From assembly GCF_009455635.1 (NCBI RefSeq), contig NZ_QPER01000002.1, positions 434,001-498,000 of the forward strand: a stretch of DNA of 64,000 bases. Reading direction: 5' to 3'. Position numbers and translations under genes: made by a program. Shown one piece after another: positions 1 through 64,000 of this stretch (its first letter is position 1; every line of letters starts with the position of its first letter). This stretch comes from Paraburkholderia agricolaris (GTDB taxonomy: Bacteria > Pseudomonadota > Gammaproteobacteria > Burkholderiales > Burkholderiaceae). Under the pieces are notes generated by a model. It made no database searches, was not told the origin of the DNA, and saw only the letters and a program-made list of their open reading frames with translations.

Positions 1-346
1 CAGACTTGTCCGTAAAGAATGTCATCACGCAGTCCGTATAGGTCGGCACATAATCGTCGTAGGAGCCTTCCTCGATAATGCCGGGGGTAAGCAGAGTCCG
101 GTATCCCTTGGTGACGTAATGTCCCGGATGGTAGCCGAAGGTATAGACATACGCGTTTTCCTGGGCGTTCACCTGATAGGCGTTGGGCGTCGCCCCCTTC
201 CAGGTTGGAAGCATTTCCTTAATGTTATGGCCGACCAGGGCATCCATAGCGTTCCTCGTCGGTGAATAGGGCGATAGCCCCATGCAGCCAGTGAGGGTCA
301 AGGCGGCGATAGCCGCGATTAACAATGTGAGCTTTCCTGTCAGCAT
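1..346 (-). CDS. Small lipoprotein of unknown function (3' end outside window)
   Basis: The reading frame is open from an ATG at 346 down to the window edge, about 115 residues, so the C-terminus is missing. The N-terminus is a lipoprotein signal peptide: a short basic stretch, a hydrophobic core and a lipobox (LTGC) near residue 22, so the protein is probably anchored in the cell envelope. The rest is rich in Tyr, Thr and Gly and matches no family I recognise. A GAGAG ribosome binding site precedes the ATG. The gene is divergent from a TetR regulator at 617, and its promoter spacer carries a TAGA/TCTA dyad. TetR control is therefore likely, but this is inference. Confidence 0.7.
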   Translation of the reverse strand, partial: MLTGKLTLLIAAIAALTLTGCMGLSPYSPTRNAMDALVGHNIKEMLPTWKGATPNAYQVNAQENAYVYTFGYHPGHYVTKGYRTLLTPGIIEEGSYDDYVPTYTDCVMTFFTDKS

Positions 347-421
347 TATTTTTCTCTCAAAAGGCGCGCCGTTGGCTCGGAAAGCCAGATAGGGTAATTA
401 AAGTTTTTTACCTATCTTAAG

Positions 422-449
422 TATATAGATCGTTCTACATTGATGTCAA
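422..449 (-). promoter_or_regulatory. Sigma-70-type promoter of the lipoprotein gene
   Basis: Read on the minus strand there is a perfect -35 TTGACA (449-444) and a -10-like TATATA (427-422), separated by 16 nt. Transcription would start roughly 70 nt upstream of the lipoprotein ATG at 346. The whole 347-616 gap is AT-rich compared with its surroundings. No comparably clear promoter was seen for the divergent TetR gene. Confidence 0.55.
426..437. promoter_or_regulatory. Candidate TetR operator (TAGATCGTTCTA)
   Basis: TAGATCGTTCTA is a dyad with TAGA/TCTA arms around TCGT. It lies between the -35 and -10 of the lipoprotein promoter, where a bound repressor would block RNA polymerase. TAGA...TCTA dyads are typical of several TetR-family operators, such as the NemR type. 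The adjacent TetR gene is the obvious candidate ligand, but the assignment is inferred from position only. Confidence 0.4.
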
Positions 450-616
450 TGAAGCCATGTCAGGCTTGTTTTAAGACCCGCCGAGCATAAAGTTGACGCA
501 GTATTTTCGATTCGCAGCCGGGATGCCGGATGCGGATGCAGAACTATCGCCATCCGGACAATCCTTGCGGTTCCCGGATGGTAAAATTGTTAAATGGCTT
601 GCAAAAGGGGGAAAGG

Positions 617-1189
617 ATGTCTGTGACCAAGCGCCAGCAGATAGTGAACAAGGCGACGGATCTGTTTTCAAAACATGGCTTTCATCCCGTCGGCGTTGAT
701 TGGATCATTGACGATTCGGGCGTAGCCAGAATGACCATGTATCGGCATTTTTCGGGCAAGGAAGATCTGATCAGGGAAGTTTTGGAGCAGCGCTACAGCG
801 TTATCGTGGAGGGCATTGCGCAGCAGATGGCGCCGGCATCGGACGCCACCTCCCGGCTGAAAGCCATCTTTGACTGGTATGAGATATGGTTCCGGAGTCC
901 TGAATTTGCAGGATGTCTGTTCGAGCGTGCCCTTGCCGAATTCGGCCCCACCTATCCCAAGGTCTCGGAAGTGGCGCTTCGTTACCGCGAGAAGTTGCAG
1001 GGTTGGATGAGCGAGATTCTGCGGGAGATCGTACCGCCACCGGCGGCTGACCAGTTGGCTAGCGTTTGTTTAATGCTGTTGGATGGCGCGACGATCGAAG
1101 CTCGCGCATTCGGCGACCCAACCGTTGCAACGCGGGCCTGGCAGGCAGTGGACCTTCTTCTGCGTCAGACAAAAGACTCACGTCAGTAA
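617..1189 (+). CDS. TetR/AcrR family transcriptional regulator
   Basis: This 190-residue protein has the usual size and architecture of a TetR repressor. The N-terminal helix-turn-helix spans about residues 5-50 (ATDLFSKHGFHPVGVDWI... then ...VARMTMYRHFSGKEDL), followed by an all-helical ligand domain. I chose the ATG at 617 because AGGGGG lies 5 nt upstream; the longer frame from 530 would add 29 unconserved residues. It is divergent from the lipoprotein at 346, and a TetR-like dyad sits in the shared intergenic region. The inducer is unknown. It converges on the flavin monooxygenase at 1226. Confidence 0.85.
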   Translation: MSVTKRQQIVNKATDLFSKHGFHPVGVDWIIDDSGVARMTMYRHFSGKEDLIREVLEQRYSVIVEGIAQQMAPASDATSRLKAIFDWYEIWFRSPEFAGCLFERALAEFGPTYPKVSEVALRYREKLQGWMSEILREIVPPPAADQLASVCLMLLDGATIEARAFGDPTVATRAWQAVDLLLRQTKDSRQ

Positions 1190-1225
1190 TCGAATGTCAC
1201 GCACCCTTCACCTGCGCTGACTCGC

Positions 1226-2773
1226 TCAGGCCGATTCACGCGTATCTTCGGGTTCGCCGAACCAGCGCGACGCGATCTGAGCCGCTTGTTCAAGGTCAGG
1301 GAAAGCCTCACCAGCCCAGGCGACGACCCCATCCGGCCGCACGAGCACCGCGCTCAAGCCAAGCCGATCTTTGGCATCACTTGCGGCATACGTGATCCGG
1401 CCGCTCCAGCGGCTCGCCAGAGTCTGAAGCGATGGTCGAGAGTCAAAGTCCAGAAGCAAGCCTTTTCCGTTTGTGAGAAGTTCGCCGAGCTTCGTCCCGT
1501 CGAGCAACTCGAAATCGGGAGCGCTGCGGCCCACCAGCGGATGGCCGCCGCCAAGCTCGTAGCATAGAGAAACGCCCCACACGCGCCCGGCGAAGTAAGT
1601 CGCGCCGTCACGCGTGTCGATAAGATCGCGGATGATGGCTTCGAGCGCGCGCGAATGCCGGCTCGGCCGCATGAGCGTAACCTGGGCGCGTGACCAGTCA
1701 AGTACTTGCGCCCCCACCGGATGCCGTTCGCTCGAATAGCTGTCGAGCAGACCGGCCGGCGCGTCGCCGCGGATGGTGGCCGCAAGTTTCCATCCAAGGT
1801 TCATCGCGTCGCCAAGCCCAAGGTTGAGCCCCTGGCCGCCCAACGGAGAATGAATGTGCGCGGCGTCGCCCGCGAGCAGCACGCGTCCTTTGCGGTAAGT
1901 CGTGGCCTGGTACGCGCGATCCGTCCAGGTGGTGGCAAGCTTTAGCGCGGTCAAGGTGACGTCGGCGCCGGAGACACGGCGCAACACGGCCTGCACGTGC
2001 TCAAGTGTGAGCGGTTGGGTTCGGTGGGAAACACCCCCGTCGAACTCGGCCATCGCAATCGTCCCGGGCCGGGACTGAAAATACATGCCCGTCGGCGTGT
2101 AGTTGCGGCCTAATTTGAGTTTATCCGGATCAGCCATCTCGACCAGAACGGAGTAGCCGGTAAACTCAGGATCGGTGCCGACGAACTCAAAGCCGCTTAT
2201 CTTGCGCACGGTGCTGCGGCCGCCGTCACAGCCGACCAGCCAGCGTCCGCGAAAGGTCTCGCTACCGGCGCGAACGGTGACTTCTTCGTCCGACTGCTCG
2301 AGGTCTTCAACACCGGCGCCGCGCCTGATCTCAACCCCCAGCGCCTTTGCGCGAGCGCCCAGGGCGGACTCGATGTGCTCCATATCGGCCGCCATGCTGG
2401 TGCCGACCGGGCCTGGCAGACGATACGTCCACTTCGAGACATCGATGTTGTCGTTGTCGAAGGGAATGCCGGCGAAATGGCCGACCTGGCGGCGCGGCTG
2501 TTGCGCGCCTTGCCCCTCAGCCGAAACGCTGCTGCGGGCCGAGTCGTCTTTCGCGAGTTGGGGCTGCGCAATGTCGTTCAGCAATCCGCGACGGTAAAAG
2601 GCTTCGATGGTGGGTACTGAAAGGCCGCGCATGCCGAACGGGAGTCGCTTGAAGGGCGAGCCCGGATCCTCGGCTAGCTCCAGCACTAACACCGAGAGCT
2701 CTGCGAGCCGCAGCTCACAGGCCAGAAACAGGCCGACGGGGCCGCCGCCGGCAATCACGACGTCATAGATCAA
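1226..2773 (-). CDS. FAD-dependent aromatic monooxygenase (PheA/TfdB/rifampicin-hydroxylase-like)
   Basis: A 515-residue class A flavoprotein hydroxylase. The FAD-binding GGGPVG fold is at residues about 9-14, and the GDAAHIHSPLGGQGLN motif (GD box plus flavin contact) is at about 305-320. A thioredoxin-like C-terminal domain, as in phenol hydroxylase relatives, accounts for the last 130 residues. The family uses NAD(P)H and O2 to hydroxylate phenols or polyketide-type aromatics; the substrate here cannot be read from sequence. The start is a TTG at 2773 with AAGGA 9 nt upstream; no in-frame ATG lies near the flavin motif. The TetR gene at 3508 lies upstream on the same strand, 156 nt away. 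Confidence 0.85.
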   Translation of the reverse strand: MIYDVVIAGGGPVGLFLACELRLAELSVLVLELAEDPGSPFKRLPFGMRGLSVPTIEAFYRRGLLNDIAQPQLAKDDSARSSVSAEGQGAQQPRRQVGHFAGIPFDNDNIDVSKWTYRLPGPVGTSMAADMEHIESALGARAKALGVEIRRGAGVEDLEQSDEEVTVRAGSETFRGRWLVGCDGGRSTVRKISGFEFVGTDPEFTGYSVLVEMADPDKLKLGRNYTPTGMYFQSRPGTIAMAEFDGGVSHRTQPLTLEHVQAVLRRVSGADVTLTALKLATTWTDRAYQATTYRKGRVLLAGDAAHIHSPLGGQGLNLGLGDAMNLGWKLAATIRGDAPAGLLDSYSSERHPVGAQVLDWSRAQVTLMRPSRHSRALEAIIRDLIDTRDGATYFAGRVWGVSLCYELGGGHPLVGRSAPDFELLDGTKLGELLTNGKGLLLDFDSRPSLQTLASRWSGRITYAASDAKDRLGLSAVLVRPDGVVAWAGEAFPDLEQAAQIASRWFGEPEDTRESA

Positions 2774-2929
2774 AGAGAAATTCCTTTAAGTGCCTTGGCC
2801 GCAATCCTGCGGTGTCAAAAGAGGCTGCGGTTTCGCCGACGATGAGTGGTGATCAAGCCACACACTTGCCGTGCGTGCGCTCTTCGACGGCATGCGCAAC
2901 GAGAGCGACAAGCTCCGCTGTACGTGTAT

Positions 2930-3508
2930 TTATCCGGGCGGCCGGGACCCGAGTAGAAGGATATCGACCAGCCTTTTTGCACTTTGCTGCCAGTCTGGCG
3001 CAGAGGCGACATTGGAAACACCAACCAGCGCGCGCAGGAGGTCCAGTGGCTCGAGATCGGCACGAATGTCGCCGCTGACGACGGCGCGCGAAACAAGCGA
3101 CTGGATCGCGTCCTTGATCTGGGCCCCTGACGATTCAAACAGTTTCGTCGGCCCCCCGACGATTGAATTCAACGCGGGCGCGATGATCTTCTTGGTGGCG
3201 ATGTAGTCGATGAAGAGCATCATCCAGGATCTCAACGCATCGAGCGGGGGCAGGGAGTCGGCCAGCTTTAGCGCGTCGTCCGCAAGTTTTCCCACCTCGG
3301 CACGATAGACACTTTCGAGCAGTGTGTCACGCGTGGGAAAGTGCCGATATAGCGTGCCTACGCCAACGCCCGCCTGACGGGCGACGTCTTCGAGGCTGAT
3401 ATCGCCTCCTGCGCGTGTAAATGCCGTTTTCGCTTCTTCGAGGATGCGCTCGCGATTGCGTTGCGCGTCGGCCCTGGGTTTTCGTTCTTTTGGTGTCGAG
3501 TGATTCAT
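2930..3508 (-). CDS. TetR family transcriptional regulator
   Basis: A 192-residue TetR protein. The DNA-binding domain at about residues 10-60 includes ISLEDVARQAGVGVGTLYRH. The C-terminal helical region resembles TetR proteins that control short-chain dehydrogenases. The ATG at 3508 begins a typical TetR N-terminus (MNHSTPKERKPRADAQRNRE); a longer open frame to 4039 overlaps the divergent SDR gene and is spurious. It is divergently transcribed from the SDR at 3632, and two palindromic sites lie in the 123-nt gap, so autorepression and SDR repression are likely. Confidence 0.88.
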   Translation of the reverse strand: MNHSTPKERKPRADAQRNRERILEEAKTAFTRAGGDISLEDVARQAGVGVGTLYRHFPTRDTLLESVYRAEVGKLADDALKLADSLPPLDALRSWMMLFIDYIATKKIIAPALNSIVGGPTKLFESSGAQIKDAIQSLVSRAVVSGDIRADLEPLDLLRALVGVSNVASAPDWQQSAKRLVDILLLGSRPPG

Positions 3509-3527
3509 TCGCAGCTTGAGTGCTTGC

Positions 3528-3548
3528 AAACGGAGGATGGCTCCGTTT
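3528..3548. promoter_or_regulatory. TetR operator 1, perfect inverted repeat
   Basis: The arms AAACGGAG (3528-3535) and CTCCGTTT (3541-3548) are perfect inverted repeats around a 5-nt spacer. The site is 20 nt upstream of the TetR start codon. A second copy starts 33 nt further on, which suggests three helical turns and cooperative binding. Confidence 0.7.
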
Positions 3549-3560
3549 AGTATATTAGAA

Positions 3561-3581
3561 AAGCGGAGGGTTACTCCGTTT
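3561..3581. promoter_or_regulatory. TetR operator 2, near-perfect inverted repeat
   Basis: The arms AAGCGGAG (3561-3568) and CTCCGTTT (3574-3581) repeat operator 1 with one mismatch and the same 5-nt spacer. It lies 50 nt upstream of the SDR start. Two copies of the same palindrome in a TetR/SDR divergent gap are strong evidence for joint control of both genes. Confidence 0.7.
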
Positions 3582-3631
3582 TTATCCCGGACGGGGAATG
3601 GCGTCAACCCTATTGTGATGGAGCGGCGGAA

Positions 3632-4609
3632 ATGGCTGAGAAATTTGGTGCAACTTCGACGACGGACGACGTGCTCTCGGGCGTCGATCTTCACGGCAAA
3701 CGAATTCTTGTAACGGGCGTCTCGGCAGGGCTTGGCGTGGAGACGGCACGGGCGCTCGCGGTGCACGGGGCGAGTGTGGTTGGCGCTGCCCGAGACCTCG
3801 AAAAGGCGCAGCAAGCGATTGCCGAAGCACGGCGCAATGCCGCTGCGGCAGGCGGCAGCATCGATCTGGTTGAGCTCGACCTCGCGAACCTCGCGAGCGT
3901 CCGGGCTTGCGCCGACAAGCTGTTGGCGCAAGGTCAACCCTTTGACATCATCATTGCGAATGCGGGCGTGATGGCGACACCTTTTGGCAAAACAGCAGAT
4001 GGATTCGAGATGCAGTTCGGCACGAATCATCTGGGGCATTTCGTGCTCGTGAATCGCCTGGCTTCGCTGATCCGATCTGGTGGGCGGGTGGTCGTCCTGG
4101 CGTCGTCAGGGCACCGTTTCGCGGACGTGGATCTCGACGACCCCGGTTTCGAGCGTACGCCCTACGATCCGTTCGTCGCGTACGGACGCGCCAAGACGGC
4201 GAATGTTCTCTTTGCCGTTGCTTTCGATCAGCGACATCGCGTGCGTGGCGTGCGGGCAGCCGCCGTTCATCCGGGCGGAATTCACACGGAGCTGGCTCGT
4301 CATATGGACGAAAGCCAGATCACGGCACTGCTCGAGAGAATCAACAGTCAGCTTGCAGCGGAGGGACAAGGGCCGTTCCAGTTCAAAACGATCCCGCAGG
4401 GTGCCGCGACTTCGGTATGGGCCGCGGTAGTGGCAGCAGCCGAAGACGTTGGTGGCAGATACTGCGAAAACTGCCACACGAGCGAAGTTGTCGCGGACGA
4501 TGTTGTCATTACGCCCGTCAGCGAAGGCGTTCGACGTTACGCGCTCGACGCCGCACATGCTGACGCCCTCTGGCGCAAGAGCGAAGAGATGGTGGGCGAA
4601 TCGTTCTGA
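3632..4609 (+). CDS. Short-chain dehydrogenase/reductase (retinol-dehydrogenase-like)
   Basis: A 325-residue NAD(P)-dependent oxidoreductase. The Rossmann motif is seen as TGVSAGLG (about residues 29-36), the structural NAG motif as ANAGVM, and the catalytic YxxxK as YGRAK preceded by the active-site serine in LASSG. Length and motif spacing fit the extended retinol dehydrogenase/WWOX-like SDR group, which reduces or oxidises carbonyls and alcohols. GGAGCGG precedes the ATG at 3632. It is divergent from a TetR gene with two operator palindromes between them, suggesting substrate-inducible detoxification or catabolism. The substrate is unknown. Confidence 0.85.
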   Translation: MAEKFGATSTTDDVLSGVDLHGKRILVTGVSAGLGVETARALAVHGASVVGAARDLEKAQQAIAEARRNAAAAGGSIDLVELDLANLASVRACADKLLAQGQPFDIIIANAGVMATPFGKTADGFEMQFGTNHLGHFVLVNRLASLIRSGGRVVVLASSGHRFADVDLDDPGFERTPYDPFVAYGRAKTANVLFAVAFDQRHRVRGVRAAAVHPGGIHTELARHMDESQITALLERINSQLAAEGQGPFQFKTIPQGAATSVWAAVVAAAEDVGGRYCENCHTSEVVADDVVITPVSEGVRRYALDAAHADALWRKSEEMVGESF

Positions 4610-4758
4610 TCCGGCATGTCGAACGTCATTGCAGCCGTGCTCTGATACGCGTGGATCAGCGCCGCTGAATGCCTCGAGTAGTTTGTCGCGACCGCAAACT
4701 TTCTTCCGGGAAAACACGGCCACCATTCGGTCCTTCCACGGCCTTCAGTTGGTGCATC

Positions 4759-5054
4759 ATGCCGCTTGATATCCGCGGACGACGCTTTCAGCCGGTATGA
4801 AGGTGTGCGGCAGCGTTCACAAGGAGACGGCGGCCGGCGAATATCTTCATACGTCGCAGGCCAACGTGTCCTCATGGATTCGCGGACTCGAAAGTGAGCT
4901 TGACGTGCTGCTGGTCGAGCGTATCGGCCCTACCGGCCGTACCGTTACGCTGACGCTCAAGGGCCGTGAGTTGCTCGCACATGCCGAACGTGTGGCGCTC
5001 AGCGAAGCGCCGGCGCCGCTCGTCAACGCGTTCGTGGCGGCATGCGCGGCGTAG
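4759..5054 (+). pseudogene. Decayed LysR-family regulator (frameshift and internal deletion)
   Basis: The pieces of a LysR protein are visible in two frames. From the ATG at 4759 the frame reads MPLDIRGRRFQPV and stops. In another frame from about 4797 the helix-turn-helix continues as EYLHTSQANVSSWIRGLESE and into LLVERI...LTLKGRELLAHAERV. About 200 residues of effector domain are absent: the frame runs directly into a LysR-like C-terminal tail (APLVNAFVAACAA) and stops at 5054. So there is one frameshift near 4797 and a large in-frame internal deletion. It converges on the AraC gene 10 nt away. It is unlikely to encode a working regulator. Confidence 0.7.
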
Positions 5055-5064
5055 CGGTTCCGAA

Positions 5065-5898
5065 CTAGGTCTTCAACGGCAACCAGATCTCGAGCCCACC
5101 CATACCGCTGACCGGATCGAATTTTTCGTCATAGCGCTCGAAGTTCGGTGCATCGGCGGGAACATGTCCCGATTCCGGCAGCCATTGATTCCAGATCGCA
5201 TTCCACGTGTGCCGCACGGTCGAGACATGCTCGCGGTGAATGAACACCGCGTAGCGCTGCGGGGCAATGCGCAAGCGGCTCAGTTCGGCAGGCAAGGCTG
5301 AGAAGTCGCTGACTTCGACGCCGCATAGATAATCGATATTGCCGGCGTCGTCGGCGTTATAGCAGACGCCATACGCGAGGTTGCCGACCTGGCCCGGCAC
5401 TCTGCCGAAGTGGTCGCCAAAGCGCTGCCACTGCGAAGGAATCGCGGCGGTGGTTTCGCATGTATAGCGCTCGCTGAGCCCCGCGACGAGAAACGGTTTG
5501 CCGTCTTCGAAACGCGGCGGTTCGAGATGCGTGAGAAAGGGTTTGTCCATTCTGATCGGCTCCACGATAGCAAGGTTGTCGAGGTGACCACGCGCACGCA
5601 ACGCTTCGGGCGTGAGCCCGAATTGCTCGCGAAACGCTCGCGTGAATGCTTCGTGAGAACCGTAACCGGCATCGACAGCAACCGCCAGGATATCGGGGGC
5701 ACCGTCGGTTAGGTGTCGTGCCGCTTCGCTCAAGCGGCGCGCGCGAACGTAGCGCATCACCGAAAACCCGGTGGCTGCTTCGAACGCACGCGCCAGATGA
5801 AAGCGCGATACGCACCCGCCATTGGCGATTTCGTCCAGCGTCAGCGCGCGGGCAAAGTGACTTTCGATAAACCAGAGCGCTTTTCCGACGGGATTCAT
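5065..5898 (-). CDS. AraC family regulator with GyrI-like effector domain
   Basis: This is a 277-residue regulator. Two helix-turn-helix motifs occupy about residues 5-100 (WFIESHFARALTLDEIA... and ...AVAVDAGYGSHEAFTRAFR). The remaining ~150 residues form a GyrI/Rob-type small-molecule-binding domain. This order (DNA-binding first) is that of Rob/SoxS-like activators with an effector domain, often linked to multidrug or xenobiotic responses. I placed the start at 5898 (GAGAG 7 nt upstream); the ATG four codons earlier lacks a good site. The NTF2-like protein and the DHA2 exporter upstream on the same strand may be its targets. Confidence 0.85.
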   Translation of the reverse strand: MNPVGKALWFIESHFARALTLDEIANGGCVSRFHLARAFEAATGFSVMRYVRARRLSEAARHLTDGAPDILAVAVDAGYGSHEAFTRAFREQFGLTPEALRARGHLDNLAIVEPIRMDKPFLTHLEPPRFEDGKPFLVAGLSERYTCETTAAIPSQWQRFGDHFGRVPGQVGNLAYGVCYNADDAGNIDYLCGVEVSDFSALPAELSRLRIAPQRYAVFIHREHVSTVRHTWNAIWNQWLPESGHVPADAPNFERYDEKFDPVSGMGGLEIWLPLKT

Positions 5899-6030
5899 TT
5901 CGGCTCTCATGTTTGCATGAAGCCAGCATAGCCAGGCAAGATACGGTGCATTTGATCGCGCTTGCGGTTTTGCGGCCGATGTTGCGGATGGCCTGGCGAT
6001 CCACCCGCATCGGCCGTCATGGCGTGTTGT

Positions 6031-6390
6031 TCAGGTGGGCGACACGTCTTCGGCCGACGAACCGAAATACACCGTCACCTCGACAATCTGACCATTCCTC
6101 GTGCGAAAAAACTCGGTGTTGCGAAACGGCGTGCGGCCTTTCGGCTTACAGACGTATGTGACAAACGCCTCGTTGCCTTCGACAAACAGCTTTTCGATGT
6201 GGAAGTGTTCGACCTGTTCGTTGAACGGCCAGCAGCGTTCGAAGTAGACCGCTTTGCTGATGTGATCGTCACGCGGGCTGCTGAACGTGAAGTCGTCGCT
6301 GAGCAGCGGCTCGATTGCGCTGCGGTCTTTGCGTTCGTACGCGGCGTAGCAGTCACGGATAAGCGTGGAAACGTCGGTGCTGGTGGTCAT
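6031..6390 (-). CDS. SnoaL/NTF2-like small protein
   Basis: A 119-residue protein with the alpha+beta cone-barrel pattern of SnoaL-like/NTF2 proteins: an N-terminal helix (LIRDCYAAYERKDRSAIEPL), then LLSDDFTFSSP, and a C-terminal strand IVEVTVYFG. Members include isomerases, hydrolases and ligand-binding proteins, so no reaction can be assigned. It lies between the DHA2 exporter (51 nt upstream) and the AraC gene on the same strand, suggesting co-transcription. Confidence 0.75.
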   Translation of the reverse strand: MTTSTDVSTLIRDCYAAYERKDRSAIEPLLSDDFTFSSPRDDHISKAVYFERCWPFNEQVEHFHIEKLFVEGNEAFVTYVCKPKGRTPFRNTEFFRTRNGQIVEVTVYFGSSAEDVSPT

Positions 6391-6441
6391 GAGGTGAGCT
6401 CCTTCGTATGCCTGCTTCGTGTTTGCCCCGCGTTGCTCCGG

Positions 6442-7944
6442 TCAGTAGTTTTCTGTCGCCGCCTCATTGCCGGCGGCGCGAGGCTGATCCGATGCCGACG
6501 AGCCGTGTCCGAGCTCATGCGTGTCCGCAGGAGCGCCGCCAGCCTGCCCGGGACGCAACAACAACCCGCCCAGCACACCCGCAGCCGCCGCGAAGATCGC
6601 ACCGAACAGAAACGCCACGTGGTAGCCGCTATTGAGCGCGGCTGTGGCGCTTTCAGAAGCTTGCATCGCGTCGCTGCGCGCGGCGGCAAGACTTGCCAGC
6701 ACCGCGAGACCGAGCGCGCCGCCCATCATGAACGACGTATTGACGATACCGGACGCGAGGCCCGAATCGCTCGGGTCGACGTCGCTCATGGCGGCCAGCA
6801 GCATGGGATTGAACGCGATGCCCGCACCGAAGCCGAGCAGGATCATGCCGGGCAGCACGTCGAGCACGAAGCTGCCGTTGACCGGCGCCCGTGCGAACAG
6901 CGCGAGGCCAACCGCCGCGACCAGCAACCCGGCGGCCAGCGGAAGGCGCAGACCGAAACGCATCACTACGCGCGCCGACAGGCCCAACGAAAAAAACGCC
7001 ATGATCAGATTGGCCGGCAAAAACGCGAGCCCGACCTGCAAGGGCCGGTAACCGAGCACGCGCTGCAGATACAACGCGGAGATGAAGAACCACGCGAACA
7101 TTGCCGCCGCCCAGAGTACGCCGACCACGTTGGCGGTCGCGACATTGCGCAGACGGAACAGTCCGAGCGGCATCAACGGATGTTGCACGCGCGCTTCGAT
7201 AATAAGAAACACGGCCAGCAGCACGAGTGCGGCGAACAGCAGACCCAGCGTTTGCGCCGAGGTCCAGCCGGCTTCATTGCCGTTCACCACCGCGTATACG
7301 GCGAGCATTAGCGAAGCCGTGACCGTCACCGCACCGGCTACGTCGAGCCGTTCGCCATGAGCGTGACCGCGCGCGGACGGCAGGAGCGCGACACACAGCG
7401 CGTAGACGGCGATGCCAATCGGCAAGTTGACGAGAAAGATCCAGTGCCAGCTCAGCAGGTTGGTCAGCAGGCCGCCGAGCAGGACGCCGATGCTGCCGCC
7501 ACCCGCGCAGACAAAACCATACACGCCCATCGCTTTGGCCCGTTCGCCGGTCTCGGTGAACAGATTCATGATCAGTGACAGCGACACAGCGGAGACGACC
7601 GCACCGCCCAGGCCCTGCACGGCACGCGCGCACACCAGCAGGATTTGCGAGTTCGCCATGCCGCAGGCGAGCGAGGCCAGCGTGAACAGCGTGATGCCGC
7701 CTAGAAAAAGCTTGCGGTGGCCGTACAGATCGCCGAGCCGCCCACCCAGCAGCAGACAGCCGCCGAACGTGAGCATGTACGCATTGACCACCCACACCAG
7801 CGAGGTCTCGGTAAAACCGAGGTCGGCTGCGATCGACGGCAATGCAACGTTCACGATCGTCGTATCGAGCACGATCATGAGCACGCCGAGGCACAGAACG
7901 ATCAGTGCCAGCCAGCGCTTGTTGCCGTGGATGGAATGGGTCAT
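6442..7944 (-). CDS. MFS drug exporter, DHA2 family (EmrB/QacA type, 14 TM)
   Basis: A 500-residue inner-membrane transporter with about 14 hydrophobic segments. The N-terminus reads GVLMIVLDTTIVNVALPSIA, the DHA2 signature (motif D1), followed by the motif-A loop GGRLGDLYGHRK. Family members extrude drugs or toxic metabolites using the proton gradient. The ATG at 7944 has AAGGAG 7 nt upstream; the GTG-initiated 25-residue extension from 8019 is not needed. The last ~30 residues are polar and cytoplasmic. It heads a probable three-gene unit with the NTF2-like gene and AraC. No membrane-fusion partner is nearby. Confidence 0.9.
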   Translation of the reverse strand: MTHSIHGNKRWLALIVLCLGVLMIVLDTTIVNVALPSIAADLGFTETSLVWVVNAYMLTFGGCLLLGGRLGDLYGHRKLFLGGITLFTLASLACGMANSQILLVCARAVQGLGGAVVSAVSLSLIMNLFTETGERAKAMGVYGFVCAGGGSIGVLLGGLLTNLLSWHWIFLVNLPIGIAVYALCVALLPSARGHAHGERLDVAGAVTVTASLMLAVYAVVNGNEAGWTSAQTLGLLFAALVLLAVFLIIEARVQHPLMPLGLFRLRNVATANVVGVLWAAAMFAWFFISALYLQRVLGYRPLQVGLAFLPANLIMAFFSLGLSARVVMRFGLRLPLAAGLLVAAVGLALFARAPVNGSFVLDVLPGMILLGFGAGIAFNPMLLAAMSDVDPSDSGLASGIVNTSFMMGGALGLAVLASLAAARSDAMQASESATAALNSGYHVAFLFGAIFAAAAGVLGGLLLRPGQAGGAPADTHELGHGSSASDQPRAAGNEAATENY

Positions 7945-8124
7945 GCGGGGACTCCTTTGCCTTGATCGAACGGGTGCGATCGGGTGCGCGCGGATGCCGG
8001 ACGTTCCGCCGCTCGGCACGAAGTTGGAAACCCGGGCGGCAACCCGTTGATGGCAATGGGGGAATTTAGTCTAGCACTCGCGAGTTTTCAGTCACAACTA
8101 CGAATTCCTGGGCGGAGCCGGGTG

Positions 8125-8802
8125 TCAGTCGCCGCCCAGCAGTTCGTACTTGCCGCCGCGCTCCAGCGCCCGCTGATAGGCCGGCCGCGCGTGAATACGC
8201 TTCAGGAAATCGACGACAGCGGGAATCTGCCCTTCCATGCCGCCACGTGCGGTGGCGGCTTCCAGCGGAAAGCTCATCTGAACGTCGGCCGCTGTGAAAT
8301 CGGTGCCGACGAACCAGCCCGTCGCGCCCAATTCCTTATTGATGTAGCCAAGGTGCAGCTTCAACTGCGGATCGATGAAGCTCGACTGCAGCGTCGCGGC
8401 GATCTTGCGGGCGATCGGTTTGGCAAAGAAGGGCATCGGCGCGCCAGCGATACGCAGGGCGACCAGCTTGAGCAGCAGCGGCGGCATTGCCGAGCCTTCC
8501 GCATAGTGCATCCAGTAGGTGTAGCGCAGACGCTCGGGCGTGCCCGCGGCGGGCGCGAAGCGGCCTTGACCGTACTTGTCGACCAGATACTCGATGATCG
8601 CGCCCGATTCGGCGATGGTCTGCCCCTCGTCCACAATCACGGGCGACTTGCCGAGCGGATGGATCGCGCGCAATTCGGGCGGCGCGAGCATCGTTTTCGG
8701 GTCACGCTCGTAGCGCTTGATCTCGTACGGAACGCCGAGTTCTTCGAGCAGCCACAACACGCGTTGCGAGCGGGAGTTGTTCAGATGATGGACGATCAGC
8801 AT
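8125..8802 (-). CDS. Glutathione S-transferase
   Basis: A 225-residue cytosolic GST. The N-terminal thioredoxin-like domain carries NNSRSQRVLWLLEELG (the Ser-rich start common to bacterial GSTs) and the glutathione gamma-glutamyl site ESGAI at about residues 65-69. The helical C-terminal domain follows. Family members conjugate glutathione to electrophiles or reduce peroxides. It is 116 nt downstream of the dienelactone-hydrolase fusion on the same strand and may be the last gene of that operon or separate. Confidence 0.88.
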   Translation of the reverse strand: MLIVHHLNNSRSQRVLWLLEELGVPYEIKRYERDPKTMLAPPELRAIHPLGKSPVIVDEGQTIAESGAIIEYLVDKYGQGRFAPAAGTPERLRYTYWMHYAEGSAMPPLLLKLVALRIAGAPMPFFAKPIARKIAATLQSSFIDPQLKLHLGYINKELGATGWFVGTDFTAADVQMSFPLEAATARGGMEGQIPAVVDFLKRIHARPAYQRALERGGKYELLGGD

Positions 8803-8918
8803 GGGGCGAGGGAGGTTGGCCAGTGAAGAGTCACATCATAGGGGTGTTGCGCCGAGGTAGGGCTCTAGTTGCGCCTTGCTGCTCGACCCGGGCAAAACCC
8901 GCCAAACCCGGTCAAACG

Positions 8919-10142
8919 TCACACCCGCGACTTCGTACCCATTAACTGATTCGACGGCAACGTCTCGTCAAGCAGCTTGCGCGCGCTTTCTATGCCGGCC
9001 ACCGGCAGTCCCTCGGGATTCAGCAAGCCGACCTGCACGAGCACGGAAGCCTGATCCCAGTAGATGTGCTCGTTGTACAGCTTGTCGCCGCGAAAGCACA
9101 CCACGGCCAGCATCGGCACCTCGAAATACTTGCCGGTTGGCACGACGCCGGGCAGCAGCCAGTCGATTTCGCAGCTATGCGTGCAGCTAAAAATGAACTC
9201 GTCGACAATGCGATCGGCGCCGATCGTGCGCGAGATTGGAATCAGCTTCGTATCGGCAGGATTCGAATTGACGAAGTGATGCGTGTAGAAACGCTTGAGC
9301 TTGTCGTGGCCTACGCCGCCCGTCATGGTCGGGACGTGATTGACGTAGGGTTGCGCGACCATGGTCGGCATGACCGCATCCACGTCGCGCGTGGCGAACT
9401 CGTAGTAGCAGTGAGCCTCCCACAACGCGTTCAGATCGTAAACGGGACCCAGCACTTTGCGCAGCAGCGCGAGCGTGCGCGAATAGGCCATCATCGCGGC
9501 CGGTTTGTCGTACTGCGGGCGTGACGGTGCGGCGAACGCATGATCGCAGCCCGGGTACACGTATTGCTCGATCTGTGGACGCGTGCGCAGCGCCGCGCTG
9601 ATTCGCTCGCGCGTTTCGGGCGGACAATGCGCGTCGTTTTCGGGGAAGTGGAACACCATCGGGCAGCGTACGGCCGGTACTTCATCCAGATTCGCTTCGA
9701 GGCCGACGCCGTAGTAACTGACCGCGCAGTCCACGTCAGTGCGTGCCGCGCTCAGGAACGCGAGCTTGCCGCCAAGACAATAACCGACCGCGCCTACCTT
9801 GCCGGCCTGCTCGGGCAAGGCACGCAGGGTCGCGACTGTTGCCGCGATATCGTCGACGGCCAGATCGACATCGAAGCGCCCGAGATAATCGAGCGCCTGC
9901 TTCATATCGGCCTCGCCGTAGCCGAGCGAAATGCCCGGCTTGATCCGCCAGAACAGATCCGGCACCAGCACCACGTAGCCTTCTTCGGCGAAGCGATCGG
10001 CCATCGACTTCATGGTCTCGTTGATGCCGAAAATTTCTTGCAGCAGCACGAGCCTTGGACCCGAGCCTTGCGCCGGACGCGCAATGTAGGCGTTGAAACG
10101 GCCGCCATCCTGAGCGACGACTTCGATGAAAGAGTCAGCCAT
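8919..10142 (-). CDS. Dienelactone hydrolase fused to a SnoaL-like domain
   Basis: A 407-residue two-domain protein. Residues 1-230 are a dienelactone hydrolase (alpha/beta hydrolase) with the triad visible as Cys122 (GYCLGG), Asp170 (FPENDAH) and His201 (GCDHAF). Residues about 235-407 are a SnoaL/NTF2-like domain not found in ordinary dienelactone hydrolases of about 235 residues. The ATG at 10142 has GGAGA 8 nt upstream. It is the ninth gene of the aryl-CoA operon, 47 nt after the CoA ligase, so it probably hydrolyses a lactone, thioester or cyclic intermediate of that pathway. The exact substrate is unknown. Confidence 0.85.
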   Translation of the reverse strand: MADSFIEVVAQDGGRFNAYIARPAQGSGPRLVLLQEIFGINETMKSMADRFAEEGYVVLVPDLFWRIKPGISLGYGEADMKQALDYLGRFDVDLAVDDIAATVATLRALPEQAGKVGAVGYCLGGKLAFLSAARTDVDCAVSYYGVGLEANLDEVPAVRCPMVFHFPENDAHCPPETRERISAALRTRPQIEQYVYPGCDHAFAAPSRPQYDKPAAMMAYSRTLALLRKVLGPVYDLNALWEAHCYYEFATRDVDAVMPTMVAQPYVNHVPTMTGGVGHDKLKRFYTHHFVNSNPADTKLIPISRTIGADRIVDEFIFSCTHSCEIDWLLPGVVPTGKYFEVPMLAVVCFRGDKLYNEHIYWDQASVLVQVGLLNPEGLPVAGIESARKLLDETLPSNQLMGTKSRV

Positions 10143-10189
10143 GTGGTGTGTCTCCGATTCCATGCAAATAGTTGCCGCGGAAAGAGGGG

Positions 10190-11833
10190 CTACTTCAGTG
10201 TGCGCAATTCAAAGCGCTTCAGCTTGCCGGTTTCGGTGCGCGGCAGCGACTTCAAGAATACGATGGTGCGCGGATATTTATACGGCGCCACGCTATTCTT
10301 CACGAAATCCTGCAGTTGCGCGACCAGTTCGTCACCTGGCGTGTAACCGGGGTTCAGCACCACGAAGGCTTTCACGATTTGCCCGCGCGTTTCGTCGGGC
10401 ACGCCGATCACGCCGCATTCGGCCACCGCATCATGCTGCAGCAGCACGCTTTCCACTTCCGGACCGGAGATGTTATAGCCGGCGGAGACGATCATGTCGT
10501 CGGCGCGGGCCTGATAAAACACGTAACCGTCTTTGTCGAGATAGACCGAGTCGCCGGGGAGGTTCCAGCCGTCGCGTACGAACTTCATCTGGCGTTCGTC
10601 GGCCAGGTAGCGGCAGCCGGTCGGCCCGCGCACCGCGAGTTTGCCGATGGTGCCGGCGGGGACAGGCTGCATGTCGTCGTCCACGGCTTGCACCACGTAG
10701 CCCGGCACCGCGCGGCCGATCGCATGCGGGCGAATCTCGTCGCCTTGCGCGGAGATGAAAATATGGATCAGCTCGGTGCCGCCGATCCCGTCGATCATGT
10801 CGATGCCCGTGGCGTCGTGCCATAGACGGCGTGTCGAATCCGGCAACGCTTCGCCCGCCGAAACCGTTTTCTTCAAGCTTGACACGTCGTGATGCGCGAC
10901 GAGCGGCGCCATTTGCCGGTAGAAGGTCGGCGCGGTGAACATGATCGTTGCATGAAAGCGTTCGACGGTTTGCAGCAAGGTTTCGGGCGTGAGCCGCTCG
11001 ATCAGTACCGTCGACGCGCCGACTCGCAGAGGAAAGCACAGCGAGCCACCCAGTCCGAATGTGAAGGCGAGCGGAGGTGTGCCGCAAAACACATCGTTCG
11101 ATGAAGGCTTCAGAACGTGCCGCGGAAACAGATCGCACATGGCCAGCACGTCACGATGAAAGTGCATGCAGCCTTTCGGTGCACCTGTGGTGCCGCTGGT
11201 GAAGGCGATCAGGCAGACGTCGTCAGCGGCGGTGTCGCACGCGGTGAAGTGGTCCGGTTTGTTGCGCGCGAGGGTGTCGAGCGAAGCGGCGGAATCGTCA
11301 TGAAACAGGCGTGTCTGTTTGAGACCCGCGCAGTAGAACTCGTCCTGGGGATCGTTGCAGCGTGCGAGCTCATCGGTCAGGCGTGCGTCGCATAGCGCGG
11401 CACCGACTTGCGCTTTCTCGATGATCTGCTTGAGTTCTTTTGCCCGCAGCAGCGGCATGGTGGGCACCACGACGAGACCGGTCTTGAGCGCGGCGAGCGC
11501 CGCCACCGCCATCTGCAAGGTGTTCGGTCCGCGCAGAAGCACGCGGTTGCCCGGCTGCAAACCCATTTCATCGACCAGCACATGCGCGCTGCGATTCACC
11601 ATGGCAAGCAGTTCGCCGTACGTGGTCGCCTGCGGCTTGCCATCCACGTCGGACCAGATCGCCGGACGGTCGCGATGCCCCGCTTCGATCGTTCTGTCGA
11701 GCAGTTCCGTCGCGCAATTGAAGCGCGCCGGGTAGCTAACGTCCGGGTTGTCGAGCAGAAAGACAGGCCATTGATCCTGCGGCGGAAGATTGTCGCGCGC
11801 GAAGGTATCGACGTGTGCTGACGGTTCCATCAT
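10190..11833 (-). CDS. abmG: 2-aminobenzoate/benzoate-type CoA ligase
   Basis: A 547-residue ANL-superfamily aryl-CoA ligase. The P-loop is intact (FTSGTTGAPKGCMH, about residues 190-203). The C-terminal hinge and lid are present, ending in the catalytic-lysine motif LPRTETGKLKRFEL. It activates an aromatic acid to its CoA thioester with ATP. Length and context next to an AbmA-like monooxygenase favour 2-aminobenzoate, but benzoate or salicylate analogues cannot be excluded. GGAG lies before tandem ATGs (11833/11830). It is 71 nt downstream of the Rid-family gene. Confidence 0.85.
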   Translation of the reverse strand: MMEPSAHVDTFARDNLPPQDQWPVFLLDNPDVSYPARFNCATELLDRTIEAGHRDRPAIWSDVDGKPQATTYGELLAMVNRSAHVLVDEMGLQPGNRVLLRGPNTLQMAVAALAALKTGLVVVPTMPLLRAKELKQIIEKAQVGAALCDARLTDELARCNDPQDEFYCAGLKQTRLFHDDSAASLDTLARNKPDHFTACDTAADDVCLIAFTSGTTGAPKGCMHFHRDVLAMCDLFPRHVLKPSSNDVFCGTPPLAFTFGLGGSLCFPLRVGASTVLIERLTPETLLQTVERFHATIMFTAPTFYRQMAPLVAHHDVSSLKKTVSAGEALPDSTRRLWHDATGIDMIDGIGGTELIHIFISAQGDEIRPHAIGRAVPGYVVQAVDDDMQPVPAGTIGKLAVRGPTGCRYLADERQMKFVRDGWNLPGDSVYLDKDGYVFYQARADDMIVSAGYNISGPEVESVLLQHDAVAECGVIGVPDETRGQIVKAFVVLNPGYTPGDELVAQLQDFVKNSVAPYKYPRTIVFLKSLPRTETGKLKRFELRTLK

Positions 11834-11904
11834 GGTCTCCCGGGCGTTGAGCCGGCTGAAGGCGCTTCGGTTGGCTTGGTGGGTGGCGTGTTCGTGTGCT
11901 TTGC

Positions 11905-12300
11905 TTACTGGGGAATCACGGCCGTTGCTTCGATCTCGACCTTGGCTTCGTCTTCGATCAATGCAACGACCTGCACCGCGCTCATCGCGATGTCGTAGTC
12001 GCCGATCAGCTCGCGAAAGGCGCGGCCGATATCTTTCAGCGAGGCAAGGTATTCGCGTTTATCCGTGACGTACCACGTCAGGCGAACCAGGTGCTCGGGT
12101 TTGCCGCCCGCCTCATGCAATACGGCGACGACGTTCCTGAGCGCCTGAATTGCCTGTTGCGCGAAGTCGGCGGTCTGAAAACGCGCCTGTTCGTCCCAAC
12201 CGATCTGGCCGGCAATGAACACTTGCGTACCGGTTGCGGCAACGCCGTTCGCGTAGCCGCGCGGCTTGATCCAACCAGCGGGAAGGAGAGCTTTTTTCAT
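11905..12300 (-). CDS. Rid (YjgF/YER057c/UK114) family protein lacking the catalytic Arg
   Basis: A 131-residue trimer-forming Rid protein. The C-terminal signature KVEIEATAVIPQ is clear. In RidA proper an arginine just before that signature (VARLPKD in E. coli) performs 2-aminoacrylate/imine hydrolysis; here the matching stretch is VVALIEDEAK with no Arg. It therefore belongs to one of the Rid subfamilies without proven imine deaminase activity. The context (an aminobenzoyl-CoA route, whose ring-reduced intermediates are enamines) suggests a role in handling such intermediates, but this is conjecture. The ATG overlaps the thioesterase stop (ATGA, 12297-12300). Confidence 0.85.
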   Translation of the reverse strand: MKKALLPAGWIKPRGYANGVAATGTQVFIAGQIGWDEQARFQTADFAQQAIQALRNVVAVLHEAGGKPEHLVRLTWYVTDKREYLASLKDIGRAFRELIGDYDIAMSAVQVVALIEDEAKVEIEATAVIPQ

Positions 12301-12740
12301 GAGCGATGTGCCTCGATGGGTTCGGGCTGTGGAGCGAATGTCGCGAGTGCGCTCGCGATGTCGGCGGGAATGTCGATGGAGGTGCCGCTTTCGAGCGACG
12401 TGGTCACCAGCACCTGTTTCGCACTGAAGCGGATTTCGTCGCCATGCTGGCCGACGATCTCGATGCTGATCGAACGGCGGCCCACCTTGGCGAGTTTGAG
12501 CGATAGCGTGATCGTTTCGCCCATCTGGCTCGGCCGGGAAAACTCGCAATCGAGTTTGACGATCGGCAGGCCGACACGGCGTTGCGCGATCATCTGTGCG
12601 TAGTCGATCCGCAGGCCTTCGTTGAACCAGTCTTCAACTAGCGCGTTGGTCATCACCAGATACTGCGGGAAGAACACGATGCCGGCCGGATCGCAGTGCG
12701 AAAAGCGGATGCGGACCGGTCTTTCAAAGGTCGGGCTCAT
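12297..12740 (-). CDS. Acyl-CoA thioesterase, 4-hydroxybenzoyl-CoA thioesterase family
   Basis: A 147-residue hotdog-fold thioesterase. The active-site motif [13 protein letters not shown] near residues 15-27 has the Asp nucleophile context of the Pseudomonas-type 4-hydroxybenzoyl-CoA thioesterase. It would hydrolyse an aromatic or alicyclic CoA thioester, either in the main path or to rescue CoA from dead-end intermediates. It overlaps the acyl-CoA dehydrogenase upstream and the Rid gene downstream by ATGA at both ends, indicating translational coupling. Confidence 0.87.
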
Positions 12741-13945
12741 TTCGCTGCGTCCTTGCCGGATTCCGCCGCATGCGCTTTCAGGAGATCGCGGCCGACAATC
12801 AACTGCTGCACTTCGGTCGCGCCTTCATAGATCCGTAAAGCGCGAATTTCGCGGTACAGCATCTCGACAGGGGTGCCGCTTTGCACGCCCATTCCGCCAT
12901 AAAGTTGCACGGCGGCGTCGATCACCTGTTGCGCGCCTTCGCTGGCGTGCCACTTGGCCATCGCGGCTTCACGCGTGACGTTTTCGCCCTGATCGCGCAG
13001 CCACGCCGCGCGATATACCAGCAACGCGCTGCTGTCGATCGTCAATGCCATCTGCGCGAGCTTGGCCTGCGTCAGTTGGAAATCGCCGAGCGTCTGGCCG
13101 AACATCTTGCGCGACGCCGCACGCGCGAGACCTTCAGCCATGGCGTGACGCGCGAATCCCAACGACGCGGCTGCCACCGACGTGCGGAAGATATCCAGCG
13201 TACGCATCGCGAGCTTGAAACCTTCGCCGGGTGCGCCAAGCATCTGGCTGCGCGGCACGCGTGCGCCGGCAAAGTGCAAACGCGCGAGCGGATGCGGCGC
13301 GATTACGTCGATGCGTTCGGCGATTTCCAGGCCCGGCGTGTCGGCGTCGACGATAAAGGCGGTAATGCCGCGTGCGCCCGGCGCTTCGCCGGTTCTGGCG
13401 AACACCACGTAGAAATCCGCGATGCCGCCGTTGGAGATCCACGTCTTGTCGCCGTCGAGTACGTAGAAGTCACCGTCTTCTCGTGCTGAGAGAGCCATTG
13501 CGGCGACGTCCGATCCTGCCTCCGGTTCCGACAAAGCGAAGGCGGCGAGAGCCGACCCGTTCGCGACGCGCGGCAAGTAACGCGTCTTTTGCTCATGTGT
13601 GCCGCCGAGCGAGATCGCACCGGAGCCGAGCCCTTGCATTGCCAGTGCGAAATCCGCGAGACCGGAATGTTTGGCGAGCGTTTCGCGCAACAGGCACACG
13701 GCGCGTGTATCGATGGTGTCGCCATGTCCGCCATAGGCCACGCCGCCAACACCGTATTTCAGCCAGCCTGCGGCACCGAGCTCGCGGACCAGCTGGCGGC
13801 AGGTCGCGTCGACGTCATCGTGCTCGACGTGCGAGAGATTGTTGCTGCACCATGCTTCGATACCCTTGGCCAGTTCGCGATGGCGCGGCTCGAAAAAGGG
13901 CCACGCGAGCGCGCTGTGCAGATCCATATCGCTGTGAGTGCTCAA
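12737..13945 (-). CDS. Acyl-CoA dehydrogenase
   Basis: A 402-residue FAD-dependent acyl-CoA dehydrogenase with all three family domains. FAD/substrate motifs include [10 protein letters not shown] and WISNGG. The C-terminal region [10 protein letters not shown]...[11 protein letters not shown] contains the usual catalytic-base and FAD contacts. It would oxidise a ring-derived or open-chain CoA thioester during beta-oxidation. Start choice: a TTG at 13945 has GGGAG at 6 nt and lies 1 nt beyond the hydratase stop; the ATG at 13927 is the alternative and lacks a ribosome site. Confidence 0.88.
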
Positions 13946-13946
13946 T

Positions 13947-14798
13947 TCAATCTCCCTCGAACACAGGGCGCGACTTCGCGGCAAACGCGTTATATGCACG
14001 TTCGAAATCGCGGGTGCTCATGCAGATGGCCTGAGCCTGTGCTTCCGATTCAATTGCTTCGTCGATGCTCATGCTCCATTCCTGATGCAGCATCTTCTTC
14101 GTGATTCCGTGCGCGAAGGTCGGACCGGCAGCGAGATCGGCGGCGAGCTTTTGCGCTTCCGCGAGGAGCGCCGCCGGGTCGCACAGGCGGTTATAGAAGC
14201 CCCATGCGTGGCCTTCGTCGCCACTCGCCGAGCGGCCGGTGAACAGCAGTTCGGCGGCGCGTCCCTGACCGATGATGCGCGGCAGGATCGCGCAGGCGCC
14301 CATATCGCAACCGGCGAGGCCGACGCGTGTGAACAAAAATGCGAGTTTGCTGCGCGCGGTGCCGAGCCGCATGTCGGACGACATCGCCAGAATCGCGCCC
14401 GCGCCCGCGCATACGCCGTCGACCGCCGCGATGATGGGTTGCGGACAGTGGCGCATTGCCTTGACCAAGTCACCCGTCATGCGGGTGAACAGCAGCAGTT
14501 CCGGCATCGGCAGATCGATCAGCGGCGCGATGATGTCGTGCACGTCGCCGCCGGAGCAGAAGTTCTCGCCCGCTCCGTGGATCACGACCGCTTTCACGTC
14601 GGTTGCGTAGGCGAGTTGCCGGAACAGATCGCGCAACTCCGCATACGATTCGAAGGTCAGCGGATTCTTGCGCTCGGGGCGGTTCAGCGTGATCGTCGCG
14701 ACCTTGCCGGCGACCGACCAACCGAAGTGCCGCGCTTCGTAACCGGCGAGTGTCAGGCGGTTGCCGGCCAGCAGCGCGTCGGCATTGGATCGTGTCAT
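13947..14798 (-). CDS. Enoyl-CoA hydratase/isomerase (crotonase family)
   Basis: A 283-residue crotonase. The oxyanion-hole segments are [10 protein letters not shown] (about residues 92-101) and DGVCAGAGA (about 127-135). It would hydrate or open a cyclic enoyl-CoA in the ring-degradation path after the monooxygenase/reductase step. GGAGACACTC precedes the ATG at 14798. It sits 21 nt after the MarR gene and directly before the acyl-CoA dehydrogenase in the same operon. Confidence 0.88.
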
Positions 14799-14819
14799 GA
14801 GTGTCTCCTACAGTGCGAA

Positions 14820-15377
14820 TCAGTCTTTCAGACTGTCGAGCAGATGTTGTTTGAGTTTGCCGAGGCGCTGATGGGTGCGCGATTTTTCGTCGAGGCTCAA
14901 GCCGCCGAACAGTTCGACGACCCATTGTTCATGCGCCACCGCCATCTTGTCGAACGCCTTGCGACCCGCGGGGGTCAGGCATACGCTGATCGAGCGGCGG
15001 TCGTTCGGATCGGTGTCGCGCGAAACCAGCCCTTCTTTTTCGAGCTGATCCGTAATGCCGGTCACGTTGCCGCCCGTCACCATCAAACGGCGCGACAGCT
15101 CGGTCATCTTCAACCCTTCCGGATGACGTTCGAGCTGTGCCATCAGGTCGAAACGCGGCAACGTGGTGTCGAATTCGTTGCGCAGGCGTTTGCGCAATTC
15201 GGCTTGCACGAGGTTGGTCGTGGTCAGCATGCGCAGCCACAAACGCAGGCCCATATGACTATCGGCGCCGGTGCTCATTTCCAGATCCACGACGTTCTCC
15301 GCAGGTTTGGCAACGCCTTTGCGCGCCGGCTTGGCCTCGGCCGATGGGGGCGTTTTGATATTCGATGACTTGGTCAC
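14820..15377 (-). CDS. MarR family regulator of the aryl-CoA operon
   Basis: A 185-residue MarR protein with a polar 45-residue N-terminal extension. The winged helix includes MTELSRRLMVTGGNVTGITD and the wing VSRDTDPNDRRSISVCLT. The GTG at 15377 overlaps the SDR stop (GTGA) and has GGAG 7 nt upstream. MarR proteins in aromatic-CoA operons usually sense the CoA thioester. Here the regulator is encoded inside the operon it likely controls. The palindrome GTCAAGTAAATTGAC over the leading promoter is the best operator candidate. Confidence 0.88.
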   Translation of the reverse strand: MTKSSNIKTPPSAEAKPARKGVAKPAENVVDLEMSTGADSHMGLRLWLRMLTTTNLVQAELRKRLRNEFDTTLPRFDLMAQLERHPEGLKMTELSRRLMVTGGNVTGITDQLEKEGLVSRDTDPNDRRSISVCLTPAGRKAFDKMAVAHEQWVVELFGGLSLDEKSRTHQRLGKLKQHLLDSLKD

Positions 15378-16147
15378 ATTACTTCTCCACCGGAGATGGA
15401 AATGGATTGGCCCGTGATCGCGTCCGAGCCGGGCTGGCAGAGCCAAAGCACTGAGTTAGCGACTTGCTCCGGGCTCACGAACCGACGCTGCGGATTCGAG
15501 CGAAGCAAGGTTTCGCGCGCTTGCTGTTCCGTGCGCGAGGTCTTGCTGGTGATCTGTTCGAGCGACGCGTGCAGCAGTTCTGTTTCCGTATAACCGGGGC
15601 AAACGGCATTGACCGTGATGCCTTTGGTCGCGACTTCCAACGCGAGCGAACGCGTCAGGCCGATCACCCCGTGTTTCGCGGCACAGTACGCCGCGACGTA
15701 CGCATAACCGATTTGCCCCGCCGTGCTCGCGACATTGACGATGTGGCCGTGACCGCGTTCGAGCATGCCGGGCAGCACGGCACGCGTGCCGAGGAACACG
15801 CCGGTGAGATTCACGTCGAGCATGCGCTGCCAGAGCGCCATATCGGTGTGGGTGAAGGGGGCAGCCTGCGCCTGACCCGCGTTGTTGACGAGGATGTCGA
15901 TTGCACCGGCTTGTGCGAAGGCTTTCTCGACCGATTCTTCGCTGGTGACGTCGACACTGATGCAGGCAACCTCACCGAGCCCCTGGAGTTTTTCCCGCTG
16001 CGCATCGAGACGTTGTGCGTTACGGCCCATCAACGTGACGCGGGCGCCGCCCCGCAGCAACGCTTCGGCCACGGCTGCACCGATGCCGCTGCCACCGCCG
16101 GTGACGACGGCATGCTGCCCTGCGAGCGTCAAGGTTGGCGTATTCAC
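15374..16147 (-). CDS. Short-chain dehydrogenase (3-hydroxyacyl-CoA dehydrogenase-like)
   Basis: A 257-residue classical [11 protein letters not shown] cofactor motif, NNAG motif, and YCAAKHG as the catalytic YxxxK. It starts with GTG at 16147, overlapping the monooxygenase stop by GTGA. It ends by overlapping the MarR start. In this operon it probably oxidises the hydroxy-CoA formed by the hydratase, or acts on the alicyclic keto/hydroxy product of the monooxygenase/reductase. Confidence 0.87.
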
Positions 16148-18516
16148 GTGGTTCCTTCAGCGCGTTGCGCGCGTTCCTGGGCCGACAGACCCGCGTTCGC
16201 CGCGGCCTGGGCGCGTTCGCGTTCGAGATTGCGCTCGAGTTGCGACTTGGCCGCCGTATAGGGCTTCGGCCATGCCACGTCGAAGTAGCCTATTTTTGCG
16301 GCCTCATTCAACGTCCAGGACGGATTGGCCAGATGGGGCCGCGCTATCGCGCAGAGATCGGCCCGGCCCGCCGCAATGATGCTGTTGACATGGTCCGCTT
16401 CCGAGATCGCACCAACGGCGATCGTGGCGATGCCGGCTTCGTTGCGCACGCGGTCGGAGAAGGGCGTCTGGAACATGCGGCCGTACACGGGTTTTTCCTG
16501 CTTGCTGACCTGGCCCGACGAGACGTCGATCATGTCGGCACCTGCCGCTTTGAAGGCGCGCGCGATCTGCACGGCGTCGTCGGGCGTGGTGCCTCCGCCG
16601 ACCCAGTCGTTAGCGGAGATGCGCACGGAGATCGGCTTGTCTTGCGGCCAGACCGCACGGATCGCCTTGAAAACCTGTAACGGATAGCGCAGACGGTTTT
16701 CAAGCGAGCCGCCGTATTCGTCGGTCCGCTGGTTGGTCAACGGCGACAGGAAGCTCGACAGAAAATAGCCATGTGCGCAGTGCAATTCGAGCCAATCGAA
16801 GCCTGCCTCTGCAGACATTTTCGTAGCGAGTACGAACTGCGCTTCGATTTCATTGAGTTCGTCCCGGGTGGCTTCATGCGAGGTCTGGCTGATACCGCTT
16901 AAATACTGTTGGGGCGAAGCGGACACGAGCGGCCAATTGCCTTCGTCAAGCGGCTGGTCGATGCCTTCCCACGCGACACGTGTCGAGCCTTTAGCGCCCG
17001 AGTGCCCGAGCTGAATGCCGATTTTCGCATCCGACTGATGATGTACGAGATCGACAATACGCTTCCACGCCGCCAGATGTTCCGGCGCGTACATACCGGG
17101 ACAGGCGGGCGTGATGCGCGCTTCGGGCGACACGCAGGTCATTTCCGTCATGACGAGCGCGGCGCCGCCCATGGCGCGGGCACCGAGATGCATCAGATGA
17201 TAGTCACCGGCTACGCCGTCGACAGCGGAGTATTGCGCCATCGGTGAAACGACGACGCGGTTTTTCAGTGTGACGCCACGCAATGTGAAGGGCGTGAACA
17301 TCGGTGGAACGGAGTGTTTTTCAGGCGCGCGATCAATGCCCGAGCGGTGCGCGAGCCAGTCTTCGAACGTCGATAGATAGCTTGCATCGCGCTCCCGCAG
17401 GTTTTCGTGCGAAATGCGCTGCGAGCGCGTAAGCAGCGAGTAGGCGAACTGTTCCGGCTCGAACGACGTATAGCGATCGACATGCTCGAACCATTCCGTC
17501 GAATTGCGCGCGGCATTCTGGATGCGCAGCACGTCGATACTGCGCACGTCGGTGTAGTGCTGCAACGCGGCGGCCAGGTCACCCGGATGCGCGCCCATGC
17601 TGTTGGCGAGTTCGATCGAATCTTCGAGTGCGAGCTTGGTGCCCGAGCCGATCGAGAAGTGCGCGGTGTGCGCTGCATCGCCCATCAGCACGATCGGTGT
17701 TTGCGTGCCGTCGGCATTGCTGCGCCAGTGCACCCATTCCTCATTGACGACGCGCGGGAAGCGAATCCATTGTGACGACCCGCGCAAATGCGCGGCGTTC
17801 GAGAGCAACGCGTTGCCGTCCAGGTATTTGGCGAACAGCTTCTCGCAGAACGCGATGCTGTCTTCCTTGCTCATTTCGTCGAGTCCGGCGGCACGCCAAA
17901 CGCGCTCCGGTGCTTCCACAATAAACGTGGAGGTTTGATCGTCGAAACGATAAGCGTGAGCCTGGAACCAGCCGAACTCCGTTTCTTCAAAGGCGAACGT
18001 GAAGGCGTCGAACAGCTTTTTGGTGCCGAGCCAGACGAAGCGGCAATCGCGCATGTCGATTGCGGGCTTGTAAGTCGCTGCATACTTTTGACGGATCGCG
18101 CTGTTGGCGCCGTCACAGGCGATGATCAGGTCGGCTTCGTAGGTGGTGTCGTCCGTGACCAGGGTTTCGAAAACCAGCTTGACGCCCAGTTCTTCGCAAC
18201 GCGCCTGCAGGATATTCAGCAGACGTTTTCTGCCGATGCCGCAGAAACCGTGGCCCGACGAGCGAATCTGGCTGCCGCGGAAATTGATCTCGATGTCGTC
18301 CCAGTGATTGAAGGCGTCGAGAATCGCGTCCGCGCTCGGGGCGTCGGCGGCGCGCAGGTTGCCGAGCGTCTGGTCGGAGAACACGACGCCCCAGCCGAAG
18401 GTGTCGTAGGGGCGGTTGCGTTCGACCACCGTGACGTCATGCGCCGGGTTCCGGCCCTTCATTAACAGGCCGAAGTACAAGCCGGCCGGGCCGCCGCCGA
18501 TACATACGATACGCAT
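16144..18516 (-). CDS. abmA: Bifunctional 2-aminobenzoyl-CoA (or salicylyl-CoA) monooxygenase/reductase
   Basis: A 790-residue fusion. The N-terminal ~395 residues are a class A FAD monooxygenase ([10 protein letters not shown] at residues 7-16, and a GD box seen as [16 protein letters not shown]). The C-terminal ~380 residues are an Old-Yellow-Enzyme-type FMN reductase starting at [20 protein letters not shown] with the HGAHGY-like [15 protein letters not shown]. This architecture is that of the Azoarcus 2-aminobenzoyl-CoA monooxygenase/reductase, which hydroxylates and then reduces the ring; salicylyl-CoA 5-hydroxylases share it. The aryl-CoA ligase nearby supplies the substrate. It is the first gene of a nine-gene operon with a palindrome-bearing promoter. 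Confidence 0.9.
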
Positions 18517-18549
18517 GCTGACTCTCCAGTGGACTTTGCTCTGGAAAGT

Positions 18550-18578
18550 AATTTAGGCTTAGATAGTTTAAGTGTCAA
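18550..18578 (-). promoter_or_regulatory. Sigma-70 promoter of the aryl-CoA operon
   Basis: On the minus strand, -35 TTGACA (18578-18573) and -10 TAAATT (18555-18550) are 17 nt apart, with a start site expected about 25 nt upstream of the monooxygenase ATG region. The -35 overlaps a perfect palindrome, so repression by exclusion is expected. Confidence 0.6.
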
Positions 18579-18588
18579 GTAAATTGAC
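18574..18588. promoter_or_regulatory. Candidate MarR operator GTCAAGTAAATTGAC
   Basis: A perfect inverted repeat, GTCAA/TTGAC with a 5-nt spacer, overlaps the -35 of the aryl-CoA operon promoter. Its size and AT-rich centre suit a MarR dimer, and the only MarR gene in the window is inside this operon. The link is inferred from position. Confidence 0.55.
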
Positions 18589-19058
18589 GGGGTAATCGTA
18601 TGGGTGGGCTTGGGGTGATCGGAAGAAATAAAGTCGGTCGGGGTGAAATATAGACATCCAACCGTCCCGTTGCCAGCAACTGGAGAGTGCCGCGAACGAT
18701 TGAAATGAGTCTCGATCGAGATCGCGCCGCCATAAACACGGTCCCGGCGTTCAGCGCGGCGTTCCGGTCAAGCTCCTCGATGGGCCCGATGCCGGGCGCA
18801 AGAAAACGGTCGCCGCTTTGCTGTTGAGCTAGCGCGGGCCCATGCGCCGGCGACGCAGTAGCACGGCAGATTGGGAGGGGGCGCAGGTGCGTGCCGAGAG
18901 GTTTGGCCGATAGGTTTCGACGACCGCGGCATACTTGAATCGAAAAGCACCGAACAACAGCGCATCCATGCTGAATTCACTGCGGCGTGCCGTGCAATGC
19001 GGCATCAAATTTTTACGGAGCTTCCATAAAATGAATATCACAAAACGGAGACTCTGCG
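18589..19058. other. Long intergenic region between the aryl-CoA operon and the AceE homologue
   Basis: No convincing gene was found here. It contains a 12-bp palindrome, TCTCGATCGAGA (18710-18721), and short open frames without family resemblance or good ribosome sites. Just before the AceE start are an AT-rich stretch (19010-19035) and a GGAGA site 8 nt upstream of 19059, so the AceE promoter probably lies in 18980-19040. Confidence 0.5.
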
Positions 19059-21770
19059 ATGACGAATCTTGCCCTTCCTCCTCAGTTCGCTTTACCCCAA
19101 ACCGCCGCACCGGTAGACGACGATCCGCAGGAAACGCTTGAGTGGCTTGAGGCGCTTGAAGCTGTCGTAGCGCATTGTGGGCAGGAACGCGGCCTTTTCC
19201 TGCTGCGCAAACTGCTTGACGCAGCGCCGCTGCTGGGACTGACGACAACGGTGCCAAGCAATACACCCTATGCCAACACAATTTCCGTTGAGCGCCAGCG
19301 ACCCTATCCAGGTAATCTGAAAATCGAGGAGCGTATTACGGCTATTGTGCGTTGGAATGCACTCGCTATGGTGGTACGGGCGAACAAGGCCTATGGTGAG
19401 CTCGGTGGACACATCTCGAGCTATGCATCGGCGGCAGACCTCTTCGAACTCGGTTTCAATCATTTCTTCCGCGCGAAAAGCACGGTCGGCGGCAGCAACC
19501 AGGGCAGCGACCTTGTCTACTTTCAGCCCCATTCGGCGCCCGGCGTATATGCCCGCGCATTTCTCGAAGGGCGTTTGTCGGAACAGCAACTGGAGAACTT
19601 TCGCCGTGAGACAGGTGGCAAGGGGTTGTGCTCGTATCCGCACCCTTGGCTGATGCCCGACTTCTGGCAGTTTCCCACCGGGTCGATGGGGTTAGGCCCG
19701 ATCCAGTCTGTCTACCAGGCGCGCTTCATGCGCTACCTCCAACATCGAGGGCTGGCGCAAACGGGCGAACGGCACGTATGGGGCGTGTTCGGCGACGGCG
19801 AGATGGATGAGCCGGAGTCGATCGGCGCCATCCCGCTGGCAGCGCGTGAGAAGCTCGATAACCTGACCTTCGTGATCAACTGCAACTTGCAACGTCTCGA
19901 TGGTCCGGTGCGGGGCAATGGGCAAATCGTGCAGGAGTTGGAAGCGCTGTTTCGCGGCGCGGGCTGGAATGTGATCAAGGTGTTGTGGGGCAGCGCGTGG
20001 GATCCGATTTTCGCTCGCGACCACTCGGGCGCGTTGCTTCGTGCATTTGCGTCGACAATGGACGGCCAGTATCAGACTTATAAGGCGAAGGACGGGCAGT
20101 ACGGGCTCGACCATTTCTTCGGCCAGAACGACGCGCTGAAGTCGCTCGTCACCCACATGACACCCGGTGATGTTGCGGCACTGAACCGCGGCGGACATGA
20201 CTTGCGCAAGCTTTACGCAGCCTTCGACGCGGCACGCAAACACAAGGGGCAGCCCACCGTAATCCTCGCGAAGACGATTAAAGGTTACGGCATGGGTCGC
20301 GCCGGGGAGGCGCAAAACACGACGCATCAGCAGAAAAAACTCGATGTCGAGGCCCTGAAGGAGTTCCGCGACCGCTTCCAGCTTGGCCTCACGGACGATG
20401 ACCTCGAGCACATGCGCTTTTACAAGCCGGCCGACGACAGCGAGGAAATGCGTTACCTGCATGAACGTCGCGAAGCGCTCGGCGGTTATCTCCCGGCACG
20501 GCAGAAACGAGCGGAGGCGGTCGCTGTGCCGCCGCTTGCGCAACATGCCCAGTTCGCATTGGCAGCGAGCGACAAGGAGATGTCAACGACCATGGCGATG
20601 GTGCGGATGTTGACCACACTCCTGAAAGACAAGGTGCTTGGGCCGCGTATCGTACCGATCGTCGCCGACGAGGCGCGCACCTTCGGGATGGCAAGCCTGT
20701 TCCGGCAAGTTGGGATCTATTCGTCGCAGGGGCAGTTATACGAGCCGGAAGATGCGGGTTCGATTTTGTACTACCGCGAGGACGTCAGCGGTCAGATTCT
20801 CGAAGAGGGTATTACCGAAGCCGGTGCGATGTCGTCATGGATCGCAGCCGGCACGTCCTACAGCACGCATGGTACCGCGATGCTGCCACTCTATATCTAC
20901 TACTCGATGTTTGGCTTCCAGCGCATCGGCGATCTGATCTGGGCGGCAGCCGACCAGCGCGCGCGGGGGTTTCTGGTAGGCGCCACGGCCGGTCGCACGA
21001 CGCTCTCGGGCGAAGGTTTGCAACACCAGGATGGCACGAGTCACGTCATGGCGGCAACCATTCCCAACTGCCGGGCGTACGATCCGGCGTATGCATACGA
21101 GCTGGCAGTGATCGTTGACGATGGTATGCGCAGAATGATGGAGCGGCAGGAGGATGTCTTCTACTACCTCACGGTAATGAACGAAAACTACGCTCAGCCG
21201 ACGATGCCGGAGGGAGTCGAAGAGGATATCGTGCGCGGGATGTACCGCCTTGCGAGCGTGCAACCTGCTCAGTCACGCGGTAAGGTTCGTCTGCTCGGCA
21301 GCGGTACCATCCTGCGCGAGGTGGAGGCCGCCGCGCAGCTTCTCGCCGACGACTGGCAAATCGAAAGCGAAGTGTTCAGCGTAACGAGTTTCTCCGAACT
21401 CGAGCGCGACGCACGCGAGACTGCACGTCAGCGCTTGCATCATCCGGATGCGATCACTCCGCGTGCGCACCTCGAGACGATGCTGGCGGGCAAGGAGCCG
21501 GTGATTGCCGCCACCGACTATGTCCGGGCATATCCGCAATTGATCGCACCGTATCTTGCTGCTCCGTTCTCAGTTCTGGGTACCGACGGATTTGGTCGAA
21601 GCGACAATCGTGCTTCATTGCGCCGCTTCTTTGAAGTCGACCGCGCCTACATCTGTGTGACGTCGCTGCGCGCGCTTGCCGATCAGGGGCTGTTGCCGGC
21701 ATCAGTCGTGAGCGACGCGCTGATCCGGTACGGCATGGACGCAAACAAGCCCAACCCGGCTACGGTCTAG
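19059..21770 (+). CDS. Homodimeric 2-oxoacid dehydrogenase E1 component (AceE-type)
   Basis: A 903-residue AceE-like thiamin-diphosphate enzyme, close to the 885-890 residues of E. coli AceE. The ThDP motif is GDGEMDE (245-251) ... NCNLQ (274-278). Active-site histidines are recognisable in GGHISSYA (~118) and DLVYFQPHSAPG (~158), where AceE has QGH. It would decarboxylate pyruvate or a similar 2-oxoacid and pass the acyl group to an E2 lipoyl protein, but no E2 or E3 gene is nearby. The next gene is a 2-hydroxyacid dehydrogenase, then a TetR regulator. A non-pyruvate substrate (as for MdeB, 2-oxobutyrate) is plausible. Confidence 0.88.
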   Translation: MTNLALPPQFALPQTAAPVDDDPQETLEWLEALEAVVAHCGQERGLFLLRKLLDAAPLLGLTTTVPSNTPYANTISVERQRPYPGNLKIEERITAIVRWNALAMVVRANKAYGELGGHISSYASAADLFELGFNHFFRAKSTVGGSNQGSDLVYFQPHSAPGVYARAFLEGRLSEQQLENFRRETGGKGLCSYPHPWLMPDFWQFPTGSMGLGPIQSVYQARFMRYLQHRGLAQTGERHVWGVFGDGEMDEPESIGAIPLAAREKLDNLTFVINCNLQRLDGPVRGNGQIVQELEALFRGAGWNVIKVLWGSAWDPIFARDHSGALLRAFASTMDGQYQTYKAKDGQYGLDHFFGQNDALKSLVTHMTPGDVAALNRGGHDLRKLYAAFDAARKHKGQPTVILAKTIKGYGMGRAGEAQNTTHQQKKLDVEALKEFRDRFQLGLTDDDLEHMRFYKPADDSEEMRYLHERREALGGYLPARQKRAEAVAVPPLAQHAQFALAASDKEMSTTMAMVRMLTTLLKDKVLGPRIVPIVADEARTFGMASLFRQVGIYSSQGQLYEPEDAGSILYYREDVSGQILEEGITEAGAMSSWIAAGTSYSTHGTAMLPLYIYYSMFGFQRIGDLIWAAADQRARGFLVGATAGRTTLSGEGLQHQDGTSHVMAATIPNCRAYDPAYAYELAVIVDDGMRRMMERQEDVFYYLTVMNENYAQPTMPEGVEEDIVRGMYRLASVQPAQSRGKVRLLGSGTILREVEAAAQLLADDWQIESEVFSVTSFSELERDARETARQRLHHPDAITPRAHLETMLAGKEPVIAATDYVRAYPQLIAPYLAAPFSVLGTDGFGRSDNRASLRRFFEVDRAYICVTSLRALADQGLLPASVVSDALIRYGMDANKPNPATV

Positions 21771-21817
21771 CGGGACGGACAAGCATGAGAATCCTGTCGA
21801 CTCTCAAGGAACCTGGT

Positions 21818-22801
21818 GTGAAAGAAAAAATCCTGATTACCCGCAAGGTGTTTCCGTCCGTGGTTGGGCGCCTCCGGGAGCATTTTGACGTCGAAATCAA
21901 CGATGCGGACCACATATATGCGCCGAAAGAATTACGCGTGCGTCTACAGGGCAAAGTCGGGGCACTCGTGAGCGCGACGGAAATAATCGACGCGCCACTT
22001 GTGCAGGATTGCTCAACGCTACGAGCCGTTGCCAATATTGCGGTCGGATACAACAATCTGGATCTGGCGGCGCTGTCGGCGGCTGGCGTCGTGGCGACCA
22101 ATACGCCGGACGTGCTGACTGAAACCACGGCCGATTTCGGCTGGGCGCTCCTCATGGCGACCGCGCGCCGCACAGGCGAAGCAGAGCGCTGGTTGAGGCT
22201 GGGTCTATGGGACAAATGGGCCCTTGACATGTTTCTCGGGGTGGACATTCATGGCACATCGCTGGGTATTCTCGGCATGGGTCGTATCGGGCGCGCGGTG
22301 GCGCAGCGGGCCCGCGGCTTCGGTATGACGGTGAGGTATCACGATCGCGGGCCTATCGCGTTGGCAGACGAAGGCGGTGCGCAGTTTTGCAGTAAGGAGG
22401 AACTGCTGGGCATGTCGGACCATCTGATCATCACGATGCCGTATGGCCCGGCAGCGCATCATACGATCGGGCAGCGTGAGCTTGCGTTGATGAAGCCGAC
22501 GGCCACACTCATCAACATCTCTCGTGGCGGTCTGGTCGACGAAGACGCGCTCGCCGATGCGCTAGCCGAGAACCGGCTGGCAGGAGCCGGCCTCGACGTA
22601 TTCGAACGAGAGCCCTTCGTCTGTCCGAGGTTGCTTGCCAACGCGAAGGTGGTCGCCACACCTCATATCGCGAGCGCAAGTCTGAAGACGCGCCTTGCGA
22701 TGGCCGATCTCGCCGCCGACAACCTGATCGCCGCCTTGGGGTACGGAGCGTGTGCCGGCCAGCCTCCGTCACCATTGAACCCGGAGGTGTTGCGCGGCTG
22801 A
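21818..22801 (+). CDS. D-isomer-specific 2-hydroxyacid dehydrogenase (glyoxylate/hydroxypyruvate reductase-like)
   Basis: A 327-residue NAD(P)-dependent enzyme. The Rossmann motif is GILGMGRIGRAVA; the catalytic Arg is in NISRGGLVDE, the Glu in DVFEREP and the His in ATPHIASAS. It interconverts 2-oxoacids and D-2-hydroxyacids. I prefer the GTG at 21818 (AAGGA 7 nt upstream, giving MKEKILITRKVFP as in relatives) over the ATG at 21785. It follows the AceE-type E1 by 47 nt, so both probably act on the same 2-oxoacid pool. Confidence 0.87.
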   Translation: MKEKILITRKVFPSVVGRLREHFDVEINDADHIYAPKELRVRLQGKVGALVSATEIIDAPLVQDCSTLRAVANIAVGYNNLDLAALSAAGVVATNTPDVLTETTADFGWALLMATARRTGEAERWLRLGLWDKWALDMFLGVDIHGTSLGILGMGRIGRAVAQRARGFGMTVRYHDRGPIALADEGGAQFCSKEELLGMSDHLIITMPYGPAAHHTIGQRELALMKPTATLINISRGGLVDEDALADALAENRLAGAGLDVFEREPFVCPRLLANAKVVATPHIASASLKTRLAMADLAADNLIAALGYGACAGQPPSPLNPEVLRG

Positions 22802-22892
22802 TTGAGGGCGGGCGTCCAACGGGTGCCCGGTGCTCCATGCGTTAGAATGCGTCACTGGAAACATCCAGACGGATCATTCGAGGACGGATCCT

Positions 22893-23528
22893 GTGGCGCA
22901 CACCGGGCAGACAAAAACGAAACGCTCGCGCTCCGAAGTGATGGACGCGATACGAAATGCAGCGATCGCGGAGTTCGCGCTGCATGGGCTGAAGGGGGCA
23001 TCGACCCAGGGCATCGCTGAGCGTGCAGGCTTATCGAAGCCACAACTCCATTACTACATCGAGAGTAAGGAAGACCTGTACGAAAAAATTCTTCAGCACG
23101 TGGTCGAGGAATGGACTCGTGTGTTTTCGTTTGGCGAAGTCGACCGCGGTCCCCAGCAGGTCCTGTCCGATTACATTCGCAAGAAGCTGGATTTCTCGTT
23201 CGACCAGCCGCTCCTGTCTCGTATCTTCGCCAACGAGATGATGCGTGGGGCACCCGTCTTAATGCCGATGATGAGCCGTCCACGCATGCGTACCGCTCAG
23301 GCGGTTGCATGCATCAATAGCTGGATCGAGGCGGGTCTCATGCGGCCACTCGATCCGATGCTCCTGATGATGAATATCTGGTCTCTGACCCAGCACTTTG
23401 CCGACTTTGAATTTCAGGCGCGCTACATGTTGCGCGTGAAAGAGGGGCAGCCGCTCGATCGCGAACACATCGTCGCGGAAGTGACCGCATTCGTCATGCA
23501 CGGTTGCGGCATCACACGCTCTGCGTAA
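22893..23528 (+). CDS. TetR family regulator, RutR-like
   Basis: A 211-residue regulator. The helix-turn-helix is TQGIAERAGLSKPQLHYYIE. The C-terminal half (LLSRIFANEMMRGAPVL, and LTQHFADFE) resembles the pyrimidine-sensing RutR C-terminal domain. The GTG at 22893 with GAGGA 7 nt upstream is chosen over an ATG-less extension to 22830. Downstream, 267 nt beyond its stop, lies a perfect RutR-type box (TTGACC...GGTCAA) on the promoter of the creatininase/ABC operon, making that operon its likely target. It may also influence the AceE pair upstream. Confidence 0.87.
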   Translation: MAHTGQTKTKRSRSEVMDAIRNAAIAEFALHGLKGASTQGIAERAGLSKPQLHYYIESKEDLYEKILQHVVEEWTRVFSFGEVDRGPQQVLSDYIRKKLDFSFDQPLLSRIFANEMMRGAPVLMPMMSRPRMRTAQAVACINSWIEAGLMRPLDPMLLMMNIWSLTQHFADFEFQARYMLRVKEGQPLDREHIVAEVTAFVMHGCGITRSA

Positions 23529-23794
23529 TACACCGCCGTTCCGATTCTTAGGGCGGCGTCACCTTTTCCCAACATCCCTCTTTCGTCGCTAGTCGACACA
23601 CGCCGCCGCCGATTTCCGCGGCGCGTCAATTCACCCTTTCACGTCTTCCCGCGAGTCACTTGCGCCCGCCGCGATTCTTCTGATGATTCAACGCGGCAGG
23701 ACTTGCTGCGCCGCACGATTATTTCATTTGGCATCCTACCCAAAAGACATTGCAGCCAAAAACAATGTCAACCGGAAAATAAATGACCATATGG

Positions 23795-23812
23795 TTTGAC
23801 CGATTGGTCAAA
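23795..23812. promoter_or_regulatory. RutR-type operator TTTGACCGATTGGTCAAA
   Basis: This is a perfect inverted repeat with 7-bp arms (TTTGACC/GGTCAAA) and a 4-nt spacer. Known RutR boxes have the form TTGACCAnnTGGTCAA. The site covers the -35 and spacer of the operon promoter. The RutR-like TetR gene ends 266 nt upstream. Motif and family agree independently, so the pairing is credible. Confidence 0.75.
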
Positions 23813-23823
23813 TCGTCTATCAT
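23796..23823 (+). promoter_or_regulatory. Promoter of the creatininase/ABC-importer operon
   Basis: -35 TTGACC (23796-23801) and -10 TATCAT (23818-23823) are 16 nt apart. The -35 is inside the palindrome at 23795-23812. The rest of the 23529-23932 gap shows no gene; it is an ordinary leader of about 100 nt before the creatininase start. Confidence 0.6.
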
Positions 23824-23932
23824 GATTTCGAAGCCAGTCGTTGCAGCACAGATCTGAGCCAGCGGGAGCCCTCGCTTCAACCGGCTCGCGAAACCAGGCA
23901 TTCGGTGAATGCCGAGAAAAGAGGAGCAGGAG

Positions 23933-24748
23933 ATGTCGTCGATCACCAAGCGTTTTTGGGCCGAATACACGAGCAAGGAGTTCTCCCGTCTTGACCGCGA
24001 GCGGCTGATCGCGGTGCTGCCGGTCGCCGCCATCGAGCAGCATGGGCCGCATCTGCCTATGTCTGTGGATACCACGACGATCGATGGACTCGTCGAAGCG
24101 ATCATTCCGCGTCTGTCCGGCGAGTTGCCGGTGGTGTTTCTGCCGACTCAAAGCATCGGCAAGAGCAATGAACACGCTCGCTATCCTGGCACCTTGACTT
24201 TTTCAGCCGAGACCTTGATTCGCATGTGGAGCGAGATCGGTGCCTGCGTCGCAGCGGCCGGCGTGAAGAAACTAGTGCTGTTCAACAGTCATGGCGGACA
24301 GGGGGCCGTGATGGATATCGTCGCGCGCGATCTGCGTCAACGTTTCGGGATGATGGTCGTCGCGTCGAACTGGTACACGCTCGGCATGCCCGACGCGCTC
24401 TTCAATGACGAGGAAATGAAACACGGGATCCACGCGGGCGACGTCGAAACGTCGATCCTGCTCGCCATGCGGCCGGAGCTTGTTGCGATGGACGAAGCGC
24501 GCCACTTCGTTTCGCTCACGAAGGAAATGAGCGAGCGCTACCGCTATCTGTCAATTGGCGCGAGCGGCAAGCTCGGATGGCAGACGCACGATCTGAATCC
24601 CGCCGGAGCCTGCGGCAACGCCGCGGCCGCGACCGCGGACAAAGGACGACGTGTGATCGATCACGTCGTCACCCAGTTTATCGAGTTGCTGCGTGAAGTC
24701 GACGACGCGCCGCTCGCATGGCTGGAAAACGAACCCGAGTGGCATTGA
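23933..24748 (+). CDS. Creatininase-family amidohydrolase
   Basis: A 271-residue member of the creatininase/FAPy-deformylase (ArfB) fold. Metal ligands are visible in AAIEQHGPHLPMSVDT (Glu, His, Asp), FNSHGGQ and HAGDVETS. Family reactions include opening of cyclic amides (creatinine), deformylation and peptide cleavage. The start at 23933 has GAGGAG 6 nt upstream; the ATG at 23909 is less likely. It is first in a plus-strand operon with a NitT/TauT-type importer, implying a small nitrogen-containing substrate. Confidence 0.85.
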   Translation: MSSITKRFWAEYTSKEFSRLDRERLIAVLPVAAIEQHGPHLPMSVDTTTIDGLVEAIIPRLSGELPVVFLPTQSIGKSNEHARYPGTLTFSAETLIRMWSEIGACVAAAGVKKLVLFNSHGGQGAVMDIVARDLRQRFGMMVVASNWYTLGMPDALFNDEEMKHGIHAGDVETSILLAMRPELVAMDEARHFVSLTKEMSERYRYLSIGASGKLGWQTHDLNPAGACGNAAAATADKGRRVIDHVVTQFIELLREVDDAPLAWLENEPEWH

Positions 24749-24788
24749 ACGGCTCTTTCAACTGATCGGTGACGGCATGGAGACAAGC

Positions 24789-25574
24789 ATGACGCAGGCC
24801 CCGTTAGTTCATCTAAGGGACGTACACAAAAAATATTCGAACGGCACGATCGCGCTTAACGGCATGTCGCTCGAGGTGGGAAGTCACGAATTTATCAGTT
24901 TTCTCGGACCGTCTGGCTGTGGCAAGAGCACGGCGCTGCGGATGATCGCGGGGCTGTCGTCGATCTCTGGCGGCACGATCGAATGGACCGCGAAAACCGG
25001 GATTGAAGATGCACGTACGCATGACATCAGCTTTGTTTTCCAGGAGCCAACGCTGATGCCCTGGTCGTCGGTATTTGAGAATGTCTACCTGCCTCTGAAG
25101 CTGCGAGGCGAATCGCGGGAGCGTGCACGTCCCAGGGTCGAGGAAGCGCTGGCAATGGTCGGACTGTCGCGTTTTGCGAATGTCTATCCGCGTGAACTGT
25201 CGGGCGGCATGAAGATGCGGGTCTCAATTGCGCGGGCGATGGTGACGCGTCCGCGTCTGCTGTTGATGGATGAGCCTTTCGCGGCTCTCGACGAAATGAC
25301 CCGCATCAAACTGAACAACGATTTGCTCAAGCTTTGGCAAGAGCACAAGTTCACAGTGATCTTTGTGACGCACAGCGTCTACGAGTCAGTCTATCTCTCG
25401 AATCGCGTGGTGGTGATGGCAAGTCGACCGGGGCGTGTGATCGACGAGATCGCTATTCCGGCGCCCTATCCGCGTGGTGAAGCGTATCGCGAATCAGCGC
25501 AGTACACACAGTTATGCCGCGAAACGTCGACTAGCCTGCACCGGGCGATGGACTCGTCCGACATCGATCATTGA
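24789..25574 (+). CDS. ABC transporter ATP-binding protein (NitT/TauT family)
   Basis: A 261-residue ATPase: Walker A GPSGCGKST, signature LSGGMKMRVS, Walker B LLLMDEPFAALDE and an H-loop His in FVTHSV. It resembles SsuB/TauB/ThiZ-type proteins that energise uptake of sulfonates, nitrate or pyrimidine precursors. The ATG at 24789 has GGAG 6 nt upstream. The permease starts 17 nt downstream and the binding protein is three genes on. Confidence 0.9.
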   Translation: MTQAPLVHLRDVHKKYSNGTIALNGMSLEVGSHEFISFLGPSGCGKSTALRMIAGLSSISGGTIEWTAKTGIEDARTHDISFVFQEPTLMPWSSVFENVYLPLKLRGESRERARPRVEEALAMVGLSRFANVYPRELSGGMKMRVSIARAMVTRPRLLLMDEPFAALDEMTRIKLNNDLLKLWQEHKFTVIFVTHSVYESVYLSNRVVVMASRPGRVIDEIAIPAPYPRGEAYRESAQYTQLCRETSTSLHRAMDSSDIDH

Positions 25575-25591
25575 ATGAGAGAGGAATCGGT

Positions 25592-26458
25592 ATGTCTTCT
25601 TCAGTACAAACCTTGAAGGTGGACGTCTCGTCCAATGCGACCGCAATCGCGGATGCAGCCAGGCAGCGCGTACGGCGCGAACGCTTCCTGCGCTGCGCGG
25701 TGCCGACCGCCTGGTTGCTTGCCGCAGTGCTGCTCTGGGAAATCCTGGTGCGTGTGAATCACGTGCCTGATTACATCATTCCGGCACCGAGTGTGATTTT
25801 GCGCACACTGATTGAGAACTGGGGTTCATTGTCGTTGTCGCTGCTGTTCACATTGAAGCTGACCTTCATGTCGCTTGCGCTTGCGATTGTGGGGGGCGTT
25901 GCACTGGCCATGTTGTTCGCGCTCTCGCGTTGGGTTGAGCTTAGCTTCTTTCCGTTTGCAGTCATCTTGCAGGTCACACCTGTCATTGCGATCGCGCCTC
26001 TGATTCTGATCTACGTCGACAGTACATTTTCCGCGCTGTTGATTTGTGCATGGATCGTCGCCTTTTTCCCGATCCTGTCGAACACCGTTATCGGTCTCCG
26101 AAGCGCCGACCACAATCTGCGTGACTTATTCGGGCTGTACCGGGCGACACCGTGGCAGCGTCTGCGCTATCTGCTTGCTCCGAGTGCGCTGCCGTACTTC
26201 CTGGGCGGCTTGAAGATCGCCGGTGGTCTCTCGCTCGTCGGCGCCATCGTGGCCGAGTTCACGGCAGGCGCGGCTGGCCGTCAAACGGGTTTGGCGTCGC
26301 GCATCCTGGAAGCGACGTTTAGAAACGAGATCCCGAAGATGTTTGCCGCTCTCCTGCTTGTCTCGCTGTGCGGCATCAGTATCTTTTTGCTCTTCAATTG
26401 GCTTTCCAAGGCGGTGCTTAGAGGCTGGCACGAGAGCGAAATCGATCGTGACGCATGA
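25592..26458 (+). CDS. ABC transporter permease (NitT/TauT family)
   Basis: A 288-residue inner-membrane permease with about six transmembrane segments. The EAA-like loop lies around GLYRATPWQRLRYLLAPSAL. The ATG at 25592 has AGAGGA 7 nt upstream. Its stop overlaps an ATG at 26455 by ATGA. Together with the ATPase (24789) and binding protein (27905) it forms one importer. Confidence 0.9.
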   Translation: MSSSVQTLKVDVSSNATAIADAARQRVRRERFLRCAVPTAWLLAAVLLWEILVRVNHVPDYIIPAPSVILRTLIENWGSLSLSLLFTLKLTFMSLALAIVGGVALAMLFALSRWVELSFFPFAVILQVTPVIAIAPLILIYVDSTFSALLICAWIVAFFPILSNTVIGLRSADHNLRDLFGLYRATPWQRLRYLLAPSALPYFLGGLKIAGGLSLVGAIVAEFTAGAAGRQTGLASRILEATFRNEIPKMFAALLLVSLCGISIFLLFNWLSKAVLRGWHESEIDRDA

Positions 26459-26493
26459 AGCAGAACCGACATTCGGCATCAAGGATAGAAGAT

Positions 26494-27852
26494 ATGAACA
26501 ACAGAGACATTGATTGGGTCCGGTTTGCCGGTGAGTTGAATGGAATCCGGACGATCGCAAGCGGAGGCCAATTGCGTGGGCGATCACGTGATTTCTCGTG
26601 GTATAGCCCAATTCTCAATGCGCAATTGAAGGACTGCGTTGCAGATCTGGTTGTCTTTCCGCGTAATGAAGAGGAGGTAATCCGCATCGCGGCGGCGGTG
26701 TCGCGCCGGGGGGTGCCCCTAACCATACGCGGCGGCGGCACCGGCAACTATGGCCAGTGCGTGCCGCTGCAGGGTGGCGTCGTGATGGACATGACGGAAC
26801 TGAAAGCAGTGCGGGAGATTCGGCCCGGTTCGGTACGCGTTGAGGCGGGTGCGCGGATCGGTGAATTGCAGGAAGCGGTCAGGGCATCCGGCCAGGACCT
26901 GCTGATGTTTCCCTCCACATTGCGCGTCGCGACAATAGGAGGGTTCATTGCAGGCGGCTATGCCGGTGTCGGTTCCATCCGGCATGGCATTCTCAAGGAC
27001 ACGGACAACGTCCGCTGCATTCGTGTCGTTACTGTGGAGGAGATACCGCGCGTTGTCGAACTGCGTGGTGCCGATATTCAGAAGGTGCATCACGCGTTCG
27101 GCACGAACGGCATCATCACCGAGCTCGAACTGACACTGAAGCCGGCGCTCGACTGGTTGCACACGATCACGCTATTCGAGCATTACGGCGATGCATTGCG
27201 CTTCTGCAAGGCGGCCAGCACGCCGGAACTCGATCTGTTTCTGCTGACGTCGGTGGAGAAGGGTTTCGCACCGTTTTATGAACACCTGGGCGAACGCTTT
27301 CCGGACGACCGTAACGCTGTGTTTGCGATGGTCAGCCCGGCATCGATCGATCAGTACCGTAGCTTGGCGACCTCCCATGGTGGGATGGAATCGCTCAGCA
27401 TGAATGCGGATGAACTCGAAGCGAGCGAACTTCCGCCTGCGTATGAATGCGCGTACAACCATACGACGCTGCAGGCTCTGAAGATCGACAAGCAGTGGAC
27501 CTATCTTCAGATTGCTCATCCGCAACCGTTCGACGTTGAGCTTTGCGAGCAACTCGCGCAGCGATTCGGTGACGAAATTTACTGGCACCACGAGTTTGCG
27601 AAGCAGTTCGGCGAGTACCAGGTGTTCGGCATTCCGTTGGTACGTTTTACCACCGCCGAGCGTCAGTACGAAATCATGCGCATCTTCGAATCACTCGGCT
27701 GTGCAACCTTCGACCCTCATGTCGTCACGATTGAGGACGGCGGTATGAAAGAAATCGATCTGTCGCAAATCGACTTCAAGCGGCAGGCGGATCCGAAAGG
27801 CTTGCTTAATCCCGGAAAGATGCGCGGCTGGGAGACGGTCGTGGCCGAATAG
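26494..27852 (+). CDS. FAD-binding oxidoreductase (GlcD/PCMH type)
   Basis: A 452-residue flavoprotein with a PCMH/FAD_binding_4 domain. The FAD-binding strand is RGGGTGNYGQ, followed by VVMDMTELKAV; there is a typical PHVVTIEDGG near the C-terminus. Relatives oxidise hydroxyacids such as glycolate or D-lactate, or sugar lactones and heterocyclic alcohols. An ATG at 26455 overlaps the permease stop; I prefer the ATG at 26494 with AAGGA 8 nt upstream. Its position between the permease and the binding protein shows that it belongs to the transported substrate's pathway. Confidence 0.83.
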   Translation: MNNRDIDWVRFAGELNGIRTIASGGQLRGRSRDFSWYSPILNAQLKDCVADLVVFPRNEEEVIRIAAAVSRRGVPLTIRGGGTGNYGQCVPLQGGVVMDMTELKAVREIRPGSVRVEAGARIGELQEAVRASGQDLLMFPSTLRVATIGGFIAGGYAGVGSIRHGILKDTDNVRCIRVVTVEEIPRVVELRGADIQKVHHAFGTNGIITELELTLKPALDWLHTITLFEHYGDALRFCKAASTPELDLFLLTSVEKGFAPFYEHLGERFPDDRNAVFAMVSPASIDQYRSLATSHGGMESLSMNADELEASELPPAYECAYNHTTLQALKIDKQWTYLQIAHPQPFDVELCEQLAQRFGDEIYWHHEFAKQFGEYQVFGIPLVRFTTAERQYEIMRIFESLGCATFDPHVVTIEDGGMKEIDLSQIDFKRQADPKGLLNPGKMRGWETVVAE

Positions 27853-27904
27853 GGAATCGAGCGTCGACAACGTTTTCGTGATCCTACGATATGGAGCAGA
27901 ACCC

Positions 27905-28963
27905 ATGAAAAATATTGTACGGGCAGTTCTATTTGCCGCCGGACTTGCCGCGACCGCACTCATGGCGTGCGGGCCGACTTGCGCCTCAGCCGAGGACAAA
28001 GTGATCCTTGGCACCGACTGGAAAGCTCAGGCTGGTCACGGCGGCTTTTACCAGGCACTCGCCGACGGAACCTACAAGAAGTATGGGCTCGATGTCGAGA
28101 TTCGAGAAGGCGGTCCACAGGTGAACAACCGTCCCATGCTGTCCGCCGGCAAGATCGATTTTCTGATTGCCGGAAATTTGCTGCTGTCTTTTGACAATGT
28201 GAAGAACCATGTTCCGACGGTGGTGGTGGCGGCCGTCAATCAGAAGGATCCGCAAGCGTTGATGGCGCATGAAGGGGCCGGATTTAACACGTTCGCCGAC
28301 TTGAAGAAAGCCAAGGTCATTCTGGTTTCGAAAGACGGGCAATTCAGCTTCTGGCAATGGATGGTTGCGGAAAAGGGCTTTAAGGACGAGCAATTGCGTC
28401 CTTACAACTACAGCATCGCGCAGTTTCTCGCGGAACCAGGCGCGGTGCAGCAGGCGTACGCGACAGCGGAACCACTTTACGCCGAAAATGCGGGCGTCAA
28501 GACACGTACATTCCTGCTGGCCGACGAGGGCTGGAATACCTACTCGTCGACGATCGAAACACGTTGGGACATGGTGAAGAACAAGCCCGACGTCGTGCGC
28601 CGCTTCATCGATGCGTCGATTATCGGTTGGTACAACTTTCTCTACGGGGACCACAGCGGCGCTTACGGGCTGATCGAAAAAGAGAATCCCGAAATGACCC
28701 AGGCGAAGCTCGATGCGGAGGTCGCGAAGATCCGACAGCTTGGACTGATCGATTCCGGCGATGCGTTGACGAAGGGTATCGGAGCAATCGATACCGATCG
28801 CGTGAAGAGTTTCTACGACAAGATGGTCAAGGCTGGTCTCTACAAAGCGCAGGACGTCGACATCAGTAAGGTCGCAACTAACCAGTTTGTCGACAAAGGA
28901 GTCGGTCTGGATTTGCGCAAGAAACTGGTCGGTCAAAGCGTTGCTTCGGCAAACGCGCGCTAA
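27905..28963 (+). CDS. ABC transporter substrate-binding protein (SsuA/THI5-like)
   Basis: A 352-residue periplasmic binding protein. The signal peptide covers about residues 1-30, with a probable cleavage after CASA; a Cys at about residue 22 (LMAC) resembles a poor lipobox. The mature protein shows the NMT1/THI5-like pattern (LGTDWKAQAGHGGFYQAL, KYGLDVEIREGG). This subgroup binds sulfonates, nitrate or pyrimidine/HMP-type compounds. GGAG lies 8 nt before the ATG at 27905. It completes the importer with the genes at 24789 and 25592. Confidence 0.88.
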   Translation: MKNIVRAVLFAAGLAATALMACGPTCASAEDKVILGTDWKAQAGHGGFYQALADGTYKKYGLDVEIREGGPQVNNRPMLSAGKIDFLIAGNLLLSFDNVKNHVPTVVVAAVNQKDPQALMAHEGAGFNTFADLKKAKVILVSKDGQFSFWQWMVAEKGFKDEQLRPYNYSIAQFLAEPGAVQQAYATAEPLYAENAGVKTRTFLLADEGWNTYSSTIETRWDMVKNKPDVVRRFIDASIIGWYNFLYGDHSGAYGLIEKENPEMTQAKLDAEVAKIRQLGLIDSGDALTKGIGAIDTDRVKSFYDKMVKAGLYKAQDVDISKVATNQFVDKGVGLDLRKKLVGQSVASANAR

Positions 28964-28976
28964 CGGAGAAAGACGT

Positions 28977-29426
28977 ATGAGTTCGACAATTGCAAAGCCG
29001 CTTGCAAAGTATGCGCCGTACAAGCGCAAAGGCAACCTCATCTTTCTGTCCGGCATCATCGCTGTCGATCCTGAAGCAGGGAAGATCGTACAGGGCTACG
29101 GCGACGTTCCTCACGACGTGCGTGAAAAGATCGGAAAGACCGGGGAGTTCTCCGTCGATATCAAGGAGGGTCAGATTCGGGCGCAGTCCTGGTATGTGCT
29201 CGACCGTATTCGCGCGACGATCGAATCGGCAGGCGGCAGCATGGCTGATGTATTCAAGCTTGTGCAGTATTTTCGCGACCTTCGTGACTACCCGAGCTAC
29301 AACCGGATCCGGGGGATGTTCTTTGATGGCGATCCTCCGGTGTCCACGGTGGTGCAGGTGTCGGCCATGCTGCCGGACGAGTCGATTCTGGTCGAGGTCG
29401 AAGCTACTGCGTGGCTGCCGGAATAA
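28977..29426 (+). CDS. Rid-family protein (YjgF-like), no catalytic Arg
   Basis: A 149-residue Rid protein beginning MSSTIAKPLAKYAPYKRKGN with the C-terminal signature LVEVEATAWLPE. As in the Rid gene at 11905, the position of the RidA imine-hydrolase arginine is not Arg (VSAMLPDES). Rid proteins of this kind occur in catabolic operons for heterocycles and amino compounds, where some may act as hydrolases. The start at 28977 has GGAG 9 nt upstream; it follows the binding protein by 13 nt. Confidence 0.85.
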   Translation: MSSTIAKPLAKYAPYKRKGNLIFLSGIIAVDPEAGKIVQGYGDVPHDVREKIGKTGEFSVDIKEGQIRAQSWYVLDRIRATIESAGGSMADVFKLVQYFRDLRDYPSYNRIRGMFFDGDPPVSTVVQVSAMLPDESILVEVEATAWLPE

Positions 29427-29437
29427 TGGAGGCAAGG

Positions 29438-30385
29438 ATGGAGAGCACCCTGCAGGTACGAGTCGCGGAAGTGATCGAAGAGACCGCCGAAATACGTCGT
29501 TTTGAACTCGTGGCAGAAGGAGGCGGGGAGCTCCCCGCCTTCGAGGCAGGCGCACATATCGACGTGTATGCGGGCAGCACAGGCATTCGGCAGTATTCGT
29601 TATGCAGTGCGCCATGGGAGCGGCACCGTTACGTAATCGGCGTAAAGCGTGAACCGCAAAGCCGCGGCGGCTCGGTGTGGATGCATGACACAGTGCGGCC
29701 GGGCGCATCGATGACGATCGGGATTCCCCGCAATAACTTTGCGCTTGAGACAGCAGCGGACAGACATCTGCTCTTTGGAGCCGGTATTGGAATTACCCCA
29801 TTGCTTGCAATGGCGGAAACCCTCGCGCGAAATGATGCCGAATTCACGCTTTACTACTTCGCTCGCTCGGCTGCGCACCAGGCGTTCAAGACGCGCCTGG
29901 CGGGATCGCCGTGGGCTTCCAGAGTGCGCTATCAGTTAGACGACGGCGGCCCGACTATCGACCTCGCCGCGGAACTGGCGGCGGCGTCTCCAGCAACGCA
30001 TCTGTATATGTGCGGTCCGCAAGGTTTCATGGATGCGGTCAGGCGAGCTGCTTCGTCATGGCCGGACGAGAATGTCCATCTGGAATACTTTGCCGCGGAG
30101 CCCGTCGAGCATGTGGACGGGGACCAGCCGTTCGAGATTGAACTGGCCCGTAGTGGCGAGAGATTCCACATTGGCCGAGACGAAACGATTGCGCAGGTTC
30201 TGCTCGATGCCGGCGTCGATATCATGACGTCCTGCGAGCAAGGCGTATGCGGCACCTGCGTGACGACTTATCTCGACGGTGAGCCGGAACACCGTGATTT
30301 TTGTCTGAACAGGCGAGAACGCGAGACCAGGGTTGCACTTTGCTGCGCTCGCGCGAAGACGGCCACGCTGGTGCTAGACCTGTGA
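29438..30385 (+). CDS. Oxygenase reductase component (PDR/VanB type: FMN, NAD, plant-type 2Fe-2S)
   Basis: A 315-residue single-chain reductase. The FMN/NAD domains include RQYSLCSAPWE and FGAGIGITPLLAM. The C-terminal [2Fe-2S] ferredoxin cysteines are in SCEQGVCGTC and, further on, in DFCL. Such proteins pass electrons from NADH to a Rieske oxygenase (VanA, PobA-type demethylases). No Rieske oxygenase gene is present in this window, which is odd. GGAGG lies 5 nt before the ATG at 29438, 11 nt after the Rid gene. Confidence 0.88.
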   Translation: MESTLQVRVAEVIEETAEIRRFELVAEGGGELPAFEAGAHIDVYAGSTGIRQYSLCSAPWERHRYVIGVKREPQSRGGSVWMHDTVRPGASMTIGIPRNNFALETAADRHLLFGAGIGITPLLAMAETLARNDAEFTLYYFARSAAHQAFKTRLAGSPWASRVRYQLDDGGPTIDLAAELAAASPATHLYMCGPQGFMDAVRRAASSWPDENVHLEYFAAEPVEHVDGDQPFEIELARSGERFHIGRDETIAQVLLDAGVDIMTSCEQGVCGTCVTTYLDGEPEHRDFCLNRRERETRVALCCARAKTATLVLDL

Positions 30386-30427
30386 CGCGTCAGAAGCCAT
30401 TGCGTTGAAGGGCTAAGCGGCGCTGAA

Positions 30428-30449
30428 ACGATAGCATTCTGGTTATCGT
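30428..30449. terminator. Weak hairpin after the reductase gene
   Basis: The arms ACGATA and TATCGT are separated by 10 nt, and T-rich sequence (TGTCTCTTATAG) follows. The stem is short, so it is at most an inefficient terminator or attenuator between the reductase and the porin. Confidence 0.25.
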
Positions 30450-30558
30450 GTCTCTTATAGAAATCTGGTTTTATTAATAAATTTAGGATTACTTTTTGTA
30501 GTGATCTGTAGTCTGAATTTTTGTCTGTCAGTGTTGGATGATGAATGCAATAAAGAGT

Positions 30559-30575
30559 GCGTTGCATCGCAACGC
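30559..30575. promoter_or_regulatory. Perfect palindrome in the porin leader
   Basis: GCGTTGC and GCAACGC are perfect 7-bp arms around ATC, ending 32 nt before the porin ATG. The surrounding 30450-30560 is strikingly AT-rich, suggesting a local promoter. The palindrome could be an operator (LacI/GntR-like) or an RNA hairpin near the ribosome site. Confidence 0.45.
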
Positions 30576-30607
30576 TAGCCAAACAAAATGTTGAGTCAGG
30601 GACTAAC

Positions 30608-32017
30608 ATGAAGGCTTATGCACCACGCGCCGTCTGCTGTCGAATCGGCTTGCAGATAACGCTATCGGGGATCTTGGGGTTGCCACTTTCTGTTTTAGCA
30701 CAGACGGCGGATGTAACCGTTCCCGCTTCAGGTGTGGATTTCGCAGAGCAAAAGGGACAGGACACTGTCGAGCATGCTGCCGCTGCCGCCGCTTCTCAGG
30801 CCACGCCTCCCAGTCATGGGGATGCGGCGAATCTCGTAGAGATGTTCACGAAGGGTCAGTTCTTTGGCGATATCAGAACAATCTATTTCTCGTCGCACAA
30901 TGCTTTCTACCAGTCCGGACTGAATCAGAATACCGCTAGCTATGGCGGCGGAATCGGCTACAAGACCGCTAACTTCTACGGATTTTCCTTGGGTGTTAGC
31001 GGCTACATCCAACGCGGCATTGATCACTCGGATGATCCGACGAAAGTCGATAGCTATCTTGGACCCAACATTACGGCGTTGGGTATGGCCTACCTGAGGT
31101 GGGAGCATAAGGATTTCAGCGTGACCGCGGGTAATCAGGAGTTGGACGTTCCGTTCGCATCGACGTATGACTGGCGGATGGCCCCGCAATTGTTTCAGGG
31201 CGTGACGGCAAAGTACGGGGACGCGGACAACTACGTCACCGCTTTCCGGATGTTTCGATTCAAATCCTATATCGACAACTCGTTCACCAGGCAGACTACC
31301 TATAACGCCAACATTGACCCGTACTCTCCCGTTGGCAATCAGGAGACCAACGGATTCTATGGCATAGGAGGTGTTCGCACAGTTCCGCTGGATCCCATAG
31401 CGCTTAAAGGTCAGGCGTGGTACATGGGCTATCTGGACTACGCCCGCATGACGTATCTGGAGGGGCAGGTGAACCTTACGCAAGGTGCGATCCAGCCCTT
31501 CGCAGCTGCCCAGTTCTTTTATGAAACCGGTGACGGCAAACAGTTACTTGGCCCGATCAACAGTCAGGTGTACGGCGTACAGCTTGGACTCAAGCGCAAC
31601 TCGCTGTTGCTTAGTTTCGGGTACGACTACATCAAACCTCATGGCGGCTCCTATCTCAATGGTGCACTCGTGACGCCTTACGCGCACTACGTTGCATCGG
31701 GTCCACTGTTTGCCCAGCCGTTCTTATCCAGTACACAGGATCTTGGCGCGGGGAGTGCTTTCGCGATCGACCTGAACGGTGCGCCGACTTCCAACCTGTT
31801 TGTTGGTTTTCGATATTCCTTCATGGACCTGAAGAACAGTCCGGGTGCGGCGAGTCTGGACCAGTCGGAGTATCTCGTCTACGCGATCTACTCGCTCGGC
31901 GGCAAGTTCAAGGGTTTCAGCATAGCGGACTTTCTTGCCTATGATAGTTCGCCGACCTACAAGAGCAAATTCGTTCAGAACCGGTTGACACTTCAATATG
32001 CCTGGGGACCACAGTAA
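30608..32017 (+). CDS. OprD-family outer-membrane porin
   Basis: A 469-residue protein with a signal peptide (cleavage near SVLAQ, about residue 32) and a long run of amphipathic beta strands typical of OprD-like substrate-specific porins (GQFFGDIRTIYFSSHNAF, NFYGFSLGVSGY, FVGFRYSFMDLKNS). The last residues, LQYAWGPQ, end in Gln rather than the usual aromatic residue. It would admit the operon's substrate across the outer membrane. AGGGA lies 6-7 nt before the ATG at 30608. The amidohydrolase follows by 19 nt. Confidence 0.82.
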   Translation: MKAYAPRAVCCRIGLQITLSGILGLPLSVLAQTADVTVPASGVDFAEQKGQDTVEHAAAAAASQATPPSHGDAANLVEMFTKGQFFGDIRTIYFSSHNAFYQSGLNQNTASYGGGIGYKTANFYGFSLGVSGYIQRGIDHSDDPTKVDSYLGPNITALGMAYLRWEHKDFSVTAGNQELDVPFASTYDWRMAPQLFQGVTAKYGDADNYVTAFRMFRFKSYIDNSFTRQTTYNANIDPYSPVGNQETNGFYGIGGVRTVPLDPIALKGQAWYMGYLDYARMTYLEGQVNLTQGAIQPFAAAQFFYETGDGKQLLGPINSQVYGVQLGLKRNSLLLSFGYDYIKPHGGSYLNGALVTPYAHYVASGPLFAQPFLSSTQDLGAGSAFAIDLNGAPTSNLFVGFRYSFMDLKNSPGAASLDQSEYLVYAIYSLGGKFKGFSIADFLAYDSSPTYKSKFVQNRLTLQYAWGPQ

Positions 32018-32036
32018 GGTTCCCGGGGGAAATACC

Positions 32037-33353
32037 ATGATCTCGCGCGAACTGGAAACGTTGAATCAGGCGGGTGCCCACGACGGCTACTGGATCTGCA
32101 ACGCTAGCGTGCCGCAAGCGTTGATCCACGAAACGGCATCGGCCCATCGCGAGAAGAATCCGTCGCAGCCTGTGCCGGTCGCACTTAAGCTGCGTGGCGA
32201 CCGGATCGAACGAATCGTGCCCGAAGCGGTCGATGACGGTTCTCCCTGCTTCAATCTGGACGGCGGCCTGCTTTTGTCAGGATGGGTGGACGCGCACACG
32301 CATCTCGACAAAGGCCATATCTCACCGCGTGCCGGTGTCAGCGGCGGCGGGTTACTTGCCGCGATCGAGGCTACCCGGGGTGACTTACGGCACTGGACAC
32401 ATGATGACCTTGAAAGGCGGATGTCGTTTTCATTGCGCAGTGCGCTGGCCTATGGAACGCGCGCTATGCGCACGCATATCGATTGGGAGCAGTCCGCGAC
32501 GCCATTAGCGTGGGATGTCGCGCAGGGGTTGCGCCAGGAATGGGCAGGCCGCATCGATCTGCAATGCGCGGCCTTGCTTCCTCTTGAGATGTTTGGTGAC
32601 GTTCAGACGGCTGAACACGTCGCACGCACTATCGCCGGCGGCGGGGTACTCGGCGCGTTTGTCTATCCGATGGCGAGGCAGCGCGAGTATATCGAGCATA
32701 TGTTCTCGCTAGCCGAGCGTTTCGATTTGTGGCTCGACTTTCACGTCGATGAACACCTCGAAACGAATGTGGAGGGCATCAGATCGATTCTCGATGCGGC
32801 GCGACGCCGGCAGATGGGAGGCCGCGTGCTGTGCGGACATTGTTGCGCGTTAGCGGTAGCACCTCTCGACATCACTCGCGACGTACTGGCGGATTTTGCG
32901 AGCCTGGGCGCGACTGTGGTGAGTCTGCCATTCACGAATCTTTATCTGCAGGACAGGCGAGCTGGCGTCTCGCCGCGGCTACGCGGCATTTTTCCGCTGC
33001 TCGAGGCTGCGGAGGCGGGCGTGCGAGTCGCGCTGGCGTCGGACAATCACCGTGACCCGTTCCTGCCGTTTGGCGATCTCGATCCGTTGCAGACGTTGAC
33101 GCTCGCGTCGTTTGCTGCGCATCTGGCCCAGCCGTTGGAGTGTTGGAGTTCGACTGTGACGACGACGCCAGCCACGGCGCTGAACCTGCCATGGGACGGC
33201 GTATTGCGTGAAGGCGGCCCGGCTGATTTTGTACTGCTGCATGCGCGTGATAGCACGGAGGCCTGCTCGCGTTGGCAAGCTGACCGGATGGTGGTGCGCG
33301 GTGGACGCTTTATCGATACCCGCTTGCCGGACTACCGGGAACTGGATTCTTGA
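32037..33353 (+). CDS. CodA-like metal-dependent amidohydrolase
   Basis: A 438-residue amidohydrolase of the cytosine-deaminase subgroup. Metal ligands appear in WVDAHTHLDKGH, FHVDEHLE and CGHCCALA, and the Asp in ALASDNHRDPF. The DxHxHLDK and HVDE signatures are those of cytosine/isoguanine deaminase and related N-heterocycle hydrolases. GGGGGA lies 8 nt before the ATG at 32037. With the creatininase-family hydrolase, the RutR-like control and the importer, it suggests that the operon degrades an N-heterocycle or cyclic amide. Confidence 0.85.
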   Translation: MISRELETLNQAGAHDGYWICNASVPQALIHETASAHREKNPSQPVPVALKLRGDRIERIVPEAVDDGSPCFNLDGGLLLSGWVDAHTHLDKGHISPRAGVSGGGLLAAIEATRGDLRHWTHDDLERRMSFSLRSALAYGTRAMRTHIDWEQSATPLAWDVAQGLRQEWAGRIDLQCAALLPLEMFGDVQTAEHVARTIAGGGVLGAFVYPMARQREYIEHMFSLAERFDLWLDFHVDEHLETNVEGIRSILDAARRRQMGGRVLCGHCCALAVAPLDITRDVLADFASLGATVVSLPFTNLYLQDRRAGVSPRLRGIFPLLEAAEAGVRVALASDNHRDPFLPFGDLDPLQTLTLASFAAHLAQPLECWSSTVTTTPATALNLPWDGVLREGGPADFVLLHARDSTEACSRWQADRMVVRGGRFIDTRLPDYRELDS

Positions 33354-33429
33354 TATGCGCCAGCGGGAACCGTGGCAAGCAGTTGAAGCGATAAGCCACG
33401 CTAAATAAAATTCAGGAGACGAAGGCGAC

Positions 33430-34620
33430 ATGCAAAATATCACCAACATCGAAGATCTGCGGCAGGTGGCAAGACGCAAGATACCGCGCGCCATATTCGA
33501 CTACGTCGATGGAGGTTCATATGACGAGCGCACACTGCACGGCAACCGCGCGGACCTTGAGTCGATAAAGTTGCGCCAGCGCGTGATGGTGGACGTATCG
33601 AAGCGCTCGCTCTCGACAACGATTCTCGGCCAACCCGCCGCGCTGCCACTGGCAATCGCACCAACGGGTTTGACGGGGCTGGTGCGAGGCGACGGTGAGA
33701 TTCTGGCCGCACGCGCTGCGCTTGCCGCAGGCATTCCATTTTGCTTGAGCACGATGTCGATCTGTTCACTGGAAGATGTCCGTGCCGCGGTTGACCGACC
33801 ATTCTGGTTTCAACTGTACGTGATGCGTGATCGCGGTTTTAGTCAATCATTGATCGAGCGAGCCCGTGCAGCACACTGTTCCGCCTTGGTATTGACCGTC
33901 GATTTGCAGATTCAGGGACAGCGGCACCGGGATATAAAAAATGGGTTATCCGTTCCGCCTCGACTCACGCCGGCCAATGCACTCGACATCGCGATGAAAC
34001 CCGGCTGGGTGCAGCGCGTGCTATGCGGAAAGCGCAAAACGTTCGGCAATCTTGCCGGACACGTGCCGGGTTCGAACAATCTGAACACCGTGTCGCAATG
34101 GATCGCGGGTCAGTTCGATCCGTCGCTCAGTTGGCGAGACGTCGAATGGGTGCGCAAGCTGTGGCCCGGCAAGCTGATTCTCAAGGGCGTTCTCGATCCT
34201 GTCGATGCAAAACTGGCGACCGAAGTGGGTGCCGACGCGATCGTCGTATCGAACCACGGTGGACGCCAACTGGACGGTGCGCCGTCTTCAATTGAAGCGC
34301 TCCCCGCCATTGCCGAGCGCGTGGGCGAACAGTGTGAAATTCTATTTGACGGCGGTGTTCGTTCGGGACAGGACATTCTGAAGGCGCTTGCTTCAGGCGC
34401 TCATGCCTGCCTGACGGGCCGGGCTTTTCTGTACGGTCTCGGCGCGTTCGGTGAAGCGGGGGTGATGCGCGTGCTCGATATCTTGCGAAGCGAGCTTGAT
34501 GTCAGCATGGCATTGAGCGGTTCCACCGACGTTCGCAACGTTTCGCGCGACATTATCTGGTCGGCGGCAGCACGCGCTCTAAACAGAATCGAGCCAGCTC
34601 CCGATGCTGTCGAAGCGTGA
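33430..34620 (+). CDS. FMN-dependent alpha-hydroxyacid oxidase/dehydrogenase (LldD family)
   Basis: A 396-residue FMN TIM-barrel protein. The active-site signature is SNHGGRQLDG, and FMN/phosphate contacts are in FDGGVRSGQD. Relatives oxidise L-lactate, glycolate, mandelate or 2-hydroxy acids to 2-oxoacids. It follows the amidohydrolase by 76 nt and precedes ilvD by 24 nt, so it probably handles a hydroxyacid released late in the pathway. GGAG is in the leader. Confidence 0.87.
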   Translation: MQNITNIEDLRQVARRKIPRAIFDYVDGGSYDERTLHGNRADLESIKLRQRVMVDVSKRSLSTTILGQPAALPLAIAPTGLTGLVRGDGEILAARAALAAGIPFCLSTMSICSLEDVRAAVDRPFWFQLYVMRDRGFSQSLIERARAAHCSALVLTVDLQIQGQRHRDIKNGLSVPPRLTPANALDIAMKPGWVQRVLCGKRKTFGNLAGHVPGSNNLNTVSQWIAGQFDPSLSWRDVEWVRKLWPGKLILKGVLDPVDAKLATEVGADAIVVSNHGGRQLDGAPSSIEALPAIAERVGEQCEILFDGGVRSGQDILKALASGAHACLTGRAFLYGLGAFGEAGVMRVLDILRSELDVSMALSGSTDVRNVSRDIIWSAAARALNRIEPAPDAVEA

Positions 34621-34644
34621 GATTAGCTAACCTAAGGAAATGCT

Positions 34645-36318
34645 ATGCAATACAACCGTCGTTCGAAGAACATCACGCAAGGCGTGGCACGCTCCCCGAA
34701 CCGCTCGATGTACTACGCACTCGGCTATCAGAAGGACGACTTCGACAAGCCGATGATCGGCATCGCCAACGGTCACTCGACCATCACGCCATGCAACGCC
34801 GGCCTGCAGCGTCTGGCCGACGCGGCGGTGGCCGCAGTCAAGGGTGCCGACGCGAATCCACAGATCTTCGGCACGCCGACGATCTCGGACGGCATGTCGA
34901 TGGGCACCGAAGGCATGAAGTACTCGCTGGTATCGCGCGAAGTGATTGCCGACTGCATCGAGACGTGCGTGCAGGGGCAATGGATGGACGGCTTGGTCGT
35001 GATCGGCGGCTGCGACAAGAACATGCCCGGCGGCATGCTCGGCATGTTGCGCACCAACGTGCCGAGCATCTACGTGTATGGCGGCACGATCCGTCCGGGC
35101 AACTGGAAGGGCACCGACCTGACCATCGTGTCGTCGTTCGAAGCGGTGGGCGAATTCACCGCCGGCCGGATGTCACAGGAAGATTTTGAAGGGATCGAGA
35201 AGAATGCGTGCCCGTCCACGGGTTCGTGCGGCGGCATGTACACCGCCAACACGATGAGCTCGTCGTTCGAAGCGCTGGGCATGTCGCTGCTGTATTCGTC
35301 GACGATGGCCAACCCCGACCAGGAAAAGGTCGATTCGGCCGCCGAATCGGCGCGCGTGCTGGTCGAAGCGGTCAGGAAGGACCTGAAGCCGCGCGACATC
35401 GTCACGAAGAAGTCGATCGAAAACGCCGTGGCCGTGCTGATGGCAACGGGCGGCTCGACCAACGCGGTGCTGCATTTCCTCGCCATCGCGCATGCGGCCG
35501 AAGTGGAATGGACCATCGAAGACTTCGAGCGCATGCGCAAGAAAGTGCCGGTGATCTGCAACCTGAAGCCGTCGGGCCAGTTCGTCGCGACGGATCTGCA
35601 TAAGGCGGGCGGCATTCCGCAAGTCATGAAGATTCTGCTCGACGCAGGTCTGCTGCACGGCGATTGCCTCACGATCACCGGCAGGACGATCGCCGAAGAA
35701 CTGAAGGACGTGCCGGGCAAGCCGCGTGCCGATCAGCAGGTGATCTTCCCGATCGAGCAGGCGCTGTACAAGGAAGGCCACCTCGCCATCCTCAAGGGCA
35801 ATCTGGCCGTTGACGGCGCAGTCGCCAAGATCACCGGCCTGAAGAACCCTGTCATTACCGGCCCAGCCCGCGTATTCGACGACGAGCAAAGTGCACTGGA
35901 AGCCATTCTGGCCGACAAAATCGTCGCCGGCGACGTGGTCGTCCTGCGCTACCTCGGGCCGAAGGGTGGCCCCGGCATGCCGGAAATGCTCGCGCCGACC
36001 TCGGCGATCATCGGCAAGGGGCTCGGCGAAAGCGTCGGCCTGATTACCGACGGCCGTTTCTCAGGTGCGACGTGGGGCATGGTGGTCGGTCACGTCGCGC
36101 CGGAAGCGTTCGTGGGCGGCACGATCGCGTTCGTGCAGGAAGGTGACTCGATCACGATCGACGCGCACAAGCTGCTCCTGCAACTGAATATCGACGACGC
36201 CGAACTGGAACGCCGCCGCGCCGCCTGGCAACAGCCGAAGCCACGCCATATACGAGGCGTGCTGGCCAAATTTGCGGCGCTGGCAACGCCAGCCGACAAG
36301 GGCGCAACGACCGGTTAA
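34645..36318 (+). CDS. ilvD: Dihydroxy-acid dehydratase
   Basis: A 557-residue Fe-S dehydratase. Cluster and active-site cysteines are in [17 protein letters not shown] and [14 protein letters not shown]; the C-terminal GRFSGATWG is conserved. It normally makes 2-oxoisovalerate and related oxoacids for branched-chain amino acids and pantothenate. Codon use is more biased (GAA/CTG/CCG) than in neighbouring genes, as expected of a highly expressed housekeeping-type gene. Whether it serves biosynthesis or the upstream catabolic operon (an IlvD/Edd-like sugar-acid dehydratase) is open; sequence favours true IlvD. AAGGAA precedes the ATG. Confidence 0.92.
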
Positions 36319-36339
36319 TGTCTTTGCGATGAGCCTGGG

Positions 36340-36367
36340 GTTCCGTGGTGAGTCTTTGCCACGGAAC
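36340..36367. terminator. Hairpin after ilvD
   Basis: GTTCCGTGG (36340-36348) and CCACGGAAC (36359-36367) form a perfect 9-bp stem with a 10-nt loop, 21 nt beyond the ilvD stop. There is no U-run, so this is a structured 3' end rather than a classical intrinsic terminator. Confidence 0.45.
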
Positions 36368-36446
36368 ACGGGCACGATTGATCGCAGCGCGACTCGTGGC
36401 ATGTGTCGAGCGCGTCGATGAACGCGCTGTATTGAGGAGGTGAGCG

Positions 36447-36926
36447 ATGGCGAAACATGAACTGGATGAAATCGACGTCAGAATTCTCGAGGAACTACAG
36501 CATGACGGTTGTATAACGAACGTCGAACTTGCATCGCGCGTCAACCTGTCGCCGTCACCCTGTCTCGCGCGCGTGAGGTCGCTCGAATCGCGCGGCATCA
36601 TAAAGCAACGTGTCACGTTACTAGGCGCGGAGCAGCTTGGACTCAACGTGAACGTATTCATCCAGATTTCGCTCGACAAACAGGTGCGCGACGCCCTCGA
36701 CACGTTCGAACGTGCCATTCGAGGTCTACCCAACGTCATGGAGTGTTACCTGATGTCCGGTGACGCGGACTATCTCATTCGCGTCCTCGTCCGTGACGTT
36801 CATGCGCTCGAGCGGCTCATCGTGGACCAATTGACGCGCATCCCCGCTGTGTCGAATATCCGCTCAAGCTTCGCGCTGAAACAGGTGATGTATAGCACCG
36901 CACTACCCGTCACGTCCGTGCGGTAA
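36447..36926 (+). CDS. Lrp/AsnC family regulator
   Basis: A 159-residue Lrp-type protein. The N-terminal helix-turn-helix is [20 protein letters not shown] and the C-terminal RAM ligand domain is seen around [27 protein letters not shown] is an unusually strong ribosome site. It lies downstream of ilvD on the same strand and may sense an amino acid or oxoacid and control the ilvD/hydroxyacid oxidase genes. Confidence 0.88.
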
Positions 36927-37062
36927 GGTCTGTTGCATCGTGGCGTGCGGCGCATGCTCTGACGAATCGCCCGTTTTGGCACGCTGATGCTGCTCATAAG
37001 GCGGGGGATTCACAGTTCGTGATTGATCCGCGCGAAGTGGGCCACGATAAAACAGGTCGTGA

Positions 37063-37527
37063 TCAGCGAGATCGGTCGCCGGCGGAACTCGCGCGGCAAC
37101 TTCAATTTGTCGCGTCACTGACCCGCACGCAACGACGCCGTTCGCCATCGACTACCAGGCGATCCTGGGCATCGGCGCGTCTTACACACTCGGTAACCTG
37201 ATCATGGCCGGCGATTTTAGCGACACGACGTTCCACGGGTTTGGCCGCTCGTCGTCGATGAAAGTCTTCGAACCCGGTGTGCGATATCAGATGACGCCGT
37301 CGCTTTCGTTTGTTTCAGCCTATCGGTACACCATGTTCGAGGGACACCATTGGCATGAGGTCGCACTGGCGACACATTATCTGCTGTCGAAGCGGACCGA
37401 ACTCTATACGTCGGTCGACTGGATGCGTGCGTCGGAAGGTGTGGATGCGGTGATCGGCTACAGCTTTACGCCGTCGACTACGCGCAATCAGACGGCTGTT
37501 CGGGCGGCAATACGCCACGTCTGGTAG
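37063..37527 (+). pseudogene. C-terminal remnant of a Gram-negative porin
   Basis: The open frame from the in-frame stop at 37060 reads through AIDYQAILGIGASYTLGN and on to YLLSKRTELYTSVDWMRAS and NQTAVRAAIRHVW. This is the characteristic C-terminal third of Burkholderia-type trimeric porins, ending in an aromatic residue. The signal peptide and N-terminal two thirds are missing, and there is no ribosome site at the internal ATG (37204). It is a truncated, probably dead gene; the preceding ~130 nt contain nothing recognisable. Confidence 0.65.
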
Positions 37528-37690
37528 AAGCAGGCTCGTTGCGCGGGGAGATATGGGCTAGCCGCGAGCGCAAGCGAAACTCTGACAGTACACGTTCGTG
37601 GCTGAACCTTCCCGCGGTCCGATTGGGGCGGCTGGCTCGCAAGGCGTCTCGGTATAATCACCCAACCCTTCCGAGACCGGAGACCGACCT

Positions 37691-38443
37691 TTGTCGAGCA
37701 TTGCGAAACTGCTGTCCATCCTCGAACTTCTGTCCGAGGTCCGGCCCGTCCTTTCCGCCGAGGACGCCGCCGCCGAACTGGATTGCTCGGTGCCCACTGC
37801 CTACCGCTATCTGCGTGAACTAGTCGAGTCTGGCATGTTGCAGCGGTTTGTCGGTGGTGAATATGGTCTCGGTCCGCGCATCATCACGCTCGATTACCAC
37901 TTGCGTGTCTCTGATCCACTGCTGAAAGCCGGTCAGCCAATCATGCGCGAGCTCGTCGAGCATTCGGGATTCGACGCCGTCATGTCGCGTTGGTATGGCA
38001 ACGATCTCGTCGATACCCATCGCGAAACGCACGACCTTACGCTTGATCTGCGCTATGGCCGGGGCCGCCCACGCCCGCTCTTCCTGGGCGCGGCGCCCAA
38101 GGCGATTCTCTCGACCTTTCCCAAGGCGAAGCTCGCCACATTGTTCGAGCAGTACCCCGCAGATATTTGCGCAAGCGGTCTCGGCGACTCGCTCGAAACA
38201 TTCCGGTCCAGTCTGCTAAAGATACGCCGCGCCGGGTTCTATCTGTCGAAGGGCGAACTGGAAGCGGGCGTTTCGGCCATCGCGTCTCCGCTCTTCGTCG
38301 ACGCATCGGGTGAAGCCGTAGCCGCGCTTGCACTCGTCGTGCCCGATCACCGCCTCGAGTTCGTGAACCAGGAGCGGATCGCGGGCGCCGTAAAGGAGGC
38401 GGCCGCGCGCATTTCGGCTCGCGCGAGTCAGCTTGAACTGTGA
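37691..38443 (+). CDS. IclR family regulator
   Basis: A 250-residue IclR protein with an N-terminal winged helix (EDAAAELDCSVPTAYRYLREL) and a C-terminal effector domain. The start is TTG at 37691 with GGAG 8 nt upstream. IclR proteins commonly activate or repress aromatic catabolism operons. It converges on the VOC dioxygenase, and the VOC/FAH divergent promoter region at 39117-39260 carries a dyad that could be its site. Confidence 0.88.
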   Translation: MSSIAKLLSILELLSEVRPVLSAEDAAAELDCSVPTAYRYLRELVESGMLQRFVGGEYGLGPRIITLDYHLRVSDPLLKAGQPIMRELVEHSGFDAVMSRWYGNDLVDTHRETHDLTLDLRYGRGRPRPLFLGAAPKAILSTFPKAKLATLFEQYPADICASGLGDSLETFRSSLLKIRRAGFYLSKGELEAGVSAIASPLFVDASGEAVAALALVVPDHRLEFVNQERIAGAVKEAAARISARASQLEL

Positions 38444-38549
38444 GCAGCGCCCCGATTGACTGTTGACTGCGTGCGGTCTATCTGTTTACCGGTTGTGGGC
38501 CAGCCCGCGCTCGGTGTTTGCATGGAGGGTATGGTCGGCAACACCTCCC

Positions 38550-39116
38550 TCATGCAATGCCCATGCGAGCGGCCATTTCTCTCTCCCAATCCTTGCGTGG
38601 CCGGAAACCGGGCAGCGTGCGCGCGTGCCGCTCGACGTCCGCGAGCAGTTCGGCGTCTGGCAGCGTGAAGTCGACCGGCATCCGCATTGGTTGATCGACG
38701 TACCACGGCGTGTCAATGAATATCTCCAGCCGGTTGCCTTCCGGGTCGCGCGCATAGAACGAAATCGCGTTGCCGTGCGTAACCGGCGTGATCTCCTCCA
38801 TCTCTTCCTCCACGAAGCGCCGATGAAAGCGCTTGAGCGTGGCGAGGCTGTCCGCTTCGAATGAAATCTGATTGATCGGGTTGAAGGGTAGCGTCTCGGG
38901 CCGCCCGCTCGCCAGCACGATCTGATGATGGACCGCCGGGTCGCGGCTTAGAAACACGAGAGCAACCGGACCGCGCGGCGTCGGCAAGGTGCCGCGGTCC
39001 GTGACCGTGAATTCGAGCACCCGTGTGTAGAAGTCTTCGACCCTGGCCATATCGCATACATAGAAACCCATGTGGCTCAGTGAGAGGCCTGTTCGTCTAA
39101 CGTTCGGTAGAGACAT
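38550..39116 (-). CDS. VOC-family (glyoxalase/extradiol dioxygenase-like) protein
   Basis: A 188-residue protein with the vicinal-oxygen-chelate fold. LSHMGFYVCDM supplies the first metal His, a mid-region VHHQIVLASG the second, and ARDPEGNRLEIFID the Glu. It resembles small type I extradiol dioxygenases and catechol-like ring-cleavage proteins. AAGGA lies 7 nt before the ATG at 39116; the 30-codon extension is rejected. It is divergent from the FAH hydrolase, so a hydroxylase, ring cleavage, then hydrolase order with the genes at 40173 and 39261 is plausible. Confidence 0.83.
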   Translation of the reverse strand: MSLPNVRRTGLSLSHMGFYVCDMARVEDFYTRVLEFTVTDRGTLPTPRGPVALVFLSRDPAVHHQIVLASGRPETLPFNPINQISFEADSLATLKRFHRRFVEEEMEEITPVTHGNAISFYARDPEGNRLEIFIDTPWYVDQPMRMPVDFTLPDAELLADVERHARTLPGFRPRKDWEREMAARMGIA

Positions 39117-39183
39117 GCTGTCTTCCTTGGTAGTGATAAACCCTGGCAAAAATCGGATTGTGTGTCGCTTGTTTGTGAGTGTA

Positions 39184-39200
39184 TTATCAAATAACGATAA
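39184..39200. promoter_or_regulatory. Dyad in the VOC/FAH divergent promoter
   Basis: TTATC and GATAA are 5-bp inverted arms with a 7-nt spacer in an AT-rich divergent intergenic region. IclR is the likeliest ligand because it is the nearest regulator, but the match to known IclR operators is not strong. Confidence 0.35.
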
Positions 39201-39260
39201 ATGCACAAGAAAAATGTCGAAATTTAGAGATTGGGTTCACACTTTTATCAACGGAGCATC

Positions 39261-40112
39261 ATGAAACTCGCCAGCTTTTCTACCCAGCAACACCAGTCGT
39301 TCGGTGTCGTCCGCAACGGATCCGTGTTCGACCTGCGCAAGCGCCTCGACGGCCAATACGTCGATCTCAAGGCACTGATTTCAGCCAACGCGTTCGCCGA
39401 GGCACAGCGCGTAACGAGTGAGGGCGAGGGCGACTATCCCCTCGCCGAAGTCACACTCGAACCGGTCATTTCCAATCCGCAGCAGATCTTTTGCGTCGGT
39501 TTGAACTACGCAGAGCACGTGAAGGAAACCAATCGCGAGACCACGGAGAATCCAGTGATCTTCATGCGTCTGCCGGCGTCGCAAGTGGGCGCGGGCCAGC
39601 CGATGCTGCGTCCGCCAGAGTCCATGCAGTTCGATTACGAAGGTGAGATCGCAGTGATTATTGGGCGCGGCGGGCGTCGTATCGCCGAGGCCGACGCGTG
39701 GAACCACATCGCTGGCTATAGTTGCTATAACGATGGATCGATCCGCGATTGGCAGCGCCATACGGGTCAATGGGGTCCCGGCAAGAATTTCTTCCGCACG
39801 GGCGCGTTCGGACCATGGATGGTCACGAGTGACGAGATCGAACCGAACGCGGTCATGACGCTAGTCACGCGTCTAAACGGTGTGGAAGTGCAGCGCGCCA
39901 CCACCGAAATGCTGATTCATGGCATTGCGAAACAGATTGCCTATCTCTCTACCTTCACGCCGCTGTTTCCCGGCGATGTGATCGTCACCGGCACACCCGG
40001 CGGCGTGGGTGCGAAGCGCAATCCACCGCTTTTTATGAAAGCCGGCGATGTGGCCGAAGTCGAGGTCGACCGCATCGGCACGCTTTCCAATCCGATCGCC
40101 GACGAAGCGTAA
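39261..40112 (+). CDS. Fumarylacetoacetate hydrolase family protein
   Basis: A 283-residue FAH-fold enzyme. Metal-binding motifs are in FCVGLNYAEHVKET and FDYEGEIAVIIG, plus GYSCYNDGSIRDWQRHTGQWGPGK, cut here for length; the C-terminal TGTPGGVG is conserved. Family members hydrolyse or decarboxylate C-C bonds in ring-cleavage products (HpcE/MhpD-like, 2-oxo-hepta-enedioate). GGAG lies 5 nt before the ATG at 39261. It starts a plus-strand operon with the MhpA-like hydroxylase and the MFS permease. Confidence 0.88.
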   Translation: MKLASFSTQQHQSFGVVRNGSVFDLRKRLDGQYVDLKALISANAFAEAQRVTSEGEGDYPLAEVTLEPVISNPQQIFCVGLNYAEHVKETNRETTENPVIFMRLPASQVGAGQPMLRPPESMQFDYEGEIAVIIGRGGRRIAEADAWNHIAGYSCYNDGSIRDWQRHTGQWGPGKNFFRTGAFGPWMVTSDEIEPNAVMTLVTRLNGVEVQRATTEMLIHGIAKQIAYLSTFTPLFPGDVIVTGTPGGVGAKRNPPLFMKAGDVAEVEVDRIGTLSNPIADEA

Positions 40113-40172
40113 GAACGAGCGCGCCGCTTGCCTTGGCACGCGGCATCGTCAACCCTGATGCAGGTAAATGTG

Positions 40173-41717
40173 ATGAAGGATTTCGTCGAGACTTCGGCGA
40201 GCGCGGCGCCGGAATATGATGTTGCGATCATCGGCTTCGGACCGACGGGCGCGACCCTCGCCAATCTGCTCGCGTTGCGCGGCTTGAAAATCGTGGTGTT
40301 CGAGCGCGACAAGGACGTCTTCGTCCTGCCGCGCGCCGTGCACTTCGACGCTGAATGCATGCGCGTATTTCAGACCATCGGCATTGCCAACACAATGCTG
40401 CCCAATCTATTCGTCGGCCCCGGCATGAAGTTCGTGAACGAAGACGGCGAACTGCTGATCGACTGGAGCCGGCCGTCAGGCATCGGCCCGCACGGCTGGT
40501 GTGCGAGTTACAAGTTCCACCAGCCGGACCTCGAACGCGCGCTGCGCGCTCAGCTCGCAACGAGCGGATGCGCGGACGTACGCCTGCGCCACGAAGTGTT
40601 TGCTCTCGACGAGCACCACGGCGGCGTACGCATCCGTTTCGAGGACACGGCGCAAGGGCGCATTTCGCATACGACGGCGCGTTACGTCGTGGGATGCGAC
40701 GGCGCGCGCTCGACGGTGCGCCGCTTTCTCGGCACTGAACTGGCCGATCTGAAATCGCACGAACGTTGGGTCGTGGTCGACGTGCTGCTGGAGCGCGAGC
40801 GCCCCGACCTCGGCGACTACTCGATCCAGTATTGCGATCCTGGTCGCCCCATCACCTACACCCGCGGCCCGCACAACCGCCGGCGCTGGGAAATCATGGT
40901 GATGCCGGGCGACGACGAGCGCCGCATCGCTACATCGGACTGGATCTGGGAACGCCTCGCGCGCTGGATCACGCCCGTCGACGGTCAGCTTGAGCGCTCA
41001 GCGATTTACACGTTCCATTCGGTGATCGCGCAAGGTTGGCGACGTGACCGCTTGCTGATCGCGGGCGACGCTGCCCATCAGACGCCGCCGTTCATGGGGC
41101 AGGGCATGGCGGCGGGCATCCGCGATGCGTCAAATCTCGCGTGGAAGCTCGCCGATGTGATTGAGGGAGCATTGCCCGAGTCGCTGCTCGATACCTATGA
41201 AAGCGAACGTCAACCGCACGTGAGGGAGTTCATCGAAACGGCCGTGCAGCTTGGCGCTGTGATTCAGACGACGGATCGCGATGCGGTTGCCGCGCGCGAT
41301 CGCGAGATGACTGCGGCTATCCGTGAGTTCAAAACACCGCAACCGCGTCTTGGCGTCGGCTGGCACGCAGGGGAAGCCGGTGGGCAGATTGGAGCGCAGC
41401 CGTCGCTTGTCGATGGCTCACGTCTCGACGATGTGGTCGGCTACCGCTTTGCGCTGGTCGCCGAGGAAGCGGTCGCGCAGCACGCCTACCAGGCAATGAC
41501 TGACACGGAGCGCAAACGGATCGCGATTATCCCGGCCACGGTCGGTGCGTTGCGCGAATGGCTGGCTTCGGGATTGGCTTCGGCGGGCGCGGGCGCCGTG
41601 CTGCTGCGCCCCGACCGTTATATCGCCGGAGTCGCGAGTGATATGGAGGGCGTGGACGCGCTGCTCAAGCGCGCGGGTGCCCATTGCGGATCTGTGCAGC
41701 GGGACGAGGCGGCGTAA
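40173..41717 (+). CDS. FAD aromatic hydroxylase (MhpA-like)
   Basis: A 514-residue flavoprotein monooxygenase. The FAD motif is IIGFGPTGATLAN and the GD box GDAAHQTPPFMGQGMAAG, typical of MhpA, 3-(3-hydroxyphenyl)propionate hydroxylase. FDAECMRVFQ is also MhpA-like. The enzyme adds an ortho hydroxyl to a phenol to make a catechol. There is no close mhpB gene; the VOC protein at 38550 is the candidate cleavage enzyme. The start is uncertain: ATG 40173 gives MKDFVETSAS, while 40158 is an alternative and no site is strong. Confidence 0.85.
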   Translation: MKDFVETSASAAPEYDVAIIGFGPTGATLANLLALRGLKIVVFERDKDVFVLPRAVHFDAECMRVFQTIGIANTMLPNLFVGPGMKFVNEDGELLIDWSRPSGIGPHGWCASYKFHQPDLERALRAQLATSGCADVRLRHEVFALDEHHGGVRIRFEDTAQGRISHTTARYVVGCDGARSTVRRFLGTELADLKSHERWVVVDVLLERERPDLGDYSIQYCDPGRPITYTRGPHNRRRWEIMVMPGDDERRIATSDWIWERLARWITPVDGQLERSAIYTFHSVIAQGWRRDRLLIAGDAAHQTPPFMGQGMAAGIRDASNLAWKLADVIEGALPESLLDTYESERQPHVREFIETAVQLGAVIQTTDRDAVAARDREMTAAIREFKTPQPRLGVGWHAGEAGGQIGAQPSLVDGSRLDDVVGYRFALVAEEAVAQHAYQAMTDTERKRIAIIPATVGALREWLASGLASAGAGAVLLRPDRYIAGVASDMEGVDALLKRAGAHCGSVQRDEAA

Positions 41718-41822
41718 TCGTCGGCGGAGCGGTCCGGCAGCCGGCCGCTTCGTATAGTCGCGGGCACCGGGCAGAGATTCCGATGTGCCGTATGAGCCGT
41801 TATATAACATTCAGGAGAACAA

Positions 41823-43154
41823 ATGGAGACGAAACCCTCGCGCATACGTGTCGCGGCATCAACCGGCACGCCTGGCCTGAACCGCGCCCAATGGAAGATG
41901 ATTCTGATCGCGAGCCTGGGCGGATCGCTGGAGTTCTACGATTTCGTGATCTATGGGTTCTTCGCCCATTACATCGCCGCCCGTTTCTTTCCCGCTACCG
42001 ATCCACTCGTCAGCATGTTGCTGGCGTTCTCGGTGCTGGCTATCGGATACGTCATCAGGCCTGCGGGCGGCATCGTGCTCAGCAGCCTCGGCGACCGCAT
42101 GGGCAGGCGCCCTGTGTTCATCGCTTCAATCGTTATCATGACTTCGGCGACTATCTGCATTGGTCTGCTGCCAGATTACGCGCAATGGGGCGTTGCCGCG
42201 CCCATCGCGCTCATCACGCTACGCGTGCTGCAGGGCTTCTGCGTGGGCGGTGAAATGCCCGGCGCGATCACGTACGCGGTGGAAGCAGCGCCGCACCGCG
42301 CGGGCCTTGCGGCGGGCGTGATCATCTGTGCGGTCAACACCGGCGTCATGCTCGCGACGATCGTGAACCTTGTCGTGCAATCGGCACTCTCGCCCGCCGA
42401 CGCAGCCAATTACGGCTGGCGCATCGCGTTTCTCGTGGGCGGTCTGTGCGGTGTCGTGTCCTATTTGCTGCGCCGCAATCTCGACGAGTCGCCCGAGTTC
42501 AAGCAGATGCACGGCGCCGTCGTCAAACAGCCGTTTCGCGAGACCCTGCGTCATCATCGCGGGCCGGTGGTGGCCGGCGCTCTCTCGATCGCCGTGATGG
42601 CGGGTTTCAACGGCGTGCTATATGGGCACATGCCCGCGTATCTGATCGAAACGCTGCACTACCTGCCACGCGAGGCCGCGGTGGCTCAGAACGCGTATCT
42701 GGTCGTCAGCTCGGTAGGCCTTCTCGGCGCTGGTTGGGCGGGAGATTATGTGCCGCGTCGTTATTTGCTGCGTTTTTCCTGCGTATTGCTCGCCGCGCTA
42801 GCGTGGCCGTTCTACAGCGCACTCGCTGCGCACACCACGAACCTCACGCTGCTCTTCGTGCTCGCCGCGCTGGTGTTTTCGCTTGCGAGCGGGACATGGG
42901 CCGCGGTACTTGCGGACTTCTTTCCAGTGCAAATCCGTTTCAGCGGTATTGCGCTTGCGTATAACGTTTCCGTGCTCGTGTTCAGCGGCTTTGCCCCGCT
43001 TCTGTGCGCGACCTTCATCCGCGCGACTGGCTCGCCTGCAGCGCCTGCGTGGTACGTGACCGGCTGTGCTCTCGTCACGCTGGTTGCAAGCCTTGCGCTA
43101 CGTGCGTCCTCGCGTGTACCGCAACCGGGCGCCGGCGTCACGCAAACCGGGTGA
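41823..43154 (+). CDS. MFS metabolite:H+ symporter
   Basis: A 443-residue 12-TM major facilitator protein of the MHS/AAHS type, with SLGDRMGRRP as the motif-A loop and an N-terminal SLEFYDFVIYGFFAHYIA typical of MHS members. It probably imports the aromatic or carboxylic substrate of the FAH/MhpA operon. CAGGAGAACAA precedes the ATG. A strong rho-independent terminator follows at 43223. Confidence 0.9.
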   Translation: METKPSRIRVAASTGTPGLNRAQWKMILIASLGGSLEFYDFVIYGFFAHYIAARFFPATDPLVSMLLAFSVLAIGYVIRPAGGIVLSSLGDRMGRRPVFIASIVIMTSATICIGLLPDYAQWGVAAPIALITLRVLQGFCVGGEMPGAITYAVEAAPHRAGLAAGVIICAVNTGVMLATIVNLVVQSALSPADAANYGWRIAFLVGGLCGVVSYLLRRNLDESPEFKQMHGAVVKQPFRETLRHHRGPVVAGALSIAVMAGFNGVLYGHMPAYLIETLHYLPREAAVAQNAYLVVSSVGLLGAGWAGDYVPRRYLLRFSCVLLAALAWPFYSALAAHTTNLTLLFVLAALVFSLASGTWAAVLADFFPVQIRFSGIALAYNVSVLVFSGFAPLLCATFIRATGSPAAPAWYVTGCALVTLVASLALRASSRVPQPGAGVTQTG

Positions 43155-43222
43155 TCTGGCGTTTGCTGCGCGCCAACCTGGCTCGCTAAACTCATGCATT
43201 CGATATTTAGCCGGCAATCGCA

Positions 43223-43252
43223 GGGCGAACCCGCAAGGTTCGCCCGTTTTTC
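43223..43252 (+). terminator. Rho-independent terminator
   Basis: GGGCGAACC and GGTTCGCCC form a perfect 9-bp GC-rich stem with a CGCAA loop, followed by GTTTTTCTTT. It lies 68 nt after the MFS stop and ends the FAH-hydroxylase-permease operon. Confidence 0.9.
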
Positions 43253-43497
43253 TTTGAGGGCGATTGAATCGCCCTGTTCAAGTCGCCACGACCGTTCACC
43301 CCAGCCTCCAAAGCGAGAATGCTGGCGGCAGCGCTGGATGAAACGCCTGCTCTAGTCGGCGCGATACGTGCTGCAGCGATGCGAGGGAATGCGTCGACGC
43401 TATTTCCGAGATTGCAGAAGCAGGCGTGCTGGTGCGGAAATACCGGTGCCGAGGGAGCAATGCCTCCAAGGAAATCGATTCGACTCCCTACGCTGCG
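43253..43497. other. Gene-free stretch between terminator and AKR stop
   Basis: About 245 nt without a supported gene. Short frames exist but have no start, ribosome site or family match. It may hold an old gene remnant that I cannot identify. Confidence 0.4.
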
Positions 43498-44502
43498 TCA
43501 ACCAACCCGGCGACCTTCGATCGGATACCCCGGATCTGTATACCCCGGCGTCGACGCATGGCCGGGCGGCACCAGGCTATCGACAAACTTCTCGTCTTCG
43601 GGTCCCAGTTCCACATTCAGCGCTTGAACATAGCTGTCCCAATGTGCCTCGGTGCGAGGACCGGCGATAGTGGAGCTGACGAATCGGTTCTTGAGCACCC
43701 ACGCCACGGCGAAGGCAATTGAATTCGTACCGCGTGCCGCGGCATGAGCCGCGAGCTTCTGCGCGATCGCCAGCGATTCGGGGCGCCATTCGGTCTGCTG
43801 GATGCGCTTGTCGCCGCGCCCCGCGCGCGAGTCGGCCGGCGGTGCGCCATCCAGCGCATATTTGCCGGTCAGTACGCCACGAGCAAGTGGGCTATAAGGT
43901 ATGACGCCGAGACCATAGTGTGCCGCCGCGGGCAATTGCTCGATCTCGGCGGTGCGATCCACCATGTTGTAGAGCGGCTCGCTTGCGACCGGCCGATCGA
44001 TGCCGAACTGATCGGCCAGACGCACGATTTCGGCGATGCGCCAACCGCGGAAGTTAGACAGGCCGAAGTAGCGAACCTTGCCCTGGCGAATCAGGTCGCC
44101 GATCGCACGTACGGCTTCGTCGAGCGGTGCGTCGAGTAACGCGCGATGGAAGTAGAGAATGTCGATGTAGTCCGTGCCCAGGCGTTTGAGGCTTGCATCG
44201 ACTGACTGAATGATCCACTTGCGCGACTGCCCCTGTTCGTTAGGGCCTTGAGTGGTCGGGTAGCCGAACTTCGTGGCGATCACCCAACTGTCGCGTTGCC
44301 CGGCGACCGCGCGTCCCACGATCTCCTCGGAACGGCCGGCGTGGTAGACGTCCGCCGTATCGATGAAATTGACACCCTGATCGAACGCCTTGTCGATGAT
44401 GCGCTTCGACGTGGTTTCGTCCGTTTCGCCGCCGAACATCATCGCGCCCAGACACAGGGGCGAAACTTTAAGGGCGCTGCGGCCCAGATATCGATAGTCC
44501 AT
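43498..44502 (-). CDS. Aldo/keto reductase
   Basis: A 334-residue AKR. The tetrad is recognisable: Asp and Tyr in DTADVYHAG, Lys in WVIATKFG and His in YFHRA. The NADPH-binding end is rich in Arg/Ser. It reduces aldehydes or ketones in the cytoplasm. It is divergent from the CMD-domain lipoprotein; a perfect 19-bp dyad lies in the gap and a LysR gene follows the lipoprotein, so the three genes probably form a regulon. Confidence 0.9.
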   Translation of the reverse strand: MDYRYLGRSALKVSPLCLGAMMFGGETDETTSKRIIDKAFDQGVNFIDTADVYHAGRSEEIVGRAVAGQRDSWVIATKFGYPTTQGPNEQGQSRKWIIQSVDASLKRLGTDYIDILYFHRALLDAPLDEAVRAIGDLIRQGKVRYFGLSNFRGWRIAEIVRLADQFGIDRPVASEPLYNMVDRTAEIEQLPAAAHYGLGVIPYSPLARGVLTGKYALDGAPPADSRAGRGDKRIQQTEWRPESLAIAQKLAAHAAARGTNSIAFAVAWVLKNRFVSSTIAGPRTEAHWDSYVQALNVELGPEDEKFVDSLVPPGHASTPGYTDPGYPIEGRRVG

Positions 44503-44586
44503 TACTTTTCTCCGTGCAGGTTTTTCCCGTGGTTTAGATCATAGAGACTCATCGTCTAGAGATTAAGTCCATTAAACCGCATGCTG

Positions 44587-44605
44587 TTATGAACCTGATT
44601 CATAA
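44587..44605. promoter_or_regulatory. Perfect dyad TTATGAACCTGATTCATAA
   Basis: Arms of 7 bp (TTATGAA/TTCATAA) around a 5-nt spacer lie in the AKR/lipoprotein divergent gap. The layout fits a LysR recognition site (T-N11-A core). The LysR gene at 45624 is the likely regulator. Confidence 0.55.
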
Positions 44606-44734
44606 GTGCTTGCGGAATTTAGCGTCTAGTCACGCGCGCGCGAGATGATTAGATTGGTCATGAACCCGCGGACATCCCGCGCCACGCGCCCGATTCGACC
44701 GCTGCTCACCTCATCTACAGAACGGAATCGCAAG

Positions 44735-45532
44735 ATGAAATATTTTGCCGTAGCAGCGACGGTGCTTTCTTTGGGGCTTGGCGCCTGTTCGCAAATCGAA
44801 AGGACAACCGATATGACGAAAGTAGCTTCTCTTCCGCCGACATCCACACTCGATGCCATGCGCACTATCTCGCCGGCGCTGGAGCATTACACGAACGGCG
44901 TACTGCTCGGCGATCTCTGGAAGCGCCCGCAACTGTCGGCCCGGGATCGCAGCATTGTTACGCTAGCGGTGCTGATTGCGCGCAATCAGACCACCGATAT
45001 TCCGTTTTACCTGAACCTGGCGCTCGACAGCGGCGTGAAGCCGGATGAGTTTTCCGAAATCGTCACGCATCTGGCGTTCTATTCCGGTTGGGGCAATGCG
45101 GCGTCGGCTGTGGTGGCCGCAAAGCCGGTTTTCGATAAGCGCGGGATCACGCTATCCGGGCTGCCGGCGGTTCCGGGCGAACAGCTTCCAATCGACGAGG
45201 CCGCGGAAGCTCAAAGGGCAACAGTCGTTGAGAAGAACTTCGGTGCGGTCGCGCCAGGTGTCGTGCACTACACGACGCAAGCACTTTTTCATGATCTCTG
45301 GCTGCGTCCGGGCCTCAAGCCCCGAGATCGAAGCCTGGTGACGGTCAGTGCGCTTGTCGCCACGGGGCAGTTCGCGCAACTGACGTATCACCTGAACCGT
45401 GCAATGGACAACGGCCTCACGAACGCGCAAGCCTCCGAAGTGATGACGCAGTTGGCCTTCTACGCGGGTTGGCCCAACGTATTCTCCGCGCTGCCGGTTG
45501 TAAAAGACGTGTTGGAGAAGCGGCCGGGCTAG
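44735..45532 (+). CDS. Lipoprotein with two carboxymuconolactone-decarboxylase domains
   Basis: A 265-residue protein. The N-terminus has a lipoprotein signal with lipobox LGAC at about residue 18, so it would sit in the outer envelope. Two CMD-fold repeats follow (RPQLSARDRSIVTLA and RPGLKPRDRSLVTVS). The CxxC of AhpD-type CMD proteins is absent, so peroxidase activity is unlikely. Periplasmic CMD lipoproteins occur near alcohol/aldo-keto oxidoreductase genes, but their role is not established. GGA lies 9 nt before the ATG at 44735. LysR follows on the same strand. Confidence 0.82.
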   Translation: MKYFAVAATVLSLGLGACSQIERTTDMTKVASLPPTSTLDAMRTISPALEHYTNGVLLGDLWKRPQLSARDRSIVTLAVLIARNQTTDIPFYLNLALDSGVKPDEFSEIVTHLAFYSGWGNAASAVVAAKPVFDKRGITLSGLPAVPGEQLPIDEAAEAQRATVVEKNFGAVAPGVVHYTTQALFHDLWLRPGLKPRDRSLVTVSALVATGQFAQLTYHLNRAMDNGLTNAQASEVMTQLAFYAGWPNVFSALPVVKDVLEKRPG

Positions 45533-45558
45533 TACAGCCGCGATTGGCATGACGAATT

Positions 45559-45583
45559 TAGTCAATGCGCTCACGTGTGACTA
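45559..45583. promoter_or_regulatory. Dyad upstream of LysR gene
   Basis: TAGTCA and TGACTA are separated by 13 nt, 41 nt before the LysR start. It could be the autoregulatory site of the LysR protein. The evidence is positional and modest. Confidence 0.3.
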
Positions 45584-45623
45584 GTGGTTAAATCCCACCA
45601 ACACCCATGAGATCGGTTCATCA

Positions 45624-46526
45624 ATGCCACGCGAAAATTTCAACGATCTGCTCGCCTTCATCGCTGTTGCGCGCGAACGCAGCTTCACCCGCGCGGCCGC
45701 GCAGCTAGGTGTGTCGCAATCCGCGTTGAGCCATACCATTCGTGCACTCGAAAGCCGGCTTGGCCTGCGCTTGCTGACGCGGACCACGCGCAGCGTGTCG
45801 CCTACCGAAGCGGGTGAACGCATCCTGCAGAGGGTGGCGCCTCGCTTCGTGGAAATCGAAGCTGAACTGATGGCGGTAACCGAACTCCGCGACAAGCCTG
45901 CCGGGACGATTCGCATCACGGCGACAGATCACGCCACCAACACGGTTCTCTGGCCCAAGTTGTCCAAAGTGCTGCACAAGTATCCGGAGATCAAGGTCGA
46001 GATCATGACGGACTATGGCCTCACCGATATCGTCGCGGACCGCTACGATATCGGCATCCGCCATGGCGATCAGGTCGCGAAAGACATGATCGCGGTTCGC
46101 ATTGCCGCGGATATGAAGATGTCGATCGTCGGCTCGCCGGCGTACCTGGAGAACAAGCCGCAGCCGAAGAAGCCTCAGGATCTGATGCAGCACAACTGCA
46201 TCAATTTGCGTCTGCCGACACTCGGCGGGTTCTATGCCTGGGAGCTAAAAAAGGGCAGTCGTGAAGTTCAGGTGCGCGTGGAGGGTCAGCTCTCATTCAA
46301 CGGCAGCTATCACATGCTCGACGCCGCGCTGGCGGGCTATGGCCTTGCCTACCTGCCATCGGATCTGGTGCAAGCTCACGTCACGGCGGGACGTCTTGTT
46401 CGCGTGCTCGACGACTGGTGTCCAACGTTTCCAGGTTTGCACGCGTACTACGCGAGTCGCTCGGAGTCCTCGCGAGCCTTGGCGCTGGTTATCGATTCGC
46501 TGCGTTATCGTCCGAAGACGGATTGA
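45624..46526 (+). CDS. LysR family regulator
   Basis: A 300-residue LysR protein. The N-terminal helix-turn-helix is FTRAAAQLGVSQSALSHTIR; the C-terminal effector-binding domain follows in the AaeR/DsdC-type subgroup (YDIGIRHGDQVAKDMIAVR). No strong ribosome site was found, but the frame begins exactly at the usual LysR N-terminus. Probable targets are the AKR/lipoprotein pair upstream and the SDR downstream. Confidence 0.9.
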   Translation: MPRENFNDLLAFIAVARERSFTRAAAQLGVSQSALSHTIRALESRLGLRLLTRTTRSVSPTEAGERILQRVAPRFVEIEAELMAVTELRDKPAGTIRITATDHATNTVLWPKLSKVLHKYPEIKVEIMTDYGLTDIVADRYDIGIRHGDQVAKDMIAVRIAADMKMSIVGSPAYLENKPQPKKPQDLMQHNCINLRLPTLGGFYAWELKKGSREVQVRVEGQLSFNGSYHMLDAALAGYGLAYLPSDLVQAHVTAGRLVRVLDDWCPTFPGLHAYYASRSESSRALALVIDSLRYRPKTD

Positions 46527-46548
46527 AGGTGGCGCAGCGTCTCCGGGA

Positions 46549-46586
46549 TTCATGACTATGGTTCATGAGGGTTTGCGGTTTCATGG
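46549..46586. repeat. Three TTCATG(A/G) direct repeats before the SDR
   Basis: TTCATGA at 46549 and 46562 and TTCATGG at 46580 precede the SDR start at 46650. The core TTCAT also forms one arm of the dyad at 44587. This could be a regulator-binding cluster for the same LysR protein, or chance. Confidence 0.3.
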
Positions 46587-46649
46587 GCTTAATAGAAAGA
46601 ACAACTATCCCTATCATCTGGCTTACTAAACGATTGAAGCGAGCCAGAT

Positions 46650-47411
46650 ATGAACATCACTTTCGAAGGTCAGGTCGCGCTTGTGACCGGCGCGGGCTCC
46701 GGCATGGGGCTGACCACGGCTCAGGCATTCGCCGAAGCCGGTGCTGCGGTAGTTCTCGCGGACTTTAATGAAGCGGCAGTTCGTTCCGCTGCCGAACAAC
46801 TCGTATCCGAGGGGCACAAGGCCATCGCGGTGCGATGCGATGTGGCCGATGAGGCTCAGGTCAAGGAAATGGTCGATCTGACTGTAGCCACCTTCGGCCG
46901 TCTGGATGCCGCGTACAACAATGCCGGCATCAATAGTCCGGTCGCGGAAACGGCCGATGCCAGCAGCGAAGAATACGAGCGCGTGATGGCGGTCAATCTG
47001 CGCGGCGTCTGGAACTGCATGAAGTACGAGTTGCAGCAGATGCGCAAGCAGGGCAGCGGCGCAATCGTCAATTGCTCGTCGCTGGGTGGACTGGTGGGTA
47101 TTGCGGGCCGTGGCGTATATCACGCATCCAAACATGGCGTTCTGGGACTGACGAAGAGCGCCGGCCTCGAATACGCTGCACGAGGCATTCGCATCAATGC
47201 GATTTGCCCCGGCATTATCGCAACCCCGATGGTCACCGGCATGATCGAGCGTGAACCTGAGGCGATGGATGCGTTGATGAAAGAGCAGCCCATTGGACGG
47301 CTCGGCCGCCCCGAAGAAATTGCCTCGGCGGTACTCTGGCTGTGCAGTCCTGGCGCCAGCTTCGTGATCGGTCATGCGCTCGCTGTCGATGGTGGCTACA
47401 CGGTACGTTAA
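46650..47411 (+). CDS. Short-chain dehydrogenase/reductase
   Basis: A 253-residue classical SDR (TGAGSGMG, NNAG, YHASKHG). It is of the 3-oxoacyl/glucose-dehydrogenase type, acting with NAD(P) on an unknown alcohol or ketone. It precedes the AroE paralogue by 23 nt and is probably co-transcribed with it. Confidence 0.88.
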   Translation: MNITFEGQVALVTGAGSGMGLTTAQAFAEAGAAVVLADFNEAAVRSAAEQLVSEGHKAIAVRCDVADEAQVKEMVDLTVATFGRLDAAYNNAGINSPVAETADASSEEYERVMAVNLRGVWNCMKYELQQMRKQGSGAIVNCSSLGGLVGIAGRGVYHASKHGVLGLTKSAGLEYAARGIRINAICPGIIATPMVTGMIEREPEAMDALMKEQPIGRLGRPEEIASAVLWLCSPGASFVIGHALAVDGGYTVR

Positions 47412-47434
47412 GGGGCGTGAGCCTGGATAGCAGA

Positions 47435-48229
47435 ATGCCTGAGAATCTGACTGGCGAGTCGCGTTTGTTTCCGATCATTGGAGACCCGATCGTATTCGTC
47501 AAATCGCCGCAACGCCTGACCCGTGGCTTCGCAGCACGAGGGCACAACGGCATCTGCATCCCGATGCAGGTGGCGGCAGGCAATCTGGACGTTGTCATGC
47601 GGGGGCTCACGAGCACGCCGAATGTCGACGGCCTGCTGGTTACCATGCCGCACAAATTTACGGCGTTCACGTACTGCGCCAGTAGCTCCGGGACGGCGAG
47701 ATTGCTCGGCGGGGTGAGTGTGATGCGCCGCAATTCAGACGGGACCTGGCATGGCGCAATGCTCGACGGGCTGGCTTTCGTGAAAGCGCAGATCGACGCG
47801 GGCGCGAGGCCCGAGGGCGCGCGAGCGCTGCTGGTCGGAGCCGGCGCCGCGGGCAGTGCGATCGCCATCGCGTTGCTCGAAGCAGGCGTTCGCGAACTGA
47901 TCGTTCACGATGCCAACGCGTCTCGCGTCGAGCAGTTGATAGCGGTGCTAGGCAATCTGGGGCGCGGCCGGGTGCGCGTCGGTCCGGCAGACCCGGCGGG
48001 CTGCGATATGGTCTGCAATGCGACGCCAATGGGTATGGCAGCCGGCGATCCGTTTCCCGTCGCTGCGAAGCTGCTTACTTCTTCCATGTTCGTGGGCGAC
48101 GTTGTCGCCGGGCATGGCGTGACGCCATTCCTGCGGGTAGCTCAGACCGCTGGCTGCAAGACGGCGAATGGTGTACAGATGGTCGAGGCTGTACAGGACA
48201 TGATGCTCGATTTCATGCTCGGTCAGTGA
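47435..48229 (+). CDS. Shikimate/quinate dehydrogenase paralogue (AroE/YdiB family)
   Basis: A 264-residue protein. The substrate-binding SxS region is replaced by VKSPQR, and the invariant Lys is in MPHKFTA. The Rossmann motif is GAGAAGSAIAIAL and the late NATPMGM motif is intact. It would reduce dehydroshikimate or oxidise quinate/shikimate-like compounds; the N-terminal half differs from housekeeping AroE. It is likely a catabolic or secondary-metabolism paralogue, not the main AroE. The start at 47435 is chosen over the GTG at 47417. Confidence 0.84.
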   Translation: MPENLTGESRLFPIIGDPIVFVKSPQRLTRGFAARGHNGICIPMQVAAGNLDVVMRGLTSTPNVDGLLVTMPHKFTAFTYCASSSGTARLLGGVSVMRRNSDGTWHGAMLDGLAFVKAQIDAGARPEGARALLVGAGAAGSAIAIALLEAGVRELIVHDANASRVEQLIAVLGNLGRGRVRVGPADPAGCDMVCNATPMGMAAGDPFPVAAKLLTSSMFVGDVVAGHGVTPFLRVAQTAGCKTANGVQMVEAVQDMMLDFMLGQ

Positions 48230-48405
48230 TCGCGAGCGCCGATTTCACAACAGCGTGAGTTCAAACAACTTGCGTGTCTCTTCCTGCTTCTTCCCGCGAA
48301 GGAATGCCGCTCCCGGTCATTGGAGCAAGGTTGTCCGGCGTTCCGGTGGTAGTCTCTGCATGTCAACAGCTCGCACCGTTCTACACACGCGGGCTGATGC
48401 ATTGA

Positions 48406-49326
<921 letters not shown>

Positions 49327-49553
49327 GCGCTCGCGCCGGAGGGTGTCGTTCGTGCTGCGCTGCGAATCGACACTTTCCGGCCGGGCAGAATCAGGTGCAA
49401 TCAGACGGAAGATAAACCTGAAAATCAAAACAATACATTAACAAAAACTGGCTGAGGCTCGATACGATAGTGGAAAACGCTGCCTGTCACGCATAACGCT
49501 GGTTGTTAGCAACAGGCATCTATTCCCTTTCCAAACAAGCATCAACGCCTCCT

Positions 49554-50621
49554 ATGCCACGCCCCATCGTTGCGCAGATTCATCCCGACGCAGTTGCCCA
49601 TAATCTCTCCGTCGTCAAACAGCGGGCACCTCGATCACGGGTTTGGGCCGTGGTCAAAGCCAACGCATACGGACACGGCATCGAGCGCATTTTCCCGGCG
49701 CTCGCGAGTGCCGACGGCATCGCGCTACTCGATCTCGACGAAGCGGTCCGCGTGCGCGAGTTGGGTTGGACCAGGCCGGTGCTTCTTCTGGAAGGTATCT
49801 TCCGGCCGGATGATGTGCAGATCGCTCAACAGTTCGATCTTTCCATAGCCGTGCATTGCCGTGAGCAACTCGATCTGTTGCGCCTGTCGTCGTCGGGCAA
49901 GCGCGTCAACGTGAATCTGAAAATGAACTCCGGCATGAATCGCCTCGGCTTCCGGCCCGACGCATACCGCGCCGCGTGGGACGAAGCGAAATCGATTCCG
50001 GGTATCGCGGACATCACGCTGATGAGCCATTTCGCGAATGCGGACGAAGGCGACGTTGCATGGCAGATGGATCGTTTCGATGCGGTGACTCAAGACATAC
50101 CGGGTCAACGAAGTCTCGCGAATTCCGCAGCCGTTCTGTGGCATCCCCAGGCGCATCGCGACTGGGTGCGCCCGGGTGTCGTGCTCTACGGCGGTTCGCC
50201 CACCGGTCAGTCGCGCCACATCGACGACGTGGGCTTGCGCGCTTCAATGTCGTTCAGAAGCGAAGTGATCGGCGTGCAGTCGTTGTCGGCGCAGGAAACA
50301 GTCGGCTATGGTCGCGCCTTCGCCGCGAATCGTGAAATGCGCATTGGCGTGGTTGCCTGCGGCTATGCGGACGGTTATCCCCGGCACGCATCCACGGGTA
50401 CGCCCATCGCGGTCGATGGCGTGATGACGCAAGTGGTGGGCCGTGTTTCGATGGACATGCTGACCGTCGACCTGTCGCCTTGCCCGCATGCGCAGATCGG
50501 TTCAAAAGTCGAGCTATGGGGTGACCAGGTCAGGATCGACGAGGTCGCCCACGCTTCGGGAACGATCGGATATGAACTGATGTGCGCGTTGGCAAAACGG
50601 GTGCCGGTGGAAGTCGTTTGA
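49554..50621 (+). CDS. alr: Alanine racemase
   Basis: A 355-residue PLP enzyme. The PLP lysine is in [11 protein letters not shown] (about residues 30-40). The catalytic Tyr and Arg regions are recognisable around VGYGRAF and [11 protein letters not shown]. It supplies D-alanine for peptidoglycan or catabolises alanine (DadX). The start at 49554 gives the typical MPRPI N-terminus though no clear ribosome site is present. It is 227 nt downstream of kdsA. Confidence 0.92.
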
Positions 50622-50743
50622 GCGGCACTGTCGTTGCACAAGTTTGATGAGTCCGGAGCAGGGCTGAGGCTTTGCACCGGACACTTTTGGTTTACGTGAT
50701 AATTGCGCGGGGTGTTCCACTAACCATTAAAAATGCGCAGGTC

Positions 50744-52678
50744 ATGGCTTTCAGCGAACCAAGGTCTCCATTTTTTAAATGGGTAGTGTCCTCCGCTCAG
50801 AATCTGAGCGCTGACAATCGGCAAATATTGCTTGCCAATCTGTTCACTCGAACCGCGTCGATTGTATTTGCTTCGATTTGCGAAATCAGTGTTTGCGCGA
50901 CCGCCTACTACCTGTATCCAACGGCCCTTTACGCGGCGTGGGGCTGCGCCGTGGTCGCGTTGCTGATTGCGCGTCTCACGCTGATCTGGCTATCCGACCG
51001 GCGCAGCGCCCGCAATCTGCCGACTCCTACCTCAGCCTTTCTCCTCGCGAGCCTGCTCTGGGCTGTCGTATTCGGCATTGGCACGTTTTTGTGCAATATC
51101 AGCGGAGACCAGACGCTTTTTCTGCTCGGCAACGTTTGCGCGGTGGGTGTGATCGGCGGACTGGCCGGACGCAACGCGGGCACGCCCCGGCTCGTGCTTC
51201 TGCAGATTTCGTTCATTCTCGGGCTATTGGCTTGCGGGGCGGCGCTTTCTCCCGGTTCCGGCAAGCTCGTGCTGCTGTTCCAGGCGCCGTTTTGCGCCGC
51301 AGGTTTTTTTACTGTGGCGTTGCGCAGCAATCGCGACATCGTTGCGCTACTGCTGGCGCGCGAAAGCAGTCACCGGCTCGCCCACCATGACAGTCTCACC
51401 GGCCTGCCCAATCGCGCGCGCATTAACGAGCTTCTGCTGGAGCGCACCGCGGCAGGCTCGTTGCGGCAGGACTATCGATTCGCGGTTCTGCTGATCGACC
51501 TCGACGGTTTCAAGGCGATCAATGACAGCCTGGGCCACGCCGCCGGCGATCAGATTCTTCAGGAAGCCGCGATTCGATTGCGCGAAGTGCTGGCGGCCGG
51601 CGGCCTGGTCGGACGCCAGGCGGGCGACGAGTTTGTCGCCATTACCGACGGCACGGCGTCGACCCGCGACGTCGATTTGCTGGCGGACCGCATCGTCAAA
51701 ACACTCGCGCGTCCTTTCGCACTGACCGAGGCATTGGTGCACATCGGCGCCAGCGTGGGCGTCTCGCTCTATCCGGAGCACGCAACCACCGGGCCGCAAT
51801 TGCTCATCTGCGCGGACCGCGCGTTGTACGCAGTCAAGCGCAGCGGCAAGAGCGCCTTCGCGATCTTCGATGCGGTTAGACACGCCTCCGACGAAAGTTT
51901 GAGCTTGCTGCGCAGCGACCTGGAAGGCGCGATGCAGTCTTATCGCGATCTGCGCATGGAGTACCAGCCGATTGTCGATCTCAGCGACGACACGATTTCC
52001 GGCCGCGAGGCGCTGCTGCGCTGGACCCACCCGACCCGCGGCGAGCTTTCTCCTTCAGCCTTCATTCCCACTGCCGAACGTACCGGCCTCATCCTCGCAC
52101 TCGGCGAGTGGGCCTTGCTGCAATCCTGCACGGAAGCGGCCACCTGGCGCGATGCGGTGAGCGTCGCGGTGAATGTTTCGCCGGTGCAGTTGCGGGAGGA
52201 GTCGTTTGCGTCGACTGTCGCCGCGATTCTTGGCAAGACGGGATTGGCGCCGGCACGTCTGAATATCGAAGTCACGGAAACGGTGTTGTTGAGCGACGAT
52301 AGCGTCACCCGGCAAAATGTCGAGAAGCTGCGTGCGTTGGGAATCGGCCTCGCGCTCGACGATTTCGGCACGGGTTTTTCAACCATGTCGACACTCGTGC
52401 GTTTCTCATTCGACAAGCTCAAGATCGACAGTTCGTTCGTCAAGGAGTCCGTACATCGGCGCGAATCCGCGGCTGTGGTTCGCGGGATTGTGGCTTTGGC
52501 ACGGGAAATCGGCATGCCGACCACGGCGGAAGGCATCGAGACGCAGGAACAGCTGAATTTTGTGCGGGTTTGCGGATGCACGCATGCCCAGGGTTTTCTT
52601 CTCGGCAAATCGGTCCGGGGTGAGGAGATCCCGCAGCTCGAAAAGAACCTTGCCGCGCATTCCGCCGATAAGGTGTGA
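50744..52678 (+). CDS. Membrane GGDEF-EAL protein (c-di-GMP turnover)
   Basis: A 644-residue protein. Five to six TM segments cover residues ~35-190. The GGDEF domain (~211-370) has AGDEF (293-297) instead of GGDEF, and no RxxD inhibitory site upstream, so cyclase activity is doubtful. The EAL domain (~400-640) keeps EALLRW (422), NVSP, the ETVLL Glu, DDFGTG (539-544) and AEGIE (596), all the key phosphodiesterase residues. It is therefore likely a phosphodiesterase with a regulatory GGDEF module. The start ATG 50744 has only a weak site. Confidence 0.88.
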   Translation: MAFSEPRSPFFKWVVSSAQNLSADNRQILLANLFTRTASIVFASICEISVCATAYYLYPTALYAAWGCAVVALLIARLTLIWLSDRRSARNLPTPTSAFLLASLLWAVVFGIGTFLCNISGDQTLFLLGNVCAVGVIGGLAGRNAGTPRLVLLQISFILGLLACGAALSPGSGKLVLLFQAPFCAAGFFTVALRSNRDIVALLLARESSHRLAHHDSLTGLPNRARINELLLERTAAGSLRQDYRFAVLLIDLDGFKAINDSLGHAAGDQILQEAAIRLREVLAAGGLVGRQAGDEFVAITDGTASTRDVDLLADRIVKTLARPFALTEALVHIGASVGVSLYPEHATTGPQLLICADRALYAVKRSGKSAFAIFDAVRHASDESLSLLRSDLEGAMQSYRDLRMEYQPIVDLSDDTISGREALLRWTHPTRGELSPSAFIPTAERTGLILALGEWALLQSCTEAATWRDAVSVAVNVSPVQLREESFASTVAAILGKTGLAPARLNIEVTETVLLSDDSVTRQNVEKLRALGIGLALDDFGTGFSTMSTLVRFSFDKLKIDSSFVKESVHRRESAAVVRGIVALAREIGMPTTAEGIETQEQLNFVRVCGCTHAQGFLLGKSVRGEEIPQLEKNLAAHSADKV

Positions 52679-52724
52679 GCGGTAGCGTTGCAAGGTTCAG
52701 GCGTCTATGGCGCTGGCCGGGCTG

Positions 52725-53531
52725 TCACTGAGCAAGCGCGTAACGGGAGCCTCTGCGCGGGCCGCCCGTGACTTGTGCAGACCGTTCGCCGCTCCCCAGA
52801 TAGGCATCGCGCAATACATCCAGTTCCAGCAGAACGTCCGCTTTCCCATGCGCGACCACGCGACCGCCTTCGAGCACATAGCCGGACTGCGCATAGCGCA
52901 GCGCGAGCGCCGCATTCTGTTCCGCCAGCAAAAAACTGACATCGTCGTCGCGATTGAGCGCCGCCACCGTCTCGAAGATTTCCTCGACGACTTGCGGAGC
53001 GAGGCCCATCGAAGGTTCGTCGAGCAACACCAGCGAGGGCCGCGCCATCAACGCGCGGCCGATCGCAACCATCTGCTGTTCTCCCCCCGACGTATAGCCT
53101 GCCAGCGTCTTACGGCGCTCCTTGAGCCGCGGAAAGATCCCATAGATGCGTTCGAGCTCCGCCTCGAGATGGGCACGCGGGGGTCTTCGTACAAAGGCGC
53201 CGAGCCGCAGATTCTCCTCGACCGATAGATGGGCGAAACAACGCCGCCCCTCCAGCACCTGCACGAGCCCGCGTTCGGCGAGTGTCCATGGGTCCACGTC
53301 GGTAATCGCGTCGCCGCGATAGGCGATGCGGCCCGACGTCAGCTCGCCCCGTTGGGCACGGATCAGGTTCGAGACGGCTTTCAGCGTGGTCGTCTTGCCC
53401 GCGCCATTGCCGCCCAGCAGGGCAACGATGGCGCCGGTGGGCACCGTCAGTGAGACGCCGCGCAGTGCCGCAATGAGCTGGCTATACGTCACGGCGATCT
53501 CTTCGACCTGCAGGATCGGGGCGGCGCTCAT
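52725..53531 (-). CDS. livF: Branched-chain-type ABC transporter ATPase (LivF)
   Basis: A 268-residue ATPase: Walker A GGNGAGKTT, signature seen as SGGEQQ, Walker B LLDEPSMGLAP. It is the second ATPase of a HAAT-type importer. The ATG at 53531 begins 2 nt after the binding-protein stop; the longer frame overlapping that gene is rejected. It is the last gene of the sulfone operon. Confidence 0.9.
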   Translation of the reverse strand: MSAAPILQVEEIAVTYSQLIAALRGVSLTVPTGAIVALLGGNGAGKTTTLKAVSNLIRAQRGELTSGRIAYRGDAITDVDPWTLAERGLVQVLEGRRCFAHLSVEENLRLGAFVRRPPRAHLEAELERIYGIFPRLKERRKTLAGYTSGGEQQMVAIGRALMARPSLVLLDEPSMGLAPQVVEEIFETVAALNRDDDVSFLLAEQNAALALRYAQSGYVLEGGRVVAHGKADVLLELDVLRDAYLGSGERSAQVTGGPRRGSRYALAQ

Positions 53532-53533
53532 GC

Positions 53534-54895
53534 TCAGAGGTCCTTGCTGCAATCGCGCGGTGTAATGCCCTTCTCCTTGGCGTACGCATTGGCCGACTTC
53601 TCGATGATCGGTCGCAGCAGCGCACGATCCGCCTGGACCCAGCCGCTGATCACCTTCCATTGCTGGCCGTCCCATTGCTGGAAGCGCACGGCGCCGCCAC
53701 CCTCGTGATCGGAGCACGACAGTTTCAGCGGCTGAACCAGGCCGTACGCGCCGAGCTGCTTAAGACGCGCGTCGTCGAGATTCAAATGCTCGAAACCCCA
53801 GCGCACCTGTTCGCCAGTTAGCGGTTTATTGCCATACCTGGCCTGCGCGACGCGCAACGCTTCGACATTGAGAATGCCGTTGACCACGCCGAGGTTGTAG
53901 TACACGGTACCGAAGCGCGCAGGATCCTTCAGGTTGCCGTTGCCAGGTTTGATCACATACTGATTGATCGCCTGAAGCACCGGGAAATCGGTGCCCGACG
54001 GGTGCGTGGTGATCGAAATGAAGCCCTTGGCGGCGTCGCCGGCCGGGCGCGCGTCCTCTTCCGAATTGCTCCAGATGTTGCCGATGATGTGATTCGCCGG
54101 GAAGCCGACCTTCTGCGCCGACTTCAACGCGACCGGATTCATCACGCCCCAGCCGCGCAGAATCACCCAGTCCGGATTGATCCGGTGGATGGTGAGCCAC
54201 TGCGAGCCCTGCTCGTTACCCGGATGCGGGACTTCGATCTGCGTGAGTTCGAAGCCGTACTTTTTAGCGAGTGTGTCGAGCACCGGAATCGTCTCGCGGC
54301 CATAAGGCGAGCCGTGATAGAGCACCACGATCTTCTTGCCCTTGAGCTGGTTCAACCCGCCTGATTGCTGACCGATGTAATTGACGATTGCCGAGACTTC
54401 GCTATACGGATTGAGCTGGAGCGGAAAGACGTACGGGAATACCGCGCCGTCGGTGGAATCCGTGCGGCCGTGATTGATCGTGACGAGCGGAATCTTGTCG
54501 GCAGTCGAGCGGTCGAGCGTCGCGTAGGCGATGCCGACCGAGAGCGGATTGGTGGCCGCAGCCGGTGCGCCGTTCAGGCCGCCTTTGAGCCGCTCGTAGC
54601 ACTCCACGCCTTTCTCCACCACGTATTCGGTTTCGCATTCGCTCCACGTCAGCTTGACCCCATTCACGCCGCCATCGCGCTTGTTAATGAGGTTCATATA
54701 GTCGATGAACCCACCGAAGAACCCGCTGCCGCCGGCGGCATACGGTCCGACGCGATAGCTTTGCAACGGGAAGTATTCTTCGCCGGCGGCTTGCACGGTG
54801 GGCACAAACGCGGCGGTGAGCGCAAGCATCAGGCTCGCGGCAACGGCGGCGCGCGAGACTGTCCCACGCCTTTTGAAGGAGTCGATGAAATTCAT
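53534..54895 (-). CDS. ABC transporter substrate-binding protein (LivK/HAAT type)
   Basis: A 453-residue periplasmic protein. The signal peptide ends near TVQAAG (about residue 36). The mature part has a Leu/Ile/Val-binding-protein-like fold with SYRVGPYAAGGSGFFGGFID and IINHGRTDSTDG-type segments, but is longer than LivK (~345). It would capture the operon's substrate in the periplasm. The ATG at 54895 is chosen over a much longer upstream frame overlapping the permease. Confidence 0.87.
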   Translation of the reverse strand: MNFIDSFKRRGTVSRAAVAASLMLALTAAFVPTVQAAGEEYFPLQSYRVGPYAAGGSGFFGGFIDYMNLINKRDGGVNGVKLTWSECETEYVVEKGVECYERLKGGLNGAPAAATNPLSVGIAYATLDRSTADKIPLVTINHGRTDSTDGAVFPYVFPLQLNPYSEVSAIVNYIGQQSGGLNQLKGKKIVVLYHGSPYGRETIPVLDTLAKKYGFELTQIEVPHPGNEQGSQWLTIHRINPDWVILRGWGVMNPVALKSAQKVGFPANHIIGNIWSNSEEDARPAGDAAKGFISITTHPSGTDFPVLQAINQYVIKPGNGNLKDPARFGTVYYNLGVVNGILNVEALRVAQARYGNKPLTGEQVRWGFEHLNLDDARLKQLGAYGLVQPLKLSCSDHEGGGAVRFQQWDGQQWKVISGWVQADRALLRPIIEKSANAYAKEKGITPRDCSKDL

Positions 54896-54960
54896 ACTAA
54901 ATGAGCCTTGAGTGGATAAGCGACGGTTTACGGAGTGGAAAACGATGGATGAACCCGGCG

Positions 54961-56028
54961 TCATGCGCGCAGCGGCCAGTCGCGCAGACGGTTCTGCGCG
55001 GTCTGAACCAGTCTTGCGAGCCCGTCTGGTTCCTTGATGAGAAAAACGATGATCAACGTGCCGAAGAGGATCTTCTGCAGGTTCTGCAACTGACCGGCTT
55101 CGATGCCGACGCTGGCGAGCGTGCCTGCCGCGTTCGAGAGAAGAATGGGCAACAGCACGATGAACGCCGCGCCAAGAAAATTCCCGCCGATACTCCCCAT
55201 GCCGCCGATGATGATGATGAACAACACCTGAAACGACAGATTGAGATCGAAGCCGTGGGGCTCGACCGTACCGAGATAGGCAAATGCCCACAACGCACCG
55301 GCAATGCCGATCACGAATGAACTCAGCGCGAAGGCGAGCAACTTGGTGCGGCCGGCCGGAATGCCGATCACGCGCGCTGCGGTGTCCATGTCGCGCACCG
55401 CCATCCAGCGGCGGCCGAGTTCGCTGCGCACGAGGCGGCCCGCAAAAATAAACAGGACGGTGGTGACGCCCAGCACGAGCAGATAGCGGGCGGCCGGCGT
55501 GTCGATTTTCCAGCCGAACGCGGTGAGGCGCGGCGCGCTGAGTACGCCTGAGGTGTCGTCATTGGAAAACCAGCTAACCCGCGTAAAAATCCATTCGACA
55601 AAGAACTGTGCGGCCAATGTCGAGACGATCAGATAGAAGCCCTTGATACGCAGACTCGGCAAACCGAACACGGCGCCGACCGCGGCGGTGATCAGTCCAC
55701 CCAGCAACAGATCGACGATCAGCGGCAGGCCGGGCACCCGCACCATCAGGTTGTAGGTGGCATACGCGCCAACCGACATGAACGCCGCGGAGCCGAGCGA
55801 GAGCTGGCCCGCGTAGCCGGTGACCAGGTTCAGGCCGAGCCCCGCGAGAGACAGCACGAGGAACGGAATCAGAATGGCATTGAGCCAGTAATCGTTGCCG
55901 AAGAGCGGCACGGCGATGAACGCGATCAGTACGAGCAAGGCTGTGAGCAATGACTTCAGCAGCGGCAATCGCAGCGAGTGTGGCTTGAACTTGCGTGGTG
56001 CGTTCAGGGTGGCGCGAGCGGATGACAT
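54961..56028 (-). CDS. livM: Branched-chain-type ABC permease (LivM)
   Basis: A 355-residue multi-TM permease with the LivM pattern LNLVTGYAGQLSLGSAAFM and IIIGGMGSIGGNFLGAAF. GAGGA precedes the ATG at 56028, 8 nt after the LivH stop. It pairs with LivH as the transmembrane dimer. Confidence 0.9.
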   Translation of the reverse strand: MSSARATLNAPRKFKPHSLRLPLLKSLLTALLVLIAFIAVPLFGNDYWLNAILIPFLVLSLAGLGLNLVTGYAGQLSLGSAAFMSVGAYATYNLMVRVPGLPLIVDLLLGGLITAAVGAVFGLPSLRIKGFYLIVSTLAAQFFVEWIFTRVSWFSNDDTSGVLSAPRLTAFGWKIDTPAARYLLVLGVTTVLFIFAGRLVRSELGRRWMAVRDMDTAARVIGIPAGRTKLLAFALSSFVIGIAGALWAFAYLGTVEPHGFDLNLSFQVLFIIIIGGMGSIGGNFLGAAFIVLLPILLSNAAGTLASVGIEAGQLQNLQKILFGTLIIVFLIKEPDGLARLVQTAQNRLRDWPLRA

Positions 56029-56036
56029 GGCGGTCC

Positions 56037-56918
56037 TCACACGCGTTCGACGGCGGGTTCGCCGAACAGGCCGACAGGGCGCGCGAGCAGGAATAGCATC
56101 GCGAGCAGATAGGGGAACCAGTTTTCTATGCCGCCGCCCAGCAGGCTGCCGACATAGACCTCGGCAAGTTTCTCCGATGCGCCGATCAGCAGGCCTCCCA
56201 CGATCGCTCCGCCAATCGACGAGAACCCACCGATAATCAGCACCGGCAGCGCCTTCAACACCACCAGCGAAAGCGAGAACTGCACGCCGAGCCGTGCGCC
56301 CCACAGCAGCCCCGCCACGAGGCTGACAAAGCCGGCCAACGCCCAGACGATCGCCCATACGCGCGGCAGCCGCACGCCGATGGCGAGCGCCGCGAGCGGA
56401 TCGTCGGCGACCGCACGCAGCGACAAACCGAGCCGCGTGCGATTGGTCAGCAGCGACAGGCCGATCACCAGCACGCCGGCGGTCGCGGCGGCAAAGATGT
56501 CGAACTGGCTGATCATGACGCCGGCCACGTTGAGCGGCTTGTCGTCGATGCCGAGATCCAGACCGTGCACCTGCGCGCCCCAGAACAACTGCGCTGCGCC
56601 TTCGAGAATGAAACTCAGGCCGAGTGTCGCCATGAACAGGACAATGGGCGGCCGGTTCACCAACGGCCGCAACACCAGCCGGCCGATCAGCAACGCAATC
56701 AACACCAGTGCCGCTAGCGTCGCGCCGAATGCAAGCACGGGGTTCACATGCCGTTCGACGAGGCTTACATACGTGAGCGCGCCGAACAGCACCATCGAAC
56801 CCTGTGCGAAGTTGAAGACGCCGGAGGCTTTGTAGATCAGTACGAAGCCGATCGCGACCATCGAATACATCACGCCGGCCAGTAAGCCGCCGACGAGTAC
56901 CTCGAGAAAAAATCCCAT
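56037..56918 (-). CDS. livH: Branched-chain-type ABC permease (LivH)
   Basis: A 293-residue permease with about eight TM segments and the LivH motif GFSSIGGAIVGGLLIG. It is encoded 13 nt after LivG. No good ribosome site is seen, so it may be translationally linked to LivG. Confidence 0.9.
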   Translation of the reverse strand: MGFFLEVLVGGLLAGVMYSMVAIGFVLIYKASGVFNFAQGSMVLFGALTYVSLVERHVNPVLAFGATLAALVLIALLIGRLVLRPLVNRPPIVLFMATLGLSFILEGAAQLFWGAQVHGLDLGIDDKPLNVAGVMISQFDIFAAATAGVLVIGLSLLTNRTRLGLSLRAVADDPLAALAIGVRLPRVWAIVWALAGFVSLVAGLLWGARLGVQFSLSLVVLKALPVLIIGGFSSIGGAIVGGLLIGASEKLAEVYVGSLLGGGIENWFPYLLAMLFLLARPVGLFGEPAVERV

Positions 56919-56931
56919 AGTGTTCAGTCTC

Positions 56932-57726
56932 TCAGTGACGGGTGCCGAGATAGGCGGCCAGCACGTCCGGGTTGGTGCGCACGTCGGCAGGGGCGCCGTC
57001 GGCGATTTTCTTGCCGTAGTCGAGCACCACGACGTGATCCGACAGGTCCATCACCACGCCGATGTCGTGTTCGATGAGTACGACGGTCACGCCGAACTGC
57101 GTGTTGGCGTCGAGCACATAGCCGGCCATGGCGTGTTTTTCGTCCGCGTTCATGCCGGCCATCGGTTCGTCGAGTAGCAGGAGGCGTGGCTCGGCGGCGA
57201 GGGCGCGGGCCAATTCGACGCGTTTCTGAACGCCGTACGGCAAGGTGCCGACGGTGCTATGCCGATAGCGCTGCAAGTCCAGTGCTTCGATCACGACCTC
57301 CGCATGGTGGCGCTGCGTGGTCTCATCGCTGCGCGCGCGGCCGACGTTCAAGGTCTGCTCGAGCCACGTGCTGCGCCGGTGCAGATTGCGCCCGGTGAGG
57401 ACGTTGTCCAGCACGCTCATCCGGCGAAACAACGCAATGTTCTGAAACGTGCGGGCAATGCCACGGTGCGCGGCGTGATACGGATTCATGCGCCGATAGG
57501 CGTGGCCGTCGAACAGCACACGGCCTTGCTGCGGTTGATAGACGCCGTTGATCACGTTGAGCAGCGAACTTTTGCCCGCGCCGTTCGGGCCGATCAGCGC
57601 GCAGATTTCACCCTTGCGCACAGCGAAACTGATATCGGTGACAGCTTTCACGCCTTTGAACGACAGCGAAATATGATCGAGCGAGAGCAGGGCGGTTGCG
57701 GACGAAGTCATTGAAAATTGGCTCAT
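56932..57726 (-). CDS. livG: Branched-chain-type ABC transporter ATPase (LivG)
   Basis: A 264-residue ATPase: Walker [10 protein letters not shown], Walker [14 protein letters not shown]-loop His in LIEHDIG. The ABC signature appears as LPYGVQKR instead of LSGGQ, as in LivG-like proteins. It starts 3 nt after the ANL-like gene. Confidence 0.9.
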
Positions 57727-57729
57727 GCA

Positions 57730-58899
57730 TCAATAGGCCGGCTGTTGGGCCGACTCTTGGGTCGGATCTTGCAATCCGCTGTCCGCCGCATGGCGTTGTG
57801 GCGCCGCCGCCTGACGCCTGGGTTCGACGCGACGCCAGTCGCCGGCATCGGGCCACGCGCGCACATCGACGCGTAAGGCTTCGAATAGCGCGGCGGTTTT
57901 CTCGTCGAGCGGCGGCCCGATGACGAGCGCGGCATGGGTACGCGAAAAACCGATCACCGCGCGCAGCGGACGCGCAATGAGCCACCAGCTCAAGGCACGA
58001 ACGAGCGGCCCACCCTGTCTGCGTTGCGCGCGGCTGATCAGGCGCCGTCGCCATGAGCGCGCGGCGGGCAAGCGGTCGTCGACGAGTTGCGCCACGCGGG
58101 CATAGGTTTCGCGCGTGCCGGCCACGAGCGTGGGCGCGAGTTCGCGGCGATCGTTGTCGCGGGTCGCGAGCGACTCCGGAAAATTCAGGCGAAAGCCGCT
58201 CGACACCCAGGGTGCAATCAGGTAGCGCGCCTGCGAGGCGGCGGCGAAAGCACGTGCGGCAAACGCTTCATCGTACGGGCTCAGTTTCTCGGTGGCTGCG
58301 AGTTGCTGTGCTTCGCGCACCAGCCTTGCATGTGGGAGACGCTGCTCGACGAGGTGCCCATCGGCATCGAGGCGCACGAAGGCGAACGCGTCGTCGTGGG
58401 GTTGGGCGACGGACGCAAAACCGCCTTCGCGTTGAACGGCCAACGTGCGATAGCCAATCACAACCGGATGCGGATGCGGCGCCAGATTGCGCGGATTGGC
58501 GTCGACCACGCGCAAGCCTTCATGGGCCAGCAACCGATCCACCTGACTGTCGTCTTCGGCGAACGCGAAGCGCGGGGCGATCTGCGCAAGCACCGGGCGC
58601 AACGTGTCGCCGGCGAGTTGCGGATCGAGCGGTATCGCGACGCCGCCGTTCCACTGCGCCGCGAGTGACAGCAGCAACGCCTCCTCGCGTGGGTGGCTGA
58701 CCAGCAGCAGTGCGTCGCCGGCCGCAAAGCCGTGTTGCGCGAGACCGGCGGCCAGATGTTCGACCGCGGTGGCGACGTCTTGCCACGACAACGCATGCCA
58801 TGCGCCCAGCCGCTTGTGCCGCAGTGCGACGGCGTGCGGCCGGTGCTGCGCCTGATGGCGCAGCCAGTCCGGTAACGTCGACGGCTGTGCGTTTGTCAT
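57730..58899 (-). CDS. Degenerate ANL (acyl-CoA synthetase-like) protein without P-loop
   Basis: A 389-residue protein that aligns with the first two thirds of long-chain acyl-CoA synthetases (WLRHQAQHRPHAVALRHKR, EDDSQVDRLLAHEGLRV, then ELAPTLVAGTRETYARV). Where ANL enzymes carry TSGTTGxPKG, residues ~175-186 read VRLDADGHLVEQ, so the ATP-binding loop is missing. The C-terminal adenylate motifs (YGxTE) and lid are also gone, and the tail is Arg/Gln-rich. It is unlikely to activate acids. The reading frame is intact and lies between sfnG and the liv genes with only 2-3 nt gaps, so it is expressed and maintained. It could be a regulatory or chaperone-like pseudoenzyme. Confidence 0.75.
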   Translation of the reverse strand: MTNAQPSTLPDWLRHQAQHRPHAVALRHKRLGAWHALSWQDVATAVEHLAAGLAQHGFAAGDALLLVSHPREEALLLSLAAQWNGGVAIPLDPQLAGDTLRPVLAQIAPRFAFAEDDSQVDRLLAHEGLRVVDANPRNLAPHPHPVVIGYRTLAVQREGGFASVAQPHDDAFAFVRLDADGHLVEQRLPHARLVREAQQLAATEKLSPYDEAFAARAFAAASQARYLIAPWVSSGFRLNFPESLATRDNDRRELAPTLVAGTRETYARVAQLVDDRLPAARSWRRRLISRAQRRQGGPLVRALSWWLIARPLRAVIGFSRTHAALVIGPPLDEKTAALFEALRVDVRAWPDAGDWRRVEPRRQAAAPQRHAADSGLQDPTQESAQQPAY

Positions 58900-58901
58900 G
58901 A

Positions 58902-60005
58902 TCAGGCGGCCTTGGCCTGCTGTTTGAGTTCAAGCTCGCGCACCAACGGCAGGACACGCTTGCCGAAATACTCCACTTCTTCGATGAAATGAAGAAAACC
59001 GGTCAACACGAGATCGACGCCAACCGACTTCAACTTGACGATGCGCTCGGCGATCTGCTGCGGCGTGCCGATGAGATTGGTGCGGAAACCGTCGTTGTAC
59101 TGCACGAGGTCTTCGAAACTCGATTTGGCCCAGTTGCCTTCCCCTTCGGGTGAAGCCTTGCCGGCCTGTTTGACGGCGTCGCCGAAGGCATGCACCGCTT
59201 CGACGTGGGCATGCTTGATGATGTCGGCGAGCACGGCCCTGGCTTCTTCTTCGGTATCGCGTGCGATCACAAAGGCGTTCACACCGATACGCACCTTGTG
59301 ATTGTTCTTTGCCGCCTTCGCCTGAATATCGTCGATCTGCGCCTTTAGGTTCTCCGGCGTATTGCCGTTGGTGAAGTACCAGTCGGAGACACTGGCGGCG
59401 TTGTCGCGCGCGGCGCGTGAACTGCCGCCCTGGAAGATCTCCGGATGCGGTTTCTGTACGGGCTTGGGGCTCAGCGTGTAATCGTTGAAGCGGTAGAAAT
59501 CCCCTTTGAAGGTGAAGTTGTCCTGCGTCCAGATACCCTTGAGTGCCTGAATAAACTCGTTCGAACGGCGATAGCGTTCGTCGTGCTCAAGCCACGGCTC
59601 GCCGATCGCGGTGAACTCGCCTTTGAACCAGCCGCTCACCACGTTGATCGCAATGCGGCCGTTCGAAATATGGTCGATGGTCGCCAGTTGTTTGGCGACC
59701 ACAGCGGGGTGCCATGGACCCGGCAGAATCGCAGCCAGCACTTTGAGTTTGGTGGTCGCGTGCAACAGCGCCTGACTGAACGAAACTGATTCGTGCTGAT
59801 ATTCCGCGCCGTATCCGGCGGTGAAGCGGATCTGGCTCAACGCGTATTCGAAACCCGCCTGCTCCGCGGTTTGTGCGAGCTTCTGGTTGTACTCGAGACT
59901 CCAGTCGGTGCGCTGCTCGATCGTGCTGACGACCAAACCGCCGCTGACGTTGGGTACCCAGTAGGCGAACTTGACGGTGTCGTCGTGAGAGAGGTTCTGG
60001 CTCAT
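58902..60005 (-). CDS. sfnG: Dimethylsulfone monooxygenase (FMNH2-dependent)
   Basis: A 367-residue flavin-dependent two-component monooxygenase matching SfnG: FAYWVPNVSGGLVVSTIEQR, TAGYGAEYQHESVSFSQA, VVSGWFKGEFTAIGEPWLEH and ASPEGEGNWAKSSFEDLVQY-type segments. It converts dimethylsulfone to methanesulfinate and formaldehyde, using FMNH2 supplied by a reductase. The ATG at 60005 has AGGA 5 nt upstream. The FMN reductase gene precedes it by 28 nt. Confidence 0.93.
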   Translation of the reverse strand: MSQNLSHDDTVKFAYWVPNVSGGLVVSTIEQRTDWSLEYNQKLAQTAEQAGFEYALSQIRFTAGYGAEYQHESVSFSQALLHATTKLKVLAAILPGPWHPAVVAKQLATIDHISNGRIAINVVSGWFKGEFTAIGEPWLEHDERYRRSNEFIQALKGIWTQDNFTFKGDFYRFNDYTLSPKPVQKPHPEIFQGGSSRAARDNAASVSDWYFTNGNTPENLKAQIDDIQAKAAKNNHKVRIGVNAFVIARDTEEEARAVLADIIKHAHVEAVHAFGDAVKQAGKASPEGEGNWAKSSFEDLVQYNDGFRTNLIGTPQQIAERIVKLKSVGVDLVLTGFLHFIEEVEYFGKRVLPLVRELELKQQAKAA

Positions 60006-60033
60006 GATGTTCCTGATGATTGGATGTTGGGAT

Positions 60034-60615
60034 CTATGCAAGCAGCGTGGCGGTTTGCGGGAAAGAAGCGGGCACGCGTCCGGCATGCAGCCACGGGAGC
60101 GCGCGTGCTACCGCCAGCGCAATGCGCTCTTCCAGGACGGGGTTCGAGATCGCGTAGTCGCTGAAATCCGCCTCGGACGCGTACACGCCGATCGGCAGCG
60201 TGCGAGCCTGAAAGAAGCTGAACAATGGACGGAGTTGATGATCGATAACCAGCGCATGACGATCGCTGCCGCCGGTCGCGGCGAGCAGAACCGGTACGTC
60301 GAACAGCGTTTCGTGATGCACGAGATCGAACAGATGCTTGAAGAGTCCTGTGTACGACGCTCGATAAACCGGGCTCGCCACCACCAGCAGGTCCGCGGAT
60401 TCAACGGCTGCGATGTGCGCTTCCACATCGCCGGGAACCTGCGAGCGATGAACCGCGCCGGCGAGGCGCGTGGCGATCTGTCCCAGTTCGACGAGATGCG
60501 TATCGATCGGCAGCGCGTCGCCGAGCGCGGCAAGCAGGCGTTCGACCACGACGAGAGTGCGCGATGGTCGTTGCAATCCGCCGGAGACGGCGACCACTTT
60601 CAATCTGTTACCCAT
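60034..60615 (-). CDS. msuE: NADH:FMN reductase (MsuE family)
   Basis: A 193-residue flavodoxin-fold reductase (VVAVSGGLQRPSRT, VVASPVYRASYTGLFK). It supplies FMNH2 to the sulfone and sulfonate monooxygenases. It is the first gene of the sulfone operon, downstream of a sigma-54 promoter. AAGGA lies 9 nt before the ATG. Confidence 0.9.
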   Translation of the reverse strand: MGNRLKVVAVSGGLQRPSRTLVVVERLLAALGDALPIDTHLVELGQIATRLAGAVHRSQVPGDVEAHIAAVESADLLVVASPVYRASYTGLFKHLFDLVHHETLFDVPVLLAATGGSDRHALVIDHQLRPLFSFFQARTLPIGVYASEADFSDYAISNPVLEERIALAVARALPWLHAGRVPASFPQTATLLA

Positions 60616-60666
60616 TCGAACGATCCTTTCAGGCGAATGAAAATTAATCGGGAGTGCAGCTTATTT

Positions 60667-60682
60667 AGCGAATACCGTGCCA
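60667..60682 (-). promoter_or_regulatory. Sigma-54 promoter of the msuE-sfnG operon
   Basis: On the minus strand the sequence is TGGCACGGTATTCGCT: GG and GC separated by exactly 10 nt, and all of TGGCACG matches consensus; only TTGC is TCGC. The msuE start is 51 nt downstream. Dependence on RpoN agrees with the divergently encoded SfnR, a sigma-54 activator. Confidence 0.75.
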
Positions 60683-60855
60683 TCCAGGTTTTTTGCGGAC
60701 CAGACGGACGAGGATTGAAAATCAGGATCGACGCCGATCGCACGCTGAGTCAAATGGCATAACCGTTTGCGGGTTTTGCGGCCGCGCATATCGCGGTGGC
60801 ATGGAACCATTGCAGGCTGACGTATGAAGCTGGCGAAGCAAGATGGCCTCAGCCT

Positions 60856-60872
60856 TGCTGCTGGAGAAGCAG
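60856..60872. promoter_or_regulatory. Candidate SfnR enhancer site 1
   Basis: TGCTGCTGGAGAAGCAG shares TGCTGCTG....AAGCAG with the site at 60979, 123 nt away. It is about 170 nt upstream of the sigma-54 promoter, a normal enhancer distance. No other source of this repeat is apparent. Confidence 0.55.
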
Positions 60873-60962
60873 TTCCTTGATCCGGCCGTGATGTGCGGGC
60901 TTTCAGTATTCCGACAGGTCTGCTGCGGGGGAGGCGCTTAACAGCAGCATGCTGATGCAGAG

Positions 60963-60984
60963 GCAGCATCCATAACGATGCTGC
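60963..60984. promoter_or_regulatory. 8-bp dyad between sfn operons
   Basis: GCAGCATC and GATGCTGC are perfect arms with a 6-nt spacer; the right arm overlaps enhancer site 2. The surrounding CAGCAG/CTGCTG-rich stretch (60935-60997) forms several nested dyads. The whole 60616-61156 gap carries no gene but is dense in regulatory structure. Confidence 0.45.
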
Positions 60985-60997
60985 TGCGTAAGCAGCA
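60979..60997. promoter_or_regulatory. Candidate SfnR enhancer site 2 (TGCTGCTGCGTAAGCAGCA)
   Basis: It contains a perfect inverted repeat TGCTGC-GTAA-GCAGCA (60982-60997) and matches site 1. Placed about 300 nt from the sigma-54 promoter and 160 nt from sfnB, it could serve both divergent operons. Confidence 0.6.
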
Positions 60998-61156
60998 ATT
61001 CGACTTTGGTTACCACAACAAAATGCATCGGAATTTGCGGGAGGTGGTCAGAATACGTCTCTCAGGAAGCAACGCATGATCGATGCCGTTCACCACCCGT
61101 CAGCCGTCAGATGACGGTCCACGTCCGCGCCAAGCGGTGTGAGTGCCCTTGTTCAT

Positions 61157-62386
61157 ATGAATTCGACCTACGTACTGCCGGACGCACCGGCTTCCGTGCT
61201 ACTCGACGCGGAGCGTGCATCGCTAACTGAAACACCTTTGCAGACCGCGCAGCGGCTCGCGGCCACGTTTGCGATAACCGCCGCCGAACGCGACGCGCGG
61301 GGCGGTACGCCGAAGGCCGAGCGGGACGCATTACGCGCCAGCGGTCTGCTGTCGATGAGCATTCCCGAGGCGCACGGCGGCCTCGGGGCCAACTGGCGGC
61401 AGACGCTGGATGTGGTGCGCACGCTCGGTCGAGCCGACAGTTCGCTCGGCCATGTATTTGGCTTTCACCATCTGATGCTCGCGACCGTGCGTCTGTTCGG
61501 CTCGCCGGCGCAGTGGCGTGCCTGGTTCGAGCAGACTGCCCGGCGCCAATGGTTCTGGGGCAATGCGTTAAACCCGCTCGATGAGCGAGCCGTGAGTCAC
61601 TCGCACGCGGATTGGCGGGAATTCAGCGGGCAGAAGAGCTTTTGTTCCGGCGCGCTCGATTCCGAAATGCTGATTGCCTCCGCGCGAGACGCCGGCACCG
61701 GCGCGTTGCTGATCGCGGCGATACCGACCGGGCGCACCGGCATCTCCGTCGCCGAGGATTGGAACAATATCGGCCAGCGGCAAACGGACAGTGGCACGGT
61801 GACGCTGGAAAAGGTGCGGGTGGAGAGTCACGAGATTCTGACCGACCCCGGGCCGTTGTCGACGCCTTTTGCCTGTCTGCGTCCTTTGCTCGCTCAGCTC
61901 ATCCTGACGAATGTCTATCTGAGCATCGGTGAAAGCGCGTTTAACGACGCCCGCCATTACACGCTTCATGAAGCGCGGCCGTGGCACACGTCCGGCGTGC
62001 AAACCACCGCGGCGGATCCTTATATCCTGGGCCAGTACGGCGAGTTCTGGGCGGGGCTCGAAGCGGCGCGGCTCCTGACCGACCGCGCGGCTGATCGATT
62101 CGACGCGGCCTGGGCCCGTGGGGATGCGTTGACCGACGCCGAGCGCGGCGAAGTGGCGTTGGCGGTCGCAACGGCCAAAGTGGCTGCCACGGAAATCGGG
62201 CTCACCATCTGCACCCGTATGTTCGATGTGGCGGGCGCGCGTGCGACGCATGGCGCGCTGAGGCTGGACCGTCACTGGCGAAATCTGCGCACTCATACGC
62301 TTCACGATCCACTCGCCTATAAGCTCCGGGAAATCGGTGAATGGGCGCTGACGCAACGATATCCGACGCCGAGCTTCTACTCATGA
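61157..62386 (+). CDS. sfnB: SfnB-family acyl-CoA dehydrogenase-like sulfur acquisition oxidoreductase
   Basis: A 409-residue acyl-CoA dehydrogenase-fold, DszC-like FMNH2-type oxidoreductase ([47 protein letters not shown]). SfnB proteins are linked with dimethylsulfone and organosulfur use, although the precise reaction is not proven. ATG 61157 is chosen; GTG 61139 is the alternative. It overlaps sfnR by ATGA (62383-62386). Confidence 0.85.
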
Positions 62387-63498
62387 ACTATTCACTCGAT
62401 CACGTGTTACCGGACCGGGCAGCTATCGCGCGAGCGGAAGCCCCGCCTTTGTTGACGATGCCCGACAAGCGCGCGCTGACCACCTCCATTCGCGCCACCG
62501 CCCAGATCTTCTCGGACCCGCAATCGGTGGCTTTGCTCGAACGCATTCGCATGGTCGCGCCGAGCGAGGCGAACGTGCTTGTGATCGGCGAGACCGGCAC
62601 CGGCAAGGAACTGGTTGCACGTCATGTGCATAACCTGAGTGCTCGCAAGGACGGTCCGTTTGTGGCGGTCAATTGCGGAGCATTCTCCGAGTCGCTGGTG
62701 GAGAGCGAGTTGTTCGGCCACGAGAAAGGCGCGTTCACCGGCGCGTTCTGCGCCAAACCCGGCTGGTTTGAAGCGGCCAATGGCGGGACGCTGTTTCTGG
62801 ACGAGATAGGCGATCTGCCGCTGTCGATGCAGGTCAAGCTGCTGCGCGTACTACAGGAGCGCGAGATTGTGCGGCTCGGTTCGCGCAGGAGCATTCCGAT
62901 CGACGTGCGCGTGCTGGCGGCCACCAACGTGCACCTTCAGGATGCGGTGGCGGCGGGCCATTTCCGCGAGGATCTGTTTTATCGCCTGAACGTCGTGCAT
63001 CTGGCCGTGCCCACGCTGCGCGATCGGCCCGGCGATATATTGCCGCTGGCCCGCTATTTTATTGACGAGTATCGAAGCCGGCTGGGTTACGGCCCGGTCG
63101 GCATCGAGCCGCGCGCGGAGCGAAAACTGCTGGAGCATAGCTGGCCCGGCAACATTCGCGAACTCGAGAACGTCATTCACTATGCGTTGCTGGTGTGCCG
63201 CAGCGATTCGCTAGGCGAGGGCGATCTGCAGATGTCGTCGTTCGGGATTCACGCCGCGCGACGCGCGAGCGCCGACCCGGTTGCGTCGACACCGATCGAA
63301 GAACTGGAGGGGGCGTTGCGTCATCTCTTCGATCAGGCGGAAGGCAACCTGTTCGAGCAGATCGAAGACACGGTGATGCGCGTGGCGTTCGAGTTCTGCT
63401 ACCGGAATCAGATTCAGGCGGCGCGCCTGCTGGGCATTAGTCGCAATGTACTGCGGGCGCGCCTGATTCGGGCCAAACAGATTTCCGCGCAGAAGTAG
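62383..63498 (+). CDS. sfnR: Sigma-54-dependent activator, SfnR-like
   Basis: A 371-residue activator. It has no N-terminal receiver domain. The AAA+ core shows Walker A GETGTGKE, the GAFTGA loop (EKGAFTGAF), and Walker B GGTLFLDE. The C-terminal Fis-type helix-turn-helix is [20 protein letters not shown]. SfnR in Pseudomonas activates the sulfone genes when inorganic sulfate is absent; control is by its own expression rather than by a sensor domain. It is coupled to sfnB and faces the sigma-54 promoter of the divergent operon. Confidence 0.92.
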
Positions 63499-63506
63499 GC
63501 TCACGT

Positions 63507-63523
63507 GCCACGATCTACGTGGC
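63507..63523. terminator. Hairpin between sfnR and the converging SfnB/DszC-like gene
   Basis: GCCACG and CGTGGC with a 5-nt loop form a short stem between two converging genes, overlapping the last codons of the minus-strand gene. It could serve as a weak bidirectional terminator; no U-run follows. Confidence 0.25.
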
Positions 63524-64000
63524 GGATCTGCTGTTGCCGATCTGCCAGACGAAGGGCGGCTGGGTGCCGTTGATTTCCCAGTCGCCCACGATCCGCTCCT
63601 TGTAGATCAGCGGATTATGCGACGCAGCGGTACGCGCGTTTCGCCAGTGGCGGTCCAGTAGTTTGTTTTCGCTCACGCCTGACGCCCCGAGCGCATTGAA
63701 CAGATCGGTGGTGGCCTGCAGAATCAAACTGGCCACGGCCACTTGTGCTTTGGCCGATTCGATTTCGGCTGCCACGTTGGCGGCCTGTTCGGCATCGCGG
63801 TCCGTGCCGAAGCGCGTTTCGTACGCGCGTTGCGCGGGCTCGGCGGCGCGCACGGCAGTGGCCTCCGCCGCATACACGCGTGCCGCTATTTGCCCGACCA
63901 CCTGTTGCACCTGGGCGTCTTCGCTGACGCGCGGCGCGTTGCCGTGGCTATAAACCCGGGTGCGTTTGCGTACTTCGTGCGAGATATCGCGCAATGCGGC
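63515..64000 (-). CDS. SfnB/DszC-like acyl-CoA dehydrogenase-fold protein (5' end outside window)
   Basis: The C-terminal 161 residues of a second acyl-CoA-dehydrogenase-fold, DszC/SfnB-like protein (LQATTDLFNALGASGVSE, LLDRHWRNARTAASHNPLIYK). The frame is open through the window edge, so the N-terminus is missing. It converges on sfnR. A second SfnB-like gene in one locus suggests more than one organosulfur substrate. Confidence 0.8.
   Translation of the reverse strand, partial: AALRDISHEVRKRTRVYSHGNAPRVSEDAQVQQVVGQIAARVYAAEATAVRAAEPAQRAYETRFGTDRDAEQAANVAAEIESAKAQVAVASLILQATTDLFNALGASGVSENKLLDRHWRNARTAASHNPLIYKERIVGDWEINGTQPPFVWQIGNSRSAT

Follow-up and report, generated by a model that had tools for sequence, protein, structure and literature searches.

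Which compound does the operon between positions 23795 and 36318 of this Paraburkholderia agricolaris DNA import and break down? The original prediction had proposed that the cell takes up an N-heterocycle, oxidises it and opens its ring, and had left this compound unnamed. The gene families support this outline as far as they can tell, and the compound can now be narrowed down to a class, because the sequence and fold of the FAD enzyme, the conserved gene context and a published Variovorax enzyme (PMC9513972) all indicate pterins. These genes probably form an operon, under the control of a repressor, through which pterins, the folate-family pteridines, are imported and catabolised.

Organization of the operon

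Within the 64,000-nucleotide stretch analysed (the window), positions 23795-36318 comprise a palindrome followed by a tight operon, with a TetR gene of the YcdC/RutR type further upstream. The window genes given with coordinates here all lie on the plus strand. A contiguous E1-GhrB-TetR unit (19059-23528) stands immediately upstream of the operon. It is headed by an AceE-like 2-oxoacid dehydrogenase E1 gene (19059..21770; TIGR03186, 1541.9 bits against a cut-off of 1408.3), followed by a D-2-hydroxyacid dehydrogenase of the glyoxylate/hydroxypyruvate reductase type (21785..22801; PF02826 and PF00389), whose top NCBIfam matches, glyoxylate reductase and GhrB, are both under cut-off, and by the TetR gene (22830..23528). 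The operon opens with a creatininase-family metallohydrolase, the proposed lactam opener (23933..24748; PF02633, 234.9 bits, cut-off 31.3). Its ATG at 23933 follows AGGAGCAGGAG, and a longer start at 23909 is possible. Next come the ATPase (24777..25574; PF00005) and permease (25592..26458; PF00528) of an ABC importer, a FAD-binding-4 flavoenzyme (26494..27852), an NMT1/THI5-like substrate-binding protein (27905..28963; PF09084, 87.8 bits), a Rid-family protein (28977..29426; PF01042), a reductase of the VanB/phthalate dioxygenase reductase type (29438..30385; PF00111; 2pia, 7.3e-70), an OprD-like outer-membrane porin (30608..32017), which matches PF03573 weakly (26 bits against 25) and is kept in loci L001-L003, and a CodA-like amidohydrolase (32037..33353). 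An LldD-type FMN-dependent L-2-hydroxyacid oxidase/dehydrogenase (33430..34620; PF01070, 466.6 bits; PRK11197, 457 bits against a cut-off of 376) and a dihydroxy-acid dehydratase, IlvD (34645..36318; TIGR00110, 736 bits), end the series. A 97% identical copy of the IlvD gene lies on the other contig (C1:3744369). An Lrp-family regulator gene follows (36447..36926; PF01037), and Rfam returned nothing over threshold within 18500-37500.

Family searches recovered all of the importer, hydrolase, FAD, Rid, reductase, porin, amidohydrolase and hydroxyacid oxidase genes that had been predicted. The range first given needs amending: the TetR gene lies outside it, and its terminal dehydratase had been left unnamed.

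Operator and regulator

The predicted perfect operator, with arms TTTGACC and GGTCAAA around GATT, is exact. Sequence scans place the operator-like palindrome TTTGACCGATTGGTCAAA at 23795..23812, its single exact copy across the 8.7 Mb genome. No other match at up to three mismatches occurs in the window, and since 1.58 such matches are expected by chance, it is the exactness of the palindrome that carries weight and not the loose pattern. Genome-wide, sites at up to two mismatches show no excess (15, against 26 for a reversed control pattern). The palindrome overlaps a sigma-70-like promoter, TTGACC-16-TATCAT (23796..23823, plus strand; 10 of 12 bases), the top-scoring of three promoter-like sites in 22700-36700, a number below the 5.1 expected in shuffles.

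The palindrome occurs in several lineages. Among loci L001-L028 it is present within three mismatches in eight of the twelve TetR-type loci; a plain scan at the same threshold does not detect it in the other four (L024-L027), whose operator alignment was afterwards fitted by eye and is excluded from the conservation count. Twelve Variovorax loci carry the FAD-enzyme arm, and two of these (L091 and L121) have the palindrome within two mismatches. As to the other ten, the stretch of L122 omits the creatininase gene, about 225 bases upstream are covered in L129 and L131, and seven are without the palindrome. The operator is not general across the cluster loci.

The expected RutR-like TetR gene is present and of the YcdC/RutR type (TetR_C_3, 120.9 bits), and it falls under the RutR equivalog cut-off, with 149 of 368 bits. 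A second RutR-type gene, on contig C1, matches TetR_C_3 better (182.8 bits). It stands by the reductive pyrimidine pathway, with amidohydrolase and permease genes and a dihydropyrimidine dehydrogenase pair as neighbours, and beside it lies a different palindrome, CCTGTCCAACTGGACAGG, spotted by eye. Pyrimidine genes adjoin the C1 regulator, and no rut or pyrimidine-degradation genes lie beside the TetR gene of the operon. Because the better-scoring RutR-type gene sits beside another palindrome, the name "RutR box" is misleading. By model score, the TetR protein of the operon is best read as a RutR paralogue and not as RutR.

Enzymes that point to pterins

Along its full length the FAD enzyme has 41% identity to PDB 6v42, whose fold it shares; the function given here for 6v42 comes from its PDB title, "flavin oxygenase ... 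involved in folate catabolism". The homology to the 6v42/6v43 flavin oxygenase spans the whole length. The two differ in setting: 6v42 is nearer the Rhizobium cluster type, which has a LysR regulator and an FMN reductase, whereas the window has a TetR regulator and a VanB-type reductase that would supply the FAD enzyme with electrons. Other substrates considered earlier, among them thiamine pyrimidine, riboflavin, homarine and lactams, were dropped after the 6v42 match.

The amidohydrolase, a candidate pterin deaminase, passes the NCBIfam "cytosine deaminase" model PRK07583 (414 against 403 bits). Motifs, identities and gene order place it in one subfamily, and in the same operon setting, with the cluster deaminases of Variovorax and Rhizobium, and it is only 42% identical to the deaminase of Variovorax YR216. 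A second Variovorax paralogue (L092) belongs to the same subfamily. The motifs of these deaminases are unlike those of two cytosine-deaminase-like sequences. In 32 sequences chosen by motif from 40 sources (eight yielded none), a Lys follows HxHxD in 30 and a DN motif is present in 29; only these two features are informative, because the picking pattern itself demands HxHxD and HxDE-like motifs.

Variovorax sp. F1 breaks down folic acid by a pterin deaminase/carboxypeptidase G route, in which the deaminase acts on folic and pteroic acid; Arad3529 of Agrobacterium radiobacter is also named (PMC9513972). Length, identity values and gene order indirectly suggest that the Variovorax cluster genes correspond to this published deaminase. 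Both systems belong to soil or rhizosphere proteobacteria and have a CodA-like deaminase, with an adjoining Rid gene in Variovorax. Unlike the route in the available text of PMC9513972, the window deaminase shares its operon with an importer, a flavin enzyme, a reductase, a creatininase-family enzyme and a TetR gene. As described there, bacterial pterin and folate breakdown halts after deamination, the F1 route ending at deaminopteroic acid. Searches among open-licence papers yielded nothing else bearing directly on the operon or pathway.

A proposed pathway

In the pathway that we infer, from its substrate and reaction order to the chemistry after deamination and the binding and inducer of the TetR protein, the porin and the NMT1-type ABC importer would bring the pterin into the cell. 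The predicted structure of the binding protein has a mean pLDDT of 47, too low to indicate a ligand class. The CodA-like amidohydrolase would deaminate the 2-amino-4-oxo-pyrimidine half, converting pterin to lumazine, and the FAD enzyme, with electrons from the VanB-type reductase, would oxygenate the pyrazine half. The creatininase-family enzyme, a PF02633 superfamily member that nevertheless reaches only 92.3 of the 235 bits of the creatininase equivalog model, would hydrolyse the resulting lactam. The imine or enamine arising from this opening may be processed by the Rid protein (193 bits to 3lyb). This protein has a Ser, in a PPVST motif, at the position that is taken in RutC and in three further Rid proteins by the Arg of the PAR motif, and the Ser also occurs in all eight of the other cluster Rid proteins aligned. 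The Arg of the RidA PAR motif is catalytic, and its replacement argues against canonical imine hydrolysis. GhrB, IlvD, E1 and the hydroxyacid oxidase may take over the side-chain 2-oxoacid or hydroxyacid once it is freed. Binding of the TetR protein to the palindrome over the −35 element would repress the operon.

Conservation of the cluster and its link to tetronate genes

Alpha-, beta- and gammaproteobacteria all include species with the cluster core. Two protein searches scored only the 8000 candidates with the most shared words, and nothing but names was taken from them. Of the 18 longer Variovorax loci, 13 have the E1 gene along with the cluster (62-65% identity), and in several Variovorax loci an Lrp gene stands beside E1; the FAD-enzyme arm is absent from the stretch covered in six of the 18. 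OtnI adjoins the deaminase in 16, and these 16 loci also contain LtnD (16), OtnK and OtnC (13), E1 (13) and DenD (5). Tetronate (threonate/erythronate) genes are joined to the cluster separately in loci of Mesorhizobium, Aminobacter and Nitratireductor, and L007, L008/L023 and L009 show an independent, divergent arrangement of cluster and tetronate genes. Ten control loci with a creatininase homologue and without the cluster (L013-L022) contain no tetronate genes. In some Rhizobiales, as in Variovorax, the LtnD/DenD-OtnI-OtnK-OtnC pathway is linked to the cluster, and the window does not have it; tetronate genes are likewise absent from the stretches covered in L001, L002, L003, L005, L024, L025 and L026 and in the Rhizobium and Pantoea cluster types. 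The sole OtnK over cut-off in the P. agricolaris genome lies about 0.73 Mb from the operon on the same contig.

This linkage, new here, may be a sign that the pterins carry side chains of a sugar-like kind. A tentative extension, itself rather doubtful, is that the natural substrates are polyhydroxyalkyl pterins (neopterin, monapterin, biopterin and relatives), both halves of which are mineralised by the TetR-type cluster. Once the pterin is deaminated, its oxygenation at C7, opening of the lactam and hydrolysis of the imine would yield a diaminouracil and a side-chain 2-oxoacid, in the case of neopterin a five-carbon 2-ketopentonate. E1 would decarboxylate this acid to a C4 unit, and LtnD/DenD, OtnI, OtnK and OtnC would convert the L-threonate or D-erythronate that results into dihydroxyacetone phosphate. 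The window may have GhrB, IlvD, E1 and the hydroxyacid oxidase instead of this C4 branch. The linked loci and the control loci speak for this extension, and the cluster loci that lack tetronate genes, the window's among them, count against it.

Alternative substrates

A narrower form of the pterin assignment carries somewhat better, if still less than even, chances: the operon may serve folic acid itself once its side chain has been cleaved, the ring substrate then being 6-hydroxymethyl- or 6-carboxypterin. Folate is named in the 6v42 title, the Variovorax enzyme is reported to deaminate folic and pteroic acid (PMC9513972), and GhrB would fit hydroxypyruvate from a hydroxymethyl side chain; domain searches, however, found no carboxypeptidase G-type or aminobenzoate genes in the operon, and a one-carbon side chain leaves the tetronate genes of the sister clusters unexplained.

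Outside the pterins, the operon could degrade another cyclic guanidine or amidine, such as creatinine, an isocytosine-like or hydantoin-like compound or oxidised guanine, the likeness to folate enzymes reflecting shared families only. The CodA-like and creatininase families take such substrates, the amidohydrolase passes the "cytosine deaminase" cut-off, and the Rid and TetR proteins resemble Rut components. This is nonetheless unlikely, given that the FAD enzyme resembles 6v42 along its whole length, and given the link of the cluster with the Variovorax deaminase, deaminase motifs unlike those of the two cytosine-deaminase-like sequences, and a creatininase equivalog score far under cut-off (92 of 235 bits). 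Far less probable still is a variant operon for uracil, thymine or cytosine utilisation under a true RutR. The RutR-like TetR, RutC-like Rid and CodA-like genes and the RutR-like palindrome would suit it, but none of 18 matches in the genome reaches the RutA cut-off, the TetR protein scores 149 of 368 RutR-model bits, and the better TetR_C_3 match (182.8 bits) lies beside the dihydropyrimidine dehydrogenase pair with its own palindrome. With RutA lacking over cut-off and the reductive pyrimidine pathway encoded elsewhere, the earlier view that the gene set fits no standard pyrimidine, purine or creatinine pathway is supported.

Significance and comparison with Rut

Pterins and folates are produced by most cells. 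If the pterin assignment is true, the remaining breakdown genes, an importer and a switch are named for plant-associated and marine proteobacteria, genes labelled "cytosine deaminase" and "creatininase" become a testable pathway, and a reason is offered for the tetronate genes that adjoin the cluster. A few such enzymes have already been studied elsewhere, and the pathway as a whole is proposed here.

In the Rut pathway, a TetR repressor, an importer, a flavin enzyme with a separate reductase, a hydrolase and a Rid protein work together. The operon is alike in outline to the Rut pathway of Escherichia coli, sharing each of these roles. It differs in that the genome has no RutA over cut-off, the TetR protein is not RutR by model, and the flavin enzyme is folded like FAD enzymes of the D-lactate dehydrogenase-like kind. 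Elsewhere, the window also carries an OYE/FAD fusion upstream of the operon and a FAH/FAD monooxygenase downstream of it.

Operon Content and Distribution

The operon (window 23933–36318, forward strand) most likely directs pterin catabolism under a TetR paralogue of RutR. The window lies on one of the two contigs of an 8.7 Mb genome whose closest relative among those compared, by the creatininase gene, is Paraburkholderia polaris (95%). Downstream of a palindrome, a creatininase-family hydrolase gene opens the operon, followed on the same strand by an ABC ATPase and permease, an FAD-binding-4 flavoenzyme, an NMT1-type binding protein, a Rid protein, a VanB/phthalate-dioxygenase-reductase-type reductase, an OprD-like porin, a CodA-like amidohydrolase, an LldD-type hydroxyacid oxidase, and IlvD at the end. 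Intergenic gaps are 11–76 bases at the chosen starts, except for about 220 bases before the porin. Upstream, the genes for an AceE-like E1, a GhrB-like reductase, and the TetR protein (22830–23528) form a contiguous unit (19059–23528). IlvD (34645–36318) has a second copy, 97% identical, on contig C1 (C1:3744369) and at the end of this catabolic operon is perhaps a recent within-genome duplicate.

At E values up to 1e-80, the FAD enzyme occurs in 32 of 398 sampled Pseudomonadota genomes, this one included. Its 35 non-self matches led to 29 examined loci, all with at least one core gene beside it and 23 with an amidohydrolase within about 1.5 kb. Genus-wide it is found in 2 of 117 genomes (own included) and is therefore an accessory trait here. 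The Rhizobium and Agrobacterium version comprises creatininase-family, LysR, substrate-binding protein, ABC, 'cytosine deaminase', FAD enzyme, FMN reductase, and Rid genes, and the Pantoea version LysR, VanB, amidohydrolase, Rid, creatininase-family, substrate-binding protein, ABC, and FAD enzyme genes. Rearranged sets are present in Klebsiella, Nitratireductor, Roseobacters, and one Roseateles record, while the Ruegeria version adds a TauD-type dioxygenase and a glutamine-amidotransferase-like gene. In Ruegeria sp. TM1040 (locus L062, 7223–12276) these two occur with no flavin reductase match, and TauD is also present in loci L102 and L106. Because the reductase differs among clusters (VanB type, FMN-reductase type, both, or a small 2Fe-2S protein), the FAD enzyme would appear to need an outside electron donor, as expected of an oxygenase. 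Xanthine-dehydrogenase-like paoABC genes lie near Rhizobium/Agrobacterium clusters (L028, L063), and their products could be pterin hydroxylases.

The Amidohydrolase as a Candidate Pterin Deaminase

The original prediction named an unidentified nitrogen compound as the substrate; we propose pterins. The window amidohydrolase is 42% identical to the cluster deaminase of Variovorax YR216 (locus L091). The two share the Lys of HxH[LI]DK and a DN motif, positions at which the more distant cytosine-deaminase-like proteins of L093 and L096 have other residues. Metal and catalytic positions are conserved in the window protein when it is aligned with a solved cytosine deaminase.

The available text on Variovorax sp. 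F1 (PMC9513972) describes a pterin deaminase of 399 aa with folic and pteroic acid as substrates, places it and its relatives at 36–37% identity to the Agrobacterium pterin deaminase Arad3529, and notes 'endoribonuclease' genes downstream in V. paradoxus. The YR216 amidohydrolase is 396 aa from its likely start, has Rid directly downstream, and is 35–38% identical to the L028, L066, L098, and L103 proteins; at E up to 1e-90, 45 of 61 Variovorax genomes, its own included, encode relatives. Of 12 short loci around the Variovorax amidohydrolase, all but L109 have Rid after it, and the deaminase measures 395–400 aa (11 lengths); Rid is present in 15 of 18 longer loci. The FAD enzyme with its substrate-binding protein, VanB reductase, and TetR genes adjoins the deaminase gene in 12 of these 18; the stretch read in the other 6 contains no such arm. 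Support for the putative equivalence of the Variovorax cluster genes and the assayed deaminase comes from length, gene order, and identity values. The enzymes are partly known; the operon in the window would be regulated, and is wider than the text available describes.

Tetronate Genes and a Possible Side Chain

OtnI adjoins the deaminase gene in 16 of the 18 longer Variovorax loci (exceptions L136 and L137; L104, probably the same genome as L133, was left out) and is present in 11 of 12 short loci. Those 16 also carry LtnD (16), OtnK and OtnC (13), E1 (13), and DenD (5). In L091 (8.8–17.6 kb) and L121–L135, the deaminase gene stands in a single run with OtnI, LtnD, mostly OtnC/OtnK, sometimes DenD, and often E1. 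The L091 proteins pass the NCBIfam models for 2-oxo-tetronate isomerase, 3-oxo-tetronate kinase, and L-threonate dehydrogenase; its decarboxylase falls just under the cut-off (217.7 of 250 bits). In L007, L008/L023, and L009, LtnD and DenD diverge from the creatininase gene with the palindrome between, accompanied in L007 and L009 by OtnK, OtnC, and OtnI. Tetronate genes are found in none of 10 control loci with a creatininase homologue outside such a cluster (L013–L022), nor in the window, L001, L002, L003, L005, L024–L026, or the Rhizobium and Pantoea types as read. L027 has a different acid-sugar kinase, L103 has two LtnD-like genes, and the only OtnK of this genome to pass its cut-off lies beyond the window, at C2:1199166. 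In some lineages this links the pterin-ring genes with C4 sugar acids, which suggests that substrates there are pterins with polyhydroxyalkyl side chains and makes the natural substrate testable.

Proposed Pathway

Deamination would come first, converting pterin to lumazine, whose pyrazine ring could then be oxygenated by the FAD enzyme and its reductase. The creatininase-family enzyme would open the resulting lactam in the way that creatininase acts on creatinine, and Rid would hydrolyse the remaining imine. Release of the side chain as a 2-oxoacid or hydroxyacid would fit GhrB, the hydroxyacid oxidase, IlvD, and E1. A possible alternative is an older biochemical route via tetrahydroxypteridine and xanthine-8-carboxylate.

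At the position where RutC, 2-aminomuconate deaminase, and two more Rid proteins carry Arg, the window Rid and all 8 other aligned cluster Rid proteins carry Ser, which argues against canonical Rid activity. The window Rid also scores 193 bits against PDB 3lyb, a solved structure labelled 'putative endoribonuclease'. Because 3lyb appears identical in sequence to Rid from the Klebsiella cluster (L061), gene context may assign it a role.

Regulation

The TetR protein, described originally as RutR-like, does have a YcdC C-terminal domain; by the RutR model it is not RutR, scoring 149 bits against a cut-off of 368. Among the genome's three TetR_C_3 proteins, the best (182.8 bits, contig C1) is encoded beside an M20 amidohydrolase, a dihydropyrimidine dehydrogenase pair, a cytosine/purine-type permease, and a further amidohydrolase, and adjoins a different palindrome, CCTGTCCAACTGGACAGG, spotted by eye. 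None of 18 RutA matches in the genome exceeds the cut-off. A Rut or standard pyrimidine route was therefore rejected; the original prediction, too, saw no match to a standard pyrimidine pathway. A partly RutA-like protein (58902–60086; 152.7 bits, cut-off 498) lies far from the operon.

The palindrome TTTGACCGATTGGTCAAA, predicted to be perfect, matches exactly at 23795–23812 and nowhere else in the genome. With up to 2 mismatches allowed, there are 15 genome sites versus 26 for the reversed control pattern, no excess, so looser sites are not readable as a regulon. The palindrome is overlapped by a promoter-like site, TTGACC-16-TATCAT, one of 3 such sites in the region versus 5.1 in shuffles and so not above them. 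In a scan without prior selection, 8 of 12 TetR-type loci among L001–L028 (L001, L002, L003, L005, L007, L008, L009, and L023, with L008 and L023 near-identical) carry the palindrome with at most 3 mismatches, no more than about 300 bases ahead of the creatininase gene, whether the TetR gene lies upstream or downstream of the operon. The other four (L024–L027) keep the left half alone in an alignment placed by eye. Among the 12 Variovorax loci with the FAD-enzyme genes, 2 have it at up to 2 mismatches (L091 and L121), 7 have none, and 3 have a missing or short upstream stretch; at that tolerance, the compared loci give a background of 31 sites over 1.59 million positions, these operators included. 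The TetR protein and palindrome are plausible, though not proven, as a repressor–operator pair.

Beyond the operon, a 107-aa piece (37204–37527) is probably a remnant: it is similar to just the C-terminal portion of a Gram-negative porin, at a score of 20.5 bits that does not reach the cut-off. At 16144–18516 is encoded a 790-aa protein in which an FAD-binding-3 monooxygenase domain is fused to an old-yellow-enzyme-type domain.
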